Origin: Falsiroseomonas bella
GTDB taxonomy: Bacteria; Pseudomonadota; Alphaproteobacteria; Acetobacterales; Acetobacteraceae
Reading direction: 5' to 3'
Assembly (NCBI RefSeq): GCF_003173615.1
Contig: NZ_QGNA01000003.1
Location: 62,001-126,000, forward strand
DNA: 64,000 bases
Below, in pieces: positions 1 through 64,000 of the stretch. The notes below the pieces were generated by a model, which was not told where the DNA came from, searched no databases, and saw only the letters and a list, made by a program, of their open reading frames with translations. Each line of letters opens with the position of its first letter. The stretch's first letter is position 1. The translations under genes and the position numbers were made by a program.

Positions 1-3000
1 GGCCGGGCGACGACCTGATCGTCGGCGGAGGCGGCGATGATCTCTTCCGCTACGCCCGCGGCGACGGCGATGACCGGATCGACGCGCGCGGCACCGGCCA
101 TAGCGTCATCGCGCTTGCCGACTACACCGTTGCGGACGTGGCTTCCGCAGTGCGCGGCGGTCCGAACAGTCTGGATCTCGTCGTGACCTTCGCGGAGGGC
201 GGAGACCGGCTGCTGCTGGTCGGGGCGCTTGGCGGCCCCGGTTCGGCGCAGGACAGCCTGATCATCCACTTCGCCGATGGCACATCCTGGGACCGCTCGG
301 CCATGCGTGCCAGGGCGATCGAGGACATCGAGGGGCTGGGCGACGACAATATCTATGGCTTCGATGGTGCGGACCTGGTCGACCTGTCGGGTGGCAACGA
401 CTTCGCATCCGGCTTCGCCGGCGCGGATCGCTTCGTCTTCTCGGCCGGGGACGGTCACGACCGCATCGAGGACAGTGGCCTTGGTGCGCATGAGGTGGAC
501 ATCGTCGAGTTTGTCGGGCTCGATGCCGCCGATGCCACCGTCAGCCGGCTCTTCCGTGGCAGCGACACCGTCGTCATCCGCTTCGCCGGGAACGAGGCTG
601 ACAGCCTGACGGTCGTTGACGCGCTCGCCGGCGATGCGCGCTCGATCGAGACCTACCTGTTCGCCGGCGGCACCGCGTGGACGCGCGAGACCATCCTGGC
701 GCTCCTCGACAACAGCCCCGCGATTGCGCGGGACGATGGCTACTACTCGGTCGTCACCGGCAGCGCGCTGACGGTGCTTGCATCCGACGTGCTGCGCAAC
801 GACTTCGATGCCGACGATGACAGCCTGCGGATCGTCGCGGTCGATGGCAGCCCGAACGGCACCGCGGTTCTGGACACATCGGGCAACATCGTCTTCACGC
901 CGGGCGAAGGCTTCACCGGCGCAACCGCGTTCACCTATCGTATCACCGACGATCGCAACGCCTTTGCCGAGGCGTCCGTCTACGTCAATGTCCGGCCGAT
1001 CGCGGAAGCGCGCGACGACGACGGCTTCCTTGTCGCCGAGGATGACTTCACGAGCATCCGCGTCGAGCGGCTCCTCTCCAACGACATTGACGGCGATCGC
1101 ATGATCGTCGGGCAGGTGTTCGGGGCGGTTGGCGGGACCGTCTCGCTATCGAGCGACGGTGACATCGGCTTCACGCCCGATGCGGACTATGTCGGCCCCG
1201 CGCGCTTCAGCTATGCCGCGAACACACCGGAAGGCGGCCGGGCCGAGGCGACAGTCCATCTCACTGTCACGCCGGTCAATGACGTGCCTATTGCGCGGAA
1301 CGACCGTGGCCTCGTCACGGACGAGAATGTCGCGATCACGGTGAACCCGGGAATTCTCATCGCCAACGACGATGATGTCGACGGTGATCGTCTGACGCTG
1401 CATGAGGTGCAGTCCTCGGCCCAGATCCTCGTGTCGATCAATGCGGCAGGAAACATCGTCGTCGCGCCGCGCGGCGAGTTCTTCGGCGAGGGCAGCTTCA
1501 CCTACGCCGTGATCGACGAAGCCGGGGCGGTCTCGGCCTTCGCCACCGCGACGGTGGTGGTGCGCCCTGTCAATGATGCACCGGTGGCGAATGATGACCG
1601 ATTCGAACTGACCGAGGCCGGCGACCCGATCATGGAGGACAACCCGATCGTCCTCAGCCTGTCCAGGCTGGTCGCCAACGACATCGACATAGATGGTGAC
1701 GACCTCGTGCTGACGGATGCGCGGCTTGCCGTAGGTGGTGCCGTGCGGCTGCTCGACAACCAGACGGTTCTCTTTGAGCCCACGGCCAACTTCAACGGCG
1801 TGGCGAGCTTCCAGTATCGCGTCGACGATGGCCAGGGCGGCAGTGACACCGCGGTGGCGAGCATCATCTATCAGCCGGTCAACGACCGTCCGAACGCCCG
1901 GAATGATCACTATGGCGACGAGGATTTCTATTTTCTCCGCGGCGTCGAGGATGTTCCGATCGAGATCCCCATCGCAGAGTTGCTCAAGAACGACAGCGAC
2001 GTCGAGGGCTTCGCCGTCACCTTCGAGAATGCGACCGGCGCCGTCCATGGCGACATCGCGATCGTGGACGACAGGATCATCTTCACGCCGGACCAGGATT
2101 TCTCCGGCGAAGCGACGTTCGGCTACTCCATCACCGACCCGGAGGGGCTCGTCGACGGCGCTCTCGTGACGCTGTTCTTCGCGGGCAACGAGAACGAGGC
2201 GCCGATCGCCGTTGCCGATCAGTTCCTCGTTCCCGAGGACATTCCGGTGACGCTCCGTCTCTCGACGTTGCTTGGTAACGACACCGACGCGGATGGCGAC
2301 GAGCTCCGGGTCATCGGGTGGCGCAGCCTCAACGGTCTTGGAGATGTATTCAAGTTCGGCGGCGCCGCGGCAGGGCCGGTCAACGGGACGATCGAGCTCG
2401 ACGCAAACGGCGACTTGCTGTTCTCCCCGAACATCGACGCGACCTTCAGTTCGGGCTTCGTCTATATCATTTCCGATGGTGCCGACGGCACCGCCGAGGG
2501 CTTCATCGATCTCGTCATTGTGCCGTCGAACGACGATCCGACGGTTGTTGATGATCCGGGCTTCGTCACCCCTTTCGACATTCCGCTGGTCATTCGCGTC
2601 GCCGACCTGGTGTTCAACGACTTCGACATCGAGCAGGCGGACACCGACGGCGATGGTGTGCGCGACGCCGACCTCGACGACCCCGACCGGCCACGCCCCA
2701 CTTTCGTCAGCGTGGATGCGATCCTCGATCCTGCGGAGCTTGCGCAGGGTCATCGCGTGGAGGTCGGCTCATTCGAGATCGTGGCCTTCCGCGGGGAGGA
2801 GTTCCTCGTCGCCCGTTTCCTGCCCGGATTCACCGGCCCGGTCACGATCGAGTATCGCATCGCCGATGACGAAGGCCTGGAGGATGTCGGCTTCGCCTAC
2901 GCGACTGTGGCCGACTACTATGGGGACGAGCTCTCGGGCACGCCGCTTGTCGACTACATCGAAGGTAACCAGCGTGACGAGACGATCCGCGGCTATCGGC

Positions 3001-6000
3001 GCGATGACTGGGTGGTCGCCAGGGACGGCGACGACCTGATCGAGACCGGGACCGGGGACGACCGCATCGAGGCTGGCAACGGCGACGACACCATCGATGC
3101 CGGCGACGGCGGCGACGATATCCGCGGCGGCGACGGCTTCGACCTCGTTCGCTTCGCAGGGTCAAATGTCGGGGTGCGGGCCGATCTCCAGACGCTTGTC
3201 GGCCAAGGTGGCTTCGCCCAGGGCGATGTCTATGCGGGCGTCGAGGGTCTGGAGGGTACGCTGTTCAGCGACTCGCTCGGCGGAGACGACGCGGGTAACA
3301 GTCTCGCTGGCCTCGGCGGCAACGATGAGCTCGAAGGGCGCGGCGGCGGCGATACGCTCGCCGGCGGGTCGGGGAACGACCTCCTTGATGGCGGGGCGGG
3401 CGCGGACCTTCTGGACGGTGGCGACGGGAGCGATACGGCAAGTTTCTTCTCTTCCGATGATGCGGTGCAGATTTCGCTTGCCGCCCGCAGTGCGGCCGGC
3501 GGCTGGGCCGAGGGCGACATCCTCTCGAACGTCGAGAACCTTGTCGGCAGTGCCTTCGACGATCTCCTCGAGGGCGACGGGCACGCCAATACCCTCTCCG
3601 GCGAGCGCGGCGACGACACGCTGATAGGCGGAACGGGCGACGACGTGTTGTCGGGCGGGCGCGGTGCGGATCAGCTCATCGGCGGCGACGGCACGGACAT
3701 CGCCGACTACACGCTCTCGAGCGACGGTATCGCCATTGACATCGCGGCTGGCACGGCCGGGGGCGGCGATGCGGAAGGCGACACCCTGAGCGGCATTGAC
3801 ATTGTCCAAGCGAGCTATCACGCGGACACGCTACTTGGTGACGACGGCGACAACCGTCTTCGCGGCAGCCGCGGCGCCGATATCCTCGACGGCCGTGGCG
3901 GAGCCGATGCGGCCGACTATGCGCGGGCCGAGGAAGCCGTGAAGGTGGACCTGGCTCTCGGGCGTGGGCTCGCCGGCGAGGCGTTGGGCGACGCGCTGAC
4001 ATCGATCGAGATGCTCATCGGATCGGCGTTCGAGGACACCCTGATCGGGTCGGCGGCCGACGAGGCGTTCGAGGGCGGCTTCGGTGCCGACCTTCTGCAG
4101 GGCGGCTTCGGTTCCGACGACTACCGCTTCGGCTTCGACAGCGCGGAAGACCGGATCGCGGAGACGGGCGATGCCGCCGATATCGACCGCCTGGTGCTGG
4201 GCGCTGGGATCGCGGCCAAGGATGTGTCGCTGCTGCGGATCGGCGACGATCTCTTCGTGGAGATCGAGCGCGACGACGGATTCCTCATCGACACCGTCAC
4301 GGTAGCTCACCACTTCCTGGGCGAAGAGTCCGGCATCGAGTTCATCGCCTTCGCCGATGGGACATCGTGGAGCAGGGCCGACATCGAGGATCGGCTGCGG
4401 ATCGGCCGCTTCAACGCGCTCGACGACATCTTCCGGCTGGGGGTCGAGGACGAGGTCGCGCTGATCGATCCGGCGGAGTTGATCCGCAACGACGCCGAGG
4501 CCGGTACTGACGAGCTCGTTCTCGTCTCTGTCCAGCAGCCGCGCTCCGGCACCGTCTGGATCGCCGAAGATGGAAGGATCGCCTTCCAGGGCAGCCAGGA
4601 CCACTACGGCGATGCCTTCTTCAGCTACACGGTGCGCGATCCCCTCGGCCGTGAGTCGACGGCACGGGTCGAGGTGAACCTCGCACCCGTCAATGACGCC
4701 CCCGTCGCGGTTGACGATCCGCTCGTCTACGGGCTCGAGGATGTGCCGCTCCGGATCCGCCTCGAGAACCTGCTTGCGAACGACTACGACGTGGATGGCG
4801 ACCGCGAGCAGGAAGGCCTTCGGATCATCAGCGCCGCGCCGCTGACGAATGCGGCGGGCGCACCGCTTCGCCCCTACAAGAACGAGGATTACGAGGGCGA
4901 GGCGACGGACGCGACGTGGAGGTTTGACGGCCAATACATCGAGCTTCTGTCGCGGCCCGACCATTTCGGTTTCGCCGGCTTCCGCTACACCCTCGCCGAC
5001 GCCTCCGGGGCGACGAGCACGGCGGATGTCGAGATCTACTTCGCCCCGGTCAACGATGCGCCCCGCATCACGAGTGGTCGCGCGGTGGTCAAGCTCGAGG
5101 AGACGACAACCTTCACCGTCGATCAGCTGATGGCGAAGGTTTACGACGTGGAGGGCGACGCCTTCGAGTTCGTCGGCCTGCACCTCGCGGCGGACGGCAA
5201 CGCCTCCGACAACGGCGTGGAAGCTTTCGACGCGGCGACTGGCACGATCGCCTTCACGCCGTTCGCGCTGGGCGACGCCTCGATCGCCTTCGATGTGATC
5301 GATGCCCGCGGTGCGGAGGCGACCCTGTCCTTCGGCATACGCGTACGGCCGCAGAACCTGCCGCCGGATGCACGTGACGACTACGGCCTGCGGATGTTGC
5401 AGGACGAGACCATTGTCATCGATCCTGCCGGCCTGATCCTCAACGATACCGATCCCGACGGCGATCCGCTGAGCTTCGTCGATGTCTATCGCTTTGCCGT
5501 CAACGGCAAGGTCCGTGTCAACGCGGATGGCATGATCGAGTTTGCGGCGAAGCCGGACTACAACGGCGCGGCAAGCTTCGAGTACACGGTGAGCGACGGG
5601 CGCGGCGGAACCGACACAGCCGTCGTTCACCTCACGATCCTGCCGCGCAACAGCGGGCCGGTGCTGCGGAACGACGTGGTGCGCGGCCTCGAGGACGGAC
5701 CGCAATACGTCATCCCGGCCGAAGCCTTCGGCAACGATCTCGACGTCGACGGTGACGTGATCTTCTTCGAGAACACCGAGCTGCTCGGCGTTGTGACGAC
5801 CCGTTTCCTCTCGTCCGACTACATGGTCGAGGCGAAGGCGGGGAACAACCGCGCGCTGCCGGACTGGCTGAGTTTCGATGCCGAGACATTGACGTTCGGC
5901 GGCGCCGTGCCGGAGGAGGTGACGACGCCGGTCGATGTCGCGGTCTTCCTCCATGATCCATCCAACGGCGCGGTGCACCCCTTCCGCTTCGCCTTTGGCC

Positions 6001-9000
6001 CGGACGACGCGGCCGAGCTTGCGGCAGGGCTCTCGGTCGCCGATGTCGTGCTTGGCGGCTTCACGCTTCGGCAGCCCTATGTCTGGACGCTCGATGATGA
6101 CGGGGACGGGGTTGCCACCTTCGACATCTCGCAGGGCAGCTTCGCCGCGGCGCGGGTCGGCGGGCGTCCGCTGCCCGAGTGGCTCGGCTTCGATGCCGCC
6201 ACCCGCAGCTTCTTCCTGACCGGTTTCGAGCCCGATGCGGACGCGGACCCGGTCCGCATCCAGGTCACGTTCACTCCCGACCGCGCGGCGGACCTGCCTG
6301 AGCATGTCTACCGGGCAACCCAGCGCGGCTTCACCGTCGAGTTCCTGATCGATCCCAGTGCGCCGCTGGATCCGGCGATCAACGCCATTCTCGCCAACGA
6401 CGCGCTGCTCGACGCGCAGGGACTTTTTGGCATCGACCTCTCGGGTGCGAGCTCCCTTGTCGCTACGCGCGAAAGCGGGGCACCGCTCGATAGCTGGCTG
6501 GGCTTCGACCCGGAGAGCTTGAGCTTCACCGGCATGCCGCCGTCGAGCTATGTCGGCGCCGTGCCGGTGCGCATTGCCGTCGCAGGGGATGGCCTGCCGG
6601 CGATGTGGATCATCACCGAGGCGGTGGTGGACCAGACCTTCGTGGTGGACGACGAGGCGGACGGTTTCGCGGTTGCCGACCTGCCTGAGCGCATCGACCT
6701 GACCACGCCGGTGGACTTCAACGGCTCGGTCGCATTCATCTACGACGCCGCTGACGAGAAGGGGGGCAGGTCGGCGGAGCCCGCGATCATCGTCTTCAAT
6801 GTGGCGCCGCAGCGCGAGCTTCCACGCGGCGTCGCGGATCGCTTCGAGCTGTTCGAGAACGGGTCGACGTCCTTCCGCATCGCGACACTGGTCGACAACG
6901 ACCGGGACGATGACGGCGACCCGATGCGGGTGCTGGCGATCGCCCCGCCGAGCCATGGCGTCCTTGAGATCGAGTTGTCGTCCGTGGTGATTGGCCCGCC
7001 CGAAGGGTTCGAGCCCGTTCCGGGAGGGGCCTGGGGTGCAACCTTGGCGGATGGCTCCGCCCTGCCAGGCTGGATGGTGCTTGACGAGGTGACGGGCGCG
7101 ATCACCGCGACCGTCCCGCTCGACGTGCTCGCTGACTTCGCCATCCGCTTCACCAGCAGGTACGGGGTGACCACGCGGGAACAGGTCCGCCATCTGTCGC
7201 TGGACGGCAATGACGGAGCCGGCGCGACCTACACGCCAGAGGCCGGATTCGCCGGCACCGAGACGCTGCTCTACACCCTTACGGACAACCGCGAGGGTCC
7301 GGTGCAGGTCGGGCTGGAGCTTGAGGTGCTGTCGCTCCTCGACCCACCGCTCGCTGTCACCGATACCGTCGAAATGCGAGAAGACGGCGTGCTGGTGATC
7401 GACCCGGCGACGCTGATCGCGAACGACAGCGATGTCGACGGTGATCCCATCCGCTTCCTCGGCGTGCTGCAGCCCGTCAACGGGTCGGTCTCCTTCGAGG
7501 GTGGGCAGATCACCTTCGTTCCGACGCCAGATTTCGACGGGCTGGCGGGCTTCCGCTACGAGGTGACGGACGATCGGCACGGCGTCAGCCAGGGGCTCGT
7601 GGATGTCATCGTTCGCAGCACGAACCGCAGGCCGAACGCCGCCACCGACGTCTTCGCGACCGTCGAGGACGAGCCCTTCGAGTTCACCATCGCCGATCTG
7701 CTCGCCAATGACAGCGACCTGGATGGCGACGCGATCCGGTTCGTCTCCATCCAGTCGTCCATCGCCGACGCGCGGATCCTCGAGCTGCCCGACAACCGCT
7801 ACCAGTTCGTGCCGGACGAAAACATCAATGGGCCGCGCGAATTCCGCTATGTCATCACCGATGGCCGCCTGAGCACGAGCGGCACAATCCGCTTCGACAT
7901 CGCGGCGGTGAATGACGCGCCGATCGCGAACCCGGACGGGCTGTTCTTCGGCGAGCAGGACACGCCGCTCGTCATCGACTTCGCCGACATGCTGTTCAAC
8001 GACCGCGACGTCGAGGGCGACGCCTTCCGGATCGTCGAGGTGTTCGACGGCGACAACGGCACGGTCGCTCGCGACGGCAACACTGCCGTGTTCCTGGGCC
8101 GGCCGGGCTATTTCGGGGATGGCGGCTTCCACTATCGCGTCACCGACGATCTGGGCGCGACCAGCACCGGCTATGTCTCGGTGCTGGTCTTCCCGGAATT
8201 CGAAGTGCCGGTCGCCGTCTCCGATGCCGGCTTCGAGGTGCTCGAGGACGGCTTCATCGACATCGATCCCGCGGCGCTGATGGCGAATGACGACATCCCG
8301 GTCGGATCGGATGTCCGCTTCCTCGGCCTCACCGGGGCCGGCGTCACGTTGCTGGACAACGGCCGCTATCGCGTCGCGCCGGCCGCGGACTTCTTCGGCA
8401 CATTGACGCTTCGCTACGCGCTGACGAACGAGACCGGCTTCGCCGTTCCGACGACGGTCACCGTCGAGGTCCTCCCGGTGAGCGACGCTCCGACCGCCGT
8501 CGATGATGCGCTCACCATCCGGGAGAACGAGGTCCTTACCACCTTCGTCACCGTGCTGACCGGGAACGACTTCGATGTCGACCGCCAGGCGGGGACCCTG
8601 ACGCGCATTCTCGGCAGCCAGAACGTGGCCGTCGAGTTGTCGGGGGACGGACAGATCATCCTGACGCCGGCGCGGCATTTCAGCGGCGAGGCTTGGTTCG
8701 ACTACGAGCTGAAGGATTCGGGCGGCATCGCCGACGTCGCCCGCGTCAACGTCTCCGTCGAGGCACTGAACGACGCTCCGGTGATCACCGTGCCGCAGGT
8801 GCTGACCGGCAGCGAGGACGAACCCGTCTCGATCACCTTACCGGCAGGGTTCGTGACCGATCCTGACGGGGACGCGGTGCTCGTCGAATTCCGCTCTCCG
8901 GGCGGCGCGCCTCTGCCTGGGTGGCTGAGCTACGATCGTGCGACGAGGACGTTGGCGGGCACCCCGCCGGCCGACTTCAGCGGCTCGTTGCTGCTCGAGA

Positions 9001-10910
9001 TCGCGGCCAGCGACGGCACCGTCCAGGTGCTGGCCGAGGCGACGCTGGTGATCCAGCCTGTGAACGATGCGCCTGTGATCCTCTCGCCCGCCACCGCGCA
9101 GGTCGAAGCCGTGGAGAACACCACGGCCGTGGTTGTCGTGGCGGCGCGTGACGTGGAGCTGGACGCGATCGCCTATCGCATCGTCGGTGGCGACGATGCG
9201 GGGCTTTTCGTCATCGACGAGTCGAGCGGCGCGCTGGCCTTCCTCAGAAGCCCGGACTTCGAAGCCCCAGCCGACAAGGAATCGGACAACAACTACCAGG
9301 TGATCGTCGCCGCTTCGGATGGCGACCTCGAGACTTCGATGACGATCACGGTCGCTGTCCTTGACGGGAAGGACACGCAGACAGGGACGGGGCGGGCGGA
9401 CACGCTGCTTGGAACCGATGGCGCCGACCTCCTGATCGGCCGCGGTGGCGACGATGTCCTCGAGGGCGGTGACGGCGCGGATGAGCTGCGCGGCGTCCAG
9501 GGCGGCGACACCCTCGTCGGCGGGGCTGGCAATGACCTGCTCCGCGGCGGTGCAGGCGACGACCTTGCCCTCGGTGGCGAGGGCGATGATCGCCTTGATG
9601 GCGGCACCGGCGCCGACAGCCTGGAGGGCGGCGCCGGCAACGACACCTATTTCATCGACGATGCCGGCGATGTCGTGGTCGAACACGCCGCTGAAGGCAT
9701 CGACACCGCCGCCACCAGCATCAGCTACATGCTGGGTGGCGAGGTCGAGAGGCTGGTGCTGATCGGCACGGGCGCGGTCGACGGCACCGGCAACGCGCTG
9801 GACAACGTCCTGACCGGCAATGTCGCCGCCAACCTGCTCGCAGGTGAGGCGGGCAACGACACGATGTCCGGCGGCGCAGGCAGTGACACGCTGGTGGGAG
9901 GCGGCGGCGGCGACCGGATGGTCGGGGGCGCCGGCGCCGACAGTCTGCTGGGCGGTGCCGACGATGATGTCTACATCGTCGATGATCTCGGCGACGCCGT
10001 GGTCGAGCACGCGGCGGACGGCACCGACACCGTCAGGGCTAGCGTGAGCCATGTGCTGGGCCTCGAGGTCGAGAGGCTCACTCTGCTCGGCAGCGCCGCG
10101 ATTGATGGCACCGGCAACACGCTGGGCAACATTCTGGCAGGCAATGCGGCCGGCAACCTGCTTGCCGGGGAGGAGGGGAACGACACGCTTGCGGGTGGCG
10201 CCGGGAACGACACCCTCCGCGGTGGTGCAGGCAACGACTGGCTGGTGGGCGGCCCCGGTGCGGATAGCATGGCGGGCGGCGAGGGCGACGACACCTACCT
10301 GGTCGATGACGCCGGCGACCTCGTGGTCGAGCAGCCCGCGGAGGGCATGGACAGCGTCGCCGCCGGCATCAGCTACGTGCTTGACGCCGAGATCGAGGGG
10401 CTGCGGCTGACCGGCACCGCGGCGATCGACGGCACCGGCAATGCGCTGGACAATACCCTCGCCGGCAACGCTGCGGACAACCGTCTCGCCGGGGAGGATG
10501 GGAGCGACAGCCTCTCGGGTGGCGCAGGCGATGACACCTTGCTGGGTGGCGAAGGGCGCGACTGGCTGAGCGGCGGCAGGGGGTTCGATATCTTCCGGTA
10601 CGGCCTCGCCGCCGAGGGTGGCGACACCATCGCCGGCTACAGGCGGTGGGAAGACACGATCGAGGTGTCCGCCGCGGGCTTCGGCGGAGGGCTGGCTGCG
10701 GGCATGGATCTGGTCGAGGCGGGTCGCTACGTCGCGAACGCAACCGGGCTCGCCACATCGGGCCACGGTATCGGGCAGTTCGTGTTCGAGACCGATGCCA
10801 GGCTGCTCTGGTGGGACGCGGATGGCAGCGACGGTGCTTCGGCGGAGCTCATCGCCGACCTCACCGGCGCCACCGGCTGGACAGGCCGCGAGATCGTCGT
10901 CATCGCGTGA
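1..10910 (+). CDS. Giant RTX / tandem-95 (cadherin-like) surface adhesin, 5' truncated
   Basis: The reading frame is open from the first codon of the window (base 3), so the true start lies upstream; about 3,635 residues are visible. It opens in RTX nonapeptides (GGGGDD, GDGDDRI). About nineteen bacterial cadherin/tandem-95 modules follow, each with a 'NDxDxDGDxL ... FTPxxxFxG ... FxYxVxD ... PVNDAP' pattern. A second RTX block lies at about 2930-4390 and a third at 9385-10640. A 'PGWLxYDxxTRTLxGTPP' putative-Ig module is near 8900, and a cadherin-like module is at about 9070-9370. The tail (LLWWDADGSD, then REIVVIA) resembles the ends of type I-secreted RTX proteins. Expected role: Ca2+-stiffened secreted or surface adhesion/biofilm protein exported by a type I system. 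No HlyB-type exporter is in the window. Function is inferred from architecture only; the family assignment is firm. Confidence 0.93.
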   Translation, partial: PGDDLIVGGGGDDLFRYARGDGDDRIDARGTGHSVIALADYTVADVASAVRGGPNSLDLVVTFAEGGDRLLLVGALGGPGSAQDSLIIHFADGTSWDRSAMRARAIEDIEGLGDDNIYGFDGADLVDLSGGNDFASGFAGADRFVFSAGDGHDRIEDSGLGAHEVDIVEFVGLDAADATVSRLFRGSDTVVIRFAGNEADSLTVVDALAGDARSIETYLFAGGTAWTRETILALLDNSPAIARDDGYYSVVTGSALTVLASDVLRNDFDADDDSLRIVAVDGSPNGTAVLDTSGNIVFTPGEGFTGATAFTYRITDDRNAFAEASVYVNVRPIAEARDDDGFLVAEDDFTSIRVERLLSNDIDGDRMIVGQVFGAVGGTVSLSSDGDIGFTPDADYVGPARFSYAANTPEGGRAEATVHLTVTPVNDVPIARNDRGLVTDENVAITVNPGILIANDDDVDGDRLTLHEVQSSAQILVSINAAGNIVVAPRGEFFGEGSFTYAVIDEAGAVSAFATATVVVRPVNDAPVANDDRFELTEAGDPIMEDNPIVLSLSRLVANDIDIDGDDLVLTDARLAVGGAVRLLDNQTVLFEPTANFNGVASFQYRVDDGQGGSDTAVASIIYQPVNDRPNARNDHYGDEDFYFLRGVEDVPIEIPIAELLKNDSDVEGFAVTFENATGAVHGDIAIVDDRIIFTPDQDFSGEATFGYSITDPEGLVDGALVTLFFAGNENEAPIAVADQFLVPEDIPVTLRLSTLLGNDTDADGDELRVIGWRSLNGLGDVFKFGGAAAGPVNGTIELDANGDLLFSPNIDATFSSGFVYIISDGADGTAEGFIDLVIVPSNDDPTVVDDPGFVTPFDIPLVIRVADLVFNDFDIEQADTDGDGVRDADLDDPDRPRPTFVSVDAILDPAELAQGHRVEVGSFEIVAFRGEEFLVARFLPGFTGPVTIEYRIADDEGLEDVGFAYATVADYYGDELSGTPLVDYIEGNQRDETIRGYRRDDWVVARDGDDLIETGTGDDRIEAGNGDDTIDAGDGGDDIRGGDGFDLVRFAGSNVGVRADLQTLVGQGGFAQGDVYAGVEGLEGTLFSDSLGGDDAGNSLAGLGGNDELEGRGGGDTLAGGSGNDLLDGGAGADLLDGGDGSDTASFFSSDDAVQISLAARSAAGGWAEGDILSNVENLVGSAFDDLLEGDGHANTLSGERGDDTLIGGTGDDVLSGGRGADQLIGGDGTDIADYTLSSDGIAIDIAAGTAGGGDAEGDTLSGIDIVQASYHADTLLGDDGDNRLRGSRGADILDGRGGADAADYARAEEAVKVDLALGRGLAGEALGDALTSIEMLIGSAFEDTLIGSAADEAFEGGFGADLLQGGFGSDDYRFGFDSAEDRIAETGDAADIDRLVLGAGIAAKDVSLLRIGDDLFVEIERDDGFLIDTVTVAHHFLGEESGIEFIAFADGTSWSRADIEDRLRIGRFNALDDIFRLGVEDEVALIDPAELIRNDAEAGTDELVLVSVQQPRSGTVWIAEDGRIAFQGSQDHYGDAFFSYTVRDPLGRESTARVEVNLAPVNDAPVAVDDPLVYGLEDVPLRIRLENLLANDYDVDGDREQEGLRIISAAPLTNAAGAPLRPYKNEDYEGEATDATWRFDGQYIELLSRPDHFGFAGFRYTLADASGATSTADVEIYFAPVNDAPRITSGRAVVKLEETTTFTVDQLMAKVYDVEGDAFEFVGLHLAADGNASDNGVEAFDAATGTIAFTPFALGDASIAFDVIDARGAEATLSFGIRVRPQNLPPDARDDYGLRMLQDETIVIDPAGLILNDTDPDGDPLSFVDVYRFAVNGKVRVNADGMIEFAAKPDYNGAASFEYTVSDGRGGTDTAVVHLTILPRNSGPVLRNDVVRGLEDGPQYVIPAEAFGNDLDVDGDVIFFENTELLGVVTTRFLSSDYMVEAKAGNNRALPDWLSFDAETLTFGGAVPEEVTTPVDVAVFLHDPSNGAVHPFRFAFGPDDAAELAAGLSVADVVLGGFTLRQPYVWTLDDDGDGVATFDISQGSFAAARVGGRPLPEWLGFDAATRSFFLTGFEPDADADPVRIQVTFTPDRAADLPEHVYRATQRGFTVEFLIDPSAPLDPAINAILANDALLDAQGLFGIDLSGASSLVATRESGAPLDSWLGFDPESLSFTGMPPSSYVGAVPVRIAVAGDGLPAMWIITEAVVDQTFVVDDEADGFAVADLPERIDLTTPVDFNGSVAFIYDAADEKGGRSAEPAIIVFNVAPQRELPRGVADRFELFENGSTSFRIATLVDNDRDDDGDPMRVLAIAPPSHGVLEIELSSVVIGPPEGFEPVPGGAWGATLADGSALPGWMVLDEVTGAITATVPLDVLADFAIRFTSRYGVTTREQVRHLSLDGNDGAGATYTPEAGFAGTETLLYTLTDNREGPVQVGLELEVLSLLDPPLAVTDTVEMREDGVLVIDPATLIANDSDVDGDPIRFLGVLQPVNGSVSFEGGQITFVPTPDFDGLAGFRYEVTDDRHGVSQGLVDVIVRSTNRRPNAATDVFATVEDEPFEFTIADLLANDSDLDGDAIRFVSIQSSIADARILELPDNRYQFVPDENINGPREFRYVITDGRLSTSGTIRFDIAAVNDAPIANPDGLFFGEQDTPLVIDFADMLFNDRDVEGDAFRIVEVFDGDNGTVARDGNTAVFLGRPGYFGDGGFHYRVTDDLGATSTGYVSVLVFPEFEVPVAVSDAGFEVLEDGFIDIDPAALMANDDIPVGSDVRFLGLTGAGVTLLDNGRYRVAPAADFFGTLTLRYALTNETGFAVPTTVTVEVLPVSDAPTAVDDALTIRENEVLTTFVTVLTGNDFDVDRQAGTLTRILGSQNVAVELSGDGQIILTPARHFSGEAWFDYELKDSGGIADVARVNVSVEALNDAPVITVPQVLTGSEDEPVSITLPAGFVTDPDGDAVLVEFRSPGGAPLPGWLSYDRATRTLAGTPPADFSGSLLLEIAASDGTVQVLAEATLVIQPVNDAPVILSPATAQVEAVENTTAVVVVAARDVELDAIAYRIVGGDDAGLFVIDESSGALAFLRSPDFEAPADKESDNNYQVIVAASDGDLETSMTITVAVLDGKDTQTGTGRADTLLGTDGADLLIGRGGDDVLEGGDGADELRGVQGGDTLVGGAGNDLLRGGAGDDLALGGEGDDRLDGGTGADSLEGGAGNDTYFIDDAGDVVVEHAAEGIDTAATSISYMLGGEVERLVLIGTGAVDGTGNALDNVLTGNVAANLLAGEAGNDTMSGGAGSDTLVGGGGGDRMVGGAGADSLLGGADDDVYIVDDLGDAVVEHAADGTDTVRASVSHVLGLEVERLTLLGSAAIDGTGNTLGNILAGNAAGNLLAGEEGNDTLAGGAGNDTLRGGAGNDWLVGGPGADSMAGGEGDDTYLVDDAGDLVVEQPAEGMDSVAAGISYVLDAEIEGLRLTGTAAIDGTGNALDNTLAGNAADNRLAGEDGSDSLSGGAGDDTLLGGEGRDWLSGGRGFDIFRYGLAAEGGDTIAGYRRWEDTIEVSAAGFGGGLAAGMDLVEAGRYVANATGLATSGHGIGQFVFETDARLLWWDADGSDGASAELIADLTGATGWTGREIVVIA
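9630..10575 (+). repeat. Three in-frame 324-bp repeats in the RTX adhesin C-terminus
   Basis: Corresponding codons (the Tyr of DTYF, DVYI and DTYL) fall at 9648, 9972 and 10296, an exact 324-bp (108-residue) spacing. Each unit reads: aspartate-rich beta strand with VDDAGD, a VVEHAAEG turn, SYxLGxEVExLxLxGT, then IDGTGNxLxNxLxGNA and several GGxGND nonapeptides. The third copy is cut short by the C-terminal tail. The units are clearly homologous but not identical at the DNA level, so the duplication is not very recent. Confidence 0.85.
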
Positions 10911-11027
10911 CGCCGCGCGCTTCGGGGCGGTGGCGGAGGTCGCGCTCTCGCCGGCTTGCGCAGGACGCAGGCCGGGTGGCGGACTGCAGGGGCCGTGCTG
11001 CATGATGCGCGGCGGAGGTGCCTGCCG

Positions 11028-12209
11028 ATGACGCTCGATTCGACGGGAACGCTCGCGCTCGCCGCGGCGATTCTGCTGGCAGGGCGCTTCCTCAATGCCG
11101 GAATTGCGCCGCTGGCGCGCTACAACATCCCGCAGCCTATCTCGGGGGGCCTCGCCTTCGCCCTGCTTGCGGCCGCCGCGCATGCCTGGTCGGGCCTCGT
11201 CGTCGAGACATCGGCGACGCTGCGCCCGCCGCTTCTGCTGGCCTTCTTCGCGACCGTCGGGCTTTCCGCGGATCTCGGGCGGCTGCGCAAGGGCGGCCCG
11301 AAGCTCGCGCTCTTCCTGGGCTGCGTCGTGCCGTTCCTGATGCTGCAGAACGCGGTGGGGACCGGCCTCGCGATCCTGCTCGACCAGCACCCGCTCATCG
11401 GCCTCATCGGCGGCTCCGTCACGCTGGTCGGCGGGCACGGCACCGGCGCGGCCTATGCCCGCATCTTCGAGGATACGCACAGCCTGGCCGGCGTGATGGG
11501 GCTGGCCATGGCCTCGGCGACGATCGGGCTGGTGCTGGGCGGCGTCGTCGGCGGGCCGGTGGCGCAATATCTCCTGCGCGGCCAGATGCCGCTCGTGGAG
11601 CGCGCCTCCGGGACCACCGAGGTCAAGTCCGACGCTGCCACGACGGAAGGGGTGATCGTCACCACCTGCCTCGTGCTGTTCTGCCTGCTGCTCGGCGGCC
11701 GCCTCGCCACGCTGACGCAGGGCCTGCCAGTGGCGCTGCCGGACTTCCTGTGGTGCCTCTTCGTCGGCGTGGTGGTGCGCAACCTGGTTGCGCCGGCGCT
11801 GCGCCTGCCGATGTCCGACGTCTCGATCGACCTGGTGGGCAGCACGGCGCTCGCGCTGTTCCTCGCCCTCACGATGGCGACGATCCGGCTGTGGGAGCTT
11901 GCCGCGCTGGCCGGGCCGCTGATGGCCATCGTGGCGGCGCAGGCGGCCTTCGCGGTGCTGTTCGCGACGCTGGTCGTGTATCGGGTGATGGGGCGCGACT
12001 ACGAGGCGGCGGTGGCGACCGCCGGCTTCGTCGGCTTCTCGATGGGCGCGACGGCGACCGCGATCGCCAACATGCAGGCGGTCGCGAACCGCTACGGACC
12101 GGCGCCCGTGGCCTTCCTGGTCGTGCCCCTGACCGGCGCCTTCTTCATCGACCTCGCCAATGCCCTCGTGCTCACCGGCGCCATCACGTTGCCGGTCTTC
12201 GGGGAGTAA
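11028..12209 (+). CDS. GltS-type sodium/glutamate symporter-like permease
   Basis: This is a 393-residue polytopic inner-membrane protein with about ten hydrophobic segments. It carries the two GltS family re-entrant motifs: GGHGTGAAYA near residue 134, and MGATATAIANM near residue 340 in the inverted second half. The chosen ATG has a GGAGGTG Shine-Dalgarno seven bases upstream; a longer frame opening at 10956 lacks hydrophobic character and is rejected. Five bases separate its stop from the next gene, a TAXI-type periplasmic protein, so the two are probably one operon and perhaps one transporter. Glutamate is the classical substrate of the family, but the real substrate is unknown here. Confidence 0.88.
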   Translation: MTLDSTGTLALAAAILLAGRFLNAGIAPLARYNIPQPISGGLAFALLAAAAHAWSGLVVETSATLRPPLLLAFFATVGLSADLGRLRKGGPKLALFLGCVVPFLMLQNAVGTGLAILLDQHPLIGLIGGSVTLVGGHGTGAAYARIFEDTHSLAGVMGLAMASATIGLVLGGVVGGPVAQYLLRGQMPLVERASGTTEVKSDAATTEGVIVTTCLVLFCLLLGGRLATLTQGLPVALPDFLWCLFVGVVVRNLVAPALRLPMSDVSIDLVGSTALALFLALTMATIRLWELAALAGPLMAIVAAQAAFAVLFATLVVYRVMGRDYEAAVATAGFVGFSMGATATAIANMQAVANRYGPAPVAFLVVPLTGAFFIDLANALVLTGAITLPVFGE

Positions 12210-12214
12210 GCGCC

Positions 12215-13678
12215 ATGCTGCGACGGCTTTTGCTGCTCCTCGCGCTGCTCGTTGCAGCGCCGCCGGCCCATGCGCTGCCCGAGACGGACGCGCTGCGTGC
12301 GATGGTCGAGGCCCGGATCGCCGAGGCCGCCGGCCCCGGCCTGCTCGAGGTCACCGTCTTCCGCCGCATGGGCCAGGCACCGGATCCTGCGAGCGGCGCG
12401 CGCATCGCCTATTTCGCGGCACGGCTGCGGCTGACACGCGACCACGGTTTCGGCGCCTGGGACGGGCGCAACCTGCAGGCGCTCGCGGCCGCGCTCGGCG
12501 CCGGGCCGCGGGCCATTTCGGGCGCCAATCGCGACGGCAACCGCGCGGGCGACGTGCTGCGCGTCAACGGCGCGCTTCGGCTGCGGGAGGAGGGTGGGCG
12601 CTGGGTCCCTCTCGCCGCGGCGCCCGAGGAGACGCCGGTCACGGCCTTCCAGGGGCAGGGCGCGCGCGCCGAGCGTCTGCTCTCCGCGATCGAGACGGCG
12701 CTCACGGCCGGGCAGCAGGCTGCCGGCGGCCCCATCGCCCCGGTGATCGAGCAGGAACTGGCGCAGGCGTGGCGCAACATCGAGGCGCGGCAGGCGCGGC
12801 TCCGGCAGGGGCTGCCGCTGGCCGGCGGCGCCAGCGGATCGGAGTATGCGCGCCTGGCCGACGCCATTGCGCGCCTGCCGCCCGGGGTGGGGCTTGGCCA
12901 GGTGGTCGCGCTGCCCTCGGCGGGCAGCGTCGAGAACCTGCGGCTGCTGGCGGAGGGCACCGCGGTGGTGGCGATCGCACAGGCGGATGTCGCGCTGCAG
13001 GCGCTGCGCGGCGGTGCGCCGCAATGGGAGATCCCGGCGCTGCCGGGGCTGCGGGCGCTGGCGGCGCTTTACCCGGAAGCGGTCCATGTCGTCGTCCCCG
13101 CGATTTCGCCATTGCGGGACATGGCCTCGCTGCGCGGGCGACCTGTCGGCGTCGGCGCCGTAGGGTCGGGCGCGCGCGTGACGGCGGAGGCGGTGCTGCT
13201 GGCGCATGGCCTCGACCCGGCAGGCACGCCGCGCGTCGTGCTGATGCCGGAGGAGGTCGCCGAAGCCATGGCCGGCGGCCGGATCGCCGCCGCGATTACG
13301 GCCAGCCTTGCGCCCGCCCAGGCCGTTCTGCGCCTTTCGGAGAAGGTGCCGCTGCGCTTCCTGCCGCTGGAGGAGGATGCGGTGGCGCGGCTGACCGGGC
13401 CTGAGGCTCCGCTGCTGCGCCTCGCCATCGCGGCGGGCACCTATCCAGGCCAGGGCGAGCCGATCCGCACGGTGGCGACGCCCGCCGCCCTGGTCGCGGC
13501 GGATGCACCGACGCCCGCCGAGGTCGGTGCGCTGCTGGCGAAGCTGTTCGAAGGGCAGGGGGTGGCCGGCACCGGCGGCCCGGCGGCGTTGATGATCCGT
13601 CGCGAGACCGCGCGCGGCCCGCTGCCGCTGCCCTTCCATGCGGAGGCGCGGCGCTTCTTCGGCATCGGCGCACCCTGA
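12215..13678 (+). CDS. TAXI-family solute-binding protein with long N-terminal extension
   Basis: The protein has 487 residues. A hydrophobic leader (about residues 1-20, ending AHAL) could be a cleavable signal or a membrane anchor. Residues 203 to about 470 match the TAXI solute-binding fold: a GGASGSEYARLADAIA start, then LPSAGSVENLRLLAEG and IAQADVAL, then RPVGVGAVGSG. TAXI proteins are usually about 320 residues, so residues 25-200 are an extra region I cannot assign. TAXI proteins normally feed TRAP permeases, but none is adjacent; the neighbour is a GltS-type symporter. Probable role: capture of a dicarboxylate or amino acid for that symporter. Family assignment is good; the pairing is inferred. 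Confidence 0.82.
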   Translation: MLRRLLLLLALLVAAPPAHALPETDALRAMVEARIAEAAGPGLLEVTVFRRMGQAPDPASGARIAYFAARLRLTRDHGFGAWDGRNLQALAAALGAGPRAISGANRDGNRAGDVLRVNGALRLREEGGRWVPLAAAPEETPVTAFQGQGARAERLLSAIETALTAGQQAAGGPIAPVIEQELAQAWRNIEARQARLRQGLPLAGGASGSEYARLADAIARLPPGVGLGQVVALPSAGSVENLRLLAEGTAVVAIAQADVALQALRGGAPQWEIPALPGLRALAALYPEAVHVVVPAISPLRDMASLRGRPVGVGAVGSGARVTAEAVLLAHGLDPAGTPRVVLMPEEVAEAMAGGRIAAAITASLAPAQAVLRLSEKVPLRFLPLEEDAVARLTGPEAPLLRLAIAAGTYPGQGEPIRTVATPAALVAADAPTPAEVGALLAKLFEGQGVAGTGGPAALMIRRETARGPLPLPFHAEARRFFGIGAP

Positions 13679-13829
13679 GCGCCTGCCGCTCGCCCTGACG
13701 CCTGCCGGGACGGGTTCCTGGCGATCGGGGCGATCAGCGGCGGCATGCCGGCGGGACGATGTCGGGCATCGCCATGCGATGCGGCCTCGTGGCGGAGTTC
13801 CGGGGCCAGCGGGCGCAGCGCGCCGTCGG

Positions 13830-13857
13830 TTGTGCTTCCTCGATGGGCTGGTATGAC
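13830..13857 (+). promoter_or_regulatory. Possible sigma70-type promoter for the liv operon
   Basis: TTGTGC (13830-13835) and TATGAC (13852-13857) are separated by 16 bases, in the 262-base gap upstream of livH. This would give a leader of about 75 bases. It is a weak consensus match and the only candidate I noticed in the gap, which otherwise holds nothing recognisable. Confidence 0.28.
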
Positions 13858-13940
13858 TCACGCGGTTGCGAGCCGCGGGAGAAGCCGGTGCCGCGAGTGC
13901 CTCATCCGTTGCGCGGCCGCTTGCGCCGCAGGATCCGCCG

Positions 13941-14957
13941 ATGAGCGCATCGGTGTCGTCGCGCCATCCCCTGCTGACCAGCATCGGCGTGGCGCTGGCC
14001 GGCATCGCGGCGGTCGCGCTGCTGGCGGTGCTGCCCGGCGGCAGCACCCTGGCGCAGCAGGTGGTGTCCGGGCTGATGCTGGGCGGCATCTATGTCGCCG
14101 TCGCCGTCGCCTTCACGCTGACCATCGGCGTGCTGAACTTCCTCAACTTCACCATCCCCACGCTGTTCATGCTGACTGGTATGGTGGCCTGGGGGCTTTC
14201 GCGCTGGGGGCTGCCCTTCGGGCTCTCGCCCGGCCTGCATTGGGCGCCGGCGCTGCTGGGCGGCGTGGCGGTGGCGATCCTGGCCTCGCTGATCGTCGAG
14301 CGCTTCACCTTCCGCTACCTCAAGACCCGGCACGGCGACGCGACGGAGCACGCCATCCCGCTGGTCTCCTCGCTCGGCTTCCTGCTGATCTTCGAGCACC
14401 TGGTGCTGATCTTCCTGGGCTCCGAGGCGCAGAGCTTCCCGGTGCGCTTCCGGCTGGACCTGCATCTCGGCCCGCTGGTGGTCGGGCTGCCGCAGCTGGC
14501 CTCGCTGCTGCTGTCGCTCGGCGTGGTGTTCTGGCTTTCCTGGCTGCTGCAATCGACGCGCACCGGCCGCGCGCTGCGCTCCATCGCCGAAAGCCCCGAC
14601 ACGGCGACGCTGCTGGGCGTGGAGGTGGCGCGGATCGTGCCGATCGTGTTCCTGCTCTCCGGCCTGCTCTGCGGCGTGGCCGGGGCGCTCTTCGTGGTGA
14701 ACTACAGCGACGTCTCGCCCTTCATGGGCGAGCATGTCGGCACCAAGGCGATCGCGGGGATGGTGCTGGGCGGGCTGGGCTCGATCTGGGGCGCCATCGC
14801 GGGCGGGCTGCTGGTGGGGCTGCTGGAGACGCTCGGCATCCATTTCTTCGGCGGCGACGCAGCGCAGGTGGCGGTCTGGGGCGTGCTGCTGGCGGTGCTG
14901 ATCCTGCGGCCGCAGGGTCTGTTCGGCGCCTCCCGCATCGGCAAGGGGAAGCTCTGA
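13941..14957 (+). CDS. livH: Branched-chain amino-acid-type ABC transporter permease LivH
   Basis: A 338-residue membrane protein with the LivH hallmark GLMLGGIYVAVAVAF near residue 40 and the C-terminal GxxxGGLGSIWGAIAGGLLVG region. It forms half of the inner-membrane channel with LivM. The ATG follows GGATCCGCCG, a poor ribosome site, but it places the first membrane helix naturally and removes an arginine/alanine-rich non-membrane stretch present in the longer frame. Its stop overlaps the livM start by one base (TGATG). Substrates of HAAT systems range from Leu/Ile/Val to amides, urea and aromatic acids; nothing here fixes the substrate. Confidence 0.9.
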   Translation: MSASVSSRHPLLTSIGVALAGIAAVALLAVLPGGSTLAQQVVSGLMLGGIYVAVAVAFTLTIGVLNFLNFTIPTLFMLTGMVAWGLSRWGLPFGLSPGLHWAPALLGGVAVAILASLIVERFTFRYLKTRHGDATEHAIPLVSSLGFLLIFEHLVLIFLGSEAQSFPVRFRLDLHLGPLVVGLPQLASLLLSLGVVFWLSWLLQSTRTGRALRSIAESPDTATLLGVEVARIVPIVFLLSGLLCGVAGALFVVNYSDVSPFMGEHVGTKAIAGMVLGGLGSIWGAIAGGLLVGLLETLGIHFFGGDAAQVAVWGVLLAVLILRPQGLFGASRIGKGKL

Positions 14958-15805
14958 TGTCGGGGTACTGGGCCGGCATCCTCGCGATCCTCGCGATCAA
15001 CATCATCTTCGCCTACGGCATCTTCATCACCGCGGCCGCCGGCCAGCTGAACCTGGGCGGCGCGGGCTTCATGGCGATCGGCGCGCATGCGGCCGCCGTG
15101 CTCGGCGAGCAGCTGGGCTGGACGCCGGCGCAGACCGTGCCGGCCGCCGTGGCGATAACCGCCTGCGTCGGCATCGCCATCGCCTTCCCGGTGCTGCGCA
15201 CGCGCGGCGTCTACATGGTGCTGGCGACCTTCGCCTTCGCGCAGGTCGTCACCGGCGTCATCCTGACGCAGCCGGCGCTCGGCGGCGCGATGGGGCTGGT
15301 GGTGACGGAATATGTGGACCTGCCCGTGCTGCTGCTGGCCGCGGCAGGCACCACGCTGCTGGCCTTCTGGCTGATGGCGACGCGCTTCGGCCTGGCGCTG
15401 CGCGCGCTGCACGACGACGAGCTGGTCTCCACACTGATGGGCGTGCCGGCGCGCGCGATGCAGGTGGGCGCCTTCGCCATCGGTGCCGGCCTGACGGGCC
15501 TCGCCGGCGGCCTCTACGCGCACCATTTCTCCTTCGTGGAGGCGCAGTATTTCAATCCGCTGCTGTCCATCTACGTGCTGCTCTTCGTGCTGATCGGCGG
15601 CACGCAGACCGCCTGGGGGCCGCTGGTCGGCGCGACCTTCTTCACCCTGGTGCCGGAGCTGCTGCGCGTCGGCGGTTCCTGGCGCTACGTGGTGTTCGGC
15701 GCGATCATCGTGGCGATGATGATGTTCCGCCCCGAGGGCATCGTGACGCGGAGCCTGGTGGACCGCTTGTTCTCCCGACGGAGGCCGGCGCCCGATGCCG
15801 GCTGA
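14957..15805 (+). CDS. livM: Branched-chain amino-acid-type ABC transporter permease LivM
   Basis: A 282-residue membrane protein of the LivM family, with an N-terminal GYWAGILAILAINIIFAYG segment, FITAAAGQLNLGGAGFMAIGA, and GLTGLAGGLYAHH followed by GGTQTAWGPLVGA. It pairs with LivH. It starts inside the livH stop codon and its own stop overlaps the livG start by 11 bases, indicating translational coupling. It lacks the ATPase fusion seen in some relatives. Confidence 0.9.
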   Translation: MSGYWAGILAILAINIIFAYGIFITAAAGQLNLGGAGFMAIGAHAAAVLGEQLGWTPAQTVPAAVAITACVGIAIAFPVLRTRGVYMVLATFAFAQVVTGVILTQPALGGAMGLVVTEYVDLPVLLLAAAGTTLLAFWLMATRFGLALRALHDDELVSTLMGVPARAMQVGAFAIGAGLTGLAGGLYAHHFSFVEAQYFNPLLSIYVLLFVLIGGTQTAWGPLVGATFFTLVPELLRVGGSWRYVVFGAIIVAMMMFRPEGIVTRSLVDRLFSRRRPAPDAG

Positions 15806-16568
15806 GCCGCTGCTCGCCCTGTCGGGCGTCACCAAGGCCTTCGGCGGGCTGACGGTGGTGCAGGATGTCGGTTTCGACCTGCCGCGCGGCGGGCGGCTCG
15901 GGCTGATCGGGCCCAACGGCGCGGGCAAGACGACCGTCTTCAACCTTATCTCCGGCGTCTATCCGATCGACGCCGGCGAGATCCGGCTGGACGGCCAGCC
16001 GATCTCCCGCCTGCCGCCGCGGGCGCGGGTGCGCGCCGGCATCGCGCGGTCCTTCCAGAACATCCGGCTGATGCCGCATCTCTCGGCGGTGGAGAATGTG
16101 ATGCTCGGCCAGCATGCGCGCGCCGCCGGGCTCGGCGCGTTGCTGACGCCGATCGCCTGGATGCCGCGCGGCCGCTGGCGGCGCGAGGCGGAGGAACTGC
16201 TGGCGGCGGCGGGGCTCGACATCGATCCCGGCGAGGTTGTGGCGAACCTGCCCTACGGCATCCGCAAGAAGATCGAGGTGGTGCGCGCGCTGGCGGCGCG
16301 GCCGAAGCTGCTGATGCTGGACGAGCCCGCGGCCGGGCTCAACCCGGCCGAGACCGCCGAGCTCGCCCGCTTCCTGCGCGAGATCGCCGCTGCCGGCACC
16401 ACGCTGCTGGTGGTCGAGCACGACATGGGCTTCGTCAACGAGGTCTGCGACCGCGTCGTGGTGCTGAATTTCGGGCGGAAGATCTTCGAGGGGAGCATGG
16501 CCGGCGCGCGTGCCGACACCACGGTGCGGGAGGCCTATCTGGGCGCGGAGGCGGCGGATGCTGCTTGA
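15795..16568 (+). CDS. livG: Branched-chain amino-acid-type ABC transporter ATPase LivG
   Basis: A 257-residue cytoplasmic ATPase. Walker A is GPNGAGKTT (near residue 40), and the signature region is the LivG-type LPYGIRKKIEVVRAL rather than LSGGQ. Walker B plus D-loop is LLMLDEPAAGLNP, and the switch His lies in VVEHDMGF. It energises uptake through LivHM together with LivF. It overlaps both flanking genes by 11 bases (livM end, livF start). Length and motifs are normal for the family. Confidence 0.92.
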   Translation: MPAEPLLALSGVTKAFGGLTVVQDVGFDLPRGGRLGLIGPNGAGKTTVFNLISGVYPIDAGEIRLDGQPISRLPPRARVRAGIARSFQNIRLMPHLSAVENVMLGQHARAAGLGALLTPIAWMPRGRWRREAEELLAAAGLDIDPGEVVANLPYGIRKKIEVVRALAARPKLLMLDEPAAGLNPAETAELARFLREIAAAGTTLLVVEHDMGFVNEVCDRVVVLNFGRKIFEGSMAGARADTTVREAYLGAEAADAA

Positions 16569-17265
16569 CGTCGCCGATCTCGAAGTCCGCTACGGCCGCA
16601 CCCATGCGGTGCGTGGCGTCTCGCTTTCCGTCGCGCCGGGCGAGGTGGTGACCGTGCTCGGCGCCAATGGCGCAGGCAAGTCGTCGCTGCTCAAGGCGCT
16701 CGCCGGCGCGGTGCGGCCCGCGGCCGGCCGCATCTGGCTGGCCGGGCAGGACATCACGGCGCTGGCCGCGCCGGACCGGGTGCGGCAGGGGCTGGTGCTG
16801 GTGCCGGAAGGCCGACAGATCCTGGTCAGCCTCAGCGTGCGCGAGAACCTGCTGATGGGCGCCTATTGCCGGCGCGACGCCGAGGTCGGGCGCGACATCG
16901 ACGCGATCTACGACCGCTTCCCGAACCTGGCCGCGCGGCGGGACATGCCGGCCAGCGTGCTCTCGGGCGGGGAGCAGCAGATGCTCGCCATCTCACGCGC
17001 GCTGCTGGCGCGGCCGAAGCTGATGATGCTGGACGAACCCTCGCTCGGCCTCTCGCCGCTGCTGGTCTCCCGGCTGTTCGGGCTGATCGGGGAGCTGAAC
17101 CGCGAAGGCCTCGCGATCCTGCTGGTCGAGCAGAACACGCGCATGGCATTGCGCGCCGCCTCGCGCGGCTATGTGATGGAGCTGGGCCGGGTGGTGCTGG
17201 ACGGTCCGGCGGAGAAGCTGGCGAACAACGACGCGCTGGCCGCGGCCTATCTCGGCGGCCACTGA
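16558..17265 (+). CDS. livF: Branched-chain amino-acid-type ABC transporter ATPase LivF
   Basis: A 235-residue ATPase with Walker A GANGAGKSS, signature LSGGEQQMLAISRAL, Walker B LMMLDEPSLGLSP and switch LVEQNT, all LivF-typical. The ATG at 16558 lies inside the end of livG; a longer upstream frame would begin with an arginine-rich stretch and is rejected. A 23-base gap separates it from the binding-protein gene, which carries a GGGAGACACGGG ribosome site. Confidence 0.92.
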   Translation: MLLDVADLEVRYGRTHAVRGVSLSVAPGEVVTVLGANGAGKSSLLKALAGAVRPAAGRIWLAGQDITALAAPDRVRQGLVLVPEGRQILVSLSVRENLLMGAYCRRDAEVGRDIDAIYDRFPNLAARRDMPASVLSGGEQQMLAISRALLARPKLMMLDEPSLGLSPLLVSRLFGLIGELNREGLAILLVEQNTRMALRAASRGYVMELGRVVLDGPAEKLANNDALAAAYLGGH

Positions 17266-17288
17266 ACGGGGACGAGGGAGACACGGGA

Positions 17289-18473
17289 ATGAAGCGCAGG
17301 ACACTCTTGGCCGCAGCGGCCGGCATCGTCGCCGCGCCCGCCCTGCATGCGCAGGCGCGGGACTTCGTGCTGGGGCTGAGCATGGTGAAGTCCGGCCCGC
17401 TGAAGTCGCCGGGCGAGGCGACCGAGACCGCGGTGGACATTGCCGTGGCGGAGATCAACGGGGCTGGCGGCATCACCGGCCGTCCCATCCGGCTGGTGAA
17501 GTTCGACACCGGCTCCGACCCGCGGCAGGCCGCGACGGCGGTGCAGAAATTCGCACGCGACGACAACGCGCTGGCGGTGATCGGCCCGTTCTCCTCCGGG
17601 GAGGCGGCGGTGGCTTTCCCGGTGGGCGAGCGGCTCGGGATCGTGCAGGTCTCGACCTCCTCCTCCGCGCCCGGGCTGACCGGCAACAACACCTATGCCT
17701 GGCGGATGACCGAGGACGAGGGCAAGCAGTTCGGCCGGCTGCTGACCTCGCTGCAGCGCAAGAACATCCCGGCGAGCAAGGCGGAGATCATCTACATCTC
17801 GGACGAGCGCGTCTCGGCCATCACCGCGACGCAGTTCTATCCCGGCCTGCTGCGCGAGCGGAACATCGCCTTCGGCGAGCCTGTCTCCTTCCAGTACCGC
17901 ACCTTCGACGTCGCGCCGCAGGTGACGCAGGTGCTGCAGCGCGGGCCGGATGTGGTGGCGCTCGCCGCGACGCCGGACGGCGCCGGCAAGGTCTTGCGTG
18001 AGCTGCGCCGCCAGGGCTTTCGGGGCCGCGTGATCGGCAGCCAGATCTTCGCCGATCCGAACTCGGTCGAGCTGTTCGGGCCGGAAGGCGAGGGGATGCT
18101 GATCGTCGCCGGCTTCTGGTGGGACCGCAACGACGCCACGCGCGCCTTCACCACGAAGTACAGGGAGGAGAACGCACGCCGCGGCCTCGCGCAGAAGAAG
18201 ATCCCGCATCACAGCGACGCGCAGGCCTATGACGCGACCTACCTGCTCAAGCAGGCGATCGAGCGGGCGCAAGTCACCGGGGATCCCGCGCGACTCGCGG
18301 CCGAGCGCACCGCGATCCGCGACGCGCTGCGCGGCATCCGCTTCACCGGCGTGACCGGCGAGAACACCTGCTTCGACGCCGCGCGTGACGCCGAGTTGCC
18401 GGGCTTCATCGTCGAGATCAAGGGCCAGGCCTGGGCGTTGTTCGACCAGTTCCCGGCCGACGCCTGCTCGTGA
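17289..18473 (+). CDS. Branched-chain amino-acid-type ABC transporter substrate-binding protein
   Basis: A 394-residue periplasmic protein. A MKRRTLLAAAAG leader ends near AHAQA (about residue 22) and looks twin-arginine/Sec-like. The body is a Peripla_BP_6 (Leu/Ile/Val-binding) fold: AVAEINGAGGITGRPI, then KFARDDNALAVIGPFSSGEA and VSTSSSAPGLT in the first lobe. It follows LivHMGF, so it is the substrate receptor. The stop overlaps the start of the downstream SDR gene (GTGA), so the importer, the SDR and the MBL hydrolase are probably co-expressed. This argues for a specific catabolic substrate rather than generic amino-acid uptake. Confidence 0.9.
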   Translation: MKRRTLLAAAAGIVAAPALHAQARDFVLGLSMVKSGPLKSPGEATETAVDIAVAEINGAGGITGRPIRLVKFDTGSDPRQAATAVQKFARDDNALAVIGPFSSGEAAVAFPVGERLGIVQVSTSSSAPGLTGNNTYAWRMTEDEGKQFGRLLTSLQRKNIPASKAEIIYISDERVSAITATQFYPGLLRERNIAFGEPVSFQYRTFDVAPQVTQVLQRGPDVVALAATPDGAGKVLRELRRQGFRGRVIGSQIFADPNSVELFGPEGEGMLIVAGFWWDRNDATRAFTTKYREENARRGLAQKKIPHHSDAQAYDATYLLKQAIERAQVTGDPARLAAERTAIRDALRGIRFTGVTGENTCFDAARDAELPGFIVEIKGQAWALFDQFPADACS

Positions 18474-19201
18474 GGCACCTTGCCGTCCTGGGTGGCGCCG
18501 GCGGCATCGGGCGGGCGCTGGTCGCGCGCGCGCTGCGGGAGGGCTGGCAGGTCAGCGTGCTGGACCTGCCGGCTTCCCTCGCACGCCATCCGGTTCCGGC
18601 GGGCGTGCGCGCGATACCCATCGAGGGCAGCGACGAGCGCTCCGTCGCCGCGGCCTTCGCGCAACTGGGCGATGCGCTGGACGGCTTCGTGAACCTCGCC
18701 GGCTTCGCCTCGCCCATGCAGCGGCTGGACGAGGTGGAGCCGGCGCTTTGGGACGAGGTGGTCACCGGCAACCTGCGCACCGCCTTCCTCTCCGCCCGCG
18801 CGGCGCTGCCGCTGCTGGCGAAGGGCGAGGCGCCGGCCATGGTGCTGATGGTCTCCGGCCTCGCCGCCTTCACGCGGCCCGGCTACGGGCCCTATGCGGC
18901 CTGCAAGGCGGCCATGGTCTCCATGACCAAGACGCTGGCGCTGGAGGCGGCGCCCGTGGTCCGCGTGAATGCCGTCGGGCCGGGCGCCGTGGACACCGCC
19001 TTCCTGCGCGGCGGCACCGGCCGGTCGAAGGAGGACCAGCCGCTGCGCCTCGACATGGCCGCCTATGCGGCGATGATCCCGTTGAAGCGCATCGCGCTAC
19101 CTGACGACGTGGTGGGTCCGACGCTGTTCCTGCTCGGCCCGGACAGCGCCTACATGACGGGCCAGGTGCTCTGGGTGAATGGCGGGGCGTACATGCCGTG
19201 A
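18470..19201 (+). CDS. Short-chain dehydrogenase/reductase (SDR)
   Basis: A 243-residue NAD(P)-dependent oxidoreductase. The nucleotide-binding GGAGGIGRA is at residues 8-16, the NLAGFASP segment corresponds to NNAG, and the catalytic YAACK lies near residue 142 after VSGLAAF. The C-terminus (LGPDSAYMTGQVLWVNGG) is classical SDR. The GTG start overlaps the upstream stop in a GTGA arrangement. It probably oxidises or reduces a metabolite of the imported compound; the substrate cannot be read from the sequence. Confidence 0.87.
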   Translation: MRHLAVLGGAGGIGRALVARALREGWQVSVLDLPASLARHPVPAGVRAIPIEGSDERSVAAAFAQLGDALDGFVNLAGFASPMQRLDEVEPALWDEVVTGNLRTAFLSARAALPLLAKGEAPAMVLMVSGLAAFTRPGYGPYAACKAAMVSMTKTLALEAAPVVRVNAVGPGAVDTAFLRGGTGRSKEDQPLRLDMAAYAAMIPLKRIALPDDVVGPTLFLLGPDSAYMTGQVLWVNGGAYMP

Positions 19202-20058
19202 GCGACTGGGCACTCGATCTCGGCGGCATGACGCTGCGCGGCGTGGCGGACGAGGATCCGTTCGAACTGCCGCGCGACCTGCTCTTCCCGGGCGCCGATC
19301 CCGCGCTGCTGCACCGCGCTGCTGCGCTCGATCCGCTCGGGGTCGATCCGGCGCGCGACAGCATCCTCCTGCGCGTGCAGGTCTTCGTGATCGAGCATGC
19401 CGGCCGCGTGATCCTGGTGGATGGCGGCATCGGCGACGGGAAGGAGCGACCGGCCCGCGCCTCCTGGCATCGGCGCAACACCGATTTCCTCCATCGCCTC
19501 GGCGTCGCGCCGGAGGATGTGGATATGCTGCTGTTCACGCATCTGCATGCGGACCATGTCGGCTGGGCAACGCGGAAGGTGGAGTGGCGCTGGGTGCCGA
19601 CCTTCCCGAAGGCGCGGCATGTCGTGCCCGAGGTCGAATACGCCCATTGGGAAGCGCGCAACGCCACCGCGCCGGCAAACCATGGCAGCTTCGAGGACAG
19701 CGTCCTGCCGCTGGCCGAGGCCGGGCTGCTCGATCGCGTGCCGCTCGATCACGTGCCCGTTCCCGGCCTGCGCTTCCGCCACCTGCCGGGGCATACGCCG
19801 GGACAGGTGGGTATCCTGCTGGAGGGAGCGAAGCGCCCGGCGCTGATCGCGGCGGACGCCGTGCATCATCCGATGCAGTTGCTGGCGCCGCGGCTGGTCT
19901 CGCGCTTCTGCTCCGATCCCACGGACGCGGTCGCGACGCGCCTGGCGCTGCTGGAGGAGGCCGCTGCCGACGGCCTTGCATTGGTGCCGCATCACGCGCG
20001 CGGCCGCCGCCTGTGGCAGGTCGCGCGCGACGGGGACGCCTACACGCTGAAAGCGTAG
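19198..20058 (+). CDS. Metallo-beta-lactamase-fold hydrolase (lactonase-like)
   Basis: A 286-residue MBL-fold enzyme with the zinc motif THLHADHVGW near residue 118 and further ligands in GHTPGQ and the ADAVHH segment. There is no signal peptide, so it is cytoplasmic. The overall layout resembles AiiA/lactonase-like MBL hydrolases. The GTG start overlaps the SDR stop (GTGA). It ends one base before the convergent deacetylase gene. A second, related MBL protein occurs at 41982-42857 (shared VPTFPxAR segment). Its position behind an SDR suggests lactone or ester opening, as inference only. Confidence 0.85.
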   Translation: MSDWALDLGGMTLRGVADEDPFELPRDLLFPGADPALLHRAAALDPLGVDPARDSILLRVQVFVIEHAGRVILVDGGIGDGKERPARASWHRRNTDFLHRLGVAPEDVDMLLFTHLHADHVGWATRKVEWRWVPTFPKARHVVPEVEYAHWEARNATAPANHGSFEDSVLPLAEAGLLDRVPLDHVPVPGLRFRHLPGHTPGQVGILLEGAKRPALIAADAVHHPMQLLAPRLVSRFCSDPTDAVATRLALLEEAAADGLALVPHHARGRRLWQVARDGDAYTLKA

Positions 20059-20059
20059 G

Positions 20060-20965
20060 TCAGCCGATATGCTCGGCGTGGTGCTCCAGGTACCACGCCG
20101 CGATCTCCTCCCGCGTCGTCCACCACACATCGCGAAAAGTCTTGGCGTAGTCCACGAAGTCGCGCAGCGCGCGGATGCGGAAGGGCTGGCCGATGACATG
20201 CGGATGCAGGCCGATGTTCATCAGCCGCCCGCTGCTCGCGCCTTCCCGGTAGAGCTCGTCGAACTGTTCCTTGAACACCGAGAAGGCGCCGTTCACGTCC
20301 TTGCCCTGGCGCAGGAAGACGGTGAAGTCGTTCACCTCCGAGGTGTAGGGGATCGAGACCATCCTCCGCCCGCCCTCGCAATGCATCAGGTAGGGCTGGT
20401 CGTCGTTCAGCAGGTCGGTGAAGAAGGTCAGCCCTTCCTCGGCCAGGATGTCCGGCGTGTTGGGCGTGGAGCGCAGGGAGCAGGAGAGCCAGCCCTTCGC
20501 CGGCTTGCCGACGACCTCGCGATACACCTTCAGCGTCTCGCGGATCACCTGCCGCTCGCCCTCGATGTCGAACTGGTAGTTGCTGAGCAGGTCCGTCTGC
20601 ACGTAGTTGTGCGCCACGATCTCCCAGCCGCGATCCACGGCGTGCTGCACCACGGCGCGGCGTTCCAGGCCCATCTTGGCGTTCATCGTGCAACTGGTCG
20701 GCACGCCCGCGCGCTCGAAGGTCTCGAACATGCGCCAGACGCCGACGCGGTGGCCGTATTCGCGCCAGGTCCAGTTCGGGTTGTCGTAGACATTGCCCGG
20801 CAGCATGTCGGTGATGATGGAAGGACCGCCCGGATAGAAGGGCTTGTCCGTGTCCTTCACCTGATCCCAATACTCCAGGTTGGTGGTGATCAGCATCGCG
20901 ATGCGCGCGCCGTTCGGCCAGCGCAGGGGCTTGCGGTGCGGCATCGGGACGAAATCGTAGCGCAT
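20060..20965 (-). CDS. Polysaccharide-deacetylase / PuuE-allantoinase-type amide hydrolase
   Basis: A 301-residue NodB-fold protein without a signal peptide. PuuE-like features are the N-terminal WPNGARIAMLITTNLEYWD, then YGHRVGVWRMFETFERAGVP, EIVAHNYVQTD (a metal-site region) and IGLHPHVIGQPFR near the C-terminus. This cytosolic subfamily usually hydrolyses cyclic or acyl amides (allantoin-like) rather than cell-wall sugar. The start chosen is ATG at 20965; the longer frame encodes low-complexity Arg/Gly sequence. It is convergent with the MBL gene and divergent from the phosphonate-hydrolase operon. Confidence 0.82.
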   Translation of the reverse strand: MRYDFVPMPHRKPLRWPNGARIAMLITTNLEYWDQVKDTDKPFYPGGPSIITDMLPGNVYDNPNWTWREYGHRVGVWRMFETFERAGVPTSCTMNAKMGLERRAVVQHAVDRGWEIVAHNYVQTDLLSNYQFDIEGERQVIRETLKVYREVVGKPAKGWLSCSLRSTPNTPDILAEEGLTFFTDLLNDDQPYLMHCEGGRRMVSIPYTSEVNDFTVFLRQGKDVNGAFSVFKEQFDELYREGASSGRLMNIGLHPHVIGQPFRIRALRDFVDYAKTFRDVWWTTREEIAAWYLEHHAEHIG

Positions 20966-21285
20966 CGTATTGCCTCTTCGCCGGCCAGGGAGGTGGTGAT
21001 CGCGCGCTGACCCGTCTTGTCGGAGGCGGCGGTGCGCGAGTCCGCCGTCATCCGGATCGGACGATGCCTGCCCCGAGTCACCTCCGCAAGGCGAGGCCTC
21101 CCGCCCCAGGACCTGCGCCTTGCGGCGCAGCCTCCTGACCGTGTGCAACGGCGATCCGGACAAGACGGCAAGTCGTCCATGCAATCCTTGCTCGCTGCGG
21201 CGCTTGTCATGGAAGCGCGTCGCCATCGTCACCTGACTGTCGCCATCCGCGGCTAATCCCATGGCGCCCTGTAGAGGAGCTTGGG
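20966..21285. other. 320-base divergent intergenic region
   Basis: This gap lies between the start of the deacetylase-family gene (minus) and the start of the phosphonate-hydrolase operon (plus), so promoters for both must be here. I saw no convincing -10/-35 pair, dyad, riboswitch or small gene. A GAGGAG ribosome site ends the region just before 21286. Confidence 0.5.
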
Positions 21286-22851
21286 ATGCCGCAGCGCCGC
21301 AACGTGTTGCTCATCGTGGTGGACCAGTGGCGCGCGGACTTCGTGCCGCATCTCGGTGCCGGATTCCTCAAGACGCCGAACCTCGATCGGCTCTGTCGAG
21401 AGGGCGTGACGTTCCGCAATCACGTCACCACGGCGGTGCCCTGCGGCCCGGCGCGGGCAAGCCTGCTGACGGGCCTCTATCTGATGAACCACCGAGCCGT
21501 GCAGAACACCGTGCCGCTCGATGCGCGGCACACCAATCTCGGCAAGCAGCTGCGGCTGATCGGCTATGATCCCGCGCTGATCGGCTACACCACCACCACG
21601 CCCGATCCGCGCACCAGCGGGCCGCGCGATCCGCGCTTCACCACGCTCGGCGACCTGATGGACGGCTTCCGCAGCGTCGGCGCCTTCGAGCCGAACATGG
21701 ACGGCTACTTCGGATGGCTCGCGCATCAGGGCTACACCCTGCCGCCGCGGCGCGAGGACATCTGGCTGCCGGAAGGCGAGGACGCGGTGCCGGGCGTGAC
21801 CGACCGTCCCTGCCGCATCCCTGCCGAACTCAGCGACAGCACCTTCTTCACCGAGCGTGCGCTGACCTACCTGAAGGGGCGCAACGGCAAGCCCTGGTTC
21901 CTGCATCTCGGCTACTACCGCCCGCATCCGCCCTTCATCGCGCCTGCGCCCTATCACGCGATGTATGCGCCTTCCGACATGCCCGCGCCCATCCGCCGTG
22001 CCCGGTGGGAGGAGGAAGCGGCGCAGCATCCGTTGCTGCGCTTCTACCTGCGCGGCATCAGCCAGGGCAGCTTCTTCCACGGCGCGGGCGGCGCGGCGAC
22101 GGCGCTGCAGGAAGGCGCGATCCGCCAGATGCGCGCCACCTATGCGGGGCTGATCACGGAGATCGACGACTGCCTTGGCCGCGTCTTCGCCTGGCTCGAC
22201 GAGAACGGCCAGTGGGACGACACGATGATCGTCTTCACATCGGACCATGGCGAGCAGCTCGGCGACCATTGGCTGCTCGGCAAGGTCGGCTACCACGACG
22301 AGAGCTTTCGCATCCCGCTGGTGGTGAAGGATGCGGGCCGCAACGACCGGGCCGGCGCGGTGGAGACTGCCTTCACAGAGAGCGTGGACGTGATGCCGAC
22401 CATCCTCGAGGCGCTGGGCGGCAGCATCCCGCGCGCCTGCGACGGGCGCTCCATCCTGCCGCTGCTTGACGGGCCCGAGCCGCAAGGGTGGCGCGACCAC
22501 CTCTTCTACGAATACGACTTCCGCGACGTGCACTATTCCAGGCCGGAAGGCGAGCTCGGCCTCGGGATGGACGACAGCGCGCTCTGCGTGGTGCAGGACG
22601 CGCGCTACAAATACGTGCACTTCGCCGCGTTGCCGCCGCTGTTCTTCGACCTGCAGCGCGATCCCCACGGCTTCGAGAACCTGGCCGAGGACACGGCTCA
22701 TGCCGGCCTGGTGAAGGACTACGCGCAGAAGGCGCTGTCGCACCGCATGCGCCATGCCGAGCGCACGCTGACGCATTTCCGCGCGACGCCGCAGGGCCTG
22801 GAGGAGCGGGGCGTCGCCGCCCCGCCCGCCATGCCGCGCGCCGCCGAATAG
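21286..22851 (+). CDS. Phosphonate monoester hydrolase / arylsulfatase-fold phosphodiesterase
   Basis: A 521-residue alkaline-phosphatase-superfamily enzyme. D13 (VVDQW) is a metal ligand. C53-G-P-A-R57 is the sulfatase CxPxR signature whose Cys becomes formylglycine, and TSDHGEQLGDH near residue 318 supplies further metal ligands. The stretch after the Cys (LLTGLYLMNHRAVQNTVPLD) closely matches rhizobial phosphonate monoester hydrolase/PehA as I remember it. There is no signal peptide, so it acts in the cytoplasm on imported phosphonate esters, phosphodiesters or sulfate esters. It is the first gene of a seven-gene operon with a peptide-type ABC importer and a second phosphodiesterase-fold enzyme. 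Confidence 0.85.
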   Translation: MPQRRNVLLIVVDQWRADFVPHLGAGFLKTPNLDRLCREGVTFRNHVTTAVPCGPARASLLTGLYLMNHRAVQNTVPLDARHTNLGKQLRLIGYDPALIGYTTTTPDPRTSGPRDPRFTTLGDLMDGFRSVGAFEPNMDGYFGWLAHQGYTLPPRREDIWLPEGEDAVPGVTDRPCRIPAELSDSTFFTERALTYLKGRNGKPWFLHLGYYRPHPPFIAPAPYHAMYAPSDMPAPIRRARWEEEAAQHPLLRFYLRGISQGSFFHGAGGAATALQEGAIRQMRATYAGLITEIDDCLGRVFAWLDENGQWDDTMIVFTSDHGEQLGDHWLLGKVGYHDESFRIPLVVKDAGRNDRAGAVETAFTESVDVMPTILEALGGSIPRACDGRSILPLLDGPEPQGWRDHLFYEYDFRDVHYSRPEGELGLGMDDSALCVVQDARYKYVHFAALPPLFFDLQRDPHGFENLAEDTAHAGLVKDYAQKALSHRMRHAERTLTHFRATPQGLEERGVAAPPAMPRAAE

Positions 22852-22872
22852 ATCGCTTCTCCCAGCACGAGG

Positions 22873-24501
22873 ATGTCGTCGATGATCCGTCGCCGCCTGC
22901 TGCTCGCCACGCCCGCCCTCGCCGCGCTGCCGCGCTTCGCCATCGCGCAGGCCGACCAGCGCCCCGCCATCACCGTCGCCGTGCAGAAGGTGGTGAACTC
23001 CAACACGCTCGAGGTGCTGCGCGAGCAGTCCAATGTCGGCGAGCGCGTCTTCTACACTGCCATGTGGGAGGGGCTGATCGGTCGCAACTGGCTGGGCAAG
23101 CTGGAGAGCGTGCCGGGTCTCGCCACCGAATGGCGCCGCCTGGATGACCGCACCGTGGAGCTGACGCTCCGCCAGGGCGTGCGCTTCCACAACGGCGACG
23201 AGATGACGGCCGAGGACGTCGTCTTCTCCTTCGGCCGCGAGCGCATGTTCGGCACCGGCGAGGGCGCGCCCGCTTCCGGCACCCTGTTCACGCGCATTCC
23301 GGGTCAGGGCATGCAGGGCAAGGAGCTGCCGCCCGAGGTCATCGCCGTTGCCCGCCGCAACTGGCCGGCGCTTGAGCGGGTGGAGGCGGTGGACAAATAC
23401 ACGGTCCGCTTCGTCAACCGCACGCCGGACGTGACGATGGAAGGGCGCCTCGCGCGCTACGGCAGCGACATCCATTCCCGTCGCGGCTTCGAGGAGGCGG
23501 CGACCTGGCTCGACTGGGCGCGCAAGCCGATCACCACCGGCCCCTACATGGTCGCCGAGTTCCGCCCCGATGTCTCGCTGACGCTGGCGGCGCATGACCA
23601 GTACTGGGGCGGGCGCCCGCCGCTGCGCCAGATCCGCTTCGTCGAGGTGCCGGAGGTCGCTTCCCGCATCAACGGGCTGCTCTCCGGCGAATACACCTTC
23701 GCCTGCGACATCCCGCCCGACCAGATCACCGGCATCGAGCGCAACCGGGCCTTCGAGGTGCAGGGCGGCACCATCCTGAACCACCGCCTGACGGTGTTCG
23801 ACAAGCACCACCCGACGCTGCGCGACGCGCGCGTGCGCCGCGCGCTGACGCATGCGATCGACCGGCAGGCGATCGTGGACAGCCTCTGGGCCGGGCGCAC
23901 CGTGGTGCCGAAGGGGCTGCAGTGGGACTACTACGGCGAGATGTTCGTCAGCGACTGGTCCGTGCCGCGCTACGACGTGGCGGAGGCGCGGCGGCTGCTG
24001 CGGGAGGCCGGCTACCGCGGCGACCCGATCCCGTACCGCCTGCTGAACAACTACTACACCAACCAGGTCGGGACCGCGCAGATCCTGGTCGAGATGTGGC
24101 GGCAGGCTGGCCTGAACGTGCAGATCCAGATGGTGGAGAACTGGGCGCAGATCTTCTCCCGCGAGACGCCGCGCGCGATCCGCGACTGGTCGAACAGCGC
24201 GCCCTTCAATGACCCGGTTTCCTCCATCGTCAACCAGCACGGCCCGAACGGGCAGCAGCAGCAGGTGGGCGAGTGGACCAATGAGGAGATGAACCGCCTC
24301 TCGGTCGAGCTGGAGACCAGCACCGACCGCGCCCGGCGGCGCGTGGTGTTCCGGCGCATGCTGGAGATCGCGGAGCGCGAGGATCCGGCCTTCACCGTGC
24401 TGCACCAGAACGCGACCTTCACCGCGAAGCGGCGCGACACGCCGTGGAAGGCGAGCCCTGCCTTCGCCATGGATTTCCGCGCCGGCAACTGGGGGGCCTG
24501 A
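22873..24501 (+). CDS. Peptide/nickel-type ABC transporter substrate-binding protein, copy 1
   Basis: A 542-residue SBP_bac_5 protein. Its leader (MIRRRLLLATPALAALP, cleavage near AIAQA) has a twin-arginine flavour. Body features are DDRTVELTLRQGVRFHNGDEMTAEDVVFSF, PITTGPYMVAEF and DQYWGG; the YYTNQVGTAQIL segment is shared with the next gene. It delivers substrate to the DppBC-like channel encoded downstream. It is the same length as its neighbour and easily alignable with it end to end, so the pair arose by tandem duplication. Substrate unknown; the flanking enzymes suggest a phosphate-ester-containing compound. Confidence 0.9.
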   Translation: MSSMIRRRLLLATPALAALPRFAIAQADQRPAITVAVQKVVNSNTLEVLREQSNVGERVFYTAMWEGLIGRNWLGKLESVPGLATEWRRLDDRTVELTLRQGVRFHNGDEMTAEDVVFSFGRERMFGTGEGAPASGTLFTRIPGQGMQGKELPPEVIAVARRNWPALERVEAVDKYTVRFVNRTPDVTMEGRLARYGSDIHSRRGFEEAATWLDWARKPITTGPYMVAEFRPDVSLTLAAHDQYWGGRPPLRQIRFVEVPEVASRINGLLSGEYTFACDIPPDQITGIERNRAFEVQGGTILNHRLTVFDKHHPTLRDARVRRALTHAIDRQAIVDSLWAGRTVVPKGLQWDYYGEMFVSDWSVPRYDVAEARRLLREAGYRGDPIPYRLLNNYYTNQVGTAQILVEMWRQAGLNVQIQMVENWAQIFSRETPRAIRDWSNSAPFNDPVSSIVNQHGPNGQQQQVGEWTNEEMNRLSVELETSTDRARRRVVFRRMLEIAEREDPAFTVLHQNATFTAKRRDTPWKASPAFAMDFRAGNWGA

Positions 24502-24505
24502 GGCG

Positions 24506-26134
24506 ATGATTTCCCTGTCCCGCCGCGCTGCCTTCGGCGCAACGGCCGCGCTCGTCCTGCCCCGCTTCGCGGTCGCCCAGGGGACGTCCACGTCTGACCA
24601 GCGCCCGACGATCACCATCGCGGTGCAGAAGGTCGCCAACACCAACACCCTGGAGACGCTGCGCGAGCAGTCCAATGTCGGCAGCCGCACCTGGAACAGC
24701 TATGGCGAGACGCTGATCGAGCAGAGCTGGTCCGGCGATCTCGGCCTCAAGCCCGCGCTGGCCGAGAGCTGGCGGCGCATCGACGATCGCACGGTGGAGC
24801 TGACGCTGCGCGACGGCGTGCGCTTCCATGACGGGCGGGTGATGACCGCCGAGGACGTCGCCTTCTCCTTCGGCCCGGAGCGCATGGGCTGGAACCTCAC
24901 GGTCGAGCAGGCGCGCAACCTGTTCGGCACGGTGCCGGGCCGCACCCAGGGCCGCACGCCGCCGCCCGAAGTCCTCGCTGTCGCGCGCCGCACCTTCCCG
25001 GCTTTCGAGAAGATCGAGGTCGTGGATGCGCGCCGGGTGCGCTTCGTCAACCGCGTCCCCGACGTGACGCTGGAGGGGCGGATCAGCCGCAACGTCGGCA
25101 TGATCGTCAGCCGCGCCGCCTTCGAGGCGGCGCCGACCTGGCTCGACTGGGCGCGGCGGCCCGTGGGGACCGGCCCCTATCGCGTGGCGGAGTTCCGCCC
25201 CGACCAGGTGTTGGTGCTTGAAGCCTTCGACGAGTACTGGGGCGGCCGTCCGCCGATCGCGCGGCTGCGTTTCGTCGAGGTGCCCGAAGTCGCCTCCCGC
25301 ATCAACATGCTCCTGACCGGCGAGGCCGACTTCGCCTGCGACATGCCGCCGGACCAGATCGGCACGGTGGAGCGCAACCCCCGCCACCAGGTGGTCGGCG
25401 GGACGATCATGAACCACCGCCTGACGGTGTTCGACAAGAACCATCCGCAGCTCGCCAATCCGCTGGTGCGCCGGGCCTTCACCCATGCGATCGACCGCCA
25501 GGCGATCGTGGAGGCGCTGTGGGGCGGCCGCACCGTCGTGCCGCGGGGCTTGCAGTTCGAGTTCTACGGAGCGATGTACCAGCGCGACTGGGAGCCGCCG
25601 CGCCACGATCCGGCGGAGGCGCGGCGCCTGCTGCGCGAGGCCGGGTATCGCGGCGAGCCGATCCCGTATCGCTTGCTGAACAACTACTACACCAACCAGG
25701 TCGCCACCGCGCAGATCCTGTTGGAGGGCTGGCGCCAGGCGGGGCTCAACGTGCAGATCGAGATGCGGGAGAACTTCCCGCAGGTCCTCTCGCGCGAAGG
25801 GCAGCGCGGCGTGCGGGACTGGTCGAACAGCGCAAGCTTCAACGATCCCTCCGCCTCCATCACCAGCCAGCATGGGCCGCAGGGCCAGCAATGGCAGATC
25901 GGGGAGTGGCGCAACGACGAGTTCGGGCGTCTCTCGCAGGAGCTCGACACTTCCACCGACCGGGCGCGGCGGGGCGTGGTGTTCCGGCGCCTGCTGGAGA
26001 TCGCGGAGCGCGAGGACCCCGCCTACACCGTGCTGCACCAGTCGGTGAACCTCACCGCGAAGCGCCGCGACCTCGCCTGGCAGCCGGTGCAGTCCTTCGT
26101 TATGGATTTCCGCAGCCGCAACTGGGGGGCCTGA
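24506..26134 (+). CDS. Peptide/nickel-type ABC transporter substrate-binding protein, copy 2
   Basis: A 542-residue paralogue of the preceding gene, starting five bases after its stop. Leader MISLSRRAAFGATAAL, cleavage near AVAQG. It shares RPTITIAVQKVANTNTLE, VGTGPYRVAEFRPD, DEYWGGRPP and LNNYYTNQVATAQIL with copy 1. It differs mainly in the segments following the EDVxFSF motif and around residues 120-160, where ligand-contacting loops of this fold often lie. Keeping two receptors before one transporter suggests widened or split specificity. It ends GNWGA exactly as copy 1 does. Confidence 0.9.
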   Translation: MISLSRRAAFGATAALVLPRFAVAQGTSTSDQRPTITIAVQKVANTNTLETLREQSNVGSRTWNSYGETLIEQSWSGDLGLKPALAESWRRIDDRTVELTLRDGVRFHDGRVMTAEDVAFSFGPERMGWNLTVEQARNLFGTVPGRTQGRTPPPEVLAVARRTFPAFEKIEVVDARRVRFVNRVPDVTLEGRISRNVGMIVSRAAFEAAPTWLDWARRPVGTGPYRVAEFRPDQVLVLEAFDEYWGGRPPIARLRFVEVPEVASRINMLLTGEADFACDMPPDQIGTVERNPRHQVVGGTIMNHRLTVFDKNHPQLANPLVRRAFTHAIDRQAIVEALWGGRTVVPRGLQFEFYGAMYQRDWEPPRHDPAEARRLLREAGYRGEPIPYRLLNNYYTNQVATAQILLEGWRQAGLNVQIEMRENFPQVLSREGQRGVRDWSNSASFNDPSASITSQHGPQGQQWQIGEWRNDEFGRLSQELDTSTDRARRGVVFRRLLEIAEREDPAYTVLHQSVNLTAKRRDLAWQPVQSFVMDFRSRNWGA

Positions 26135-26137
26135 GAC

Positions 26138-27136
26138 GTGCCTGCCGGCGTCGTCACGGGCGCGCCGCTCGTCGCGATCCGCGGTCTGCGGGTCGCCTTC
26201 GATGGCCAGCCTGCGCTGCGCGGCATCGACCTCGATGTCGCGCCCGGCGAGGCGGTCGGGCTGGTCGGTGAATCAGGCTGCGGCAAGTCCGTCACCTGGC
26301 TCGCCGCGCTCGGCCTCCTGCCCGCGCGCGCCGCGATCGCGGGTCAGGTGCGGCTCGGCGAGACGGAACTGCTTGGTGCGCCGGCCACGACGCTGGAGAA
26401 GGTGCGGGGCGGACGCGTCGCGATGATCTTCCAGGATCCGGCCAGCAGCCTGAACCCGGTGCACCGCATCGGCCGGCAGATCACGGAGGCGCTGGCGCTG
26501 CACAGGGGCATCACCGGCGGGGCGGCGCGGTCGGAGGCGAGGCGCCTGCTCGACCAGGTCGGCATCCCGGATGCGGGGCGCCGTCTGGACGCCTATCCGC
26601 ACGAGCTGTCCGGCGGACAGAACCAGCGCGTGATGATCGCCATCGCGCTCGCCGGACGGCCGGAGCTGCTGGTGGCGGACGAGCCGACCACCGCGCTCGA
26701 CGTCACGATCCAGGCGCAGATCCTCGCGCTGCTGCAGCAGCTGCGGCGAGAGACGGGGATGGCGCTGGTGCTGATCAGCCACGATCTCGGCGTGGTCGCC
26801 GAGACCTGCGAGCGCGTCTGCGTGATGTATGCCGGCCGCATCGTGGAGGAGGCGCCGACGGCGCGGCTCTTCGCGGCGCCGGCGCATCCCTACACGCGCG
26901 GCCTGCTGGGCGCTTTGCCGCCGATGGACGGGCCGCGCCGGCGTCTCTCCGCCATTCCCGGCGGCGTGCCGGAGCCCTGGGCGATGCCGCCCGGCTGCGC
27001 CTTCGCCCCGCGCTGCCCGCATCGCATCGGGCCCTGCGACGGTGCTGTTCCGTCGGATGCCATGCTGGCGACCGGTCATCGCGCCGCCTGCATCCGCGCA
27101 ACCGTCGCCCCGCTGCTGGCCGAGGCAGCGGAATGA
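26138..27136 (+). CDS. dppD: Oligopeptide/dipeptide-type ABC transporter ATPase DppD-like
   Basis: A 332-residue ATPase with a GTG start three bases after the binding-protein stop. Walker A is GESGCGKS, the signature is [15 protein letters not shown], Walker B is [12 protein letters not shown], and the family-specific C-terminal oligo_HPY region carries [10 protein letters not shown]. It partners with the DppF-like ATPase encoded next, overlapping its start by four bases (ATGA). Motif complement and length are normal. The gene symbol reflects family membership, not proven dipeptide transport. Confidence 0.88.
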
Positions 27137-28140
27137 GGGAGGCGGCGCCGCTGCTGCGGGCGGAAGGCCTGGTCCGCCGCTATGCGATGCGGCGCGGCGC
27201 CTTCGGGCGCAGCGTGGAGGTGCGCGCCGTGGCCGGCGTATCCTTGACCGTCGAGCGCGGGCGCACGCTCGGCCTCGTCGGGGAGTCCGGCTGCGGCAAG
27301 TCCACCACCGGGCGGCTCGTGCTCGGCATGGAAGCGCCGGATGCCGGCAGCGTCGCCTTCGAGGGCAAGCCGCTTCCGTCGCCCGGCAGCGCGGCCTGGC
27401 GGGCGCAGCGCGCGCGCATGCAGATGGTCTTCCAGGATCCGCTCGGCGCGCTCGACCGCCGGCTGCCGGTCGGCGCCCAGATCGCAGAGCCGCTCGAGAT
27501 CCACGGCATCGGCGGCAAGGCGGAGCGCGCCGCACGGGTCGAAGCGCTGCTCGGCGCCGTCGGACTGCGCGCCGACCAGGCGATGCGATACCCGCATGAG
27601 CTCTCCGGTGGCCAGCGCCAGCGCGCGGTGCTGGCGCGCGCGCTCGCGACCGAACCCGCGCTGCTGGTCTGTGACGAGCCGATCAGCGCGCTCGACGTCT
27701 CGATCCAGGCGCAGGTGATGAACCTGCTGGTGGACCTGCAGGCGCAGTTCGGCATGGGCGTTCTCTTCGTCAGCCACGACCTCCGCGCCGTGCGCCAGGT
27801 GAGCCACCGCGTGGCGGTGATGTATCTCGGCCAGATCGTGGAGGAGGGGGAGCCGGATGCGGTGCTGCACGACCCGGCGCATCCCTATTCGCGGGCGCTG
27901 GTCTCGGCCATCCCGCATCCCGGCAGGGCCGGGCAGCGGATGGTGCTGCAGGGCGACCCGCCGAACCCGGCGGACCGTCCTTCCGGCTGCGCCTTCCATC
28001 CGCGCTGCCCGGTGGCGAGCGCGCTCTGCGCGCGGGAGGCGCCCGTGCTGAAGCCGCGGCCGGATGGCCGGCTGGTCGCCTGCCACGTCGCGCAGGGCGA
28101 GGCGGCGCCGGGCCAAGGCATCCTGGCGAAGGCGGCCTGA
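27133..28140 (+). CDS. dppF: Oligopeptide/dipeptide-type ABC transporter ATPase DppF-like
   Basis: A 335-residue ATPase. Walker A is [11 protein letters not shown], the signature is LSGGQRQRAVLARAL, Walker B is LLVCDEPISALD, and the C-terminal CAFHPRCPVA closes the domain. It forms the heterodimeric motor with the upstream DppD-like protein. It overlaps that gene by ATGA and is followed one base later by the permease gene. Typical length and layout. Confidence 0.88.
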   Translation: MREAAPLLRAEGLVRRYAMRRGAFGRSVEVRAVAGVSLTVERGRTLGLVGESGCGKSTTGRLVLGMEAPDAGSVAFEGKPLPSPGSAAWRAQRARMQMVFQDPLGALDRRLPVGAQIAEPLEIHGIGGKAERAARVEALLGAVGLRADQAMRYPHELSGGQRQRAVLARALATEPALLVCDEPISALDVSIQAQVMNLLVDLQAQFGMGVLFVSHDLRAVRQVSHRVAVMYLGQIVEEGEPDAVLHDPAHPYSRALVSAIPHPGRAGQRMVLQGDPPNPADRPSGCAFHPRCPVASALCAREAPVLKPRPDGRLVACHVAQGEAAPGQGILAKAA

Positions 28141-28141
28141 C

Positions 28142-29077
28142 ATGCTCCGTTTCCTGCTTGGCCGCATCGGTCGCGCGGCGCTGACCATCGCGATGGTCGT
28201 CACCTTCGCCTTCGTCGTGCTGCGCCTTTCGGGCGACCCGGCGCAGATCATCATGGGCGCCGATGCGCCACCGGAGGCGGTGGACGCCTTCCGCACGGCG
28301 TGGGGCCTCGATCAGCCGGTCTGGGTGCAGTACTTCCACTATTTCGGCGCGATCCTCTCGGGCGACCTCGGCCGTTCCATGCGCGACGGGCGCGACGCCC
28401 TCGTGCTGGTGACGGAGCGCATTCCGGCGACGCTTGCGCTCACGCTGCCCGCGCTGCTGATCAAGATCGGCCTCGGCATCCCGGCGGGCATCTACGCGGC
28501 GCTGCATCGCAACTCCCTCGCCGACCGCATCGTGATGGTGGTGGCGGTGGCGGGTTTCACCGTGCCCTCCTTCGTGCTCGGCCTGCTGCTGGTGCTTGTC
28601 TTCGCGGTGCAGCTGGGCTGGCTGCCCTCGGGCGGGCAGGAGGGGTGGCGGCACGCGATCCTGCCGGTGATCACGCTTGGCCTCGGCGGCGCGGCGGTGC
28701 TGGCGCGCTTCACCCGCAGCGCGATGCTGGAGGTGCTGGGCCAGCCCTATATCCGCACCGCAAGCGCGAAGGGCGTGCCGTGGCGCGCGGTGGTGACGCG
28801 CCATGCCCTGCCCAACGCGGCGATCCCGACGGTGACGATCATCGGCTTCATGGTCGGATCGCTGATCGCCGGCGCGGTGGTGGTGGAGAGCGTCTTCTCC
28901 TGGCCCGGCGTCGGGCGGCTGCTGGTGGTCGCCGTGGCGAACCGCGACCTCGCGGTGGTGCAGTGCATCCTGCTGCTGGTGGCGACGACGATGGTCTGCG
29001 CGAACCTGGTGGTGGACCTGCTCTATGGCCTGCTCGATCCGCGGCTGCGCAGCGCGCCGCGCAGGGCGGGGGCCTGA
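28142..29077 (+). CDS. dppB: Peptide-type ABC transporter permease DppB-like
   Basis: A 311-residue inner-membrane protein with an N-terminal helix (MLRFLLGRIG and following), the periplasmic GDLGRSMRDGR segment and the cytoplasmic EAA-type loop ASAKGVPWRAVVTRHALPNA. The segment VVVESVFSWPGVG is a DppB hallmark. The ATG one base after the ATPase stop is preferred; the longer frame is arginine-rich and would bury the first helix. It forms the channel with the next gene. Confidence 0.88.
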   Translation: MLRFLLGRIGRAALTIAMVVTFAFVVLRLSGDPAQIIMGADAPPEAVDAFRTAWGLDQPVWVQYFHYFGAILSGDLGRSMRDGRDALVLVTERIPATLALTLPALLIKIGLGIPAGIYAALHRNSLADRIVMVVAVAGFTVPSFVLGLLLVLVFAVQLGWLPSGGQEGWRHAILPVITLGLGGAAVLARFTRSAMLEVLGQPYIRTASAKGVPWRAVVTRHALPNAAIPTVTIIGFMVGSLIAGAVVVESVFSWPGVGRLLVVAVANRDLAVVQCILLLVATTMVCANLVVDLLYGLLDPRLRSAPRRAGA

Positions 29078-29078
29078 G

Positions 29079-29951
29079 ATGCCGGAAGCGCCGCTGCCCG
29101 TCGCCGCCGCCCCGCCGCGCACCCGCCGGCCCGGCCCACCGCCGCTGGTGGTCTTCGGCTTCTGCTGGCTCGCGCTGATGCTCGCCGTCGCGCTGCTCGC
29201 GGACCTGATCAGCCCCTATGCCTACACCGCGCTCGACCTGCGCAACCGCCTTTCGCCGCCGATCGGCTTCGGCGGCACCTGGCTGCATCCGCTCGGCACC
29301 GACGAACTCGGGCGCGACGTGCTGGCGCGGTTGATCTACTCGATCCGCACGAGCCTGCTGATCGCCTTCGGCGCCACGATCATCGGCGCGGTGGTGGGCA
29401 CGACGCTCGGCTTCCTCGCCGCGCATTTCCGCGGCCTGGTGGAGCAGGCCGTGCTCGCGCTGGTGGATTTCTCGGCCTCGCTGCCCTTCCTGATCCTGGC
29501 CCTGTCGGTGCTGGCCTTCTTCGGCAATTCGATGGTGCTGCTGGTCTGCCTGCTGGGCCTGCATGCCTGGGAGCGCTATGCCCGCATCGCGCGCGGCCTG
29601 GCGCTGAGCGCGGGGGCGCAGGGATATGCCGCGGCGGTGCGCCAGCTCGGCGCCTCGCCCTGGCGGCTCTACGGGCGGCACGTCCTGCCCAACATCGCCT
29701 CCACGCTGATCGTCTCCATGACGCTCGCCTTCCCCGAGATCATCCTGCTGGAGAGCGGGCTCAGCTTCCTCGGCCTCGGCGTGCAGCCGCCCGAGACCTC
29801 GCTCGGCTCCATGGTGGGCTACGGGCGCGAGTATCTCACCCGGGCCCCCTGGATCCTGCTCGCGCCCGCGGTCACCATCGTCCTGACCACGCTCTCCGTC
29901 TCGCTGATCGGCGACTGGCTGCGCGACCGGCTGGACCCCACCCTGCGCTGA
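29079..29951 (+). CDS. dppC: Peptide-type ABC transporter permease DppC-like
   Basis: A 290-residue inner-membrane protein. A proline-rich cytosolic N-terminus precedes the first helix. Family features are LGTDELGRDVLARLIYSIRTSL, the EAA loop AAVRQLGASPWRLYGRHVLPN and ESGLSFLGLGVQPPETSLGSM. It starts one base after the DppB-like stop. It completes the import complex: two binding proteins, two ATPases and two permeases. Confidence 0.88.
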   Translation: MPEAPLPVAAAPPRTRRPGPPPLVVFGFCWLALMLAVALLADLISPYAYTALDLRNRLSPPIGFGGTWLHPLGTDELGRDVLARLIYSIRTSLLIAFGATIIGAVVGTTLGFLAAHFRGLVEQAVLALVDFSASLPFLILALSVLAFFGNSMVLLVCLLGLHAWERYARIARGLALSAGAQGYAAAVRQLGASPWRLYGRHVLPNIASTLIVSMTLAFPEIILLESGLSFLGLGVQPPETSLGSMVGYGREYLTRAPWILLAPAVTIVLTTLSVSLIGDWLRDRLDPTLR

Positions 29952-29961
29952 GGGACGCCCC

Positions 29962-31383
29962 ATGGCACGCATCGTGATGCTCGCGCTGGACGGGCTGCGG
30001 CCCGACATGGTCTCGCCGGATGCGACCCCGCATCTGCACGCGCTGGCCGCGGAAGGCGTGCGCTTCGCCAATGCGCGCAGCGTCTTCCCGTCGGAGACGC
30101 GCGTCGCCACGCCCTCCCTCATCACCGGCTGCCGGCCTGGCGGGCACGGCATGGTGGCGAACACGCTCTATGACGCCGCCGCGGCGCCCGAGCGGCTGCT
30201 GCGCACCAAGCTCGTCGAGGATGTGCTGGCGATGGCCCAGGGGCGGGAATCGCCGCTGCTCCGCCCGAGCCTCGGCGAACGCCTGGCCGCGGCCGGCCGC
30301 AGCTTCGCCCTGGTCAGCGCCGGCACGGCGGGCGCCGCCCGACTGCTGCATCCGGCCGCGGAGCGGCTCGGGCTGTTCCGCTGGAATGTCGAGGAGGAGG
30401 AAGGCGCCGCCGCCGCAGCCATGCGCGCGCGCTTCGGCCCGACGCCGCCGCATGCCGTGCCGAACATCCCGCGCCTGCGCCATGCCGCGCGGGTGCTGCT
30501 CGAGCACGTGCTGGCGGAGCTTCGCCCCGACGTCACGCTGGTCTGGCTGTCGGAGCCCGATGTCTCCTTCCACTGGGGCGGGCTCGGCTGCGCCCATGCG
30601 CAGGGGGCGCTGCGCGAGGCGGACCGCATCGTCGGGCAGGTCGTGGCCTGGCGTGACGCCCAGCCCGACGCGGCGGAGATCGCCATCCTGGTGCTGTCCG
30701 ACCACGGCCATGTCACCGGCCGCGGCAAGCTCTCGCTGCGGGCGGAGCTGAACCGGGCGGGCTTCCGCGCCGGGACGGGCATGGGGGAGGGGACCGACAT
30801 CGTCGTCGCCCCGGCGGCCGCGCCCGGGCTCTGGCTGCGCGACCCGGCGCTGGCCCCGCAGCTCGCCGAATGGCTGGCGGCGCAGCCCTGGTGCGGGCCG
30901 CTGCTGGCGCGGGACCCGGCCATCCTGCCGGCCGGGGCGGCGCTGCCGCTCGCCCTGCTCGGCAGCGGGCACGCCCGGAGCGCCGACCTGGTCGTGACCT
31001 TCGCGGGCTCGGAGGAGGACGACGAATGGGGCCTGCCCGGCCACGCCCCCTTCGACGCGCCGGACGTGCCGGAAGGCGGCGGGATGCATGGCGGGCTGCA
31101 TCGGGCGGAACTTGCCACCGTGCTGGTTATGCAGGGCGGTGCGCTGCGCCGCGGTGCGGTGGCTCAGGCGCCCTGCGACCTGACCGACATCGCACCGACC
31201 GTGCTGCACCTGCTGGGGGTCGCTGCGGAGGGCGTGGAAGGCCGCGCCCTGCGCGAGGCTTGGGACGCCGCGGCGGACTCGCCGCCCGCCGCCGAGGCCA
31301 TCGCGCTGCCGCGCGGCTTCGTGCTTGAAGCGATGCGCAGCCCCGGCGGCAGGCTCTACCCGAGCGGCTTGCGGCGCGGCTGA
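29962..31383 (+). CDS. Nucleotide pyrophosphatase/phosphodiesterase-family hydrolase
   Basis: A 473-residue alkaline-phosphatase-superfamily protein of the type I phosphodiesterase group. D10 in ALDGLRPD is a metal ligand. The SVFPSETR segment (residues 40-47) supplies the probable Ser/Thr nucleophile. SEPDVSFHWGG and LSDHGHV give the remaining metal-ligand motifs. There is no signal peptide, so it is likely cytoplasmic. It ends the operon that begins with the phosphonate monoester hydrolase-like enzyme, suggesting two hydrolases act on an imported phosphodiester or phosphonate. The exact nucleophile is uncertain. Confidence 0.82.
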   Translation: MARIVMLALDGLRPDMVSPDATPHLHALAAEGVRFANARSVFPSETRVATPSLITGCRPGGHGMVANTLYDAAAAPERLLRTKLVEDVLAMAQGRESPLLRPSLGERLAAAGRSFALVSAGTAGAARLLHPAAERLGLFRWNVEEEEGAAAAAMRARFGPTPPHAVPNIPRLRHAARVLLEHVLAELRPDVTLVWLSEPDVSFHWGGLGCAHAQGALREADRIVGQVVAWRDAQPDAAEIAILVLSDHGHVTGRGKLSLRAELNRAGFRAGTGMGEGTDIVVAPAAAPGLWLRDPALAPQLAEWLAAQPWCGPLLARDPAILPAGAALPLALLGSGHARSADLVVTFAGSEEDDEWGLPGHAPFDAPDVPEGGGMHGGLHRAELATVLVMQGGALRRGAVAQAPCDLTDIAPTVLHLLGVAAEGVEGRALREAWDAAADSPPAAEAIALPRGFVLEAMRSPGGRLYPSGLRRG

Positions 31384-31482
31384 GCGGTCCTCCTCCGCCC
31401 TCCCGGCGTTGACGGATCGCTCCCCGGCGCGGCGTTATGCGCGGATGCGGTTCGGCGCTGCGGGGGACGGGATGCGGACAGG

Positions 31483-32757
31483 ATGACCGAGGGCGATCCG
31501 ATATCCGCCACGCCGCGCAGCGTCCTCGTCATCGGCGCCGGCATCGTCGGCCTTGCGCTCGCCTTCCGCCTGCGGCGCGAAGGCGCGCAGGTGGTGCTGG
31601 TGGACCCCGAGCCGCCCGGCGAGGGTGGGGCGAGCTTCGGCAATGCGGGCGCGATCAGCGCCAGCTCGGTGGCGCCGCTGGCCATGCCGGGGCTGCTGAA
31701 GCAGGTGCCGCGCATGCTGCTCGACCCCGCGGCGCCGCTGCATGTCCCGGCCGCCTACTGGCTGCGCGCCGCACCCTGGCTGCTGCGCTTCGTCGCCGCG
31801 GCGCGGCCGGCGGCGGTCGCGCGGGCCGCCGCGGCGCTCGATTCCCTGCTGCGCCTGGCGACGGAGCAGCATCTGGCCCTCGCGGCGGAGATCGGCGTGC
31901 CCGAGCTGATCCGCCCGACCGGCAATCTCTACCTCTATCGCAGCCCGGAACAGCTTCGGAAGGACACCGCCGCCTGGGACCTGCGGCGTGCCCATGGCGC
32001 GCGGGTGGAGGTGCTGGACCGCGCCGGCGTCCTGGCACTGGAGCCGGAGGTCGCCCCGGCCTACCAGGTCGGCGTCTTCCTGCCCGACCATGCCTGGTGC
32101 GCCTCTCCGCATCGCTACGCGCAGGCCGTCGCGGCGGCGTTCCTGCAGGCCGGCGGCGAGATCCGGCGCGACCGCATCCGCGCGCTGACCGTCGCCGAGG
32201 GGCGGGTGACCGGCGCGGAGGGTGAGGCTCGGCGGCATCCCGCCGAGGCGGTCGTGGTGGCGGCGGGCGCCTGGTCGGTGCGGCTGCTGGCCCCGCTCGG
32301 CTACCGCATCCCGCTGGAAAGCCAGCGCGGGTACCACGTGAACCTGCCGGATGCCGGCCTTTCCATCGGGCGGCCGGTGGTGCCAGCCGACCGCAAGGTG
32401 TTCATCACGCCGATGGAAGGCGCGCTGCGCGTCGCGGGCACGGTGGAGTTCGGTGGCCTTGAGGCCGCGCCGAACGAGGCGCGGGCGAAGCTGCTCTACG
32501 ACGACCTCGCCGCGGTGTTCCCCCAGGCGCGGCGCGACGGCGCGGCCGGCTTCTGGATGGGCCATCGGCCCTGCCTGCCGGATTCCGTGCCGGTGATCGG
32601 GCCGGCGCGGCGGATCGCGGGGCTTTGGCTCGCCTTCGGCCACGGCCATCTCGGCCTGACCGGCGCGGCGCCGACGGCGCAGGCGCTCGCGCCGGCCATC
32701 CTGGGGCGGCCGGGCAACCTGGACTTCGCGCCCTTCGCGGCCGAGCGCTTCGCCTGA
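31483..32757 (+). CDS. FAD-dependent amino-acid oxidoreductase, DadA-like
   Basis: A 424-residue DAO-family flavoprotein. The Rossmann motif VIGAGIVGLALA begins near residue 15. GEGGASFGNAGAI (second FAD contact), ESQRGYHVNLP and the C-terminal GHGHLGLTGAAPTAQALA are DadA-type features. It probably deaminates D-amino acids or related secondary amines and passes electrons to the membrane chain. A 99-base gap separates it from the transporter operon, so it may have its own promoter, although I saw no convincing one. Confidence 0.87.
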   Translation: MTEGDPISATPRSVLVIGAGIVGLALAFRLRREGAQVVLVDPEPPGEGGASFGNAGAISASSVAPLAMPGLLKQVPRMLLDPAAPLHVPAAYWLRAAPWLLRFVAAARPAAVARAAAALDSLLRLATEQHLALAAEIGVPELIRPTGNLYLYRSPEQLRKDTAAWDLRRAHGARVEVLDRAGVLALEPEVAPAYQVGVFLPDHAWCASPHRYAQAVAAAFLQAGGEIRRDRIRALTVAEGRVTGAEGEARRHPAEAVVVAAGAWSVRLLAPLGYRIPLESQRGYHVNLPDAGLSIGRPVVPADRKVFITPMEGALRVAGTVEFGGLEAAPNEARAKLLYDDLAAVFPQARRDGAAGFWMGHRPCLPDSVPVIGPARRIAGLWLAFGHGHLGLTGAAPTAQALAPAILGRPGNLDFAPFAAERFA

Positions 32758-32763
32758 GCGGGG

Positions 32764-33045
32764 TCAGTTGTAGAGGCGGCGTTCCTGGGCGTGCTTCGCG
32801 GCGACCAGGCGCAGGATGTCCGCGATGGTCTCGCAGGCTTCCACCTCGTCGTCACGGACCGCGATGCCGTAATGGACGTCCATCGCGACCACGACCTCGT
32901 GCCGGTCATGCTCGTCGCAGGCGAGGGCCTCGGCGAGATCCAGGTCCAGCGACGCCTTCGCATGCGGCACGCCCAGCACGTCACACAGCACCGTCCGCAG
33001 ACGGGGCAGGTGCGGGATGCTCGGAATGGCGGCGAGCTGGAGCAT
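32764..33045 (-). CDS. Acyl-carrier-protein-like small protein lacking the phosphopantetheine serine
   Basis: A 93-residue protein with ACP-like spacing: helix 1 with LRTVLCDVLGV, an acidic linker, then the helix 2 start at DEHDRHEVVVAMDVHYGIAV, followed by ETIADILRLVAAK. In active ACPs the helix 2 start is DSL with Ser carrying 4'-phosphopantetheine. Here the aligned position is Glu45 in D44-E45-H46, so it should not be modifiable. The start at 33045 has a GAGGA site five bases upstream; an alternative ATG at 33093 has none. It lies alone between convergent and upstream genes. Role unknown: a decoy, regulatory or degenerate carrier is possible. Confidence 0.68.
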   Translation of the reverse strand: MLQLAAIPSIPHLPRLRTVLCDVLGVPHAKASLDLDLAEALACDEHDRHEVVVAMDVHYGIAVRDDEVEACETIADILRLVAAKHAQERRLYN

Positions 33046-33132
33046 GGTCCTCGACGGCTGTGACCAACGGCATGCCGTAGCAGATATCGGCATGCGAAGG
33101 CCAGCGTGTCCTGCAGCGCCGCCCGTGCGCGG

Positions 33133-33165
33133 GAACAAAGATTTACACTGTGTCAGTCTTTGTTC
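33133..33165. promoter_or_regulatory. AT-rich 33-base dyad, possible operator
   Basis: Arms GAACAAAGA (33133-33141) and TCTTTGTTC (33157-33165) are perfect inverted repeats. Inside them ACAC (33145-33148) and GTGT (33150-33153) are also paired around a central T at 33149. Only two symmetric positions fail. The block sits 14 bases after the stop of the idonate-type dehydrogenase and 88 bases before the acyl-carrier-like gene. There is no U-tract after either arm, so an operator (TetR-like TTTACAC/GTGT core) is more likely than a terminator. Confidence 0.5.
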
Positions 33166-33179
33166 GGAAGCGACTGCCG

Positions 33180-34223
33180 TCAGCCGAAGCTGAGCTGCAC
33201 CTTCATCGCGGCCCTTCTGTCGGCCGCCAGCGCGAAGGCGGCCTCCGCCTGTGCCAGGGGGCGCGTCGCCGTGATCAGCGGCCGCACATCGATCTCGCGC
33301 CGTGAGATCAAGCCGGCGGCGATCTCGAATTCCGGGTGGAACCGGAAGCTGCCGGCCAGGCGGAGCTCCTTTGCGACCACCGTGTTCATCGGCACGTCGA
33401 AGGCGCCGCCGATGCCCACCTGCACGATGGTGCCGCGGGGGCGCACGCAGGCGATCGCCTGGGCCAGGGCACGCGGGTTTCCGCTGCATTCGAAAGCCAG
33501 GTCGAAGCGGCCCTTGTCGGCCTCCTCGGCCGCCAGGGCGGCGCGGTCGGCGGCGACATTCACCGCCGCATCCGCGCCGAGGCGCCTCGCGAAGGCAAGC
33601 GGCTCCTCCACCACCTCGGTCACCGTCACCCAGGCCGCGCCCGCATGGCGCGCGGCCAGCAGCACCACGCCGCCGATCGGGCCGAAGCCGGTGATGAGCA
33701 CGCGCTTGCCGCGGACCTCGCCGGCCTGCGCCACGGCGTGCAGGGCGACGGCCAGCGGCTCGCTCATCGCCGCCTCTCCGATCGAGACGGTGTCGCCGAT
33801 CTTCACGCATTGCCGCGCCGCGCAGACCAGGTGCCGCCGGAAGCCGCCCTGGACGTGCGGCATCCGCATCGCGCTGCCGAAGAAGCGCATGTCGAGGCAA
33901 TGCTGCGGCTCGCCCCGCGCGCAGTATTCGCAGGCGCCGCAGGGGCTGGAAGGGTTCACGGCCACCCGGTCGCCCTCGCGCAGGCCTTCGACGCCGGCGC
34001 CGAGCGCGGCGACGGTTCCGGCGATCTCATGGCCAAGGACCATCGGCTGGCGCAGGCGCACGGTGCCGAAGCCGCCATCAAGCCAGTAATGCAGGTCGGA
34101 GCCGCAGATCCCGCCGGCACCGATCGCCACCATCACCTCGCCCGGCCCGGGTTCGGCAAGCTCCACAGCCTCCACGCGCAGGTCGCGCGCGGCGTGGATC
34201 ACGGCAGCTTCGGTGGTGGCCAT
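33180..34223 (-). CDS. Zinc-dependent medium-chain dehydrogenase, L-idonate 5-dehydrogenase-like
   Basis: A 347-residue MDR-family enzyme. The catalytic zinc site is GGICGSDLHYW with GHEIAG. The structural zinc cysteines are in PCGACEYCARGEPQHC. The Rossmann motif is GFGPIGG. The idonate-dehydrogenase subgroup is suggested by HYWLDGGFGTVRLRQPMVLGHE and by MRFFGSAMRMPHVQGGF. It would oxidise a sugar acid or polyol with NAD(P). The ATG at 34223 has a GAAGAGGAA site; an upstream in-frame start is possible but unlikely. It may act with the DHDPS-family gene at 36055 in sugar-acid breakdown, as inference. Confidence 0.85.
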   Translation of the reverse strand: MATTEAAVIHAARDLRVEAVELAEPGPGEVMVAIGAGGICGSDLHYWLDGGFGTVRLRQPMVLGHEIAGTVAALGAGVEGLREGDRVAVNPSSPCGACEYCARGEPQHCLDMRFFGSAMRMPHVQGGFRRHLVCAARQCVKIGDTVSIGEAAMSEPLAVALHAVAQAGEVRGKRVLITGFGPIGGVVLLAARHAGAAWVTVTEVVEEPLAFARRLGADAAVNVAADRAALAAEEADKGRFDLAFECSGNPRALAQAIACVRPRGTIVQVGIGGAFDVPMNTVVAKELRLAGSFRFHPEFEIAAGLISRREIDVRPLITATRPLAQAEAAFALAADRRAAMKVQLSFG

Positions 34224-34264
34224 GGCGTTCCTCTTCCCGTCCTGCGGCCCGGTGGCGACCGGCG

Positions 34265-35503
34265 TCAATGACTGCTGCCGAGCACCAGCGCCCTGAACGG
34301 CAGCATCACGGTCTGGATCCGCAGCAGCAGGGCATGCACGAACCCGATCGTGTCGATGGCGTGCAGCGCCAGCCAGCGTCCGGCGGACAGGTTCGGATCC
34401 TGCAGCGCCTCATGGTTCGAGGTATAGGCATTGGCGATGCAACTGCTGCCCGGCAGCACGCCGTCCAACCCATTCTCGTAAAGCGGTTCCAGCACGGTCA
34501 GCACGGTGCCGGGCTGGCGAACGAAGTGCTGCAGGTCCAGCAGCTGGTCGGTGCTGCGCAACTGGCCCGCGGCGATGAAGCCCTGCACATGCGTGACCAC
34601 CATGGGGATCACGACCCAGGGCCGGGATGCGCAGGTCGCCTCCGCCAGCATCCCTGGCCGCATCACCTGCGCCTCGATCTGGCCGAAGCCGGCAGCCAGC
34701 ACCTGCCGCGTCGCCCCGTGGTTCTCCGGCACCAGGACGCCGGCGGGGCGCAGCATCGGGTTCACCAGGTCGCCGACCTGCAGCAGGAACTGCTCGACGC
34801 GGCCGTCGATGCCGGCGCGCACCACCGTCTTGTCGAGTTCGGCCTGCGCCTGGGCGAGCGCGGCCTGCGCGCTGGCGCGCTGCGCCGGCAACTGCTCGGC
34901 GATGCGCGCCTCCACGGCCTGCTTCGAGGCTTCCGCCGCGGCGACGCCGGCTTCGCGCGTGCGCACCAGCACCTGCAGGCGCTCCGCCTCGCGCCGGGCC
35001 ACCACGTCGCGCTGGGCGAGCTCCGACTTCGTCTCGAATTCGTCGATGGCCTGCTGCAGGTTCCATTGCGCTTCCAGCATGCGCGCCTCGGCGTTGGCGA
35101 GGTCGGCGCGCGCCAGGGCGAAGTTTGCGTCAACCTCCGCGACCTCGCGCTGCGCCCGCTCCACCGCCGTCCGTTGGGACCGGTCGTCCAGCGTGAAGAG
35201 GGGCTGGCCCGCCTTCACGCTCTCGCTGCCGCGCACATGCACATCGGCCACGCGCCCGACCGTCTCGGGCAGGATCGGCACGCTGCGATAGACCGCGCTG
35301 ACATAGGTGGTCGCAGGGTGGAAGTAGAAGACAGCCGTGATCAGCCCCACGGTGAGCAGCAGGCAGGTGACGATCCCCCAGCGCAACTCGAACCAGACGG
35401 AGAACAGCGTGATCTCCCGCCCGATCCGCTTGCCCTGCACGAAGCGGCGGTAGAGGTAGTCGGGAACCAGGGTGAACAACGCGCAGATCAGCAGTTCCAG
35501 CAT
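34265..35503 (-). CDS. HlyD-type membrane fusion protein with N-terminal membrane segments
   Basis: A 412-residue protein. Two hydrophobic stretches (MLELLICALFTLVP and WGIVTCLLLTVGLITAVFYF) anchor it. They are followed by a barrel-sandwich half (VGRVADVHVRGSESVKAGQPLFTLDD), a long coiled coil at about residues 112-215 and the second half (VVRAGIDGRVEQF). This is the efflux-adaptor architecture (YibH/EmrA/AaeA-like). No RND, MFS or ABC exporter is adjacent; the partner is the 151-residue membrane protein encoded three bases upstream. The exported substrate is unknown. Confidence 0.83.
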   Translation of the reverse strand: MLELLICALFTLVPDYLYRRFVQGKRIGREITLFSVWFELRWGIVTCLLLTVGLITAVFYFHPATTYVSAVYRSVPILPETVGRVADVHVRGSESVKAGQPLFTLDDRSQRTAVERAQREVAEVDANFALARADLANAEARMLEAQWNLQQAIDEFETKSELAQRDVVARREAERLQVLVRTREAGVAAAEASKQAVEARIAEQLPAQRASAQAALAQAQAELDKTVVRAGIDGRVEQFLLQVGDLVNPMLRPAGVLVPENHGATRQVLAAGFGQIEAQVMRPGMLAEATCASRPWVVIPMVVTHVQGFIAAGQLRSTDQLLDLQHFVRQPGTVLTVLEPLYENGLDGVLPGSSCIANAYTSNHEALQDPNLSAGRWLALHAIDTIGFVHALLLRIQTVMLPFRALVLGSSH

Positions 35504-35506
35504 CGT

Positions 35507-35962
35507 TCAGGCGTCCTGGCCGTGATGCGCGGCATGCCGGCGCGCCGTTTCGTCGTCGGAGGGATGGGCTGGCCCACGCGACCGCGGCGGTCCCTCGGTC
35601 GTGTCCCCCGCGCCCGGCGGGAAGCCGGCGATCTTCTCCGTCGATCCGGCGATGCGCCGCATCGGCCCGGTGAAGTCCGGGATGTCGATCAGCGCCAGCA
35701 GCAGGCCGGCCACCCAGAAGGCGTGGATATGCGTGAACAGCGCGAGCAGGCCGAGCACCGCGACGATCTCGAACTGCAGCTTCTGGCCGCGATGCGCCAT
35801 CCGTTCCGGCAGGGTGTGCAGGCGCAGGAAGATCAGGCCGAAGGCGACGATGGCGGCGATCAGCGTCAGCCCCGCTACGATCAGCAGCGGATCGGACCCG
35901 TCCGGCCCCGGCAGGAAGAAGGGCAGGTGGTGCGGCGCGGCGGGATGGACTTCCGTTGTCAC
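35507..35962 (-). CDS. Small inner-membrane protein paired with the HlyD-type adaptor
   Basis: A 151-residue protein with three hydrophobic segments: PLLIVAGLTLIAAIVAFGLI, then EIVAVLGLLALFTHIHAFWV, then AGLLLALIDIP. A polar proline/acid-rich tail ends in histidines (ARRHAAHHGQDA). GTG is taken as start because GAGGAG lies six bases upstream; the first in-frame ATG further up would add an arginine-rich leader. It immediately precedes the adaptor gene, so the two are probably one system. I do not recognise a named family beyond a resemblance in arrangement to the YibI/YibH pair. Confidence 0.7.
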   Translation of the reverse strand: MTTEVHPAAPHHLPFFLPGPDGSDPLLIVAGLTLIAAIVAFGLIFLRLHTLPERMAHRGQKLQFEIVAVLGLLALFTHIHAFWVAGLLLALIDIPDFTGPMRRIAGSTEKIAGFPPGAGDTTEGPPRSRGPAHPSDDETARRHAAHHGQDA

Positions 35963-36054
35963 GACGTCTCCTCGGGCGCGGCGGGCTGGCGGCATGGCCG
36001 CCGCGCCGCCGCGCGATCATAGCCGGAGCCGGCGGCGCGCCGGCAAGCGCCGTG

Positions 36055-36996
36055 CTAGGCCGGCGGCGAGAGCCGCGCCCGCGGATCGTGGCGCCCCAGG
36101 CGCGCCAGCAGATATTCCACCTCGTCCCGCGCCTTGGCCGACATGGCCGCGCCGGGGCGGCGCTGCGCGTCGGAGGCGAGGACACCGCGGCGCATCAGCA
36201 CGTATTTCCGCACGGCGAGCCCGACGCCCGGCTGCAACTCGTAGCGGATCAGCGGCAGATGCGCGTCGAACAGGTCATGCGCGCGGTCGCGCTCCCCGGC
36301 CTGCGCCAGGCGCACCAGCTCCACCAGCATGTCCGGGAAGGCGTAGCCGGTCATGGCGCCGTCCGCGCCGCGCTCCATCTCGAAATCGAGGAAGATGCCG
36401 CCATTGCCGCACAGGATGCTGATCGGTCGCATCGAACCCTCGGCCTGGAACTTCCGCAGCGCGCTGATCTTCTCGAGCCCCGGCCAGTCCTCGTGCTTCA
36501 ACATGACGCAGGAGGGAAGCTCGGTGACGATGCGGCGGATGATGCCCGGCGTCATCTGCACCTGGAACAGCTGCGGGTAGTCCTGCAGCACCCAGGGGAT
36601 GTCGGTGCCGATCGCCTCCACCGCCTGGTGGAAATAGCCGACGATCGCCTCGTCATGGCGGAGATGGCTCGGCGGCGCGATCATCACGCCCGCGGCACCC
36701 GCCTCCATCACGCCATGCGCCAGCGCGCGCATCGCGGCGAAGCCGGGCGCGGTGACGCCGACGATGATGCCCGCCTTGCCCGCGCGGCGGATGATGCGCC
36801 GGCTGATCTCCAGCGATTCGGCGCCGTCGAGCTTCGGCGCCTCCCCCATCACGCCGAGTATGGTCATGCCGTCGCAGCCCGACTGCAGGAAGAAATCCGT
36901 CATGCGGTCGGTGCTGGCCTCGTCCACGCGGCCATCCGGGTGGAAGGGCGTGGGCGCGATGACGTAGACGCCCTTGGCGGTGTGATCGAGAGGCAT
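36055..36996 (-). CDS. Dihydrodipicolinate synthase-family aldolase/dehydratase
   Basis: A 313-residue TIM-barrel protein of the DapA/NanA superfamily. GVMGEAPKLDG near residue 48 replaces the GTTGE loop. The catalytic-type Tyr is in LQDYPQLF, and the Schiff-base Lys is in VMLKHEDWPG near residue 170. It probably cleaves or dehydrates a 2-keto acid; lysine synthesis is unlikely given the catabolic neighbourhood. It lies directly after the LysR gene on the same strand, with 33 bases between them. Confidence 0.82.
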   Translation of the reverse strand: MPLDHTAKGVYVIAPTPFHPDGRVDEASTDRMTDFFLQSGCDGMTILGVMGEAPKLDGAESLEISRRIIRRAGKAGIIVGVTAPGFAAMRALAHGVMEAGAAGVMIAPPSHLRHDEAIVGYFHQAVEAIGTDIPWVLQDYPQLFQVQMTPGIIRRIVTELPSCVMLKHEDWPGLEKISALRKFQAEGSMRPISILCGNGGIFLDFEMERGADGAMTGYAFPDMLVELVRLAQAGERDRAHDLFDAHLPLIRYELQPGVGLAVRKYVLMRRGVLASDAQRRPGAAMSAKARDEVEYLLARLGRHDPRARLSPPA

Positions 36997-37029
36997 CGGG
37001 GCTGGCTTCCTGGACTGGCCGGGAGCGGA

Positions 37030-37977
37030 TCATCGCGGCGGCGCGGCGGGGCGTAAAGACCGGCGGCCTTTCAGCGGCTTCGCTTCCTCCCCGCCGCGGC
37101 GCAGCCGCGCGGCGATCTCCGCCATCAGCTGTCGCGCCGAGGGCGAAAGCTGGCGCTCGCGCGGGGTGAGGAGGCCGACGCGCCGCGTGAGCGCGGGGCG
37201 CACCAGCCGCACCGCGGCGAGGCCCGGCGGCAGGGGCTCCGGCAGGGCGGAGGCGGGCAGGGGGGTGACGCCGACGCCCGCGGCCGCCATCGCGACGGCG
37301 GTCGCGAGGTGCCGCACCTCGACCCGCCAATCGGCATTGACCCGCGCCTCGGTCAGCGCGGCCTCGACCAGGCGGCGGTTCTCGCTCGGCGTGTGGGTGG
37401 AGACGGCCGGCTCCCCGCGCAGGTCCGACCAGGCGACGGAATCCCGCCGCGCCAGGCGATGATCGGCCCGCATCACCAGGAAGAAGGGCTCCTCGAAAAG
37501 CGGGATGCGCTCGACGTTCCAGCGCTCAGCGCCGATCGCGGCGAGCGCGAAATCCACGCGGTTCGCGTCGAGCATGGCGCGGATCTCGGTGGCGGAGCTT
37601 TCATGCACCACCACCTCGGCCTCCGGCCAGCGCTGGCGGTGCGCGACGAGCAGCGGGCCGAGATGGCGCACGGCGAGCGTCGGCAGGCAGCCGATCTCCA
37701 CGCGCTGGCCGCGGTCCGGGTCCACGGCGCGCCGCATCGCCGCCCGCAGCCGCCCGATCGCATCCTGCGCTTCCGGCAGCAGCGCCGTGCCGGCGGCGGT
37801 GAGGCGGATGGGCTGGGTGCGGCGGTCCAGCAGCTCGGTGCCCGCCACTGCCTCCAGCCGCTGCAACCGCCGCGTCAGGGCCGGCTGGCTGAGTCCGAGC
37901 CGGCTCGCGGCACGGCGGAAGGAGCCGAGCTCGGCGACGGCGATGAAGGCCTCGAGGCCGGGCAGGTCGAGATACAT
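37030..37977 (-). CDS. LysR-family transcriptional regulator
   Basis: A 315-residue regulator. The N-terminal winged helix-turn-helix reads FIAVAELGSFRRAASRLGLSQPALTRRLQRLE, and the effector-binding domain begins near residue 90 (QRVEIGCLPTLAVRHLGPLL). It is divergent from the C5-dicarboxylate cassette at 38079 and is its likely activator. Three in-frame starts are possible (38016, 37989, 37977). The innermost leaves the inverted repeat at 37990-38006 outside the coding region and matches the usual N-terminus length, so I prefer it. None has a strong ribosome site. Confidence 0.85.
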   Translation of the reverse strand: MYLDLPGLEAFIAVAELGSFRRAASRLGLSQPALTRRLQRLEAVAGTELLDRRTQPIRLTAAGTALLPEAQDAIGRLRAAMRRAVDPDRGQRVEIGCLPTLAVRHLGPLLVAHRQRWPEAEVVVHESSATEIRAMLDANRVDFALAAIGAERWNVERIPLFEEPFFLVMRADHRLARRDSVAWSDLRGEPAVSTHTPSENRRLVEAALTEARVNADWRVEVRHLATAVAMAAAGVGVTPLPASALPEPLPPGLAAVRLVRPALTRRVGLLTPRERQLSPSARQLMAEIAARLRRGGEEAKPLKGRRSLRPAAPPR

Positions 37978-37989
37978 GGGCGGCGCCAT

Positions 37990-38006
37990 GATGCATGGGA
38001 TGCATC
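37990..38006. promoter_or_regulatory. LysR-type T-N11-A operator
   Basis: GATGCAT - GGG - ATGCATC is a perfect 7-base inverted repeat. Its inner part TGCAT-GGG-ATGCA fits the LysR T-N11-A rule (T37992, A38004). It lies between the divergent lysR gene and the hydratase gene, centred about 65 bases before the start site expected from the promoter at 38027-38056, which is the classical position for LysR activation. Confidence 0.55.
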
Positions 38007-38026
38007 GCGCGGTCACCTCATTGCAT

Positions 38027-38056
38027 TTGACGCGCGCGGAACGCCGGGCCGAGACT
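38027..38056 (+). promoter_or_regulatory. Predicted promoter of the C5-dicarboxylate cassette
   Basis: TTGACG (38027-38032) followed after 18 bases by GAGACT (38051-38056). The -10 is weak, as expected for an activator-dependent promoter. Transcription would begin near 38063, giving a short leader that contains the strong ribosome site GGAGGAAA before the ATG at 38079. Confidence 0.4.
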
Positions 38057-38078
38057 GCGCGCCAACGGAGGAAACGCG

Positions 38079-38963
38079 ATGCCCGATACGACGCTCGACA
38101 CGAGCGCCATGGCCGGCTGGATCGGCCGCCAGGAAGTGCTGGAGGACGAAGTGGCGCTGCCTATCGTCCGTCGCCTGGCCGCTCTGCTCGACCTCGACCC
38201 GATGGGCTACCGCCGCGGCGATGCGCTGCCGGAGGGCTGGCACGCCGTGTTCTTCGCGCCCATCGCGCGGCAATCGCAGCTCGGGCCGGACGGGCATCCG
38301 CGCAAGGGCGACTTCCTCCCGCCGGTGCCGCTGCCGCGCCGCATGTTCGCCGGGCGCCGCATGCGCTACCTGGCGCCGATCCGGATCGGCGCGGAGATCC
38401 GCCGTGTTTCCACCATCGCCGCGATCACGCCGAAGGTCGGGCGCACCGGCCAGATGGTCTTCGTGCGCGTGGACCATGTGGTGGAGATGGATGGACAGCC
38501 GGTGCTGACCGAGCTGCACGACATCGTCTACCGCGAGGAGGCGAAGCCCGGCGCCGGCGCACCGCCCAAGGCCGAAGCGCCGCCCGAACTGCCGGAGCCG
38601 CATGAGCGGCAGGCCTATGCGCCGCAGACCACGACGCTCTTCCGCTACTCCGCGCTGACCTACAACGCGCACCGCATCCACTACGACGCGCCCTACACCA
38701 AGGGCGAGGAAGGCTATCCCGACCTCGTCGTGAATGGCGGGCTGCACGCGTTGTTCCTGCACGAGATGGCGCGCCGCAACCTGCCGGGCGGGCGCATCGG
38801 CCGCTTCTCGGTCCGCAACGTGAATCCCTTCTTCGTCAACCGCCAGGGCGAGCTGCGCTGCCGGAAGGAGGAGGATGGCCGCCTCTCGCTCTGGGCGATG
38901 AACGAGACGGGCCGCGTGACGGCGCAGGCCGAGGCGGCGAGCGAGCCCGGAGAGCTGGCGTGA
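38079..38963 (+). CDS. Mesaconyl-C4-CoA / itaconyl-CoA hydratase-like protein
   Basis: A 294-residue double hot-dog (FAS1-type dehydratase/MaoC) protein. The N-terminal half carries GWHAVFFAPIARQSQLGPDGHP and LPRRMFAGRRMRY. The C-terminal half carries FRYSALTYNAHRIHYD near residue 195, the conserved hydratase motif, and LVVNGGLHALFL. In this family the enzyme hydrates mesaconyl-C4-CoA or itaconyl-CoA to citramalyl-CoA. It is the first gene of a four-gene operon with a class III CoA-transferase, a Bug receptor and a CitE-type lyase, which fits C5-dicarboxylate breakdown. Mesaconate versus itaconate cannot be decided. Confidence 0.84.
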   Translation: MPDTTLDTSAMAGWIGRQEVLEDEVALPIVRRLAALLDLDPMGYRRGDALPEGWHAVFFAPIARQSQLGPDGHPRKGDFLPPVPLPRRMFAGRRMRYLAPIRIGAEIRRVSTIAAITPKVGRTGQMVFVRVDHVVEMDGQPVLTELHDIVYREEAKPGAGAPPKAEAPPELPEPHERQAYAPQTTTLFRYSALTYNAHRIHYDAPYTKGEEGYPDLVVNGGLHALFLHEMARRNLPGGRIGRFSVRNVNPFFVNRQGELRCRKEEDGRLSLWAMNETGRVTAQAEAASEPGELA

Positions 38964-40153
38964 GCGGGAAGGGGCCGCTCGCCGGCATTCGCGTGCTGGA
39001 CGCCACCGGCGTCATCGTCGGCCCCACCTCGACCCTGCTGCTGGCCGAGCAGGGCGCCGACGTGATCAAGGTGGAGCCGCCGGAAGGCGACCTGATGCGC
39101 AAGCTCGGCGGCAAGGCGCCGGCCGGCAAGCCGGGCATGTCGCCGAAATTCACGCATTTCAACCGCAACAAGCGCTCCATCATGCTGGACCTGAAGTCGC
39201 CGCAGGGGCGGGAGGTGATGCTGCGCCTCGCCGCGACGAGCGACGTCTTCGTCAGCAACATGCGCCCGCGCGCGCTGAAGTCGCTGGGCCTGACGTGGGA
39301 GGCGCTGTCGGCGATCAACCCGAAGCTCGTGCATTGTACCATCGCCGGCTTCGCAACCGGCGGCCCCTACGACGGCGCACCGGCCTACGACACTATCATC
39401 CAGGGCCTCTCGGGCGTCGCGGCCTGCAACGAGGCGATGCTGGGCGAGCCGCGCTTCGCGCCCTTCGTGCTGACCGACCACATCGTCGGCATCATTGCCG
39501 CCCAGGCGATCTGCGCCGCGCTGGTCGCGCGGGAACGCAGCGGGGAAGGGCAGGCGATCGAGGTTCCGATGTTCGAGAACGCGGCCGCCTTCGTGCTGTC
39601 GGAACACCTCGGCCAGCGCACCTTCGACCCGGAGGGCACGATGGGCGATCCGCGGATCATGACGCCCGATGCGCGCCCGATGAGGACGAAGGACGGCTAC
39701 ATCTGCGTCTCCGCCAACACGGATGCGCAGGCGCGCGGCTTCTTCGAGGCGATCGGGCGGCCGGAGCTGAAGGACGATCCGCGCTTCAAGGACGTTCCCG
39801 CACGGCTTGCGCATGTAAAGGACTACTTCGGCCTGCGCGCGCAGGCGCTGCAGGAGCGCACCACCGCCGAATGGGTGGAGCTGCTGCGCCGCCACGACGT
39901 GCCGGCCATGCCGTATCACACGCTCACCAGCCTGCTGGACGATCCGCAGCTGCGCGGATCGGGCACGCTGACCAGGGAAGACGGGGAGGATTGGATGCTT
40001 GGGCTGCGTCACGCCAATCGCTATTCGGGCTCCGGCCTGCCGCCATCGCGCCTGGCGCCGCGCCAGGGCGAGCATGGCGAGGAAATCCTGGCCGAGCTCG
40101 GCTACGACGCCGCGGAGCGCGCGCGCATCCTGGGGAAGGAGAGCGCAGCATGA
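38960..40153 (+). CDS. Class III (CaiB/BaiF) CoA-transferase
   Basis: A 397-residue CoA-transferase. Family features are IRVLDATGVIVGPTSTLLLAEQGADVIKVE, FNRNKRSIMLDLKSPQGR and the catalytic Asp144 in APAYDTIIQGLSG. It would form the CoA ester of the imported dicarboxylate, with succinyl-CoA or another thioester as donor, or move CoA between carboxyls. The GTG start overlaps the hydratase stop (GTGA), and its stop overlaps the next start (ATGA), indicating coupled translation. Confidence 0.88.
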   Translation: MSGKGPLAGIRVLDATGVIVGPTSTLLLAEQGADVIKVEPPEGDLMRKLGGKAPAGKPGMSPKFTHFNRNKRSIMLDLKSPQGREVMLRLAATSDVFVSNMRPRALKSLGLTWEALSAINPKLVHCTIAGFATGGPYDGAPAYDTIIQGLSGVAACNEAMLGEPRFAPFVLTDHIVGIIAAQAICAALVARERSGEGQAIEVPMFENAAAFVLSEHLGQRTFDPEGTMGDPRIMTPDARPMRTKDGYICVSANTDAQARGFFEAIGRPELKDDPRFKDVPARLAHVKDYFGLRAQALQERTTAEWVELLRRHDVPAMPYHTLTSLLDDPQLRGSGTLTREDGEDWMLGLRHANRYSGSGLPPSRLAPRQGEHGEEILAELGYDAAERARILGKESAA

Positions 40154-41118
40154 ACCGGCGCACGCTTCTCGCCGCCGCGGCGGCGACGCTCACCCCCTTC
40201 GCGCTACGCGCGCAGGATGCCTGGCCGAGCCGGCCGATCCGCCTGATCGTGCCCTTCCCGCCGGGTGCCGCGAACGACACGCTCGGCCGCGCCATGGCCG
40301 ACCAGCTCGCGCCGCGGCTCGGGCAGCCGGTGGTGGTGGAGAACCGCGCCGGCGCAGGCGGTGCCATCGGCACGGACCACGTCGCGAAGTCGCCGGCCGA
40401 CGGATACACGCTGCTGCTCGGCCATATCGGCACGCTGGCGGTGAACGTGCCGATGTATCCGCGCCTGCCCTATCACCCTGTGCGCGACTTCGCGCCGGTG
40501 GCGATGATCGCGACGACGCCGAACGTGCTGGTGGTGAACCCGCGCATGCCCTTCCAGGACATGCAGTCATTCGTCGCCTATGCGAAGGCCAATCCTGGCA
40601 AGCTGCGCTACGGCACGGCGGGCAATGGCAGCGCCGGCCACACGGTGATGCTCGCCTTCCTGCACGCGACCGGACTGGAACTGGAGCACATCCCCTATCG
40701 CGGCCTGGCGCCCGCGCTGAACGACCTCGTCGCGGGCCATGTGGACGTGACCTGGGGTGGTGCGCCCACCGTGATGCCGCTGGTGCGCGAGAACCGGCTG
40801 CGTGCCCTCGGCCTGTCCAGTGCGCAGCGCGTGGACAGCCTGCCCGGCCTCCCCACTGCCGCGGAGACGGTCGCGCCTGGCTTCGAAGCCGTGCCCTGGT
40901 ACGGGATCGCCGCGCCGGCCGGCACGCCCGCGCCGATCATCGCGAGGCTGAATGCCGAGATCAACGCGAGCCTGAACACCCCGGCCGTCTCCGAGCGGCT
41001 GCGCCAGGACGGCGCGGAGCCGACGCCCGGCACGCCGGAAGCCTTCGGCCAGCTGATCCAGTCCGAGGTCACGCGCTGGACCGAGCTGATCCGCGCCGCC
41101 GGCGTGACGGCGAACTGA
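40150..41118 (+). CDS. Bug/TctC-type tripartite tricarboxylate transporter receptor
   Basis: A 322-residue periplasmic protein with leader MNRRTLLAAAAATLTPFALRAQ. The Bug family pattern is WPSRPIRLIVPFPPGAANDTLGR, then VENRAGAGGAIGTDHVAKSPADGYTLLL and YRGLAPALNDLVAGHVD. It binds a di- or tricarboxylate. No TctA/TctB membrane subunits are nearby, which is common for Bug receptors; they may be elsewhere. Being inside a C5-dicarboxylate CoA operon, the likely ligand is itaconate, mesaconate or citramalate. Confidence 0.88.
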   Translation: MNRRTLLAAAAATLTPFALRAQDAWPSRPIRLIVPFPPGAANDTLGRAMADQLAPRLGQPVVVENRAGAGGAIGTDHVAKSPADGYTLLLGHIGTLAVNVPMYPRLPYHPVRDFAPVAMIATTPNVLVVNPRMPFQDMQSFVAYAKANPGKLRYGTAGNGSAGHTVMLAFLHATGLELEHIPYRGLAPALNDLVAGHVDVTWGGAPTVMPLVRENRLRALGLSSAQRVDSLPGLPTAAETVAPGFEAVPWYGIAAPAGTPAPIIARLNAEINASLNTPAVSERLRQDGAEPTPGTPEAFGQLIQSEVTRWTELIRAAGVTAN

Positions 41119-41120
41119 GG

Positions 41121-41978
41121 ATGAGTGCGATGCGCGCCGCGACCTGGCGGTCCTTGCTCTATGTTCCGGCGAATGTGCCGCGCTTCGTCGCCAAGGCGCC
41201 CGGCGCGGGGGCGGACGCGATCATCCTCGACCTCGAGGACAGCGTGCCGGTCGCGCAGAAGGACGCGGCGCGCGAGGGGCTCGCCGACGCCATGCGCATC
41301 TGCCGGGAAGGCCCCGCCGCGGTGCTGGTGCGCATCAACCGCCCGCTGCGGCTCGCCGTGCGCGACGTGGAGGCCGCGGTGGCCTGCGGCGCCGACGGCA
41401 TCCTGGTGACCAAGGCGATGGATGCCGGCCATGTCCGGCTGGTCGCGGAGCTGCTGGACGAGCTGGAAGGCGGCACGCCCCGCGCCGCCATCCTGCCGCT
41501 GATCGAAACGGCGGCGGCCGTGGCGCGAATGGAGGAGATCGCCGCTGCATCGTCCCGCGTCGCCGCGTTGCTCTGCGGCGCGGAGGATCTGGCGGCGGAG
41601 ATGGGCTGCACCGCCGATGACGAGGTGATCGCGCTGATCAAGCGCCGCATGGTGATCGCGGCGGCGGCAGCCGGCGTCACGCCGCTCGGCACCCTCGGCT
41701 CCATCGCGGATTTCCGCGACCACGAGAAGCTGCGCGATGTGATCGCGCGGTCCCGCCGCGCGGGCTTTGGCGGCGCCACCTGCATCCATCCGGGCGTGGT
41801 GCCGCTGCTGAACGAAGGCTTCGCGCCGACCGAGAAGGAACTCGACCTGGCGCGCCGCCAGATCGCGGCGGCCGAGGAGGCCGAGCGCGAAGGCCGCGGC
41901 AGCTTCGAAGTGGATGGGCGCATGGTGGACGAGCCGATCCTGCGCCGCGCCCGACGCATCCTGGCTGCGGCGCGATAG
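41121..41978 (+). CDS. CitE-like lyase (HpcH/HpaI family), probable citramalyl-CoA lyase
   Basis: A 285-residue TIM-barrel lyase. RSLLYVPANVPRFVAKAP is the CitE-type N-terminus, LDLEDSVP carries a Mg-binding acid, and LPLIETAAAV and LLCGAEDLAAEMG provide further ligands. The C-terminal CIHPGVVPLLNEGFAPTEKE is typical of malyl/citramalyl-CoA lyases. It would split citramalyl-CoA to acetyl-CoA and pyruvate, completing the pathway. Two bases separate the previous stop from this ATG; a second ATG lies nine bases on. The gene ends three bases before the convergent MBL gene. Confidence 0.86.
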   Translation: MSAMRAATWRSLLYVPANVPRFVAKAPGAGADAIILDLEDSVPVAQKDAAREGLADAMRICREGPAAVLVRINRPLRLAVRDVEAAVACGADGILVTKAMDAGHVRLVAELLDELEGGTPRAAILPLIETAAAVARMEEIAAASSRVAALLCGAEDLAAEMGCTADDEVIALIKRRMVIAAAAAGVTPLGTLGSIADFRDHEKLRDVIARSRRAGFGGATCIHPGVVPLLNEGFAPTEKELDLARRQIAAAEEAEREGRGSFEVDGRMVDEPILRRARRILAAAR

Positions 41979-41981
41979 CCC

Positions 41982-42857
41982 CTACGCGGCGGGCTCGCAC
42001 CGAAAGCCCTCGCCCCACCGGCGCACGTAGCCGGTGGAGGGCGAGGGGAAATGCACGAAGCAGCAGAGCGTGTCGGTGTCGCAGACACGCTCCAGGAAGT
42101 TCCGGCGCGTTGTCACCGCCTGCTCCGGGTCGTTGTCCAGCATCATGCGCAGATGCGGGTAGCGCGCCTGCAGCGGCGAATGGATCAGGTCGCCGGTGAT
42201 CACTCCCGCGGCGCGCCCGCGCCCAAGCTCCACGGCGAAATGATCGATGGTGTGCCCGGGCGTCGGCAGCAGGCGCAGATGGTCGTCCAGCGCGTGGTCG
42301 CTGGCGACGGGCTGCGCCCGACCGGCGGCGACGATGGGCAGCACGCTGTCCACGATCCAGGGGATTTCCGCCTCCGCGTTGCGCTCCGTCCAGAAGGCGA
42401 GCTCCTTCTCGGAGAACAGGTAGCGCGCATTCGGGAAGGTCGGCACCCAGCGTCCGTTCTCCAGCCGCGTATTCCAGCCGACATGATCGATGTGCAGATG
42501 CGTGCACATCACCACGTCGATGTCCTCCACGCGGAGCCCTGCCGCCGCCAGCGCATCCATGAAGGCGGTGTCGCGCTTGCGGTGCCATTGCGGATGCAGC
42601 GGCCGCTCCTTGTCATTGCCCAGGCAGCTGTCCACCAGCACGGTGTGATGCGGCGTGCGCACCACATGGGACTGCATGCAGAGCTTGACCCGGTCCTTCT
42701 CGTCGAGCGCATCGGGGCGCAGCCAGTCCCGGTTCTCCGCCAGCAGCTCCGGCGTCAGGTTGGGGAAGAAAGCGAGGATGTCGCGCAGGCCGGCGGCGGG
42801 CTCGGATTCGACGAGGCGATGGATGGTGACGTCGCCAAGGCGGAAGGTTGTGCGCAC
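41982..42857 (-). CDS. Metallo-beta-lactamase-fold hydrolase
   Basis: A 291-residue MBL-fold enzyme with the zinc motif THLHIDHVGW near residue 114 and further ligands in PTPGHTIDHF and TGDLIHS. There is no signal peptide. The GTG start is used because it follows the upstream stop by two bases; a longer reading frame runs through the end of the upstream gene and is rejected. It is the last gene of a minus-strand run with a DHDPS-family protein, an epimerase and a FAD monooxygenase. It resembles the MBL protein at 19198-20058 around the zinc site and in the VPTFPNARY segment. Confidence 0.84.
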   Translation of the reverse strand: MRTTFRLGDVTIHRLVESEPAAGLRDILAFFPNLTPELLAENRDWLRPDALDEKDRVKLCMQSHVVRTPHHTVLVDSCLGNDKERPLHPQWHRKRDTAFMDALAAAGLRVEDIDVVMCTHLHIDHVGWNTRLENGRWVPTFPNARYLFSEKELAFWTERNAEAEIPWIVDSVLPIVAAGRAQPVASDHALDDHLRLLPTPGHTIDHFAVELGRGRAAGVITGDLIHSPLQARYPHLRMMLDNDPEQAVTTRRNFLERVCDTDTLCCFVHFPSPSTGYVRRWGEGFRCEPAA

Positions 42858-42859
42858 GC

Positions 42860-43906
42860 TCAGGCCAGCCAGCGCGCCAGATTGTCGCGCACGAAGGCGT
42901 CGTCGGTCAGGTGCGGATAGCGCGCGGCGACCGCGCTCAGCAGTTCCGCCTGGCCGGGCGACAGGGTTTCGTGCGGATCGAGGCACCAGATGCCGTCCAG
43001 CAGGCCCTGGCGGCGCAGGATCTCGTGGCAGCCGGCGATGACGCCGTGGAAAGCATGCGCGACGTCGAAGACCGCCGCGTTCATCTCCGTCACCTGCGCA
43101 TCCAGCGCGAGCAGGTCGGCCGGGATCGGTCCCGCGCCGACCGCCTGGCAGCGCCGGTGCAGTTCCACCGCCGCGCGCGTCCAGACCGACCAGTGGCCGA
43201 GCAGCCCGCCGACGATGCGCAAGGGCTTGTCGCCGCCAAGGTCGAAGGGCGTCAGCAGGTCGGCGACGATGTGGTCGTCATTGCCGGTGTAGAGCGCGAT
43301 GCGATCCGCGGCGCAGGCATCCTGCACGCCGCGCAGCACGTCCAGCGTGGCGTAGCGGTTGAAGGGCGCGATCTTGATGGCGACGGCGTTCGGGATGCCG
43401 GCGAAGCGCCGCCAGAAGCTGGCGGGCAGCGGCAGCCCGCCGACCGCGGGCTGCAGGTAGAAGCCGAAGAGCGGCATCTCCGCCGCCACAGCCGCGCAAT
43501 GCGCGACCAACTCGTCCTCCGACGCGCCCTTCCAGGCAGCCAGCGACAGCAGCACGGCGTGGTAGCCAAGGCCGCGCGCGATCCGCGCCTCCCGCACCGC
43601 CTGCTCCGTGCGGCCGACCACGCCGGCGACGAGGATCGGCGTCGTCGCCTGCTCGGACGCCGCCTCCGCCGCGATCGTCAGCACCGGCTCGTAGAGGCCC
43701 ACATCGCGGATGGCGAATTGCGTCGTGTGCACGCCCACCGCAAGCCCGCCGCTGCCCGCATCCAGGTAGTAGCGCGACAGCGCCTTCTGGCGCCGCGGAT
43801 CCAGCTTGCGCTCCGCAGTCAGCGCCAGCGGATGCGCCGGGATCACGCAGCCGGCGCGCAGCCGTTCGGCGATGCCGGTGGGCCAATCCTCCCAGCGAAG
43901 CGGCAT
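42860..43906 (-). CDS. DHDPS-family TIM-barrel protein
   Basis: A 348-residue protein related to dihydrodipicolinate synthase-type aldolases. IPAHPLALTAERKLDPRRQKALSRYY begins the barrel, GSGGLAVGVHTTQF occupies the substrate-loop position, GFYLQPAVGG carries the catalytic-type Tyr, and AVAIKIAPFNRY holds the candidate Schiff-base Lys. It is longer than classical DapA (about 290) at the C-terminus. The ATG at 43906 has a GGGAGGTT site; it follows the epimerase stop by two bases, so it is co-transcribed. The substrate is unknown. Confidence 0.78.
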   Translation of the reverse strand: MPLRWEDWPTGIAERLRAGCVIPAHPLALTAERKLDPRRQKALSRYYLDAGSGGLAVGVHTTQFAIRDVGLYEPVLTIAAEAASEQATTPILVAGVVGRTEQAVREARIARGLGYHAVLLSLAAWKGASEDELVAHCAAVAAEMPLFGFYLQPAVGGLPLPASFWRRFAGIPNAVAIKIAPFNRYATLDVLRGVQDACAADRIALYTGNDDHIVADLLTPFDLGGDKPLRIVGGLLGHWSVWTRAAVELHRRCQAVGAGPIPADLLALDAQVTEMNAAVFDVAHAFHGVIAGCHEILRRQGLLDGIWCLDPHETLSPGQAELLSAVAARYPHLTDDAFVRDNLARWLA

Positions 43907-43908
43907 GG

Positions 43909-44931
43909 TCAGAACCTCCCGTCGCGCACTTCGAACTTCGTCGGCTTGCCGAGCGCCCGGCCGCCGCGCGAGACCCAGTCGGCCACCCATTGCACCAGCC
44001 GGTCCAGCGGCACGCGTGGATAGCCGAACAGCGCGAAGGCCCAGGCGGCGTTGGACAACAGCGCCTCCGGCGCCTCCGTGCCTGCAAACACCGGATCGCG
44101 CCCCATCAGCGCGCCGAAGCGCGAGGCGAGCCAGCGGATGGAGACCGTCTCCGGCCCCGTCACGTTCATGATCGGGCAGGCCGCATCGGCGTGGCGCAGC
44201 GCGCGCAGCGTCCAGGCATTGGCGTCGCCCTGCCAGATCACGTTCGCGTGGCCCATCGCCAGCGGCACCGGCGTGCCGTTCAGCACCTTGGTCGCGACGT
44301 CGTGCAGCACGCCGTAGCGCAGGTCGATCGCGTAGTTCAGGCGGATCCCGAAGCAGCGCGTGCCGCGCGCCGCGCCGGCATGCTGGAACACCCGCTCCCG
44401 CCCCAGGCAGCTTGCGGCATACTCGCCGACCGGCGCGGGCGTCGTGCTCTCATCCGGCATCGGGCCGTTCACCGGCACCAGCGGCAGCACGTTGCCGGTG
44501 GAGAAAAAGACGATGCGCGACGCTGCGTAGCGTTCCGCCACCATGCCCGGCAGCAACACGTTCATCGCCCAGGTCAGCGCCTCGTTGCCGGTCGAGCCGA
44601 ATTTCCGGGCGGCCATGAAGATCACGTTCGGCGCGTCCGGCAGCGCGGCCAGCGCGGCGCGGTCGGTCAGGTCGGCGCTCAGGCACTCGATACCCCAGGA
44701 TTCCATCCGCTCCCGCAGGCCGGGCTCGGACCAGCGCGCGACGGCGATGACGCGGCGCGCGGGATCGGCGCGTTTCGCCAGGCGACAGAGCGTCGGGCCC
44801 ATCTTGCCCGCGGCGCCCAGCACCAGCAGGTCGCCCGGCACGGCGGCGAGGTCTTCCCGCAGCGCCGCGTCCGGGCGCGTCATGACGTCCTCGAGTTCCG
44901 CCTCGTCCGCGATGGCCGCCGGCCAGGTCAT
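43909..44931 (-). CDS. NAD-dependent epimerase/dehydratase-family protein
   Basis: A 340-residue extended-SDR protein. A 40-residue N-terminal extension precedes the Rossmann motif LVLGAAGKMGPTLCRLA, an atypical GxxGxxG arrangement. ADLTDRAAL, NVIFMAARKFG and VFFSTGNVLP complete the core. YAASCLGRER supplies a Tyr but not the canonical YxxxK lysine in an obvious place, so catalysis may differ. It is encoded between a FAD monooxygenase and a DHDPS-family protein. The ATG at 44931 has a GAGGA site. Confidence 0.78.
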   Translation of the reverse strand: MTWPAAIADEAELEDVMTRPDAALREDLAAVPGDLLVLGAAGKMGPTLCRLAKRADPARRVIAVARWSEPGLRERMESWGIECLSADLTDRAALAALPDAPNVIFMAARKFGSTGNEALTWAMNVLLPGMVAERYAASRIVFFSTGNVLPLVPVNGPMPDESTTPAPVGEYAASCLGRERVFQHAGAARGTRCFGIRLNYAIDLRYGVLHDVATKVLNGTPVPLAMGHANVIWQGDANAWTLRALRHADAACPIMNVTGPETVSIRWLASRFGALMGRDPVFAGTEAPEALLSNAAWAFALFGYPRVPLDRLVQWVADWVSRGGRALGKPTKFEVRDGRF

Positions 44932-45002
44932 GCCGTCCTCCCGTCTTGCGAGTGGCGGCAGCATGGCCCCGTCCGGGCGGCGAAGGCCAGCCCCCGGCCG
45001 GC

Positions 45003-46154
45003 TCAGGCGATGTCGGTGTAGGTCCGTCGCAGCTTCGCAAGGAAGGCGGGCGACGCCTTGGCGCGTGCGCCCGCGACCGCGTCGGTGCCGGAAACAAGCG
45101 TGTCCGACGCTTCCAGCGAGAAATCGCGCACGAAGGCGACGCGCGGGTCGCGCCGCGCGGCAATCTCACGCACGCTTCCGCCGCGCCGCAGCACCGTCCC
45201 AGCCACGACGCCGCATTCCACTGCCTGCGTCGCACCCTGGCCGAGGGTCGGCACCATCGCCTGCGCCGCATCTCCGAGGAACAGCGCGCGCCCGGTCGGA
45301 TCGTGGCGCAGCAGCGGCACGGTGGCGGACCGCGCCCAGTGGATCTCCGGCAGATGCGCCGTGACCTTGTCGAGCATCCAGGCGACAGCGGGGCAGGGCG
45401 GCGCATCCTGCGGCGTGAACAGCGCGCGCTGCGCTGCCTCGGTCTTCATCGCCTCGGTCACCTGCGCATCAGGGCCGAGCGGGAAGGTGCCGGCGATGTA
45501 GACGGCGCCGCCCGGCACGCGAAAGGACAACAGCCGCGCATTGCCCCGAAACCACTGGCCGTAATCGTCATAGGGACACTCGGCGGCCTCGGTGACCAAC
45601 AGCCGCCAGATGCACACGCCGAGCAGCGTGCCCTCCGGCTCGCCGCAGGTGAGCGCGCGCAGGCGGCTGTAGCGGCCATCGGCGCCGACCAGCAGGTCGA
45701 AGCCGCCGTCGCGCACCAGGCCCGAAGCGGTGCGGAACACCGGCACCAGCCGGCCCGCCGCATCCTCCTCCAGCGCTTCCAGCGTGTGCCCGCTGCGCGT
45801 GCAGCCTGCCACCGGCGCGCGCAGCAGGCGGTAGAGTTCCGACCAGCGGATGCGCATGCCGGGCTCCTCGGCCAGGTCCAGCAGGTCGAGGTCGAGCAGG
45901 CGCGTGCCGTCCGTCAGGTCCACGAACCAGCGCCGCCAGGGCAGGGAGGCCTCGCGCAGCGCCGCATGCCTGACCGGCCTGTGCAGGCGCAGCGCCTTCA
46001 GCGCGTTCGGCCCGACATTCAGCCCCGTGCCGGCCTCGGCATGCTCGCCGCGCGCGACCCGTTCATAGGCCGTGACGGACATGCCGGGCGCGTCCAGCAG
46101 CGCCTCCGCCAGAAGGCTGCCGGCGACGCCGGTGCCGATGATGCCGATCCTCAT
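45003..46154 (-). CDS. FAD-dependent monooxygenase (UbiH/HpxO-like group A)
   Basis: A 383-residue flavoprotein hydroxylase. GIIGTGVAGSLLAEAL is the N-terminal Rossmann fold, DLLVGADGRYSRLR is the GD-like motif, and LGDAAQAMVPTLGQGATQAVE is the FAD-ribityl motif. There is no membrane segment. It would hydroxylate an aromatic or heterocyclic ring using NAD(P)H and O2. It is divergent from the ring-opening amidohydrolase gene with only 21 bases between start codons. It may therefore be part of the same N-heterocycle pathway, as inference. An alternative start at 46163 adds three residues. Confidence 0.84.
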   Translation of the reverse strand: MRIGIIGTGVAGSLLAEALLDAPGMSVTAYERVARGEHAEAGTGLNVGPNALKALRLHRPVRHAALREASLPWRRWFVDLTDGTRLLDLDLLDLAEEPGMRIRWSELYRLLRAPVAGCTRSGHTLEALEEDAAGRLVPVFRTASGLVRDGGFDLLVGADGRYSRLRALTCGEPEGTLLGVCIWRLLVTEAAECPYDDYGQWFRGNARLLSFRVPGGAVYIAGTFPLGPDAQVTEAMKTEAAQRALFTPQDAPPCPAVAWMLDKVTAHLPEIHWARSATVPLLRHDPTGRALFLGDAAQAMVPTLGQGATQAVECGVVAGTVLRRGGSVREIAARRDPRVAFVRDFSLEASDTLVSGTDAVAGARAKASPAFLAKLRRTYTDIA

Positions 46155-46175
46155 GCGGCGCATTATGCTAGCGCC

Positions 46176-47213
46176 ATGCCGCGCCTCGCCATCCATCGCC
46201 TTTCCATGGCCCATCCGGGCGATCTTTCGGCGCTGGAAGCGCTGATCGCGCGCGGCGAGGTCCGCGCGGGCGAGATCCGCGCGGTGATCGGCAAGACCGA
46301 GGGCAATGGCGGGCTCAACGACTTCACCCGCGGCTTCTTCACCCAGACGCTGATGCTGTTGCTGGCGTCGCAGACCGGTGAGACGCCGGCGGCGCTGGCG
46401 GCGCGCATCCCCTGCGTGCTGTCGGGCGGGACGGAGGGCGCGCTCAGCCCGCACTACATGGTCTTCAGCGTTTCCGACGAAGCCGCGGCGGGACGCGGCC
46501 TCGCGCTGGGCACTGCCTTCTCGCCAGTGACGCCCGCGCGCGAGATCGGCCGCGTCGCGCAGATCGAGGCGGTAGTCGCCGCCGTGCGCGCTGCCATGGC
46601 CGATGCCGGGATCGCGCGCGCCGAGGACGTGGCGCTGGTGCAGGTGAAGGCGCCCGCACCGCAGGCGCCCGATCCCGACGCGCGCAGCACGGACGCAAAA
46701 CTCCTGATGGCGCTGTCGCGCGCCGCGGCGGCGGTCGGCGCCGGCGTGGCGCTCGGCGACATCCCGGCCGACCACGCGACGGAGGCCGCGCTGCTGACGG
46801 ACCTCTCACTTTACTCTAACCGCGTCTCGATCTCCTCCGGCGTCGAGGTGACCTGCAACGAGGTGGTGGTGTTCGGCCATGCCGATGGCTGGGCGGAGGG
46901 CATCGTCGCCGGCGTCGCGCCCATGGCGGACCTGCTGGACCTCGCCGGCGTGCAGGCCGCCTTCGCCGCGGCGCCGGGCGAGGTGCTCGGCGTGATCGCG
47001 AAAGGCGAGCCCGACAAGACTGGAGCGATACGCGGGCATCGCCACACCATGCTCGGCGACACGGACATCGACGCCCAGCGCCACCTTCGCGGCGCGTTGG
47101 GCGCGATCGTCGCGGCGGTGGCCGGCGACGGTCGCGTCTTCGTCAGCGGCGGCGCGGAACACCAGGGCCCGCCGGGCGGCGGGCTGGTCTGCGTCTTCGC
47201 GCGTTCAGCCTGA
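46176..47213 (+). CDS. Ring-opening amidohydrolase, cyanuric acid amidohydrolase/barbiturase family
   Basis: A 345-residue protein. The family is built from three concatenated homologous domains with three Ser-Lys pairs, and all are visible: K40 (VIGKTEGNG), S83 (LSGGTEGALSPH), K158 (VQVKAP), S220/S221 (SISSGVEVTCNEV), K276 (VIAKGEPDK) and S324 (VSGGAEHQGPPGGG). These enzymes open cyanuric acid to carboxybiuret or barbiturate to ureidomalonate; sequence inspection does not separate the two. Neighbours (Mo-hydroxylase, deoxyribosyltransferase, allophanate-hydrolase-type amidase) favour an N-heterocycle pathway. It is convergent with the Mo-hydroxylase large subunit, and the two coding regions overlap by nine bases. 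Confidence 0.9.
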   Translation: MPRLAIHRLSMAHPGDLSALEALIARGEVRAGEIRAVIGKTEGNGGLNDFTRGFFTQTLMLLLASQTGETPAALAARIPCVLSGGTEGALSPHYMVFSVSDEAAAGRGLALGTAFSPVTPAREIGRVAQIEAVVAAVRAAMADAGIARAEDVALVQVKAPAPQAPDPDARSTDAKLLMALSRAAAAVGAGVALGDIPADHATEAALLTDLSLYSNRVSISSGVEVTCNEVVVFGHADGWAEGIVAGVAPMADLLDLAGVQAAFAAAPGEVLGVIAKGEPDKTGAIRGHRHTMLGDTDIDAQRHLRGALGAIVAAVAGDGRVFVSGGAEHQGPPGGGLVCVFARSA

Positions 47214-49544
47214 CGGGTTGCAGATCTCCCACAGCCGCGACGGCGAAAGCGGGATCTCGGAAACTTCGATGCCGCGCGCCGGCAGGTCCAGCGCATCCTC
47301 GATCGCCTGGGCGAAGAGCGCACCCACCGGAATCGCGCCGCCTTCTCCCGCGCCCTTGGTGCCGAGCGGATTGAGCGGGGAGGGCGTCTCGGTGTGCAGC
47401 ACGTCCATCCGCGGCACGTCAAGGGCGGTGGGCAGCAGGTAGTCGGCGAGCGAGGCGTTCAGCAGCTGGCCGTCATCCGTCCAGACCAGCTCCTCGAAGA
47501 AGGCGTTGCCGATGCCCTGCGCGACGCCGCCCTGGATCTGGCCGGAGAGGATCAGCGGGTTCAGCACCGTGCCGCAATCATGCACGACGACATAGCGCAG
47601 GATCGTCGGCCGCATCGTCTGCGCGTCGATCTCGATGACCATGGCATGCGCCCCGGCCGCGGTCGCGCCCATCTGCGGCCCGAAATAGGAGGTCGCCTCC
47701 AGTCCAGGGACTGTCCCGGGCTTTACCGCCCCGCGCATCGGGTTTGCCAGCCGCGCCAGCTCGCCGAGCGTGATCCTGTTCTCCGGCACGCCGGCGATCG
47801 AGACCGCGCCGTCCGCCAGCACCAAATCGGCCTCGGCGCATTCGAAATGCTCGGCCGCCGTCTTGAGGATTTTTGTGCGCACCTCCACCGCGGCGCCATG
47901 CGCGGCGCTTCCGGTGACCACCGCGCCGCGGCTGGCGAAGGTGCCGGCGCCCCAGTCGAACACGTCGGTGTCGCCGGTGGTCACCTCCACGTCGCGCACA
48001 TCCACGCCCAGTTGTTCCGCGACCACCTGCGCAAAGGAGGTGAAGTGCCCCTGGCCCTGCGTGCCGACCCCAGTGGCGAGTGTCACCTTGCCGCTCGCCT
48101 GCACGCGTACCTTGGCGCCCTCATAGGGGCCTATGCCCGTACCCTCGACATAGCAGACGACACCGAGGCCGAGATGCCGGCCTTCCGCACGCGCCTTCGC
48201 CTTCTCCGCCGCGAATTCCGCGTAGCCGATGGCGTGCAGCGCCTTGTCGAGGATCGGCGCGTAGTTGCCGCTGTCATAGGTCAGCGGTGCGAAATCCTGG
48301 TAGATGAGCTCGTTGTGGTAGGGGAAGGCGTCCGCGGGGATGAGGTTGCGCCGCCGGATCTCCGCGCGGTCGAGGCCCAGTTCGCGCGCCGCAGCATCCA
48401 GCATGCGCTCCATCACGAAGATGCCGTGCTGCCGTCCTGCGCCGCGATAGGGCGTGACCAGCGTGCGGTTCGTGTAGATCGCGCGGAATCGGCTGTCATA
48501 AGCTGGCACGTCGTAGCAGTTCAGCAGCGTGCACTGGCTGTTGAGCGGCACCGTCAGCCCATAGGGATTGTAGGCGCCGGTATCCATCAGGAAGTCGTCG
48601 CGCACGCCGAGGATTTTTCCGCGTGCATCCAGCGCCAGCTCGCAATCATGGACCTGGCTGCGCTCCTGCGTCGTGGCCGTGAAATGCTCGAGCCGATCCT
48701 CGATCCATTTCACCGGCCGGTCGAGGCGCAGCGCCATCCAGGGCACCAGCACTTCCTCGGGGTAGAACATCATCATCTTCGGCCCGAAGCCGCCGCCAAT
48801 GAAGGGCGCGACCACGCGCACCTGGCGCTCCGACAGGCCGAGCATCGCGGCCAGCCCGTTGCGGATGAAGACCGGCGCCTGGGTTGTGTCCCAGACCGTC
48901 AGCTTCTCCGCCTTGTGGTCCCATTGCGCGACGATGCCCCGCGTTTCCATCGGGTTCGACGCGCCGCGGTCATACGTGAAGCGGCGGCGGATGAGGTGCG
49001 CGGCCTTCGCGCGCGCCGCGGCATAGTCGCCCTTGGCCTGGTGGACATCGGCGGCGATGTTGTCCGGCAGGTCGGCATGCACGCGTGGGCTGTCCGACGA
49101 CAGGGCCGCTTCTAGCCCGATCACCGGCGGCAGGGGCTCGTACTCGACCACGATGTCGCCGACCGCATCCTCCGCGACGTAGCGGCTTTCGGCGACGACC
49201 ATCACCACCGGCTCGCCCACATGCCGCACCTCGCCCTTGGCGAGCGGCACCTGGCAGCGCTGGCGGAAGACCATGCCCTTGATGGGCGGCGGCGGCACCA
49301 ACAGAGGCCCGGGCTGCCAGTACTCGCCGAGGTCCTCCGCGGTGATCACCGCGACCACGCCGGCGCGCGCCTTCGCGGCGTCCGTGTCGATGGAGCGGAT
49401 CGCCGCGCGCGCATGCGGGCTGCGCAGGAAGGCGGCGTGCAGCATCCCCGGCAGTTCCACATCGTCCACGAACAATGCCCGGCCGGTCAGCAGCCGCGGG
49501 TCCTCGTTGCGCGTCAGCGGCCGGCCGATCTGGCGCGTTTCCAT
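47205..49544 (-). CDS. Molybdenum hydroxylase large (catalytic) subunit, CoxL/XdhB type
   Basis: A 779-residue molybdopterin protein. GRPLTRNEDPRLLTGRALFVDDV is the N-terminal domain. FIGGGFGPKMMMFYPEE is a Mo-pterin contact. TPYRGAGRQHG near residue 365 is the PYRGAGR form rather than the AYXCSFR loop of true CO dehydrogenase. QGQGHFTSFAQVVAEQLG contacts the cofactor, and E734 in KGAGEGG is the catalytic glutamate. It therefore hydroxylates a carbon next to nitrogen in an N-heterocycle or an aldehyde, not CO. ATG overlaps the small-subunit stop (TGATG). It is the last gene of an M-S-L operon. Confidence 0.9.
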   Translation of the reverse strand: METRQIGRPLTRNEDPRLLTGRALFVDDVELPGMLHAAFLRSPHARAAIRSIDTDAAKARAGVVAVITAEDLGEYWQPGPLLVPPPPIKGMVFRQRCQVPLAKGEVRHVGEPVVMVVAESRYVAEDAVGDIVVEYEPLPPVIGLEAALSSDSPRVHADLPDNIAADVHQAKGDYAAARAKAAHLIRRRFTYDRGASNPMETRGIVAQWDHKAEKLTVWDTTQAPVFIRNGLAAMLGLSERQVRVVAPFIGGGFGPKMMMFYPEEVLVPWMALRLDRPVKWIEDRLEHFTATTQERSQVHDCELALDARGKILGVRDDFLMDTGAYNPYGLTVPLNSQCTLLNCYDVPAYDSRFRAIYTNRTLVTPYRGAGRQHGIFVMERMLDAAARELGLDRAEIRRRNLIPADAFPYHNELIYQDFAPLTYDSGNYAPILDKALHAIGYAEFAAEKAKARAEGRHLGLGVVCYVEGTGIGPYEGAKVRVQASGKVTLATGVGTQGQGHFTSFAQVVAEQLGVDVRDVEVTTGDTDVFDWGAGTFASRGAVVTGSAAHGAAVEVRTKILKTAAEHFECAEADLVLADGAVSIAGVPENRITLGELARLANPMRGAVKPGTVPGLEATSYFGPQMGATAAGAHAMVIEIDAQTMRPTILRYVVVHDCGTVLNPLILSGQIQGGVAQGIGNAFFEELVWTDDGQLLNASLADYLLPTALDVPRMDVLHTETPSPLNPLGTKGAGEGGAIPVGALFAQAIEDALDLPARGIEVSEIPLSPSRLWEICNPSG

Positions 49545-50020
49545 CACGCCGTTTCCCGCAGGCGCTTTGCCGCCAGCAGCACCGCGTCCACGATGTGCTG
49601 GTAGCCCGTGCAGCGGCAGAGGTTGCCCGAAAGCGCGTGACGCACCGCCTCCTCGCCGGGGTCCGGGTTCTCCTCCAGGAAGGCGGTCATCGTCATAAGA
49701 ATTCCCGGCGTGCAGTAGCCGCATTGCAGCCCATGCGCGTCCCGGAAGGCCTGCTGCAGCACGGAGAGCGCATCGGGCGTGCCGAGGCTTTCCACCGTCC
49801 GCACCTCATGGCCTTCCGCCTGCACCGCGAAGATCAGGCAGGACCGCACCGGCGCGCCGTCCAGCCGTATCGTGCAGGCGCCACAGACGCCGTGCTCGCA
49901 GCCGACATGCGTGCCGGTCAGCCCGGCCTCATGCCGGATGAAGTCCGAGAGAAGCAGCCGCGGCTCCACTTCCCGCGTGACGGCATCGCCGTTGATGGAG
50001 AGCGTGACGCGTCGCCTCAT
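49544..50020 (-). CDS. Molybdenum hydroxylase small (2x[2Fe-2S]) subunit
   Basis: A 158-residue iron-sulfur protein. The plant-ferredoxin-type cluster uses C41, C46, C49 and C61 (VGCEHGVCGACT, RSC). The second cluster uses C100, C103, C135 and C137 (LQCGYCTPG, NLCRCTGY). All eight cysteines are present, so electron transfer from the Mo site to FAD should be intact. It overlaps the medium subunit by ATGA and the large subunit by TGATG. Confidence 0.93.
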   Translation of the reverse strand: MRRRVTLSINGDAVTREVEPRLLLSDFIRHEAGLTGTHVGCEHGVCGACTIRLDGAPVRSCLIFAVQAEGHEVRTVESLGTPDALSVLQQAFRDAHGLQCGYCTPGILMTMTAFLEENPDPGEEAVRHALSGNLCRCTGYQHIVDAVLLAAKRLRETA

Positions 50021-50886
50021 GCCGCGCGCTCCCACGCCGTCGCCAGCGCACGCGCAGCGATGACGCCCGCCAGGTGGCGCTGATAGGCGGGGCTGGCCTG
50101 CACGCTGCCGGTCGGCGCGATCTCCTGCTTCAACAGCGCAGCCGCTTGCGCCAGGTCCGCATCGGTCAGCTTCGTCCCGACCAGGGACGCCGCGGCTTTC
50201 GGCGCCGCCATCGGCGTCGGCCCGGCGCTGCAGCAGGCGAGGCGCACCGCGGTGCAAATGCCGGCTGCATCCCGCGTCACCACCGCCGCCACGCCCATCA
50301 TCGCGTATTCGCCGCGCCGCCGCGCGATCTCGAGCCAGGCGGTGCCGCTGCGCGGCGGCAGGGGAGGCAGGCGGATCTCGGCCAGCATCTCGTCCAGTTC
50401 CAATGCGGTGGTCAGCGGACCCAGGAAGAACTCCGCCGCCGCAACCTGCCGTTCGCCGCGCGCGCTGCGGATCAGGAAGCGCGCCGCCAGCGCCAACATC
50501 ACCGCCGGCATCTCGGAAGCCGGGTCGGCATGGCTGAGGTTGCCGCCCAGCGTGCCGCGGTTGCGCACCTGCGGATGCGCCACCTCATGCAGCGCCTCGG
50601 CCAGGATCGGATGGCTCTTCACCGCACCGGCATGCCGCTCGATGGCGGCGTTGCGCGCCATCGCGCCGATGGTGAGCGACCCGTCCGCGCCCACAGCGAT
50701 CGCGTCCAGCCCCGCCACGCGGTTGAGGTCCACCAGCACCGCCGGCTGGGCGATGCGAAAGTTCATCGCCGGCACCAGGCTCTGCCCGCCCGCCAGGAAG
50801 CGCGCATCCTCTCCGTGCCGGGCCTTCAGCGCCAGCGCCTCCGCCACGCTTTCCGGGGCGTGCCAGTCGAAGGGGGCGGGCTTCAC
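50017..50886 (-). CDS. Molybdenum hydroxylase medium (FAD) subunit
   Basis: A 289-residue FAD-binding protein. AGGQSLVPAMN (residues 32-42) and TLGGNLSHADPASE (about 110-123) are the two FAD pyrophosphate-binding motifs, and the C-terminal CO_deh_flav domain follows. It starts with GTG, behind a GAGGAG site. It is the promoter-proximal gene of the M-S-L operon, and its upstream region (101 bases) is shared with the divergent deoxyribosyltransferase gene. Confidence 0.91.
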   Translation of the reverse strand: MKPAPFDWHAPESVAEALALKARHGEDARFLAGGQSLVPAMNFRIAQPAVLVDLNRVAGLDAIAVGADGSLTIGAMARNAAIERHAGAVKSHPILAEALHEVAHPQVRNRGTLGGNLSHADPASEMPAVMLALAARFLIRSARGERQVAAAEFFLGPLTTALELDEMLAEIRLPPLPPRSGTAWLEIARRRGEYAMMGVAAVVTRDAAGICTAVRLACCSAGPTPMAAPKAAASLVGTKLTDADLAQAAALLKQEIAPTGSVQASPAYQRHLAGVIAARALATAWERAA

Positions 50887-50987
50887 GCGGAACTCCTCAT
50901 CGCGGCCAGATTGGCAGATGCCCTTCCGACCCCGAAGGGAAAACCGCGCCTTGCGCGTGCCGCCCTTGCGGTGGTGAAGATGCGGCC

Positions 50988-51545
50988 ATGCCCATCGCCT
51001 ATCTCGCCGGTCCCGATGTCTTCCTGCCGAACGCCCAGGCCCATGCCGCCCGCAAGGCGGCGATCTGCGCTGCGCATGGCATCACCGCCCTGCCGCCGCT
51101 GAACGAGGACATCGCCAGCCTCGCGGAGCTCGAGGCACATCACGCCTGGCGCGCCATCTACGCCAAGGACATCGAGATGATGGAGCGCGCGGACCTGGTG
51201 ATCGCCAACCTCACGCCCTTCCGCGGCGCCAGCGCCGATGCCGGCACGCTGATCGAGGTCGGCTGGTTCCTCGGCCGCGGCCGGCCGATCTTCGGATATT
51301 CCAACAGCGCGACGCCATTCGCCGAGCGCAGCGCGGCGCAGGTGGCGCGCGTGCCGGACCCGATCCCGGGCCTTTCGGTCGAGGGTTTCGGCCTGCCCGA
51401 CAACCTGATGATTCCGGGCGCGATCGAGAGCGGCGGTCATCCGATCCTGCTGCCGGAAGCCGGCCAGGACCTGCCCTTCGATAGCCTGCAGGTCTTCGAG
51501 CGCTGCGTCGCCATCGCCGCGCGCCGCCTCGGCCTGGTCACCTGA
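50988..51545 (+). CDS. Nucleoside 2-deoxyribosyltransferase
   Basis: A 185-residue protein. IAYLAGPDVFLPNA is the N-terminal nucleotide-binding start, IYAKDIEMMERADLVIANLTPFRGASADAGTLIEVGW carries the family acids including the catalytic Glu-type EVGW, and FGYSN follows. These enzymes move or release the base of 2'-deoxynucleosides, and some act as hydrolases on nucleotide-like sugars. It is divergent from the Mo-hydroxylase operon and convergent with the allophanate-hydrolase C-terminal gene (15 bases). It could supply free pyrimidine or purine base to the ring-oxidising enzymes; this is inference from position. Confidence 0.86.
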   Translation: MPIAYLAGPDVFLPNAQAHAARKAAICAAHGITALPPLNEDIASLAELEAHHAWRAIYAKDIEMMERADLVIANLTPFRGASADAGTLIEVGWFLGRGRPIFGYSNSATPFAERSAAQVARVPDPIPGLSVEGFGLPDNLMIPGAIESGGHPILLPEAGQDLPFDSLQVFERCVAIAARRLGLVT

Positions 51546-51560
51546 CTCCGGCGCCGCGGG

Positions 51561-51977
51561 TCATGCGCCGGCCCGCGAATCAAGAAAGGCGCGCCAGCCG
51601 CCGAAGCGGCTGATCTCCTCGGCGCCCGCCAGCCCCTCCGGCTCCACCAGGAAGCCTTTCGGCGTGCTGCCATCCGCCAGCAGCAGCGTGCCGATGCAGA
51701 GCGGCGCGGGAATGCCGGCCACAAAGCGACCGAAGCCGTCCGGCGGCAACGCCCAGACCTCAGCGGCGATGGCGTGCCCGGCGCTCGGTGCCACGCGCAG
51801 CAGGCCGGGCCGGCGTGGCGGGCCGCCGGCGAGGGCGAAGAAGCGGTAGCAGGGCTGCGTGGCCACCGCGCGCCGCAGCACGCCGCCGCGGCCGGTCAGC
51901 TCGTGGTTCAGCGCCAGCCCCGACAGATGCGCGCCGACGACGGCGATCTCGATGGCTTCGTCCATGCCGCCCGTCAT
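51561..51977 (-). CDS. Stand-alone allophanate hydrolase C-terminal domain (AtzF-C-like)
   Basis: A 138-residue protein matching the C-terminal domain normally fused to the amidase of allophanate hydrolase (gamma-glutamylcyclotransferase-like fold): IAVVGAHLSGLALNHELTGRG, then YRFFALAGG, EVWALPPDGFGRFV and IPAPLCIGTLLLADGSTPKGFLVEP. Its ATG at 51977 overlaps the amidase stop in an ATGA, so the two domains are encoded in different frames as coupled genes. A second ATG 12 bases on is possible. The domain is thought to take part in the second decarboxylation/hydrolysis step or in complex assembly. Confidence 0.83.
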   Translation of the reverse strand: MTGGMDEAIEIAVVGAHLSGLALNHELTGRGGVLRRAVATQPCYRFFALAGGPPRRPGLLRVAPSAGHAIAAEVWALPPDGFGRFVAGIPAPLCIGTLLLADGSTPKGFLVEPEGLAGAEEISRFGGWRAFLDSRAGA

Positions 51978-53311
51978 GCCTGGAAGCGCGCGCCCAGCGC
52001 GGCGAGGCTCGCATCGCTGCCGCGCGGGCCGATCAGCGTGATCCCCGCCGGCAGCCCATCCGGCCGCATCGGCCCCGGCACGGCCAGCGCCGCCAGGTCG
52101 AGCAGGTTCACGAAGTTGGTGTAGGCGCCGAGCCGCGCATTCGGCCCGAGCGGATCGGCCTCCAGCTCCGCCAGCGTCGGGAAGCACGGGACGGAGGGCA
52201 CGGCCAGCGCCTCCACGCGCTGCCAGACGGGCGCCGTGCGGCGCCGCATCTCCGCCAGCTCGTACAGGCCGCGGAAGGCGTCCACCGCCGAGAAGCGTGC
52301 GGCGCCGGCCAGGATGCCGCGCGTCACCGGGTGCACCGCGTCGGGCTCCGCGGCGCAGAAATCGCCGACGGCGGCGGCGCGCTCGGCGACCCAGGGGCCG
52401 TCATAGAGCAGCCGCGCCGTCGCATGGAAATCGCCGAGGTCCAGCGGTTCCAGAACCACGCCGAGCGCGGCCAGGCGCGCGCAGGCGGCATCCCAGGCGG
52501 CGCGCCCCGCCGCGTCGTCCAGCTCCGGCACCAGCGGCACGCCGATGCGGCGCGGCGGCGTGGCGGCGTCCATTTCCTGCCAGGCGATCGGGCGGCTGAA
52601 GGCGTCCTCGGGATCCTCGGCGGCGATGGCGGCGAAGCCGGCCCAGGCATCGGCGACGCTGCGCGCGAAGACCGAGATGCAGTCCAGGCTTCGGCAGGCC
52701 GGCACGACGCCGCGCGTGGAGACCACGCCGAGCGACGGCTTCAGCCCGACCAGCCCGTTCAGCGCCGCCGGCACGCGGCCCGATCCCGCCGTGTCGGTGC
52801 CGAGCGAAAGCGTGGCCAGCCCCTGCGCGACGGCGACGGCGGAGCCGCTGCTCGATCCGCCGGGCACGCGCGTGGGATCGAAGGCGTTGCGCGGCACGGG
52901 GTAGGGCGTGCGGACGCCCACCAGCCCGGTTGCGAACTGGTCGAGATTGGTCTTGCCGATCAGCACCGCGCCCGCATCGAGCAGGCGCTGCGCCGCGGGG
53001 GCGGTGTGGCGCGCCATTTAGGCGAAGCCGGGGCAGGCGACGGTGGTCGGCAAGCCGGCGATGTCGATGTTGTCCTTCACCGCGACTGGCAGGCCCCAGA
53101 GCGGGTATCGCGCGGGATCGAAGGCGGGCAGCACCTCCGCCGCGGCGCGCGCGCGGCCCTCCGGGATCAGGTGCAGGAAGATTCCGGGATCGTCGACCGC
53201 GGCGATCCGGCGATGGATCAGCGCGACGACGTCAGCGGGTCGCAACCGGCCGGCGGCATAGGCGCGGTGCAGGCTGGCGCGGTCGAGCGGCAGGTCGGCC
53301 TCAATGGTCAT
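51974..53311 (-). pseudogene. Allophanate hydrolase-type amidase, interrupted by an in-frame TAA
   Basis: Amidase-signature protein read in one frame: MTIEADLPLD start, LWGLPVAVKDNID with catalytic Lys79, VACPGFA to residue 97, then TAA (53020-53018), then ATG and the remainder. That remainder contains GKTNLDQFATGLVG, PGGSSSGSA (cis-Ser) and LGTDTAGSGRVPA (nucleophile Ser), the last being AtzF-specific. Relatives have Tyr where the TAA lies (AFAY), so one base change explains it. As TAA is followed directly by ATG, ribosomes might restart and give two fragments, with Lys79 on one and both serines on the other. The product would release ammonia from allophanate or ureidomalonate. A sequencing error must be excluded. 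Confidence 0.82.
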
Positions 53312-53353
53312 GCCGGCCATCCTGCAAGGCGCATGCCTTCACCGCGATTCTCT

Positions 53354-53378
53354 CCCTCCCCCGCGGTGCGGGGGAGGG
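53354..53378. repeat. GC-rich inverted repeat
   Basis: CCCTCCCCCGC (53354-53364) and GCGGGGGAGGG (53368-53378) form a perfect 11-base stem with a GGT loop, between the interrupted amidase gene and trpE. Such C-rich hairpins are dispersed repeats in many high-GC alphaproteobacteria. It could also slow or end transcription from trpE, though no U-tract follows. Confidence 0.6.
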
Positions 53379-53424
53379 TCGGGGTGGGGGCACGACGGAA
53401 CTCAGGGAAGGGAAGCCTGGCGCT

Positions 53425-53443
53425 CTGCCCATTTCGTGGGCAG
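53425..53443. terminator. Small hairpin after trpE, possible terminator
   Basis: CTGCCC (53425-53430) and GGGCAG (53438-53443) pair around a seven-base loop, 17 bases downstream of the trpE stop on the minus strand. A short stem and the absence of a T-run make this weak. Confidence 0.25.
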
Positions 53444-53459
53444 CCGACCGCCGAAAAGC

Positions 53460-54968
53460 TTACCCCCGCCGCCCCGCCGCGAAGCGCACCGCTTCCTCGG
53501 CGGCGCGGAACAGCGCGCGCGCCTTCTGCTGCGTCTCGGCGTATTCGGCCTCGGGGTCGGAATCGGCCACCACCCCCGCGCCGGCCTGCACATGCATCAC
53601 GCCGTCCTTCACCAGCGCGGTGCGCAGCGCGATGCAGGTGTCCATGTCGCCATCGGCGCCAAAATACCCGACGCCGCCCGCATAGGTGCCGCGGCGGGAG
53701 GGCTCGAGTTCCTCGATGATCTCCATCGCGCGGACCTTCGGCGCGCCGGAGAGCGTGCCGGCCGGGAAGCCCGCCATCAGTGCATCCAGCGCATCGAGCC
53801 CCGGGCGCAGCCGGCCGACCACCTCGCTCATGATGTGCATCACCTGCGAATAACGCTCCACCTGGAAGCGCTGGGTGACGCGCACGCTGCCGATCTCCGC
53901 CACGCGGCCCACGTCGTTGCGGCCGAGGTCGAGCAGCATCAAGTGCTCGGCCAGTTCCTTCGGGTCGGCGAGCAACTCGCGTTCCAGCCGCGCATCCTCC
54001 TCCGGCGTCGCGCCGCGCGGGCGCGTGCCGGCCAGCGGCCGCAGCTTCACCTCGCCATGCTTCACGCTGACCAGGATCTCCGGGCTGGCGCCGACCAGCG
54101 CGAAGCCGCCGAGATCGAGGAAGAACAGGTAGGGCGCGGGGTTGAGCCGCCGCAGCGCGCGGTACAGTGCGAAGGGCGGCAGCGCGAAGGGCACCGAGAA
54201 ACGCTGCGAGGGCACCACCTGGAAGACGTCGCCCGCCGCGATGTATTCTTTCCCCCGTCGCACCGCGGCCATGTACTCCGCCTTGGTGAAGTTGGAGCTC
54301 GGTGCGGGCAGCGCGGGCAGCGCCGCCGGCGGCGCCGGGCGGGGAAGGGGACGGTCCAGTGCCGCCTCCGCCTCGTCCAGCCGCGCCTGCGCCAGATCCC
54401 ATGCGGCCTTCGGGTCCAGCCCCTCGGCCGGCCAGACCGGCGTCACCAGCGTCAGCGTATCGCGCACATGGTCGAACACCGCCGTCAGGGTCGGGCGGAA
54501 CATCACCGCGTCCGGGATGCCGAGCGCATCGGCGTTCTTGTTCGGCAGGCGCTCGATCTGGCGCACCATGTCGTAGCCGAGGAAGCCGAACAGCCCCGCG
54601 GCGATCGAGGGCAGCCCCGCCGGCATCGCCAGCCGCGATTCGCCGATCAGCGCGCGCAGGCTGTCGAGCGGCGCCGCCGCCTCCGGCACGAAGCCATGCG
54701 GCGCCGCCTGGGCGTGGCGGTTCAGCTCCGCCTTCCCCTCGCGGCAGCGCCAGATCAGGTCGGGCTCCAGCCCGATGGAGGAGAAACGGCCGCGCGCCGC
54801 GCCGCCCTCCACGCTTTCCAGCAGGAAGGCGTTGGGCCGGTTCTGTGCCAGCCGCAGGAAGGCGCCGACCGGCGTGTCGAGGTCGGCCACACGCTCGCGG
54901 GCGAGCACCTGGCCCTCGCCGGCCGCGAGCCCTTCGGCGAATTGCGCGTAGGTCAGGCCGCCGGGCAT
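53460..54968 (-). CDS. trpE: Anthranilate synthase component I
   Basis: A 502-residue chorismate-utilising enzyme that converts chorismate plus ammonia or glutamine nitrogen to anthranilate, the first tryptophan step. LLESVEGGAARGRFSSIGLEPD holds the Trp-feedback region. GDVFQVVPSQRF, YLFFLDLGGFALVGASPEILV, LAGTRPRG, LMLLDLGRNDVGRV, FPAGTLSGAPKVRAMEII and GGVGYFGADGDMDTCIALRT are the catalytic and Mg motifs. The glutaminase partner trpG is not in the window. It lies 22 bases downstream of ppiD on the same strand, an arrangement common in alphaproteobacteria. Confidence 0.96.
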   Translation of the reverse strand: MPGGLTYAQFAEGLAAGEGQVLARERVADLDTPVGAFLRLAQNRPNAFLLESVEGGAARGRFSSIGLEPDLIWRCREGKAELNRHAQAAPHGFVPEAAAPLDSLRALIGESRLAMPAGLPSIAAGLFGFLGYDMVRQIERLPNKNADALGIPDAVMFRPTLTAVFDHVRDTLTLVTPVWPAEGLDPKAAWDLAQARLDEAEAALDRPLPRPAPPAALPALPAPSSNFTKAEYMAAVRRGKEYIAAGDVFQVVPSQRFSVPFALPPFALYRALRRLNPAPYLFFLDLGGFALVGASPEILVSVKHGEVKLRPLAGTRPRGATPEEDARLERELLADPKELAEHLMLLDLGRNDVGRVAEIGSVRVTQRFQVERYSQVMHIMSEVVGRLRPGLDALDALMAGFPAGTLSGAPKVRAMEIIEELEPSRRGTYAGGVGYFGADGDMDTCIALRTALVKDGVMHVQAGAGVVADSDPEAEYAETQQKARALFRAAEEAVRFAAGRRG

Positions 54969-54990
54969 GCGATCCGCTCCTTCGCCCCGC

Positions 54991-56892
54991 TCATGGGATG
55001 ACCTGCTGCATCAGCCCCGGATTGATGCGCGGCTCGGCGCGGGCGCGCAGGGCCGCGGCAAACTGCGCCTCCAGGTCCTCCGCCGACTGCGCCTGGGCGG
55101 TGCGGCGGGCATTCTCCAGCGCTTCGGCCTCGGCGCCCGCATCGGGCGGCACGACCTCGAGCAGCTGGCCGACGGCGAAGCCGGCCCGCGTCGGGACCAT
55201 GGTCGCCTCGCCGCGCTGCGCGGCGAACAGCGGCGCCAGCAGCTCGGGCGGGATTGTCAGGCCGGGCACGCCAGGCTCCGGCCGACGGCCGAAGGGCCCG
55301 AAGCGCTCGGAGGGGATGCCCGCGGCGCGCGCAGCCTCCTCCAGGCTCTGCCCGCCCCGCACCGCCGCCAGCAGCGCCGCGGCCCGCTCCTCCTGGTGGC
55401 GGCGCCTGGCCTCCGCGATGAAGGCGAGGCGCACATCGGCCTCCACGTTCTCGAAGGGGCGCAGCGCCGGCGGCGAGACGCCGCGAAGTTCCACCGCGAT
55501 GAAGCCGTCGCCCTGGCGCAGCTCCTGCAGCCGCGGCGAGGCGCCGGGCTCCGCGGTGAAGATGGCGCGCAGCGTCTCCGCCCTTGCATCCACCGGCACC
55601 GGGATCGGCACCGGCGCGCCCTCCGCGTCGCGGCCCTCGGCGTCGAGGCGCAGGCTCGTCACCTGCATGCCGTAGCGCTGCGCGGCCTCCTGCAGCGTGG
55701 CCCCGCCGGCGAGCGCATCCTCCACACGGTTCGCCCGCTCGAAGGCGAGGTCGGCCGCCTTCTCCAGCGCGACCTCCTCGCGCAGGCGGTCCTTCACCTC
55801 ATCGAAGGTGATGCTGCGGCCAGGGGTGACGCCGGCGATGCGCAGTACGTGCCAGCCGAAGGGCGACTGCACCGGCCGCGTGATGCCGCCCTGCGGCGTC
55901 TCGAAGGCGGCGGCGGCGAGTTCCGGCACCGGAAGGTCGGCGCGCGCCACGTCGCCGAGCGTCACCGCCGCCCCGCCGGCGGCCTGGGCCGCCTGCCCGA
56001 TGGCATCGAAATCGTCATTGGCGCGCCACGCCTCCGCGATGCGCTGCGCCGCCTCCTCGGTCGGCAGCAGCGCCTGCTGCAGCGCGCGGCGCTCCGGTGT
56101 CTCGAGCTGGCCGCGCCGCGCCTCGAAGGCGGCGCGGAGTTCCTCCTCCGACACCTCCACCTGGTCCGCCAGCGTCTCGGCGGAGAGCACGCCGAGCGTC
56201 ACGTCGCGCAGCTCGGGCGTGGAGAACTGGTCGGGATTGTTGGCGTGGAAGCGCTCGAGCTGCGCCTGGGTCGGCGGCTCCGGCTCCGGGGCGTCGAGCA
56301 GGGTGAGCTCCGCCACCTGCGCCACCCGGCGCTCGCGCTCCCAGTTGAACAGGGCGCGGGCGAGGGAAGGGGGCGCGGCGGCGCCGGCGCGCACCGCGCC
56401 GACCAGCTGCATCCGCTGCAGGTCGTCCCGCACCAGCTGCAGGAACATGCCCTCCGTCATGTCGTTCTGCCGCAGGAACTGGTCGAGGATGGCGCGGCTG
56501 AACTCGCCGCCCACGCGGAAGCTCGGGATGGCGCGAACATAGGCCGCCACCTGCTCGTCCGGCGTGGCGAGGCCGAGGCGATGCGCCTCGACCCGCTGCG
56601 CATTCTCCTGGATCAAGGTCTCCACCGCCTGCCGCGCGATGGCCTCCCGCACCGCCTGGCTCGGCTCGAAATCCGGGCCGAGCTGGCGCTGCAGGCGCTG
56701 CAGCTCGCGCCGCGCGGCGTTCTGCGCCTGCGGCACCTCGATCTCCGCGCCGTTCATGCGGACCACGGCGGTCTCGCGCCAGAAGTTGCGGACGATGTCC
56801 TCGATCCCCCAGACCGCGAAGGAGAGGATCAGCAGGACGAAGAGGACCTTCGCGACCCAGGACTTCGCGAGGTTGCGGAACCAGGTGATCAT
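54991..56892 (-). CDS. ppiD: Membrane-anchored peptidyl-prolyl isomerase PpiD
   Basis: A 633-residue SurA/PpiD-type chaperone. One N-terminal helix (WVAKVLFVLLILSFAVWGI) anchors it with the bulk in the periplasm. A SurA-N-like chaperone domain spans about residues 40-240. A parvulin-type region contains FGWHVLRIAGVTPGRSITFDEV near residue 345. A second degenerate rotamase-like part lies near the C-terminus. It helps fold proteins leaving the Sec channel. It is divergent from tpiA. Confidence 0.9.
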   Translation of the reverse strand: MITWFRNLAKSWVAKVLFVLLILSFAVWGIEDIVRNFWRETAVVRMNGAEIEVPQAQNAARRELQRLQRQLGPDFEPSQAVREAIARQAVETLIQENAQRVEAHRLGLATPDEQVAAYVRAIPSFRVGGEFSRAILDQFLRQNDMTEGMFLQLVRDDLQRMQLVGAVRAGAAAPPSLARALFNWERERRVAQVAELTLLDAPEPEPPTQAQLERFHANNPDQFSTPELRDVTLGVLSAETLADQVEVSEEELRAAFEARRGQLETPERRALQQALLPTEEAAQRIAEAWRANDDFDAIGQAAQAAGGAAVTLGDVARADLPVPELAAAAFETPQGGITRPVQSPFGWHVLRIAGVTPGRSITFDEVKDRLREEVALEKAADLAFERANRVEDALAGGATLQEAAQRYGMQVTSLRLDAEGRDAEGAPVPIPVPVDARAETLRAIFTAEPGASPRLQELRQGDGFIAVELRGVSPPALRPFENVEADVRLAFIAEARRRHQEERAAALLAAVRGGQSLEEAARAAGIPSERFGPFGRRPEPGVPGLTIPPELLAPLFAAQRGEATMVPTRAGFAVGQLLEVVPPDAGAEAEALENARRTAQAQSAEDLEAQFAAALRARAEPRINPGLMQQVIP

Positions 56893-56978
56893 GGTGGCGG
56901 CGTAGCGCAGAGGCCCGTCCGTTGCCAGCCCGGCACGCCGTTGCTAGCCGGGCGGCAGGGCACGAAGGGAGGGCGCGC

Positions 56979-57722
56979 ATGACCCCGGGCGTGAAGCCGC
57001 TGATCGCCGGCAACTGGAAGATGCATGGGACGCTGGCCGAGGCCGCCGCGCTGGCCGGGGCGGTGCGGGACGGGGCGGGGGGCCTCCCGGCCGACCTGCT
57101 GGTCTGCCCTACCTTCCTGCATGTCGCGCAGGTGGCGGCCACGCTGGCCGGCAGCGCGGTGGCGGTGGGCGGCCAGGATTGCCACCCCGCCGCCAAGGGC
57201 GCGCATACCGGCGACGTCGCCGCGCCCATGCTGAAGGATGCCGGGGCGGGGTTCGTGATCCTCGGCCATTCCGAGCGCCGGACCGACCACGCCGAGACGG
57301 ACGCGGCGGTCCGCGCCAAGGCCGAGGCCGCCGCCGCCGCCGGCCTCGTCCCGATCGTCTGCGTCGGCGAGACCGAGGCCGAGCGGCTGGCCGGCCGGGC
57401 CGAGGCGGTGGTGGAGCGCCAGCTTGCCGAAAGCCTGCCCGACGGGTTCGCCGGGATCATCGCCTACGAGCCGGTCTGGGCCATCGGCACCGGCCGCACC
57501 CCGACCGAGGCCGACATCGCCGCCATCCACGGCACCATCCGCGCCCGGCTGGCGGCGCGCTTCGGCGCGGCCGGGCAGGGCATGCGGATCCTCTATGGCG
57601 GCTCGATGAAGCCCGGCAACGCCAAGGCGATCCTTGCCCTGCCGAACGTGGATGGCGGGCTGGTCGGCGGGGCGAGCCTGGTGGCGGAGGATTTCCTGGC
57701 GATCGCCCGGGCGGCGGCGTGA
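56979..57722 (+). CDS. tpiA: Triosephosphate isomerase
   Basis: A 247-residue glycolytic TIM barrel interconverting dihydroxyacetone phosphate and glyceraldehyde 3-phosphate. Catalytic N12-W-K14, H97 in LGHSERR and E164 in AYEPVWAIGTG are all present, as are the phosphate loops ending in GGSMKPGNA and GLVGGASL. A GGGAGGG ribosome site precedes the ATG at 56979; the longer frame is rejected. It is followed by secG and pyrG on the same strand, the usual alphaproteobacterial order. Confidence 0.97.
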   Translation: MTPGVKPLIAGNWKMHGTLAEAAALAGAVRDGAGGLPADLLVCPTFLHVAQVAATLAGSAVAVGGQDCHPAAKGAHTGDVAAPMLKDAGAGFVILGHSERRTDHAETDAAVRAKAEAAAAAGLVPIVCVGETEAERLAGRAEAVVERQLAESLPDGFAGIIAYEPVWAIGTGRTPTEADIAAIHGTIRARLAARFGAAGQGMRILYGGSMKPGNAKAILALPNVDGGLVGGASLVAEDFLAIARAAA

Positions 57723-57781
57723 GGCAGCGCCCCGCCGCGCCGCTGGCATTCCCCGCCGGCAACCGCTAGAACGCCGCCGCC

Positions 57782-58126
57782 ATGAACACCGTGCTGCTCG
57801 TCCTGTTCCTGCTCGTCACCCTCGCCATGATCGGGGTCATCCTGGTCCAGCGCAGCGAGGGCGGGGGCCTCGGCGTGGGGTCCTCCCAGGGGATGGGCTC
57901 GTTCATGAGCGGGCGGGGCACCGCCAACCTGCTCACCCGCACCACAGCCATCCTGGGCACCGCCTTCATGGCGCTGGCGCTGGTGCTCGCCATCACCGGC
58001 AAGGGCCGGGCGCCGACCGGCTCCATCCTGGATGCGCCGGCCACCGCCCCCGGCACGCTCGTGCCCGGCGGCCTCGTGCCCGGCGCCCCGGCGGTGCCCG
58101 CGTCCCCGTCGGTTCCGACGAACTGA
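57782..58126 (+). CDS. secG: Preprotein translocase subunit SecG
   Basis: A 114-residue inner-membrane protein with two hydrophobic helices (residues 1-22 and about 57-76). They flank the conserved cytosolic loop IVLVQRSEGGGLG-type sequence (here VILVQRSEGGGLGVG) and the GRGTANLLTRTTA segment. It assists SecYE in protein export. The Pro/Ala-rich C-terminal tail after residue 80 is typical of alphaproteobacterial SecG. Confidence 0.94.
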   Translation: MNTVLLVLFLLVTLAMIGVILVQRSEGGGLGVGSSQGMGSFMSGRGTANLLTRTTAILGTAFMALALVLAITGKGRAPTGSILDAPATAPGTLVPGGLVPGAPAVPASPSVPTN

Positions 58127-59863
<1,737 letters not shown>

Positions 59864-59874
59864 CGGAGGAGGGG

Positions 59875-60039
59875 ATGGACGAGAAATCCCGGCTGCGGCG
59901 CTTCGGCTACGGCCTTGCGGCGACTGTCCTGCTCGTGGTGATCGCGGGCTACCTGTTCGGCTCGCTCGGCGTCACCGCCGCCCTGGCGCTCGGCCTCGCG
60001 GTGACGCTGTTCGCCGGCGGCGGCCTCGGCAAGCGCTGA
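59875..60039 (+). CDS. Small two-helix membrane protein
   Basis: A 54-residue protein: charged start MDEKSRLRRFGYG, then helices LAATVLLVVIAGYLF and VTAALALGLAVTLFAGG, ending GKR. It begins 11 bases after the pyrG stop behind a GGAGGAGGGG ribosome site, so it is very likely translated with pyrG. No family recognised. Confidence 0.72.
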   Translation: MDEKSRLRRFGYGLAATVLLVVIAGYLFGSLGVTAALALGLAVTLFAGGGLGKR

Positions 60040-60081
60040 GCGCTTTACACTTCCGCAAGCCTGCCGCGGCTAACTGCCGTC

Positions 60082-60390
60082 ATGCGCGTGATGAGCGGCC
60101 ATGACGGCGACGACATCTATTTCTACGAGCAGGGTGACCTCGTCCGGCTGAAGCGCGATGAGGACGGCCCGCTCGTTACCGCCTATGCGGGCGACTGGGG
60201 CCGCGTCATGCGGGTGAATCCGGACGGCTCCCTCGACATCAAGCTGGCGGGCTACAGCCGCGCCAAGGACGCGGACATGGTGCGCGCGGTGGCGGTGGCG
60301 CGCAGCCGCGTGGAACCCTGCGATCTGCAGGGCCGCCCGCTGCTGCGCGGCCGCGCCGCGGTGTGGGACACGCGCCGCTCGACCATGTAG
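60082..60390 (+). CDS. Hypothetical 102-residue soluble protein
   Basis: The protein is acidic and basic in alternating patches with no membrane segment. GDLVRLKRDEDGPLVTAYAGDWGRVMRVNPDGSLDIKLAGYSRAKD suggests a small beta-barrel (SH3/KOW-like), with a basic C-terminus. It is 42 bases after the preceding small gene and convergent with the RTX gene at 60414. There is no strong ribosome site and I recognise no family. Confidence 0.55.
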   Translation: MRVMSGHDGDDIYFYEQGDLVRLKRDEDGPLVTAYAGDWGRVMRVNPDGSLDIKLAGYSRAKDADMVRAVAVARSRVEPCDLQGRPLLRGRAAVWDTRRSTM

Positions 60391-60413
60391 CGCGCGCCCA
60401 CGGCACAGGCCGG

Positions 60414-61547
60414 CTACAGCACGAAGTCGCTCGCCGCGAGCGTGTAGTTCCCCTGCAGCGCGATGGTGATGTCGGCATCGCCATCGCCGTTCACGTCGCC
60501 CATCACATAGGTGAAGCCGTTGTATCGCTCATAGCGCAGTTCGCCGGGCGAGAGGTTCCAGCTATGCGACGGATCGCCGCTGAACTCGGCGCTCCCGATG
60601 AAGGTGAAGCTGTCATTGAGCCACCCGCCATCGGTGGTGTCGGCGTCGATCGCGGCGAGGTCGATCTTGTCCGAGCCGCGCTGGAAATAGCTGATCACGT
60701 CGGCGATGCCCGCGCTGCCGCTGTCCGAGACGGCATTGAAGACGAAGCGGTCGGCACCGAGCCCGCCATCCATCTGGTCGAAGCCGCTGCCGCCGACGAT
60801 CGTGTCGTTGCCCTCGCCGCCCTTCAGGACGTCGTTCCCCGCCTCGCCATGGACCAGGTCGTTGCCGGACTGCCCGTCCACCGTGTCGTTCCCGCTGCCG
60901 GCGAGAACGACGTCGTTCCCCGTGCCGCCGCCGATGCCGTCCTGGCCGTTGCCGCCGTAGAGGATGTCGTTGTCCGCGCCGCCATTGAGCGCGTCGTTGC
61001 CATCCCCGCCCACCAGCACGTCGTTGCCGTCGCCGGCGAACATCGTGTCGTTTCCGGCGTCGCCATAGGCTTCGTCATTGCCATCGCCGGCACTGACGTG
61101 GTCGGCGTCGTCGCCACCGCGGATGATGTCGCGACCGGTGCCGCCATTGATCGTGTCGTTTCCGGCGTCGCCGAAGATGCGATCGTCGCCGCTGCCGCCG
61201 CTCAGCTGATCGTTGCCGTTGCCGCCCTGCAGCGTATCGGCCCCGTCGTCGCCGTGAAGCTGGTCGTGTCCCTCGTCACCGGACAGCAGGTCGTTGCCGC
61301 CGCCGCCCTTCAGCGTGTCGTGCCCGGCACTGCCGAAGGCGGTCTCGTTGGCCGCGGTGCCGATCCAGGAATCGTTGCCGAGGCCGCCGAAGAAGTCGCC
61401 GAGACCTTCGAGCAGCGAGGCGGACGGCGCCAGGCTGCGCTGCACGGCCGGAAGCTGGACAGCCTCGATGTCGTCGGCGACGAACTGCACCGCCGGAAGC
61501 TGCAGATGCCCGCGAAGCAGGTCGTGGGCGCGAAGCGATGTTGCCAT
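60414..61547 (-). CDS. RTX calcium-binding protein with type I secretion C-terminus
   Basis: A 377-residue secreted protein. An N-terminal region (residues 1-50) lacks a signal peptide. An almost uninterrupted GGxGxDxxx nonapeptide array (about residues 50-270) forms a Ca2+ beta-roll. A serralysin-type C-terminal region follows (DRFVFNAVSDSG, then DVISYFQRGSDKIDLAAID). The last residues are SDFVL, an acidic residue followed by hydrophobic residues as in type I-exported proteases. No catalytic zinc HExxH motif is present, so it is not a protease. A GAGGAGGAAA ribosome site precedes ATG at 61547. The role could be surface or matrix protein. Confidence 0.9.
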   Translation of the reverse strand: MATSLRAHDLLRGHLQLPAVQFVADDIEAVQLPAVQRSLAPSASLLEGLGDFFGGLGNDSWIGTAANETAFGSAGHDTLKGGGGNDLLSGDEGHDQLHGDDGADTLQGGNGNDQLSGGSGDDRIFGDAGNDTINGGTGRDIIRGGDDADHVSAGDGNDEAYGDAGNDTMFAGDGNDVLVGGDGNDALNGGADNDILYGGNGQDGIGGGTGNDVVLAGSGNDTVDGQSGNDLVHGEAGNDVLKGGEGNDTIVGGSGFDQMDGGLGADRFVFNAVSDSGSAGIADVISYFQRGSDKIDLAAIDADTTDGGWLNDSFTFIGSAEFSGDPSHSWNLSPGELRYERYNGFTYVMGDVNGDGDADITIALQGNYTLAASDFVL

Positions 61548-61685
61548 GATTTCCTCCTCTGGACGCCGTGATGGCGTGGCGGGAGGAATGCGCCCTGCGC
61601 GTTGCCGGATGACTGCATGCGGCGCGCAACATGATGCCGCACATGACGGGCCGGCTTCGCGCGTGCTGCGTCGCGCGAAACCTGA

Positions 61686-62354
61686 TCAGGCGCCCCAGGC
61701 GGTCTTCAGGCGCGTGAATTCCAGCCGGTAAGTGCCGCGCTGCGGCGCGGCGATCGCGCCGGCCGCACGCAATTCGGCATCGGGGAACAGCGGGGCGAGC
61801 GCCTCGGCATCCGTGGCTTCGGCCAGGATGATCCAGGCGGGCGGGGCGGCAATGTCGTTGCGGCCCTGCTTCTCCGCGCTGTCCACGTTGCTCGCCGCGT
61901 CGTCGGTGATGAGCAGATGCGCGCCCGTCACGCGCGCGGCCGTCGCGGCCTTCGCGACCAGCGCCGCGAAGGTGGAGATTGCACCCGGCGCTGCATCGAA
62001 GCGCAGCGTCAGCATCACGCCGCCCGGCCCCACGCCGTGGCTCGCCAGCACGCGCGCCAGGCCGCGCGAGGTGTCCCGGAACCCCTGCGTGGCGCGCTTC
62101 GTCCAGGCCGTCGGCGCGTTCAGCCGGTTCGCGTAGTCCTGGCCCTGCAGCACCTGCATCGTGTCGGCTTCGTAGAGCGTGAAGAATTCCGGATGCGTCG
62201 TGGCATCCACGGCGCTGAACCGGCGCCCACGGCGGAAGCCGGGGATGCCGACGCGCTCGGCCATGTGTTCGTGCAGGTGCCAGGCGTAGAACTCCGCCCG
62301 GCCTTCCGGCGTCACGCCGTTCCAGATCGCCACCGCGGCTTCACCTGCGAGCAT
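61686..62354 (-). CDS. Hypothetical protein with duplicated ferredoxin-like (EthD-type) barrel
   Basis: A 222-residue protein. The first half (AVAIWNGVTPEGRAEFYAWHLHEHMAERVGIPGFRRGRRF) has the Y-W-H-x-H-E-H pattern of dimeric alpha-beta-barrel EthD/DUF-type proteins, and the second half (GVMLTLRFDAAPGAISTFAALV) looks like a divergent copy. The ATG at 62354 follows GGAGAAAG. It lies 14 bases after the stop of the SDR gene on the same strand, so it is co-transcribed with the SDR and the NMT1-type binding protein. Function is unknown; stabilisation or breakdown of a small organic molecule is possible. Confidence 0.65.
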   Translation of the reverse strand: MLAGEAAVAIWNGVTPEGRAEFYAWHLHEHMAERVGIPGFRRGRRFSAVDATTHPEFFTLYEADTMQVLQGQDYANRLNAPTAWTKRATQGFRDTSRGLARVLASHGVGPGGVMLTLRFDAAPGAISTFAALVAKAATAARVTGAHLLITDDAASNVDSAEKQGRNDIAAPPAWIILAEATDAEALAPLFPDAELRAAGAIAAPQRGTYRLEFTRLKTAWGA

Positions 62355-62368
62355 TCTTTCTCCGTGCC

Positions 62369-63085
62369 TCAATCATGCAACCGGCCGCCCGAGAGATCGA
62401 AGACGGCGCCAGTCGAAAAGCTGCAATCGGGGCCGCAGAGGAAGCTCACCATCGCGGCGACCTCCGCGGCCTCCGCGAAGCGGCCCATCGGGATGCGGCG
62501 CAGCTTGTCGGCGCGCTGCGCGGGATCGAGCGTGGTTTCCATGGCCGTGCGCACCACGGTCGGCGCGATGGCGTTGACCAGGATGCCCTCGGTCGCGAGC
62601 TCCTTGCCCAGCACCTTCGCCAGCGCCATCAGCCCGGCCTTGGAGGCCGCATAGGCACCCGCCATCGCACTGCCTTCCTTGCCCACCGCCGAGCCCATCA
62701 GCACGATGCGCCCGCGATCCGGCATCGGGTTGCGCAGCATCGCCGGGATCACCGCGCCGGTCGTGGCGAAGCCGGAGAGCAGGTTCGTCTCCAGCACCCG
62801 CCGCGTCTCCGCCAGCGGCACGTCCCAGCTGCGCGCCACGGGCCCGAGGATGCCGGCATTCACCACGAGCGCGCGGATCGGGCCGAGCCGCGCCAGCGTC
62901 TCCGCCGTGGCCTTTGCGCAGGCGGTGTCGTCGGTCACGTCCACGGCCAGCGCCAGATCCGCGCGCGGAGCATCCTGCGACAGATCCCAGGACGCCACGC
63001 GGTAGCCGTCGCGGGCGAGGCGCTCCGTGACGGCGCGGCCGATCCCGCCCGCGCCGCCCGTGACGACCGCCGCGCCGCGACTCAC
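62369..63085 (-). CDS. Short-chain dehydrogenase/reductase (SDR)
   Basis: A 238-residue oxidoreductase with nucleotide-binding GGAGGIGRAV (residues 10-19), NAGILGP, the catalytic Ser in VLMGSAVGKEGS and Y-x3-K in AYAASKAG. The C-terminal FLCGPDCSFSTGAVFDLSGG is classical. The GTG start overlaps the upstream binding-protein stop (GTGA). It is part of a three-gene unit with an importer receptor and a barrel protein; the substrate is unknown. Confidence 0.88.
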   Translation of the reverse strand: MSRGAAVVTGGAGGIGRAVTERLARDGYRVASWDLSQDAPRADLALAVDVTDDTACAKATAETLARLGPIRALVVNAGILGPVARSWDVPLAETRRVLETNLLSGFATTGAVIPAMLRNPMPDRGRIVLMGSAVGKEGSAMAGAYAASKAGLMALAKVLGKELATEGILVNAIAPTVVRTAMETTLDPAQRADKLRRIPMGRFAEAAEVAAMVSFLCGPDCSFSTGAVFDLSGGRLHD

Positions 63086-64000
63086 TGCGGCAGGAAGGCG
63101 TTGCTGTAGAAGGCGTCCGCAGGCAATTCCGTGCGCAGGTCCTGGAACTCGCGCATCAGGTTCAGCGTCTCGGCCCAGTCCTGCGGCGCCATCCAGCCGA
63201 TCGGCCGGTCCGCGCCATGCGCGGAGCGCACCAGTTGCAGCCCCGCGCGCAGCTGCGCCAGCGCAAGCTCGCGGTCCATGTCCGGCTTCACCTTCAGCCC
63301 GGCGGCGATCGCCGCTTCCGGCTCGCTCATCCCGGCCTCGAAGGAACGCTGCGTGGCGCGGACGAAGCGACGCACCAGGTCGGGATTGCGCTGGATCGTC
63401 TCGCGCGTCGCGTGGATGGCGAGGCCCATCGTGTTGGCGCCATTGTCGGCATAGAGGATCGAATGAACCGGCAGCCCGCGCTGCGGCAGGATCAGGGCCT
63501 GGTTCTCGACGCCGCCGAGCATGCCGACGGTGCGGTTCTCCAGGGTCGCGACCAGCTTGCCCGCGCCGTCCACGCGCAGGAAGCGCACGGCGTCCGCCGG
63601 CATGTTGTTGGCGCGCAGCATCGCGGGGAACATCACCAGCCCCGCCTCGCCGGTCGTCGCCGCGATGGTGCGCCCGGCGAGGTCACGCATGGTGCGGATG
63701 CCGCTGTCGGCACGCACGATCACCGCGAAGGGCGACTTGTTCATGATGCCCATCACCGCCTGCACCGGGGCGCCACGCGCCACGCCGTTGATGATGGAGG
63801 CGCCGTCCGAAAGCCCGAACATGTCGCCGCCCGAGGCGACGAGCTGCACCGCGCGCGCCGAGCCCTGGCCCTCGCCGATGGTCAGGTCGATCCCCGCCTC
63901 GCGGTAATAGCCACGCTCGACGCCCAGGTAGAAGGGCGTGTGGAAGCCGTAGATCAGCCAGTTCAGCCGGAAGGTCACGCGGTCCTGCGCCGCCGCCGGC
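63082..64000 (-). CDS. NMT1/THI5-type ABC transporter substrate-binding protein (5' truncated by window end)
   Basis: The frame is open to the end of the window, where it reads PAAAQDRVTFRLNWLIYG. The signal peptide and start are therefore beyond base 64000. Features are FHTPFYLGVERGYYREAGIDLTIGEGQGS, then VARGAPVQAVMGIMNKSPFAVIV and GRTIAATTGEAGLVMFPAML. This fold binds pyrimidine precursors, sulfonates, taurine or nitrate; the specificity is not clear. ATPase and permease genes may lie in the flanking sequence. Confidence 0.86.
   Translation of the reverse strand, partial: PAAAQDRVTFRLNWLIYGFHTPFYLGVERGYYREAGIDLTIGEGQGSARAVQLVASGGDMFGLSDGASIINGVARGAPVQAVMGIMNKSPFAVIVRADSGIRTMRDLAGRTIAATTGEAGLVMFPAMLRANNMPADAVRFLRVDGAGKLVATLENRTVGMLGGVENQALILPQRGLPVHSILYADNGANTMGLAIHATRETIQRNPDLVRRFVRATQRSFEAGMSEPEAAIAAGLKVKPDMDRELALAQLRAGLQLVRSAHGADRPIGWMAPQDWAETLNLMREFQDLRTELPADAFYSNAFLPQ

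Follow-up and report, generated by a model that had tools for sequence, protein, structure and literature searches.

In a 64,000-nucleotide stretch of the Falsiroseomonas bella genome (the window), a gene for a ring-opening hydrolase of cyclic amides (AtzD/barbiturase family; 46176–47213, + strand) lies next to a gene for a group A FAD monooxygenase (FMO; 45003–46154, − strand; PF01494). All 22 loci fetched for the hydrolase's clade hold both genes, adjacent in 17 and separated by an amidase gene in five, and the FMO is the most conserved partner of the hydrolase. Judged by published residues, the hydrolase clade appears to be neither a typical cyanuric acid hydrolase (CAH) nor a barbiturase. 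The boldest reading, to which we give slightly less than an even chance, is that the Toblerone-fold hydrolases include a third specificity class which acts on neither cyanuric acid nor barbiturate, is paired with a new FMO subfamily and takes part in an undescribed oxidative ring-opening of a natural N-heterocycle (e.g. an oxidised purine product or a pyrimidinetrione hydroxylated at C5). A flavin oxygenase as the constant partner of a ring-opening hydrolase suggests an undescribed route of N-ring breakdown, and a literature search limited to part of the key family papers found no published account of this gene pair.

Family assignments, clade, signature and linkage were all computed. The hydrolase matches PF09663 over profile positions 2–358 of 358 (E 1e-104; 350.8 bits, cut-off 25), and the three Lys and three Ser of its dyads are all kept, together with Arg54, bearing out the original prediction of a CAH/barbiturase-family enzyme with three Ser-Lys pairs. 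K40, K158, K276, S83, S218/S220, S324 and R52 are invariant in an alignment of 21 proteins, and the dyad columns are conserved in 89 out of 89 rows. A phylogeny had been suggested for this protein: it falls inside the AtzD/barbiturase family as expected, but in an FMO-linked clade of its own (support 100/100) and not among typical CAHs or barbiturases. The clade has 24 rows (the 22 fetched loci, chosen by linkage before the tree was built, and two copies of the window gene) and spans four bacterial families; the tree, which includes L020 and L022, gave a long-branch warning for the 65 outside rows with L020/L022. Clade typing covers these 24 and 65 rows only. The host bacterium is a Roseomonas relative, and a search of its genome found no second PF09663-family member.

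The clade carries a fixed signature. F55, L82, V225, Q301 and L337 are found in all 24 clade rows and in none of the 65 others, and P79 in all 24 and in at most one other row. At AtzD position 321 every clade row has Gln, while the others have Thr (63) or Glu (2). The motif SGGxExQGPxGGGP, given as that of cyanuric acid hydrolases in PMC9118981, is present in 62 of the 65 other family rows and in 0/24 clade rows; the window hydrolase reads SGGAEHQGPPGGGL at this site, and the C-terminal motif of the clade ends in Leu. The window hydrolase does have two Arg at AtzD 194/195 and 324/325. Three carbonyl-binding Arg are kept in 19 out of 24 clade rows, the window included, and Val replaces Arg at the Arg195 column in the other five.

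The strongest alternative is that the enzyme is an ordinary CAH that scavenges nitrogen from cyanuric acid, its neighbours being unrelated. It passes the NCBI equivalog NF052395 (cyanuric acid amidohydrolase) by 1.5 bits (361.5 against a cut-off of 360), keeps R195, R325, G345 and G346, finds its nearest solved structures among CAHs and not barbiturase (TM 0.93 for the AlphaFold model), and has pieces of an allophanate hydrolase close by. We nevertheless consider this reading unlikely: the published motif and Thr321 are both lost throughout the clade, the allophanate hydrolase of the window is broken, and the sister strain AR75 and two Falsiroseomonas-type genomes have a separate, canonical CAH, which in AR75 and in L021/L028 stands near the allophanate hydrolase.

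The condition of that amidase also bears on the original prediction, which had listed an AtzF-type amidase as a pathway member. Both pieces do match allophanate hydrolase models, but an in-frame TAA separates an N-terminal piece (53018–53320, − strand; NF006043, 85 bits) from a C-terminal one (51974–53017, − strand; NF006043, 494 bits; PDB 4cp8). The C-terminal domain of allophanate hydrolase is an ORF of its own (51561–51977, − strand; PF21986, E 3e-45) that overlaps the amidase stop (ATGA); a separate ORF for this domain is also found in AR75, L021, L028 and L232. In AR75 the amidase copy is uninterrupted. By blastn, window positions 41982–51540 are collinear with 5812–15371 of the AR75 locus (L001), and the match resumes at 51549, corresponding to 16466; the ∼1.1 kb extra in AR75 at this site (51541–51548 of the window) contains nearly all of the second, canonical CAH gene, which the window does not have. 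The window allophanate hydrolase looks like what is left, in damaged form, of a distinct gene set for cyanuric acid, and we rejected it as a pathway member on account of the in-frame stop, its presence in only one of the 22 clade loci and its association with the second CAH of AR75. The complete gene set first listed as one unit likewise occurs in a single locus out of 22, that of AR75, a near relative.

The FMO had been mentioned only in passing, as a neighbour beyond the proposed locus. It does adjoin the hydrolase, but its weight was underrated. The pairing is seen across four families, in varied orientations and gene orders, and within the genus all 14 genomes with an FMO have it beside the hydrolase (nine of these are the same strains as L001–L009, with identical FMO). 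In a 200-genome family sample a PF09663 gene is present in 16 out of 19 FMO-bearing genomes and in 21 out of 181 others (Fisher p 5e-11, a statistic that ignores phylogeny and genome size). A draw of 398 phylum genomes gave one genome with an FMO at E 1e-60, the window's own, and no further FMO, so the wider context was drawn from the family and from the family of genome G203 (4/18). The best PDB matches of the FMO are HpxO structures (3rp6–3rp8) in both single-sequence and fold searches. We rejected the FMO as an HpxO, since it scores 53 bits against the cut-off of 500 for the NCBI equivalog NF033623 (urate_HpxO). In a family-profile search, salicylate and 6-hydroxynicotinate hydroxylases rank first, above HpxO, and with decarboxylating hydroxylases in that place hydroxylation at ring C5 is only one option.

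Among the 22 loci the core is often accompanied by an ABC transporter and by genes for an amidase and a VOC protein. For neither of the last two does the window genome hold a close relative: full-length matches to the partner amidase reach at most 34%, and matches to the partner VOC protein 37%. On the FMO strand, and common to AR75, are genes for a DHDPS/aldolase-like protein (42860–43990, −; PF00701, E 5e-7) and an NAD-dependent epimerase/dehydratase-like protein (43909–44964, −; PF01370). A lactonase-like hydrolase of the metallo-beta-lactamase fold (41982–42986, −; PF00753) recurs in other genera beside the FMO or a canonical-type CAH: its type is beside the FMO in L159, L160, L164 and L234, one gene away in L166, and near CAH2-like (canonical-type) genes in L023, L228 and L231.

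The three subunits of a molybdenum hydroxylase follow the hydrolase, as originally predicted, on the − strand: a CoxL-like large subunit (47205–49544; PF02738, PF20256, PF01315), a 2Fe-2S subunit (49544–50020; PF01799, PF00111) and an FAD subunit (50017–50886; PF00941, PF03450). Form I CO dehydrogenase is marked by an AYxCSFR active-site loop; here the loop reads TPYRGAGRQ, with the predicted PYRGAGR, and the CODH_aero_grp5 match (908 bits) is below the cut-off of 950, so this assignment was rejected. The predicted deoxyribosyltransferase gene was also found (NDT; 50988–51545, +; PF05014, E 1e-35, 122 bits against a cut-off of 28.8; PDB 6qai, 2a0k), its activity being predicted from the fold family. 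The window-type Mo-hydroxylase and NDT are near the core in eight out of 22 loci, all in the window's subgroup, where the Mo-hydroxylase is near the core in eight of nine named loci (L001–L009 except L003). A different Mo-hydroxylase (29% to the window large subunit) is found in the FMO clusters L022, L161 and L233. Within the genus the NDT keeps company with the Mo-hydroxylase. In the family's other genera, none of the 16 loci with NDT relatives (L105–L120; 54–74% identity) has Mo-hydroxylase genes within 1.5 kb, the flank that these loci carry, and we rejected deoxynucleoside salvage-to-catabolism as a conserved unit, with the NDT as its member. Relatives carrying the genes apart, which the original prediction had itself named as evidence against it, are largely what we found for the amidase and the deoxyribosyltransferase. 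Its broader idea of N-heterocycle catabolism is supported for the cyclic-amide hydrolase and the Mo-hydroxylase, but not for its amidase, NDT and barbiturase parts.

That barbiturase part would have the Mo-hydroxylase turn uracil into barbiturate, the 46176 protein open it and the amidase finish. The nearby Mo-hydroxylase and deoxyribosyltransferase-like protein in 8/22 loci speak for it, as do NMT1/THI5-type ABC genes between the core and the Mo-hydroxylase in L002 and L005–L009 (a call made by family search for L005 and by similarity for the other five). We hold it to be decidedly unlikely, because the window-type Mo-hydroxylase and the NDT are absent from 14/22 loci, the barbiturase structure 5hwe scores far below CAHs in a search with the window hydrolase (172.7 vs 252.9 bits) and the constant partner, the FMO, is left without a role; we know of no FAD monooxygenase in the barbiturate route. 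Moreover, the barbiturase residues N195, H321, K325, V345 and S/A346 named by Peat 2013 (PMC3758960) are all missing; the window hydrolase has R, Q, R, G and G.

It is also very unlikely that the FMO and the hydrolase are neighbours only as nitrogen-scavenging genes with different substrates. In 15 out of 57 FMO rows there is no CAH-family gene nearby, and several of these FMOs adjoin a lactonase-like hydrolase or NtaA-type monooxygenases; against this, the pair is kept in every fetched clade member, despite the four families and the varied arrangements. In the family sample, 13 FMO genomes have no CAH-family gene next to the FMO; ten of them carry a canonical-type CAH elsewhere, so the FMO could feed ordinary cyanuric acid metabolism. 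The least probable reading, that the FMO makes the canonical triazine substrate (cyanuric acid) from a natural precursor such as an oxidised purine product (e.g. oxonate) for the linked clade enzyme or an unlinked canonical CAH, draws on this co-occurrence, on the resemblance of the FMO to HpxO and decarboxylating hydroxylases and on a PucD-like Mo-hydroxylase adjoining the core in L022, but the linked hydrolase departs from the CAH signature, the co-occurrence statistic has the limits given above and a flavin hydroperoxide would be expected to attack an s-triazine carbon only poorly.

Our best explanation, to which we give an even chance, is a unit in which the FMO would hydroxylate an oxo-N-heterocycle and the Toblerone-fold Ser-Lys hydrolase, as a third specificity class of its fold, would open the product, a six-membered cyclic imide. 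In many lineages the core would be completed by an amidase, an ABC importer whose binding protein is of the NMT1 type and a VOC-fold protein, and in the genus the nearby Mo-hydroxylase probably supplies the FMO substrate. We infer the order of steps: in the working scheme the Mo-hydroxylase would yield a trione, the FMO would hydroxylate C5, the hydrolase would open the ring and the amidase would release nitrogen. Since the three dyads and the carbonyl-binding Arg are kept, it is most likely that the substrate retains its carbonyls at ring positions 2, 4 and 6, and Gln for Thr321, with the other fixed changes, suggests an extra group on the ring. The working substrate, a 5-hydroxylated pyrimidine-2,4,6-trione (dialurate type), is a guess and quite unlikely to be exactly right. 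Among other FMO substrate routes, 2,3,6-trihydroxypyridine, citrazinate and riboflavin/lumichrome were set aside, as no cluster of this composition appeared in the parts of the literature covered; isoorotate was considered by reasoning only, and by reasoning only pyridines are disfavoured by carbonyl geometry. Weighed against the best explanation were the NF052395 score, the CAHs as nearest structures, the FMO profile ranking, FMOs with no CAH gene nearby, canonical CAHs elsewhere, the lack of partner amidase and VOC relatives in the window genome and Val at Arg195.

A 2013 study had two groups within the family that matched neither known substrate (PMC3758960). A 2014 paper called the family minor because no natural occurrence of cyanuric acid was known at the time, and gave the A. 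caulinodans CAH a kcat/Km near 1e5 per M per s (PMC4051656); in 2025 cyanuric acid was reported in Paramecium secretions (PMC12342508). With its constant signature and unvarying oxygenase partner, the clade offers experiments a direct route to a natural substrate. If the proposal is true, the automatic annotation of the 46176 protein would be corrected, because that protein stands so narrowly above the NCBI cut-off.

Compared with known systems, the window hydrolase shares with AtzD/TrzD (∼40% identity) the fold, the three Ser-Lys dyads, Arg195, Arg325, Gly345 and Gly346, but has Gln instead of Thr321 and a C-terminal motif ending in Leu instead of Pro. On pADP-1 (atzDGEHF operon) AtzD is followed by AtzG, AtzE, an HpxZ-like gene and AtzF, whereas the window gene has an FMO as its partner. 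AtzF resembles the window amidase pieces and C-terminal domain, which match TIGR02713 and NF006043, but the window amidase is broken by a stop and its C-terminal domain is a separate ORF. Barbiturase (Rhodococcus, oxidative pyrimidine route) has the same fold family, and a Mo-hydroxylase adjoins in part of the clade; it differs in all five specificity residues (0/5; PMC3758960) and scores lower than CAHs. Among solved structures HpxO, the FAD-dependent urate 5-hydroxylase, comes closest to the FMO in sequence and fold, but at ∼23% identity, TM 0.74–0.79 and a tenth or so of the required model score (53 vs 500). The Toblerone-fold structure 5hy0 (∼31% identity to the window hydrolase, the lowest of the family structures) is titled 'orotic acid hydrolase', a hint that not all members of the family are CAHs or barbiturases.

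The gene of the FAD monooxygenase (FMO; 45003–46154, minus strand) recurs beside that of the ring-opening hydrolase (AtzD/barbiturase family, PF09663; 46176–47213, plus strand). We searched 84,980 species genomes for relatives of the hydrolase, confirmed 146 and scored the neighboring genes of the best 80 loci by tblastn with the window proteins. Judged by the hydrolase, the closest named relatives among these best 80 of 146 belong to Roseomonas/Falsiroseomonas, with Roseomonas sp. AR75 among them; 23 of the 80 have an FMO match (L001–L020, L022, L030 and L027). L027 (32% FMO match, ∼3 kb from a canonical-type enzyme) was left out. In the remaining 22 loci the FMO directly adjoins the hydrolase in 17, and an amidase lies between them in five (L011, L012, L016, L018 and L019). 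No paper on this gene pair was found in the literature searched; Seffernick 2012 and Peat 2017 could hold an earlier description.

Counted over the available sequence of the 22 loci (some are shorter than 21 kb), tblastn finds an NMT1-type ABC binding protein in 15, a VOC protein in 13 and a partner amidase in 12 (best NCBI model PRK06169, from a family search on one member). The original prediction had joined the hydrolase to a Mo-hydroxylase (large, FeS and FAD subunits; 47205–50886, minus strand), a deoxyribosyltransferase-like protein (NDT; 50988–51545, plus strand) and an AtzF-type amidase in one locus for N-heterocycle degradation; in relatives, the window-type Mo-hydroxylase and NDT are near the core in the same eight of the 22 loci, and the allophanate hydrolase in one (AR75, L001). 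In Hydrogenophaga, Polaromonas and Parazoarcus the gene order is LysR, hydrolase, amidase, FMO, VOC and ABC transporter. Six Roseomonas/Falsiroseomonas loci (L002 and L005–L009) have a second ABC system between the core and the Mo-hydroxylase, THI5-like in L005, the one locus tested. The window genome (5.94 Mb in 14 contigs, rated 100% complete; the window is on contig 8) has three more minus-strand genes at coordinates below the FMO, encoding a lactonase-like MBL hydrolase (41982–42986), a DHDPS-like protein (42860–43990) and an epimerase-like protein (43909–44964). Elsewhere in the window, 138–10910 is a single open frame of 3590 codons with coding-like GC by codon position.

The FMO-linked hydrolases form a clade of their own. 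When 89 proteins were placed in a maximum-likelihood tree, the 22 FMO-linked proteins and two copies of the window gene make up one side of a 100/100 branch, with the other 65, including AtzD, on the opposite side (the label was set by gene linkage before tree building; the program warns of long branches). F55, L82, V225, Q301 and L337 (window numbering) are fixed in all 24 clade rows and absent from the 65 others, and P79 is found in at most one of the latter. A published diagnostic motif of cyanuric acid hydrolase (CAH), SGGxExQGPxGGGP (PMC9118981), is in none of the clade rows and in 62 of the 65 others (the exceptions are two Glu-type proteins and L033, whose contig ends with the match), and a variant with final Leu is in 19 clade rows and none of the others. 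Two results point the other way, toward CAH: the window hydrolase just passes NCBI's cyanuric acid amidohydrolase equivalog, and its AlphaFold model (mean pLDDT 85.6; weak at 284–298, beside Gln301) is nearest to CAH structures.

PDB 5hy0, titled orotic acid hydrolase, suggests that the AtzD/barbiturase family has further activities. Celeribacter and Tropicimonas have a second, Glu-type family member within the same cluster. Long-branched members that lack the CAH motif and have Glu in place of Thr321 lie in the FMO cluster of two Roseobacteraceae (L020 15048 and L022 15049), and are possibly a fourth specificity type. Three genomes (G873, G750 and G128) have three or four PF09663-matching places each, some being fragments of a single broken or split match and others weaker, more distant members. 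The family also matches 132 plasmid records (e.g. 18 of Citrobacter, 10 of Klebsiella and eight of Enterobacter); in one record, a Klebsiella plasmid (L084), a ∼40% member adjoins nucleobase symporter, DUF2877, FdrA-like and DUF1116 genes.

The FMO resembles group A aromatic hydroxylases, whether searched with the window sequence by itself or with a profile built from 23 aligned sequences. HpxO is the top match by single sequence and by fold (many other hydroxylases are close behind in the fold search), and salicylate and 6-hydroxynicotinate hydroxylases rank first with the profile. At a threshold of E 1e-60, the genus has the FMO in 14 of its 15 genomes, a family draw in 19 of 200, a class draw in three of 385 (own genome included) and a phylum draw in one of 398 (the own genome), so that it is rare beyond the bacterial family of the window genome. 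All 14 FMO loci of the genus have the hydrolase beside the FMO (nine of these genomes are the same strains as L001–L009, with identical FMO); beyond the genus the FMO is also found without it. In the FMO tree (57 rows, 48 different sequences), a CAH-family gene lies within 6.5 kb in 42 rows, a label that needs five changes.

The association of the FMO is with CAH-family chemistry, beyond the FMO-linked clade alone. In the family draw, 16 of 19 genomes with FMO have PF09663 (beside the FMO in six), as do 21 of the 181 without FMO, taking both counts to be from the same 200 genomes (Fisher p 5e-11, a statistic that ignores shared ancestry and genome size). Where no PF09663 gene is adjacent, 10 of 13 FMO genomes still have one (Fisher p 6e-7, again ignoring ancestry and genome size), 68–75% identical to the canonical copy of AR75. 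Cyanuric acid is therefore kept as a live rival substrate, the main reason being this co-occurrence with an unlinked canonical-type CAH.

The dyads and carbonyl-binding Arg of the hydrolase imply that the ring of its substrate would bear carbonyls at positions 2, 4 and 6, the arrangement found in cyanurate and barbiturate. Flavin hydroperoxides react with electron-rich carbon, such as C5 of an oxopurine or pyrimidinetrione. Because C5 is electron-rich and the ring probably has these carbonyls, our guess is that the FMO would hydroxylate a trione, formed by the Mo-hydroxylase, to a 5-hydroxytrione, which the hydrolase would open to a ureido acid; from this the amidase might then release ammonia, leaving a C3 hydroxy acid.

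Homologues of the MBL-fold hydrolase (41982) adjoin the FMO in L159, L160, L164 and L234, are one gene away in L166, and lie near CAH2-like genes (canonical-type CAH) in L023, L228 and L231; the lactonase-like protein may substitute for the ring-opening enzyme where the latter is absent. FMO loci without a CAH-family gene (L157, L160, L161, L164, L166, L233 and L234) have genes similar to NtaA/DmoA-type FMN monooxygenase (type assigned by a family search on the L166 gene). In genome G203 (L089/L171), a single stretch holds FMO, a Rieske-like gene (30% to an L168 gene that matches VanA_C), ABC genes, VOC, a Gln-type hydrolase, a 2-oxoglutarate-oxygenase-like gene (named by eye) and a motif-positive CAH.

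AR75 has a second CAH-family gene, canonical in both signature and motif, between NDT and allophanate hydrolase (L001, minus strand from 15372). Window 41982–51540 is collinear with AR75 at 86.6% and the match resumes at window 51549 (L001 16466); the ∼1.1 kb absent from the window contains nearly all of this gene, and a genome search found no second PF09663 gene in the window genome. A canonical-type CAH and allophanate hydrolase likewise lie a few kb apart in L021, L028 and L232, which makes loss in the window likelier than gain in AR75. The predicted AtzF-type amidase does belong to the allophanate-hydrolase family, but its gene (51974–53320, minus strand) is not intact, having an in-frame TAA at 53018–53020. 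With the CAH partner gone and the amidase interrupted, the window allophanate-hydrolase set, including the C-terminal domain (51561–51977, minus strand), is best read as a decaying remnant, although the stop may also stem from a sequencing error.

At AtzD positions 195, 321, 325, 345 and 346 the window hydrolase has R, Q, R, G and G (Val is at the 195 column in five of the 24 clade rows). According to Peat et al. (PMC3758960), these are R, T, R, G and G in CAH and N, H, K, V and S/A in barbiturase; among these five positions the window protein differs from CAH in having Gln for Thr at 321, and from barbiturase at all five. The allophanate hydrolase is encoded by two ORFs (amidase and C-terminal domain) in the window (51561–53320), L001, L021, L028 and L232, whereas atzF of pADP-1 is one gene of 1818 bases.
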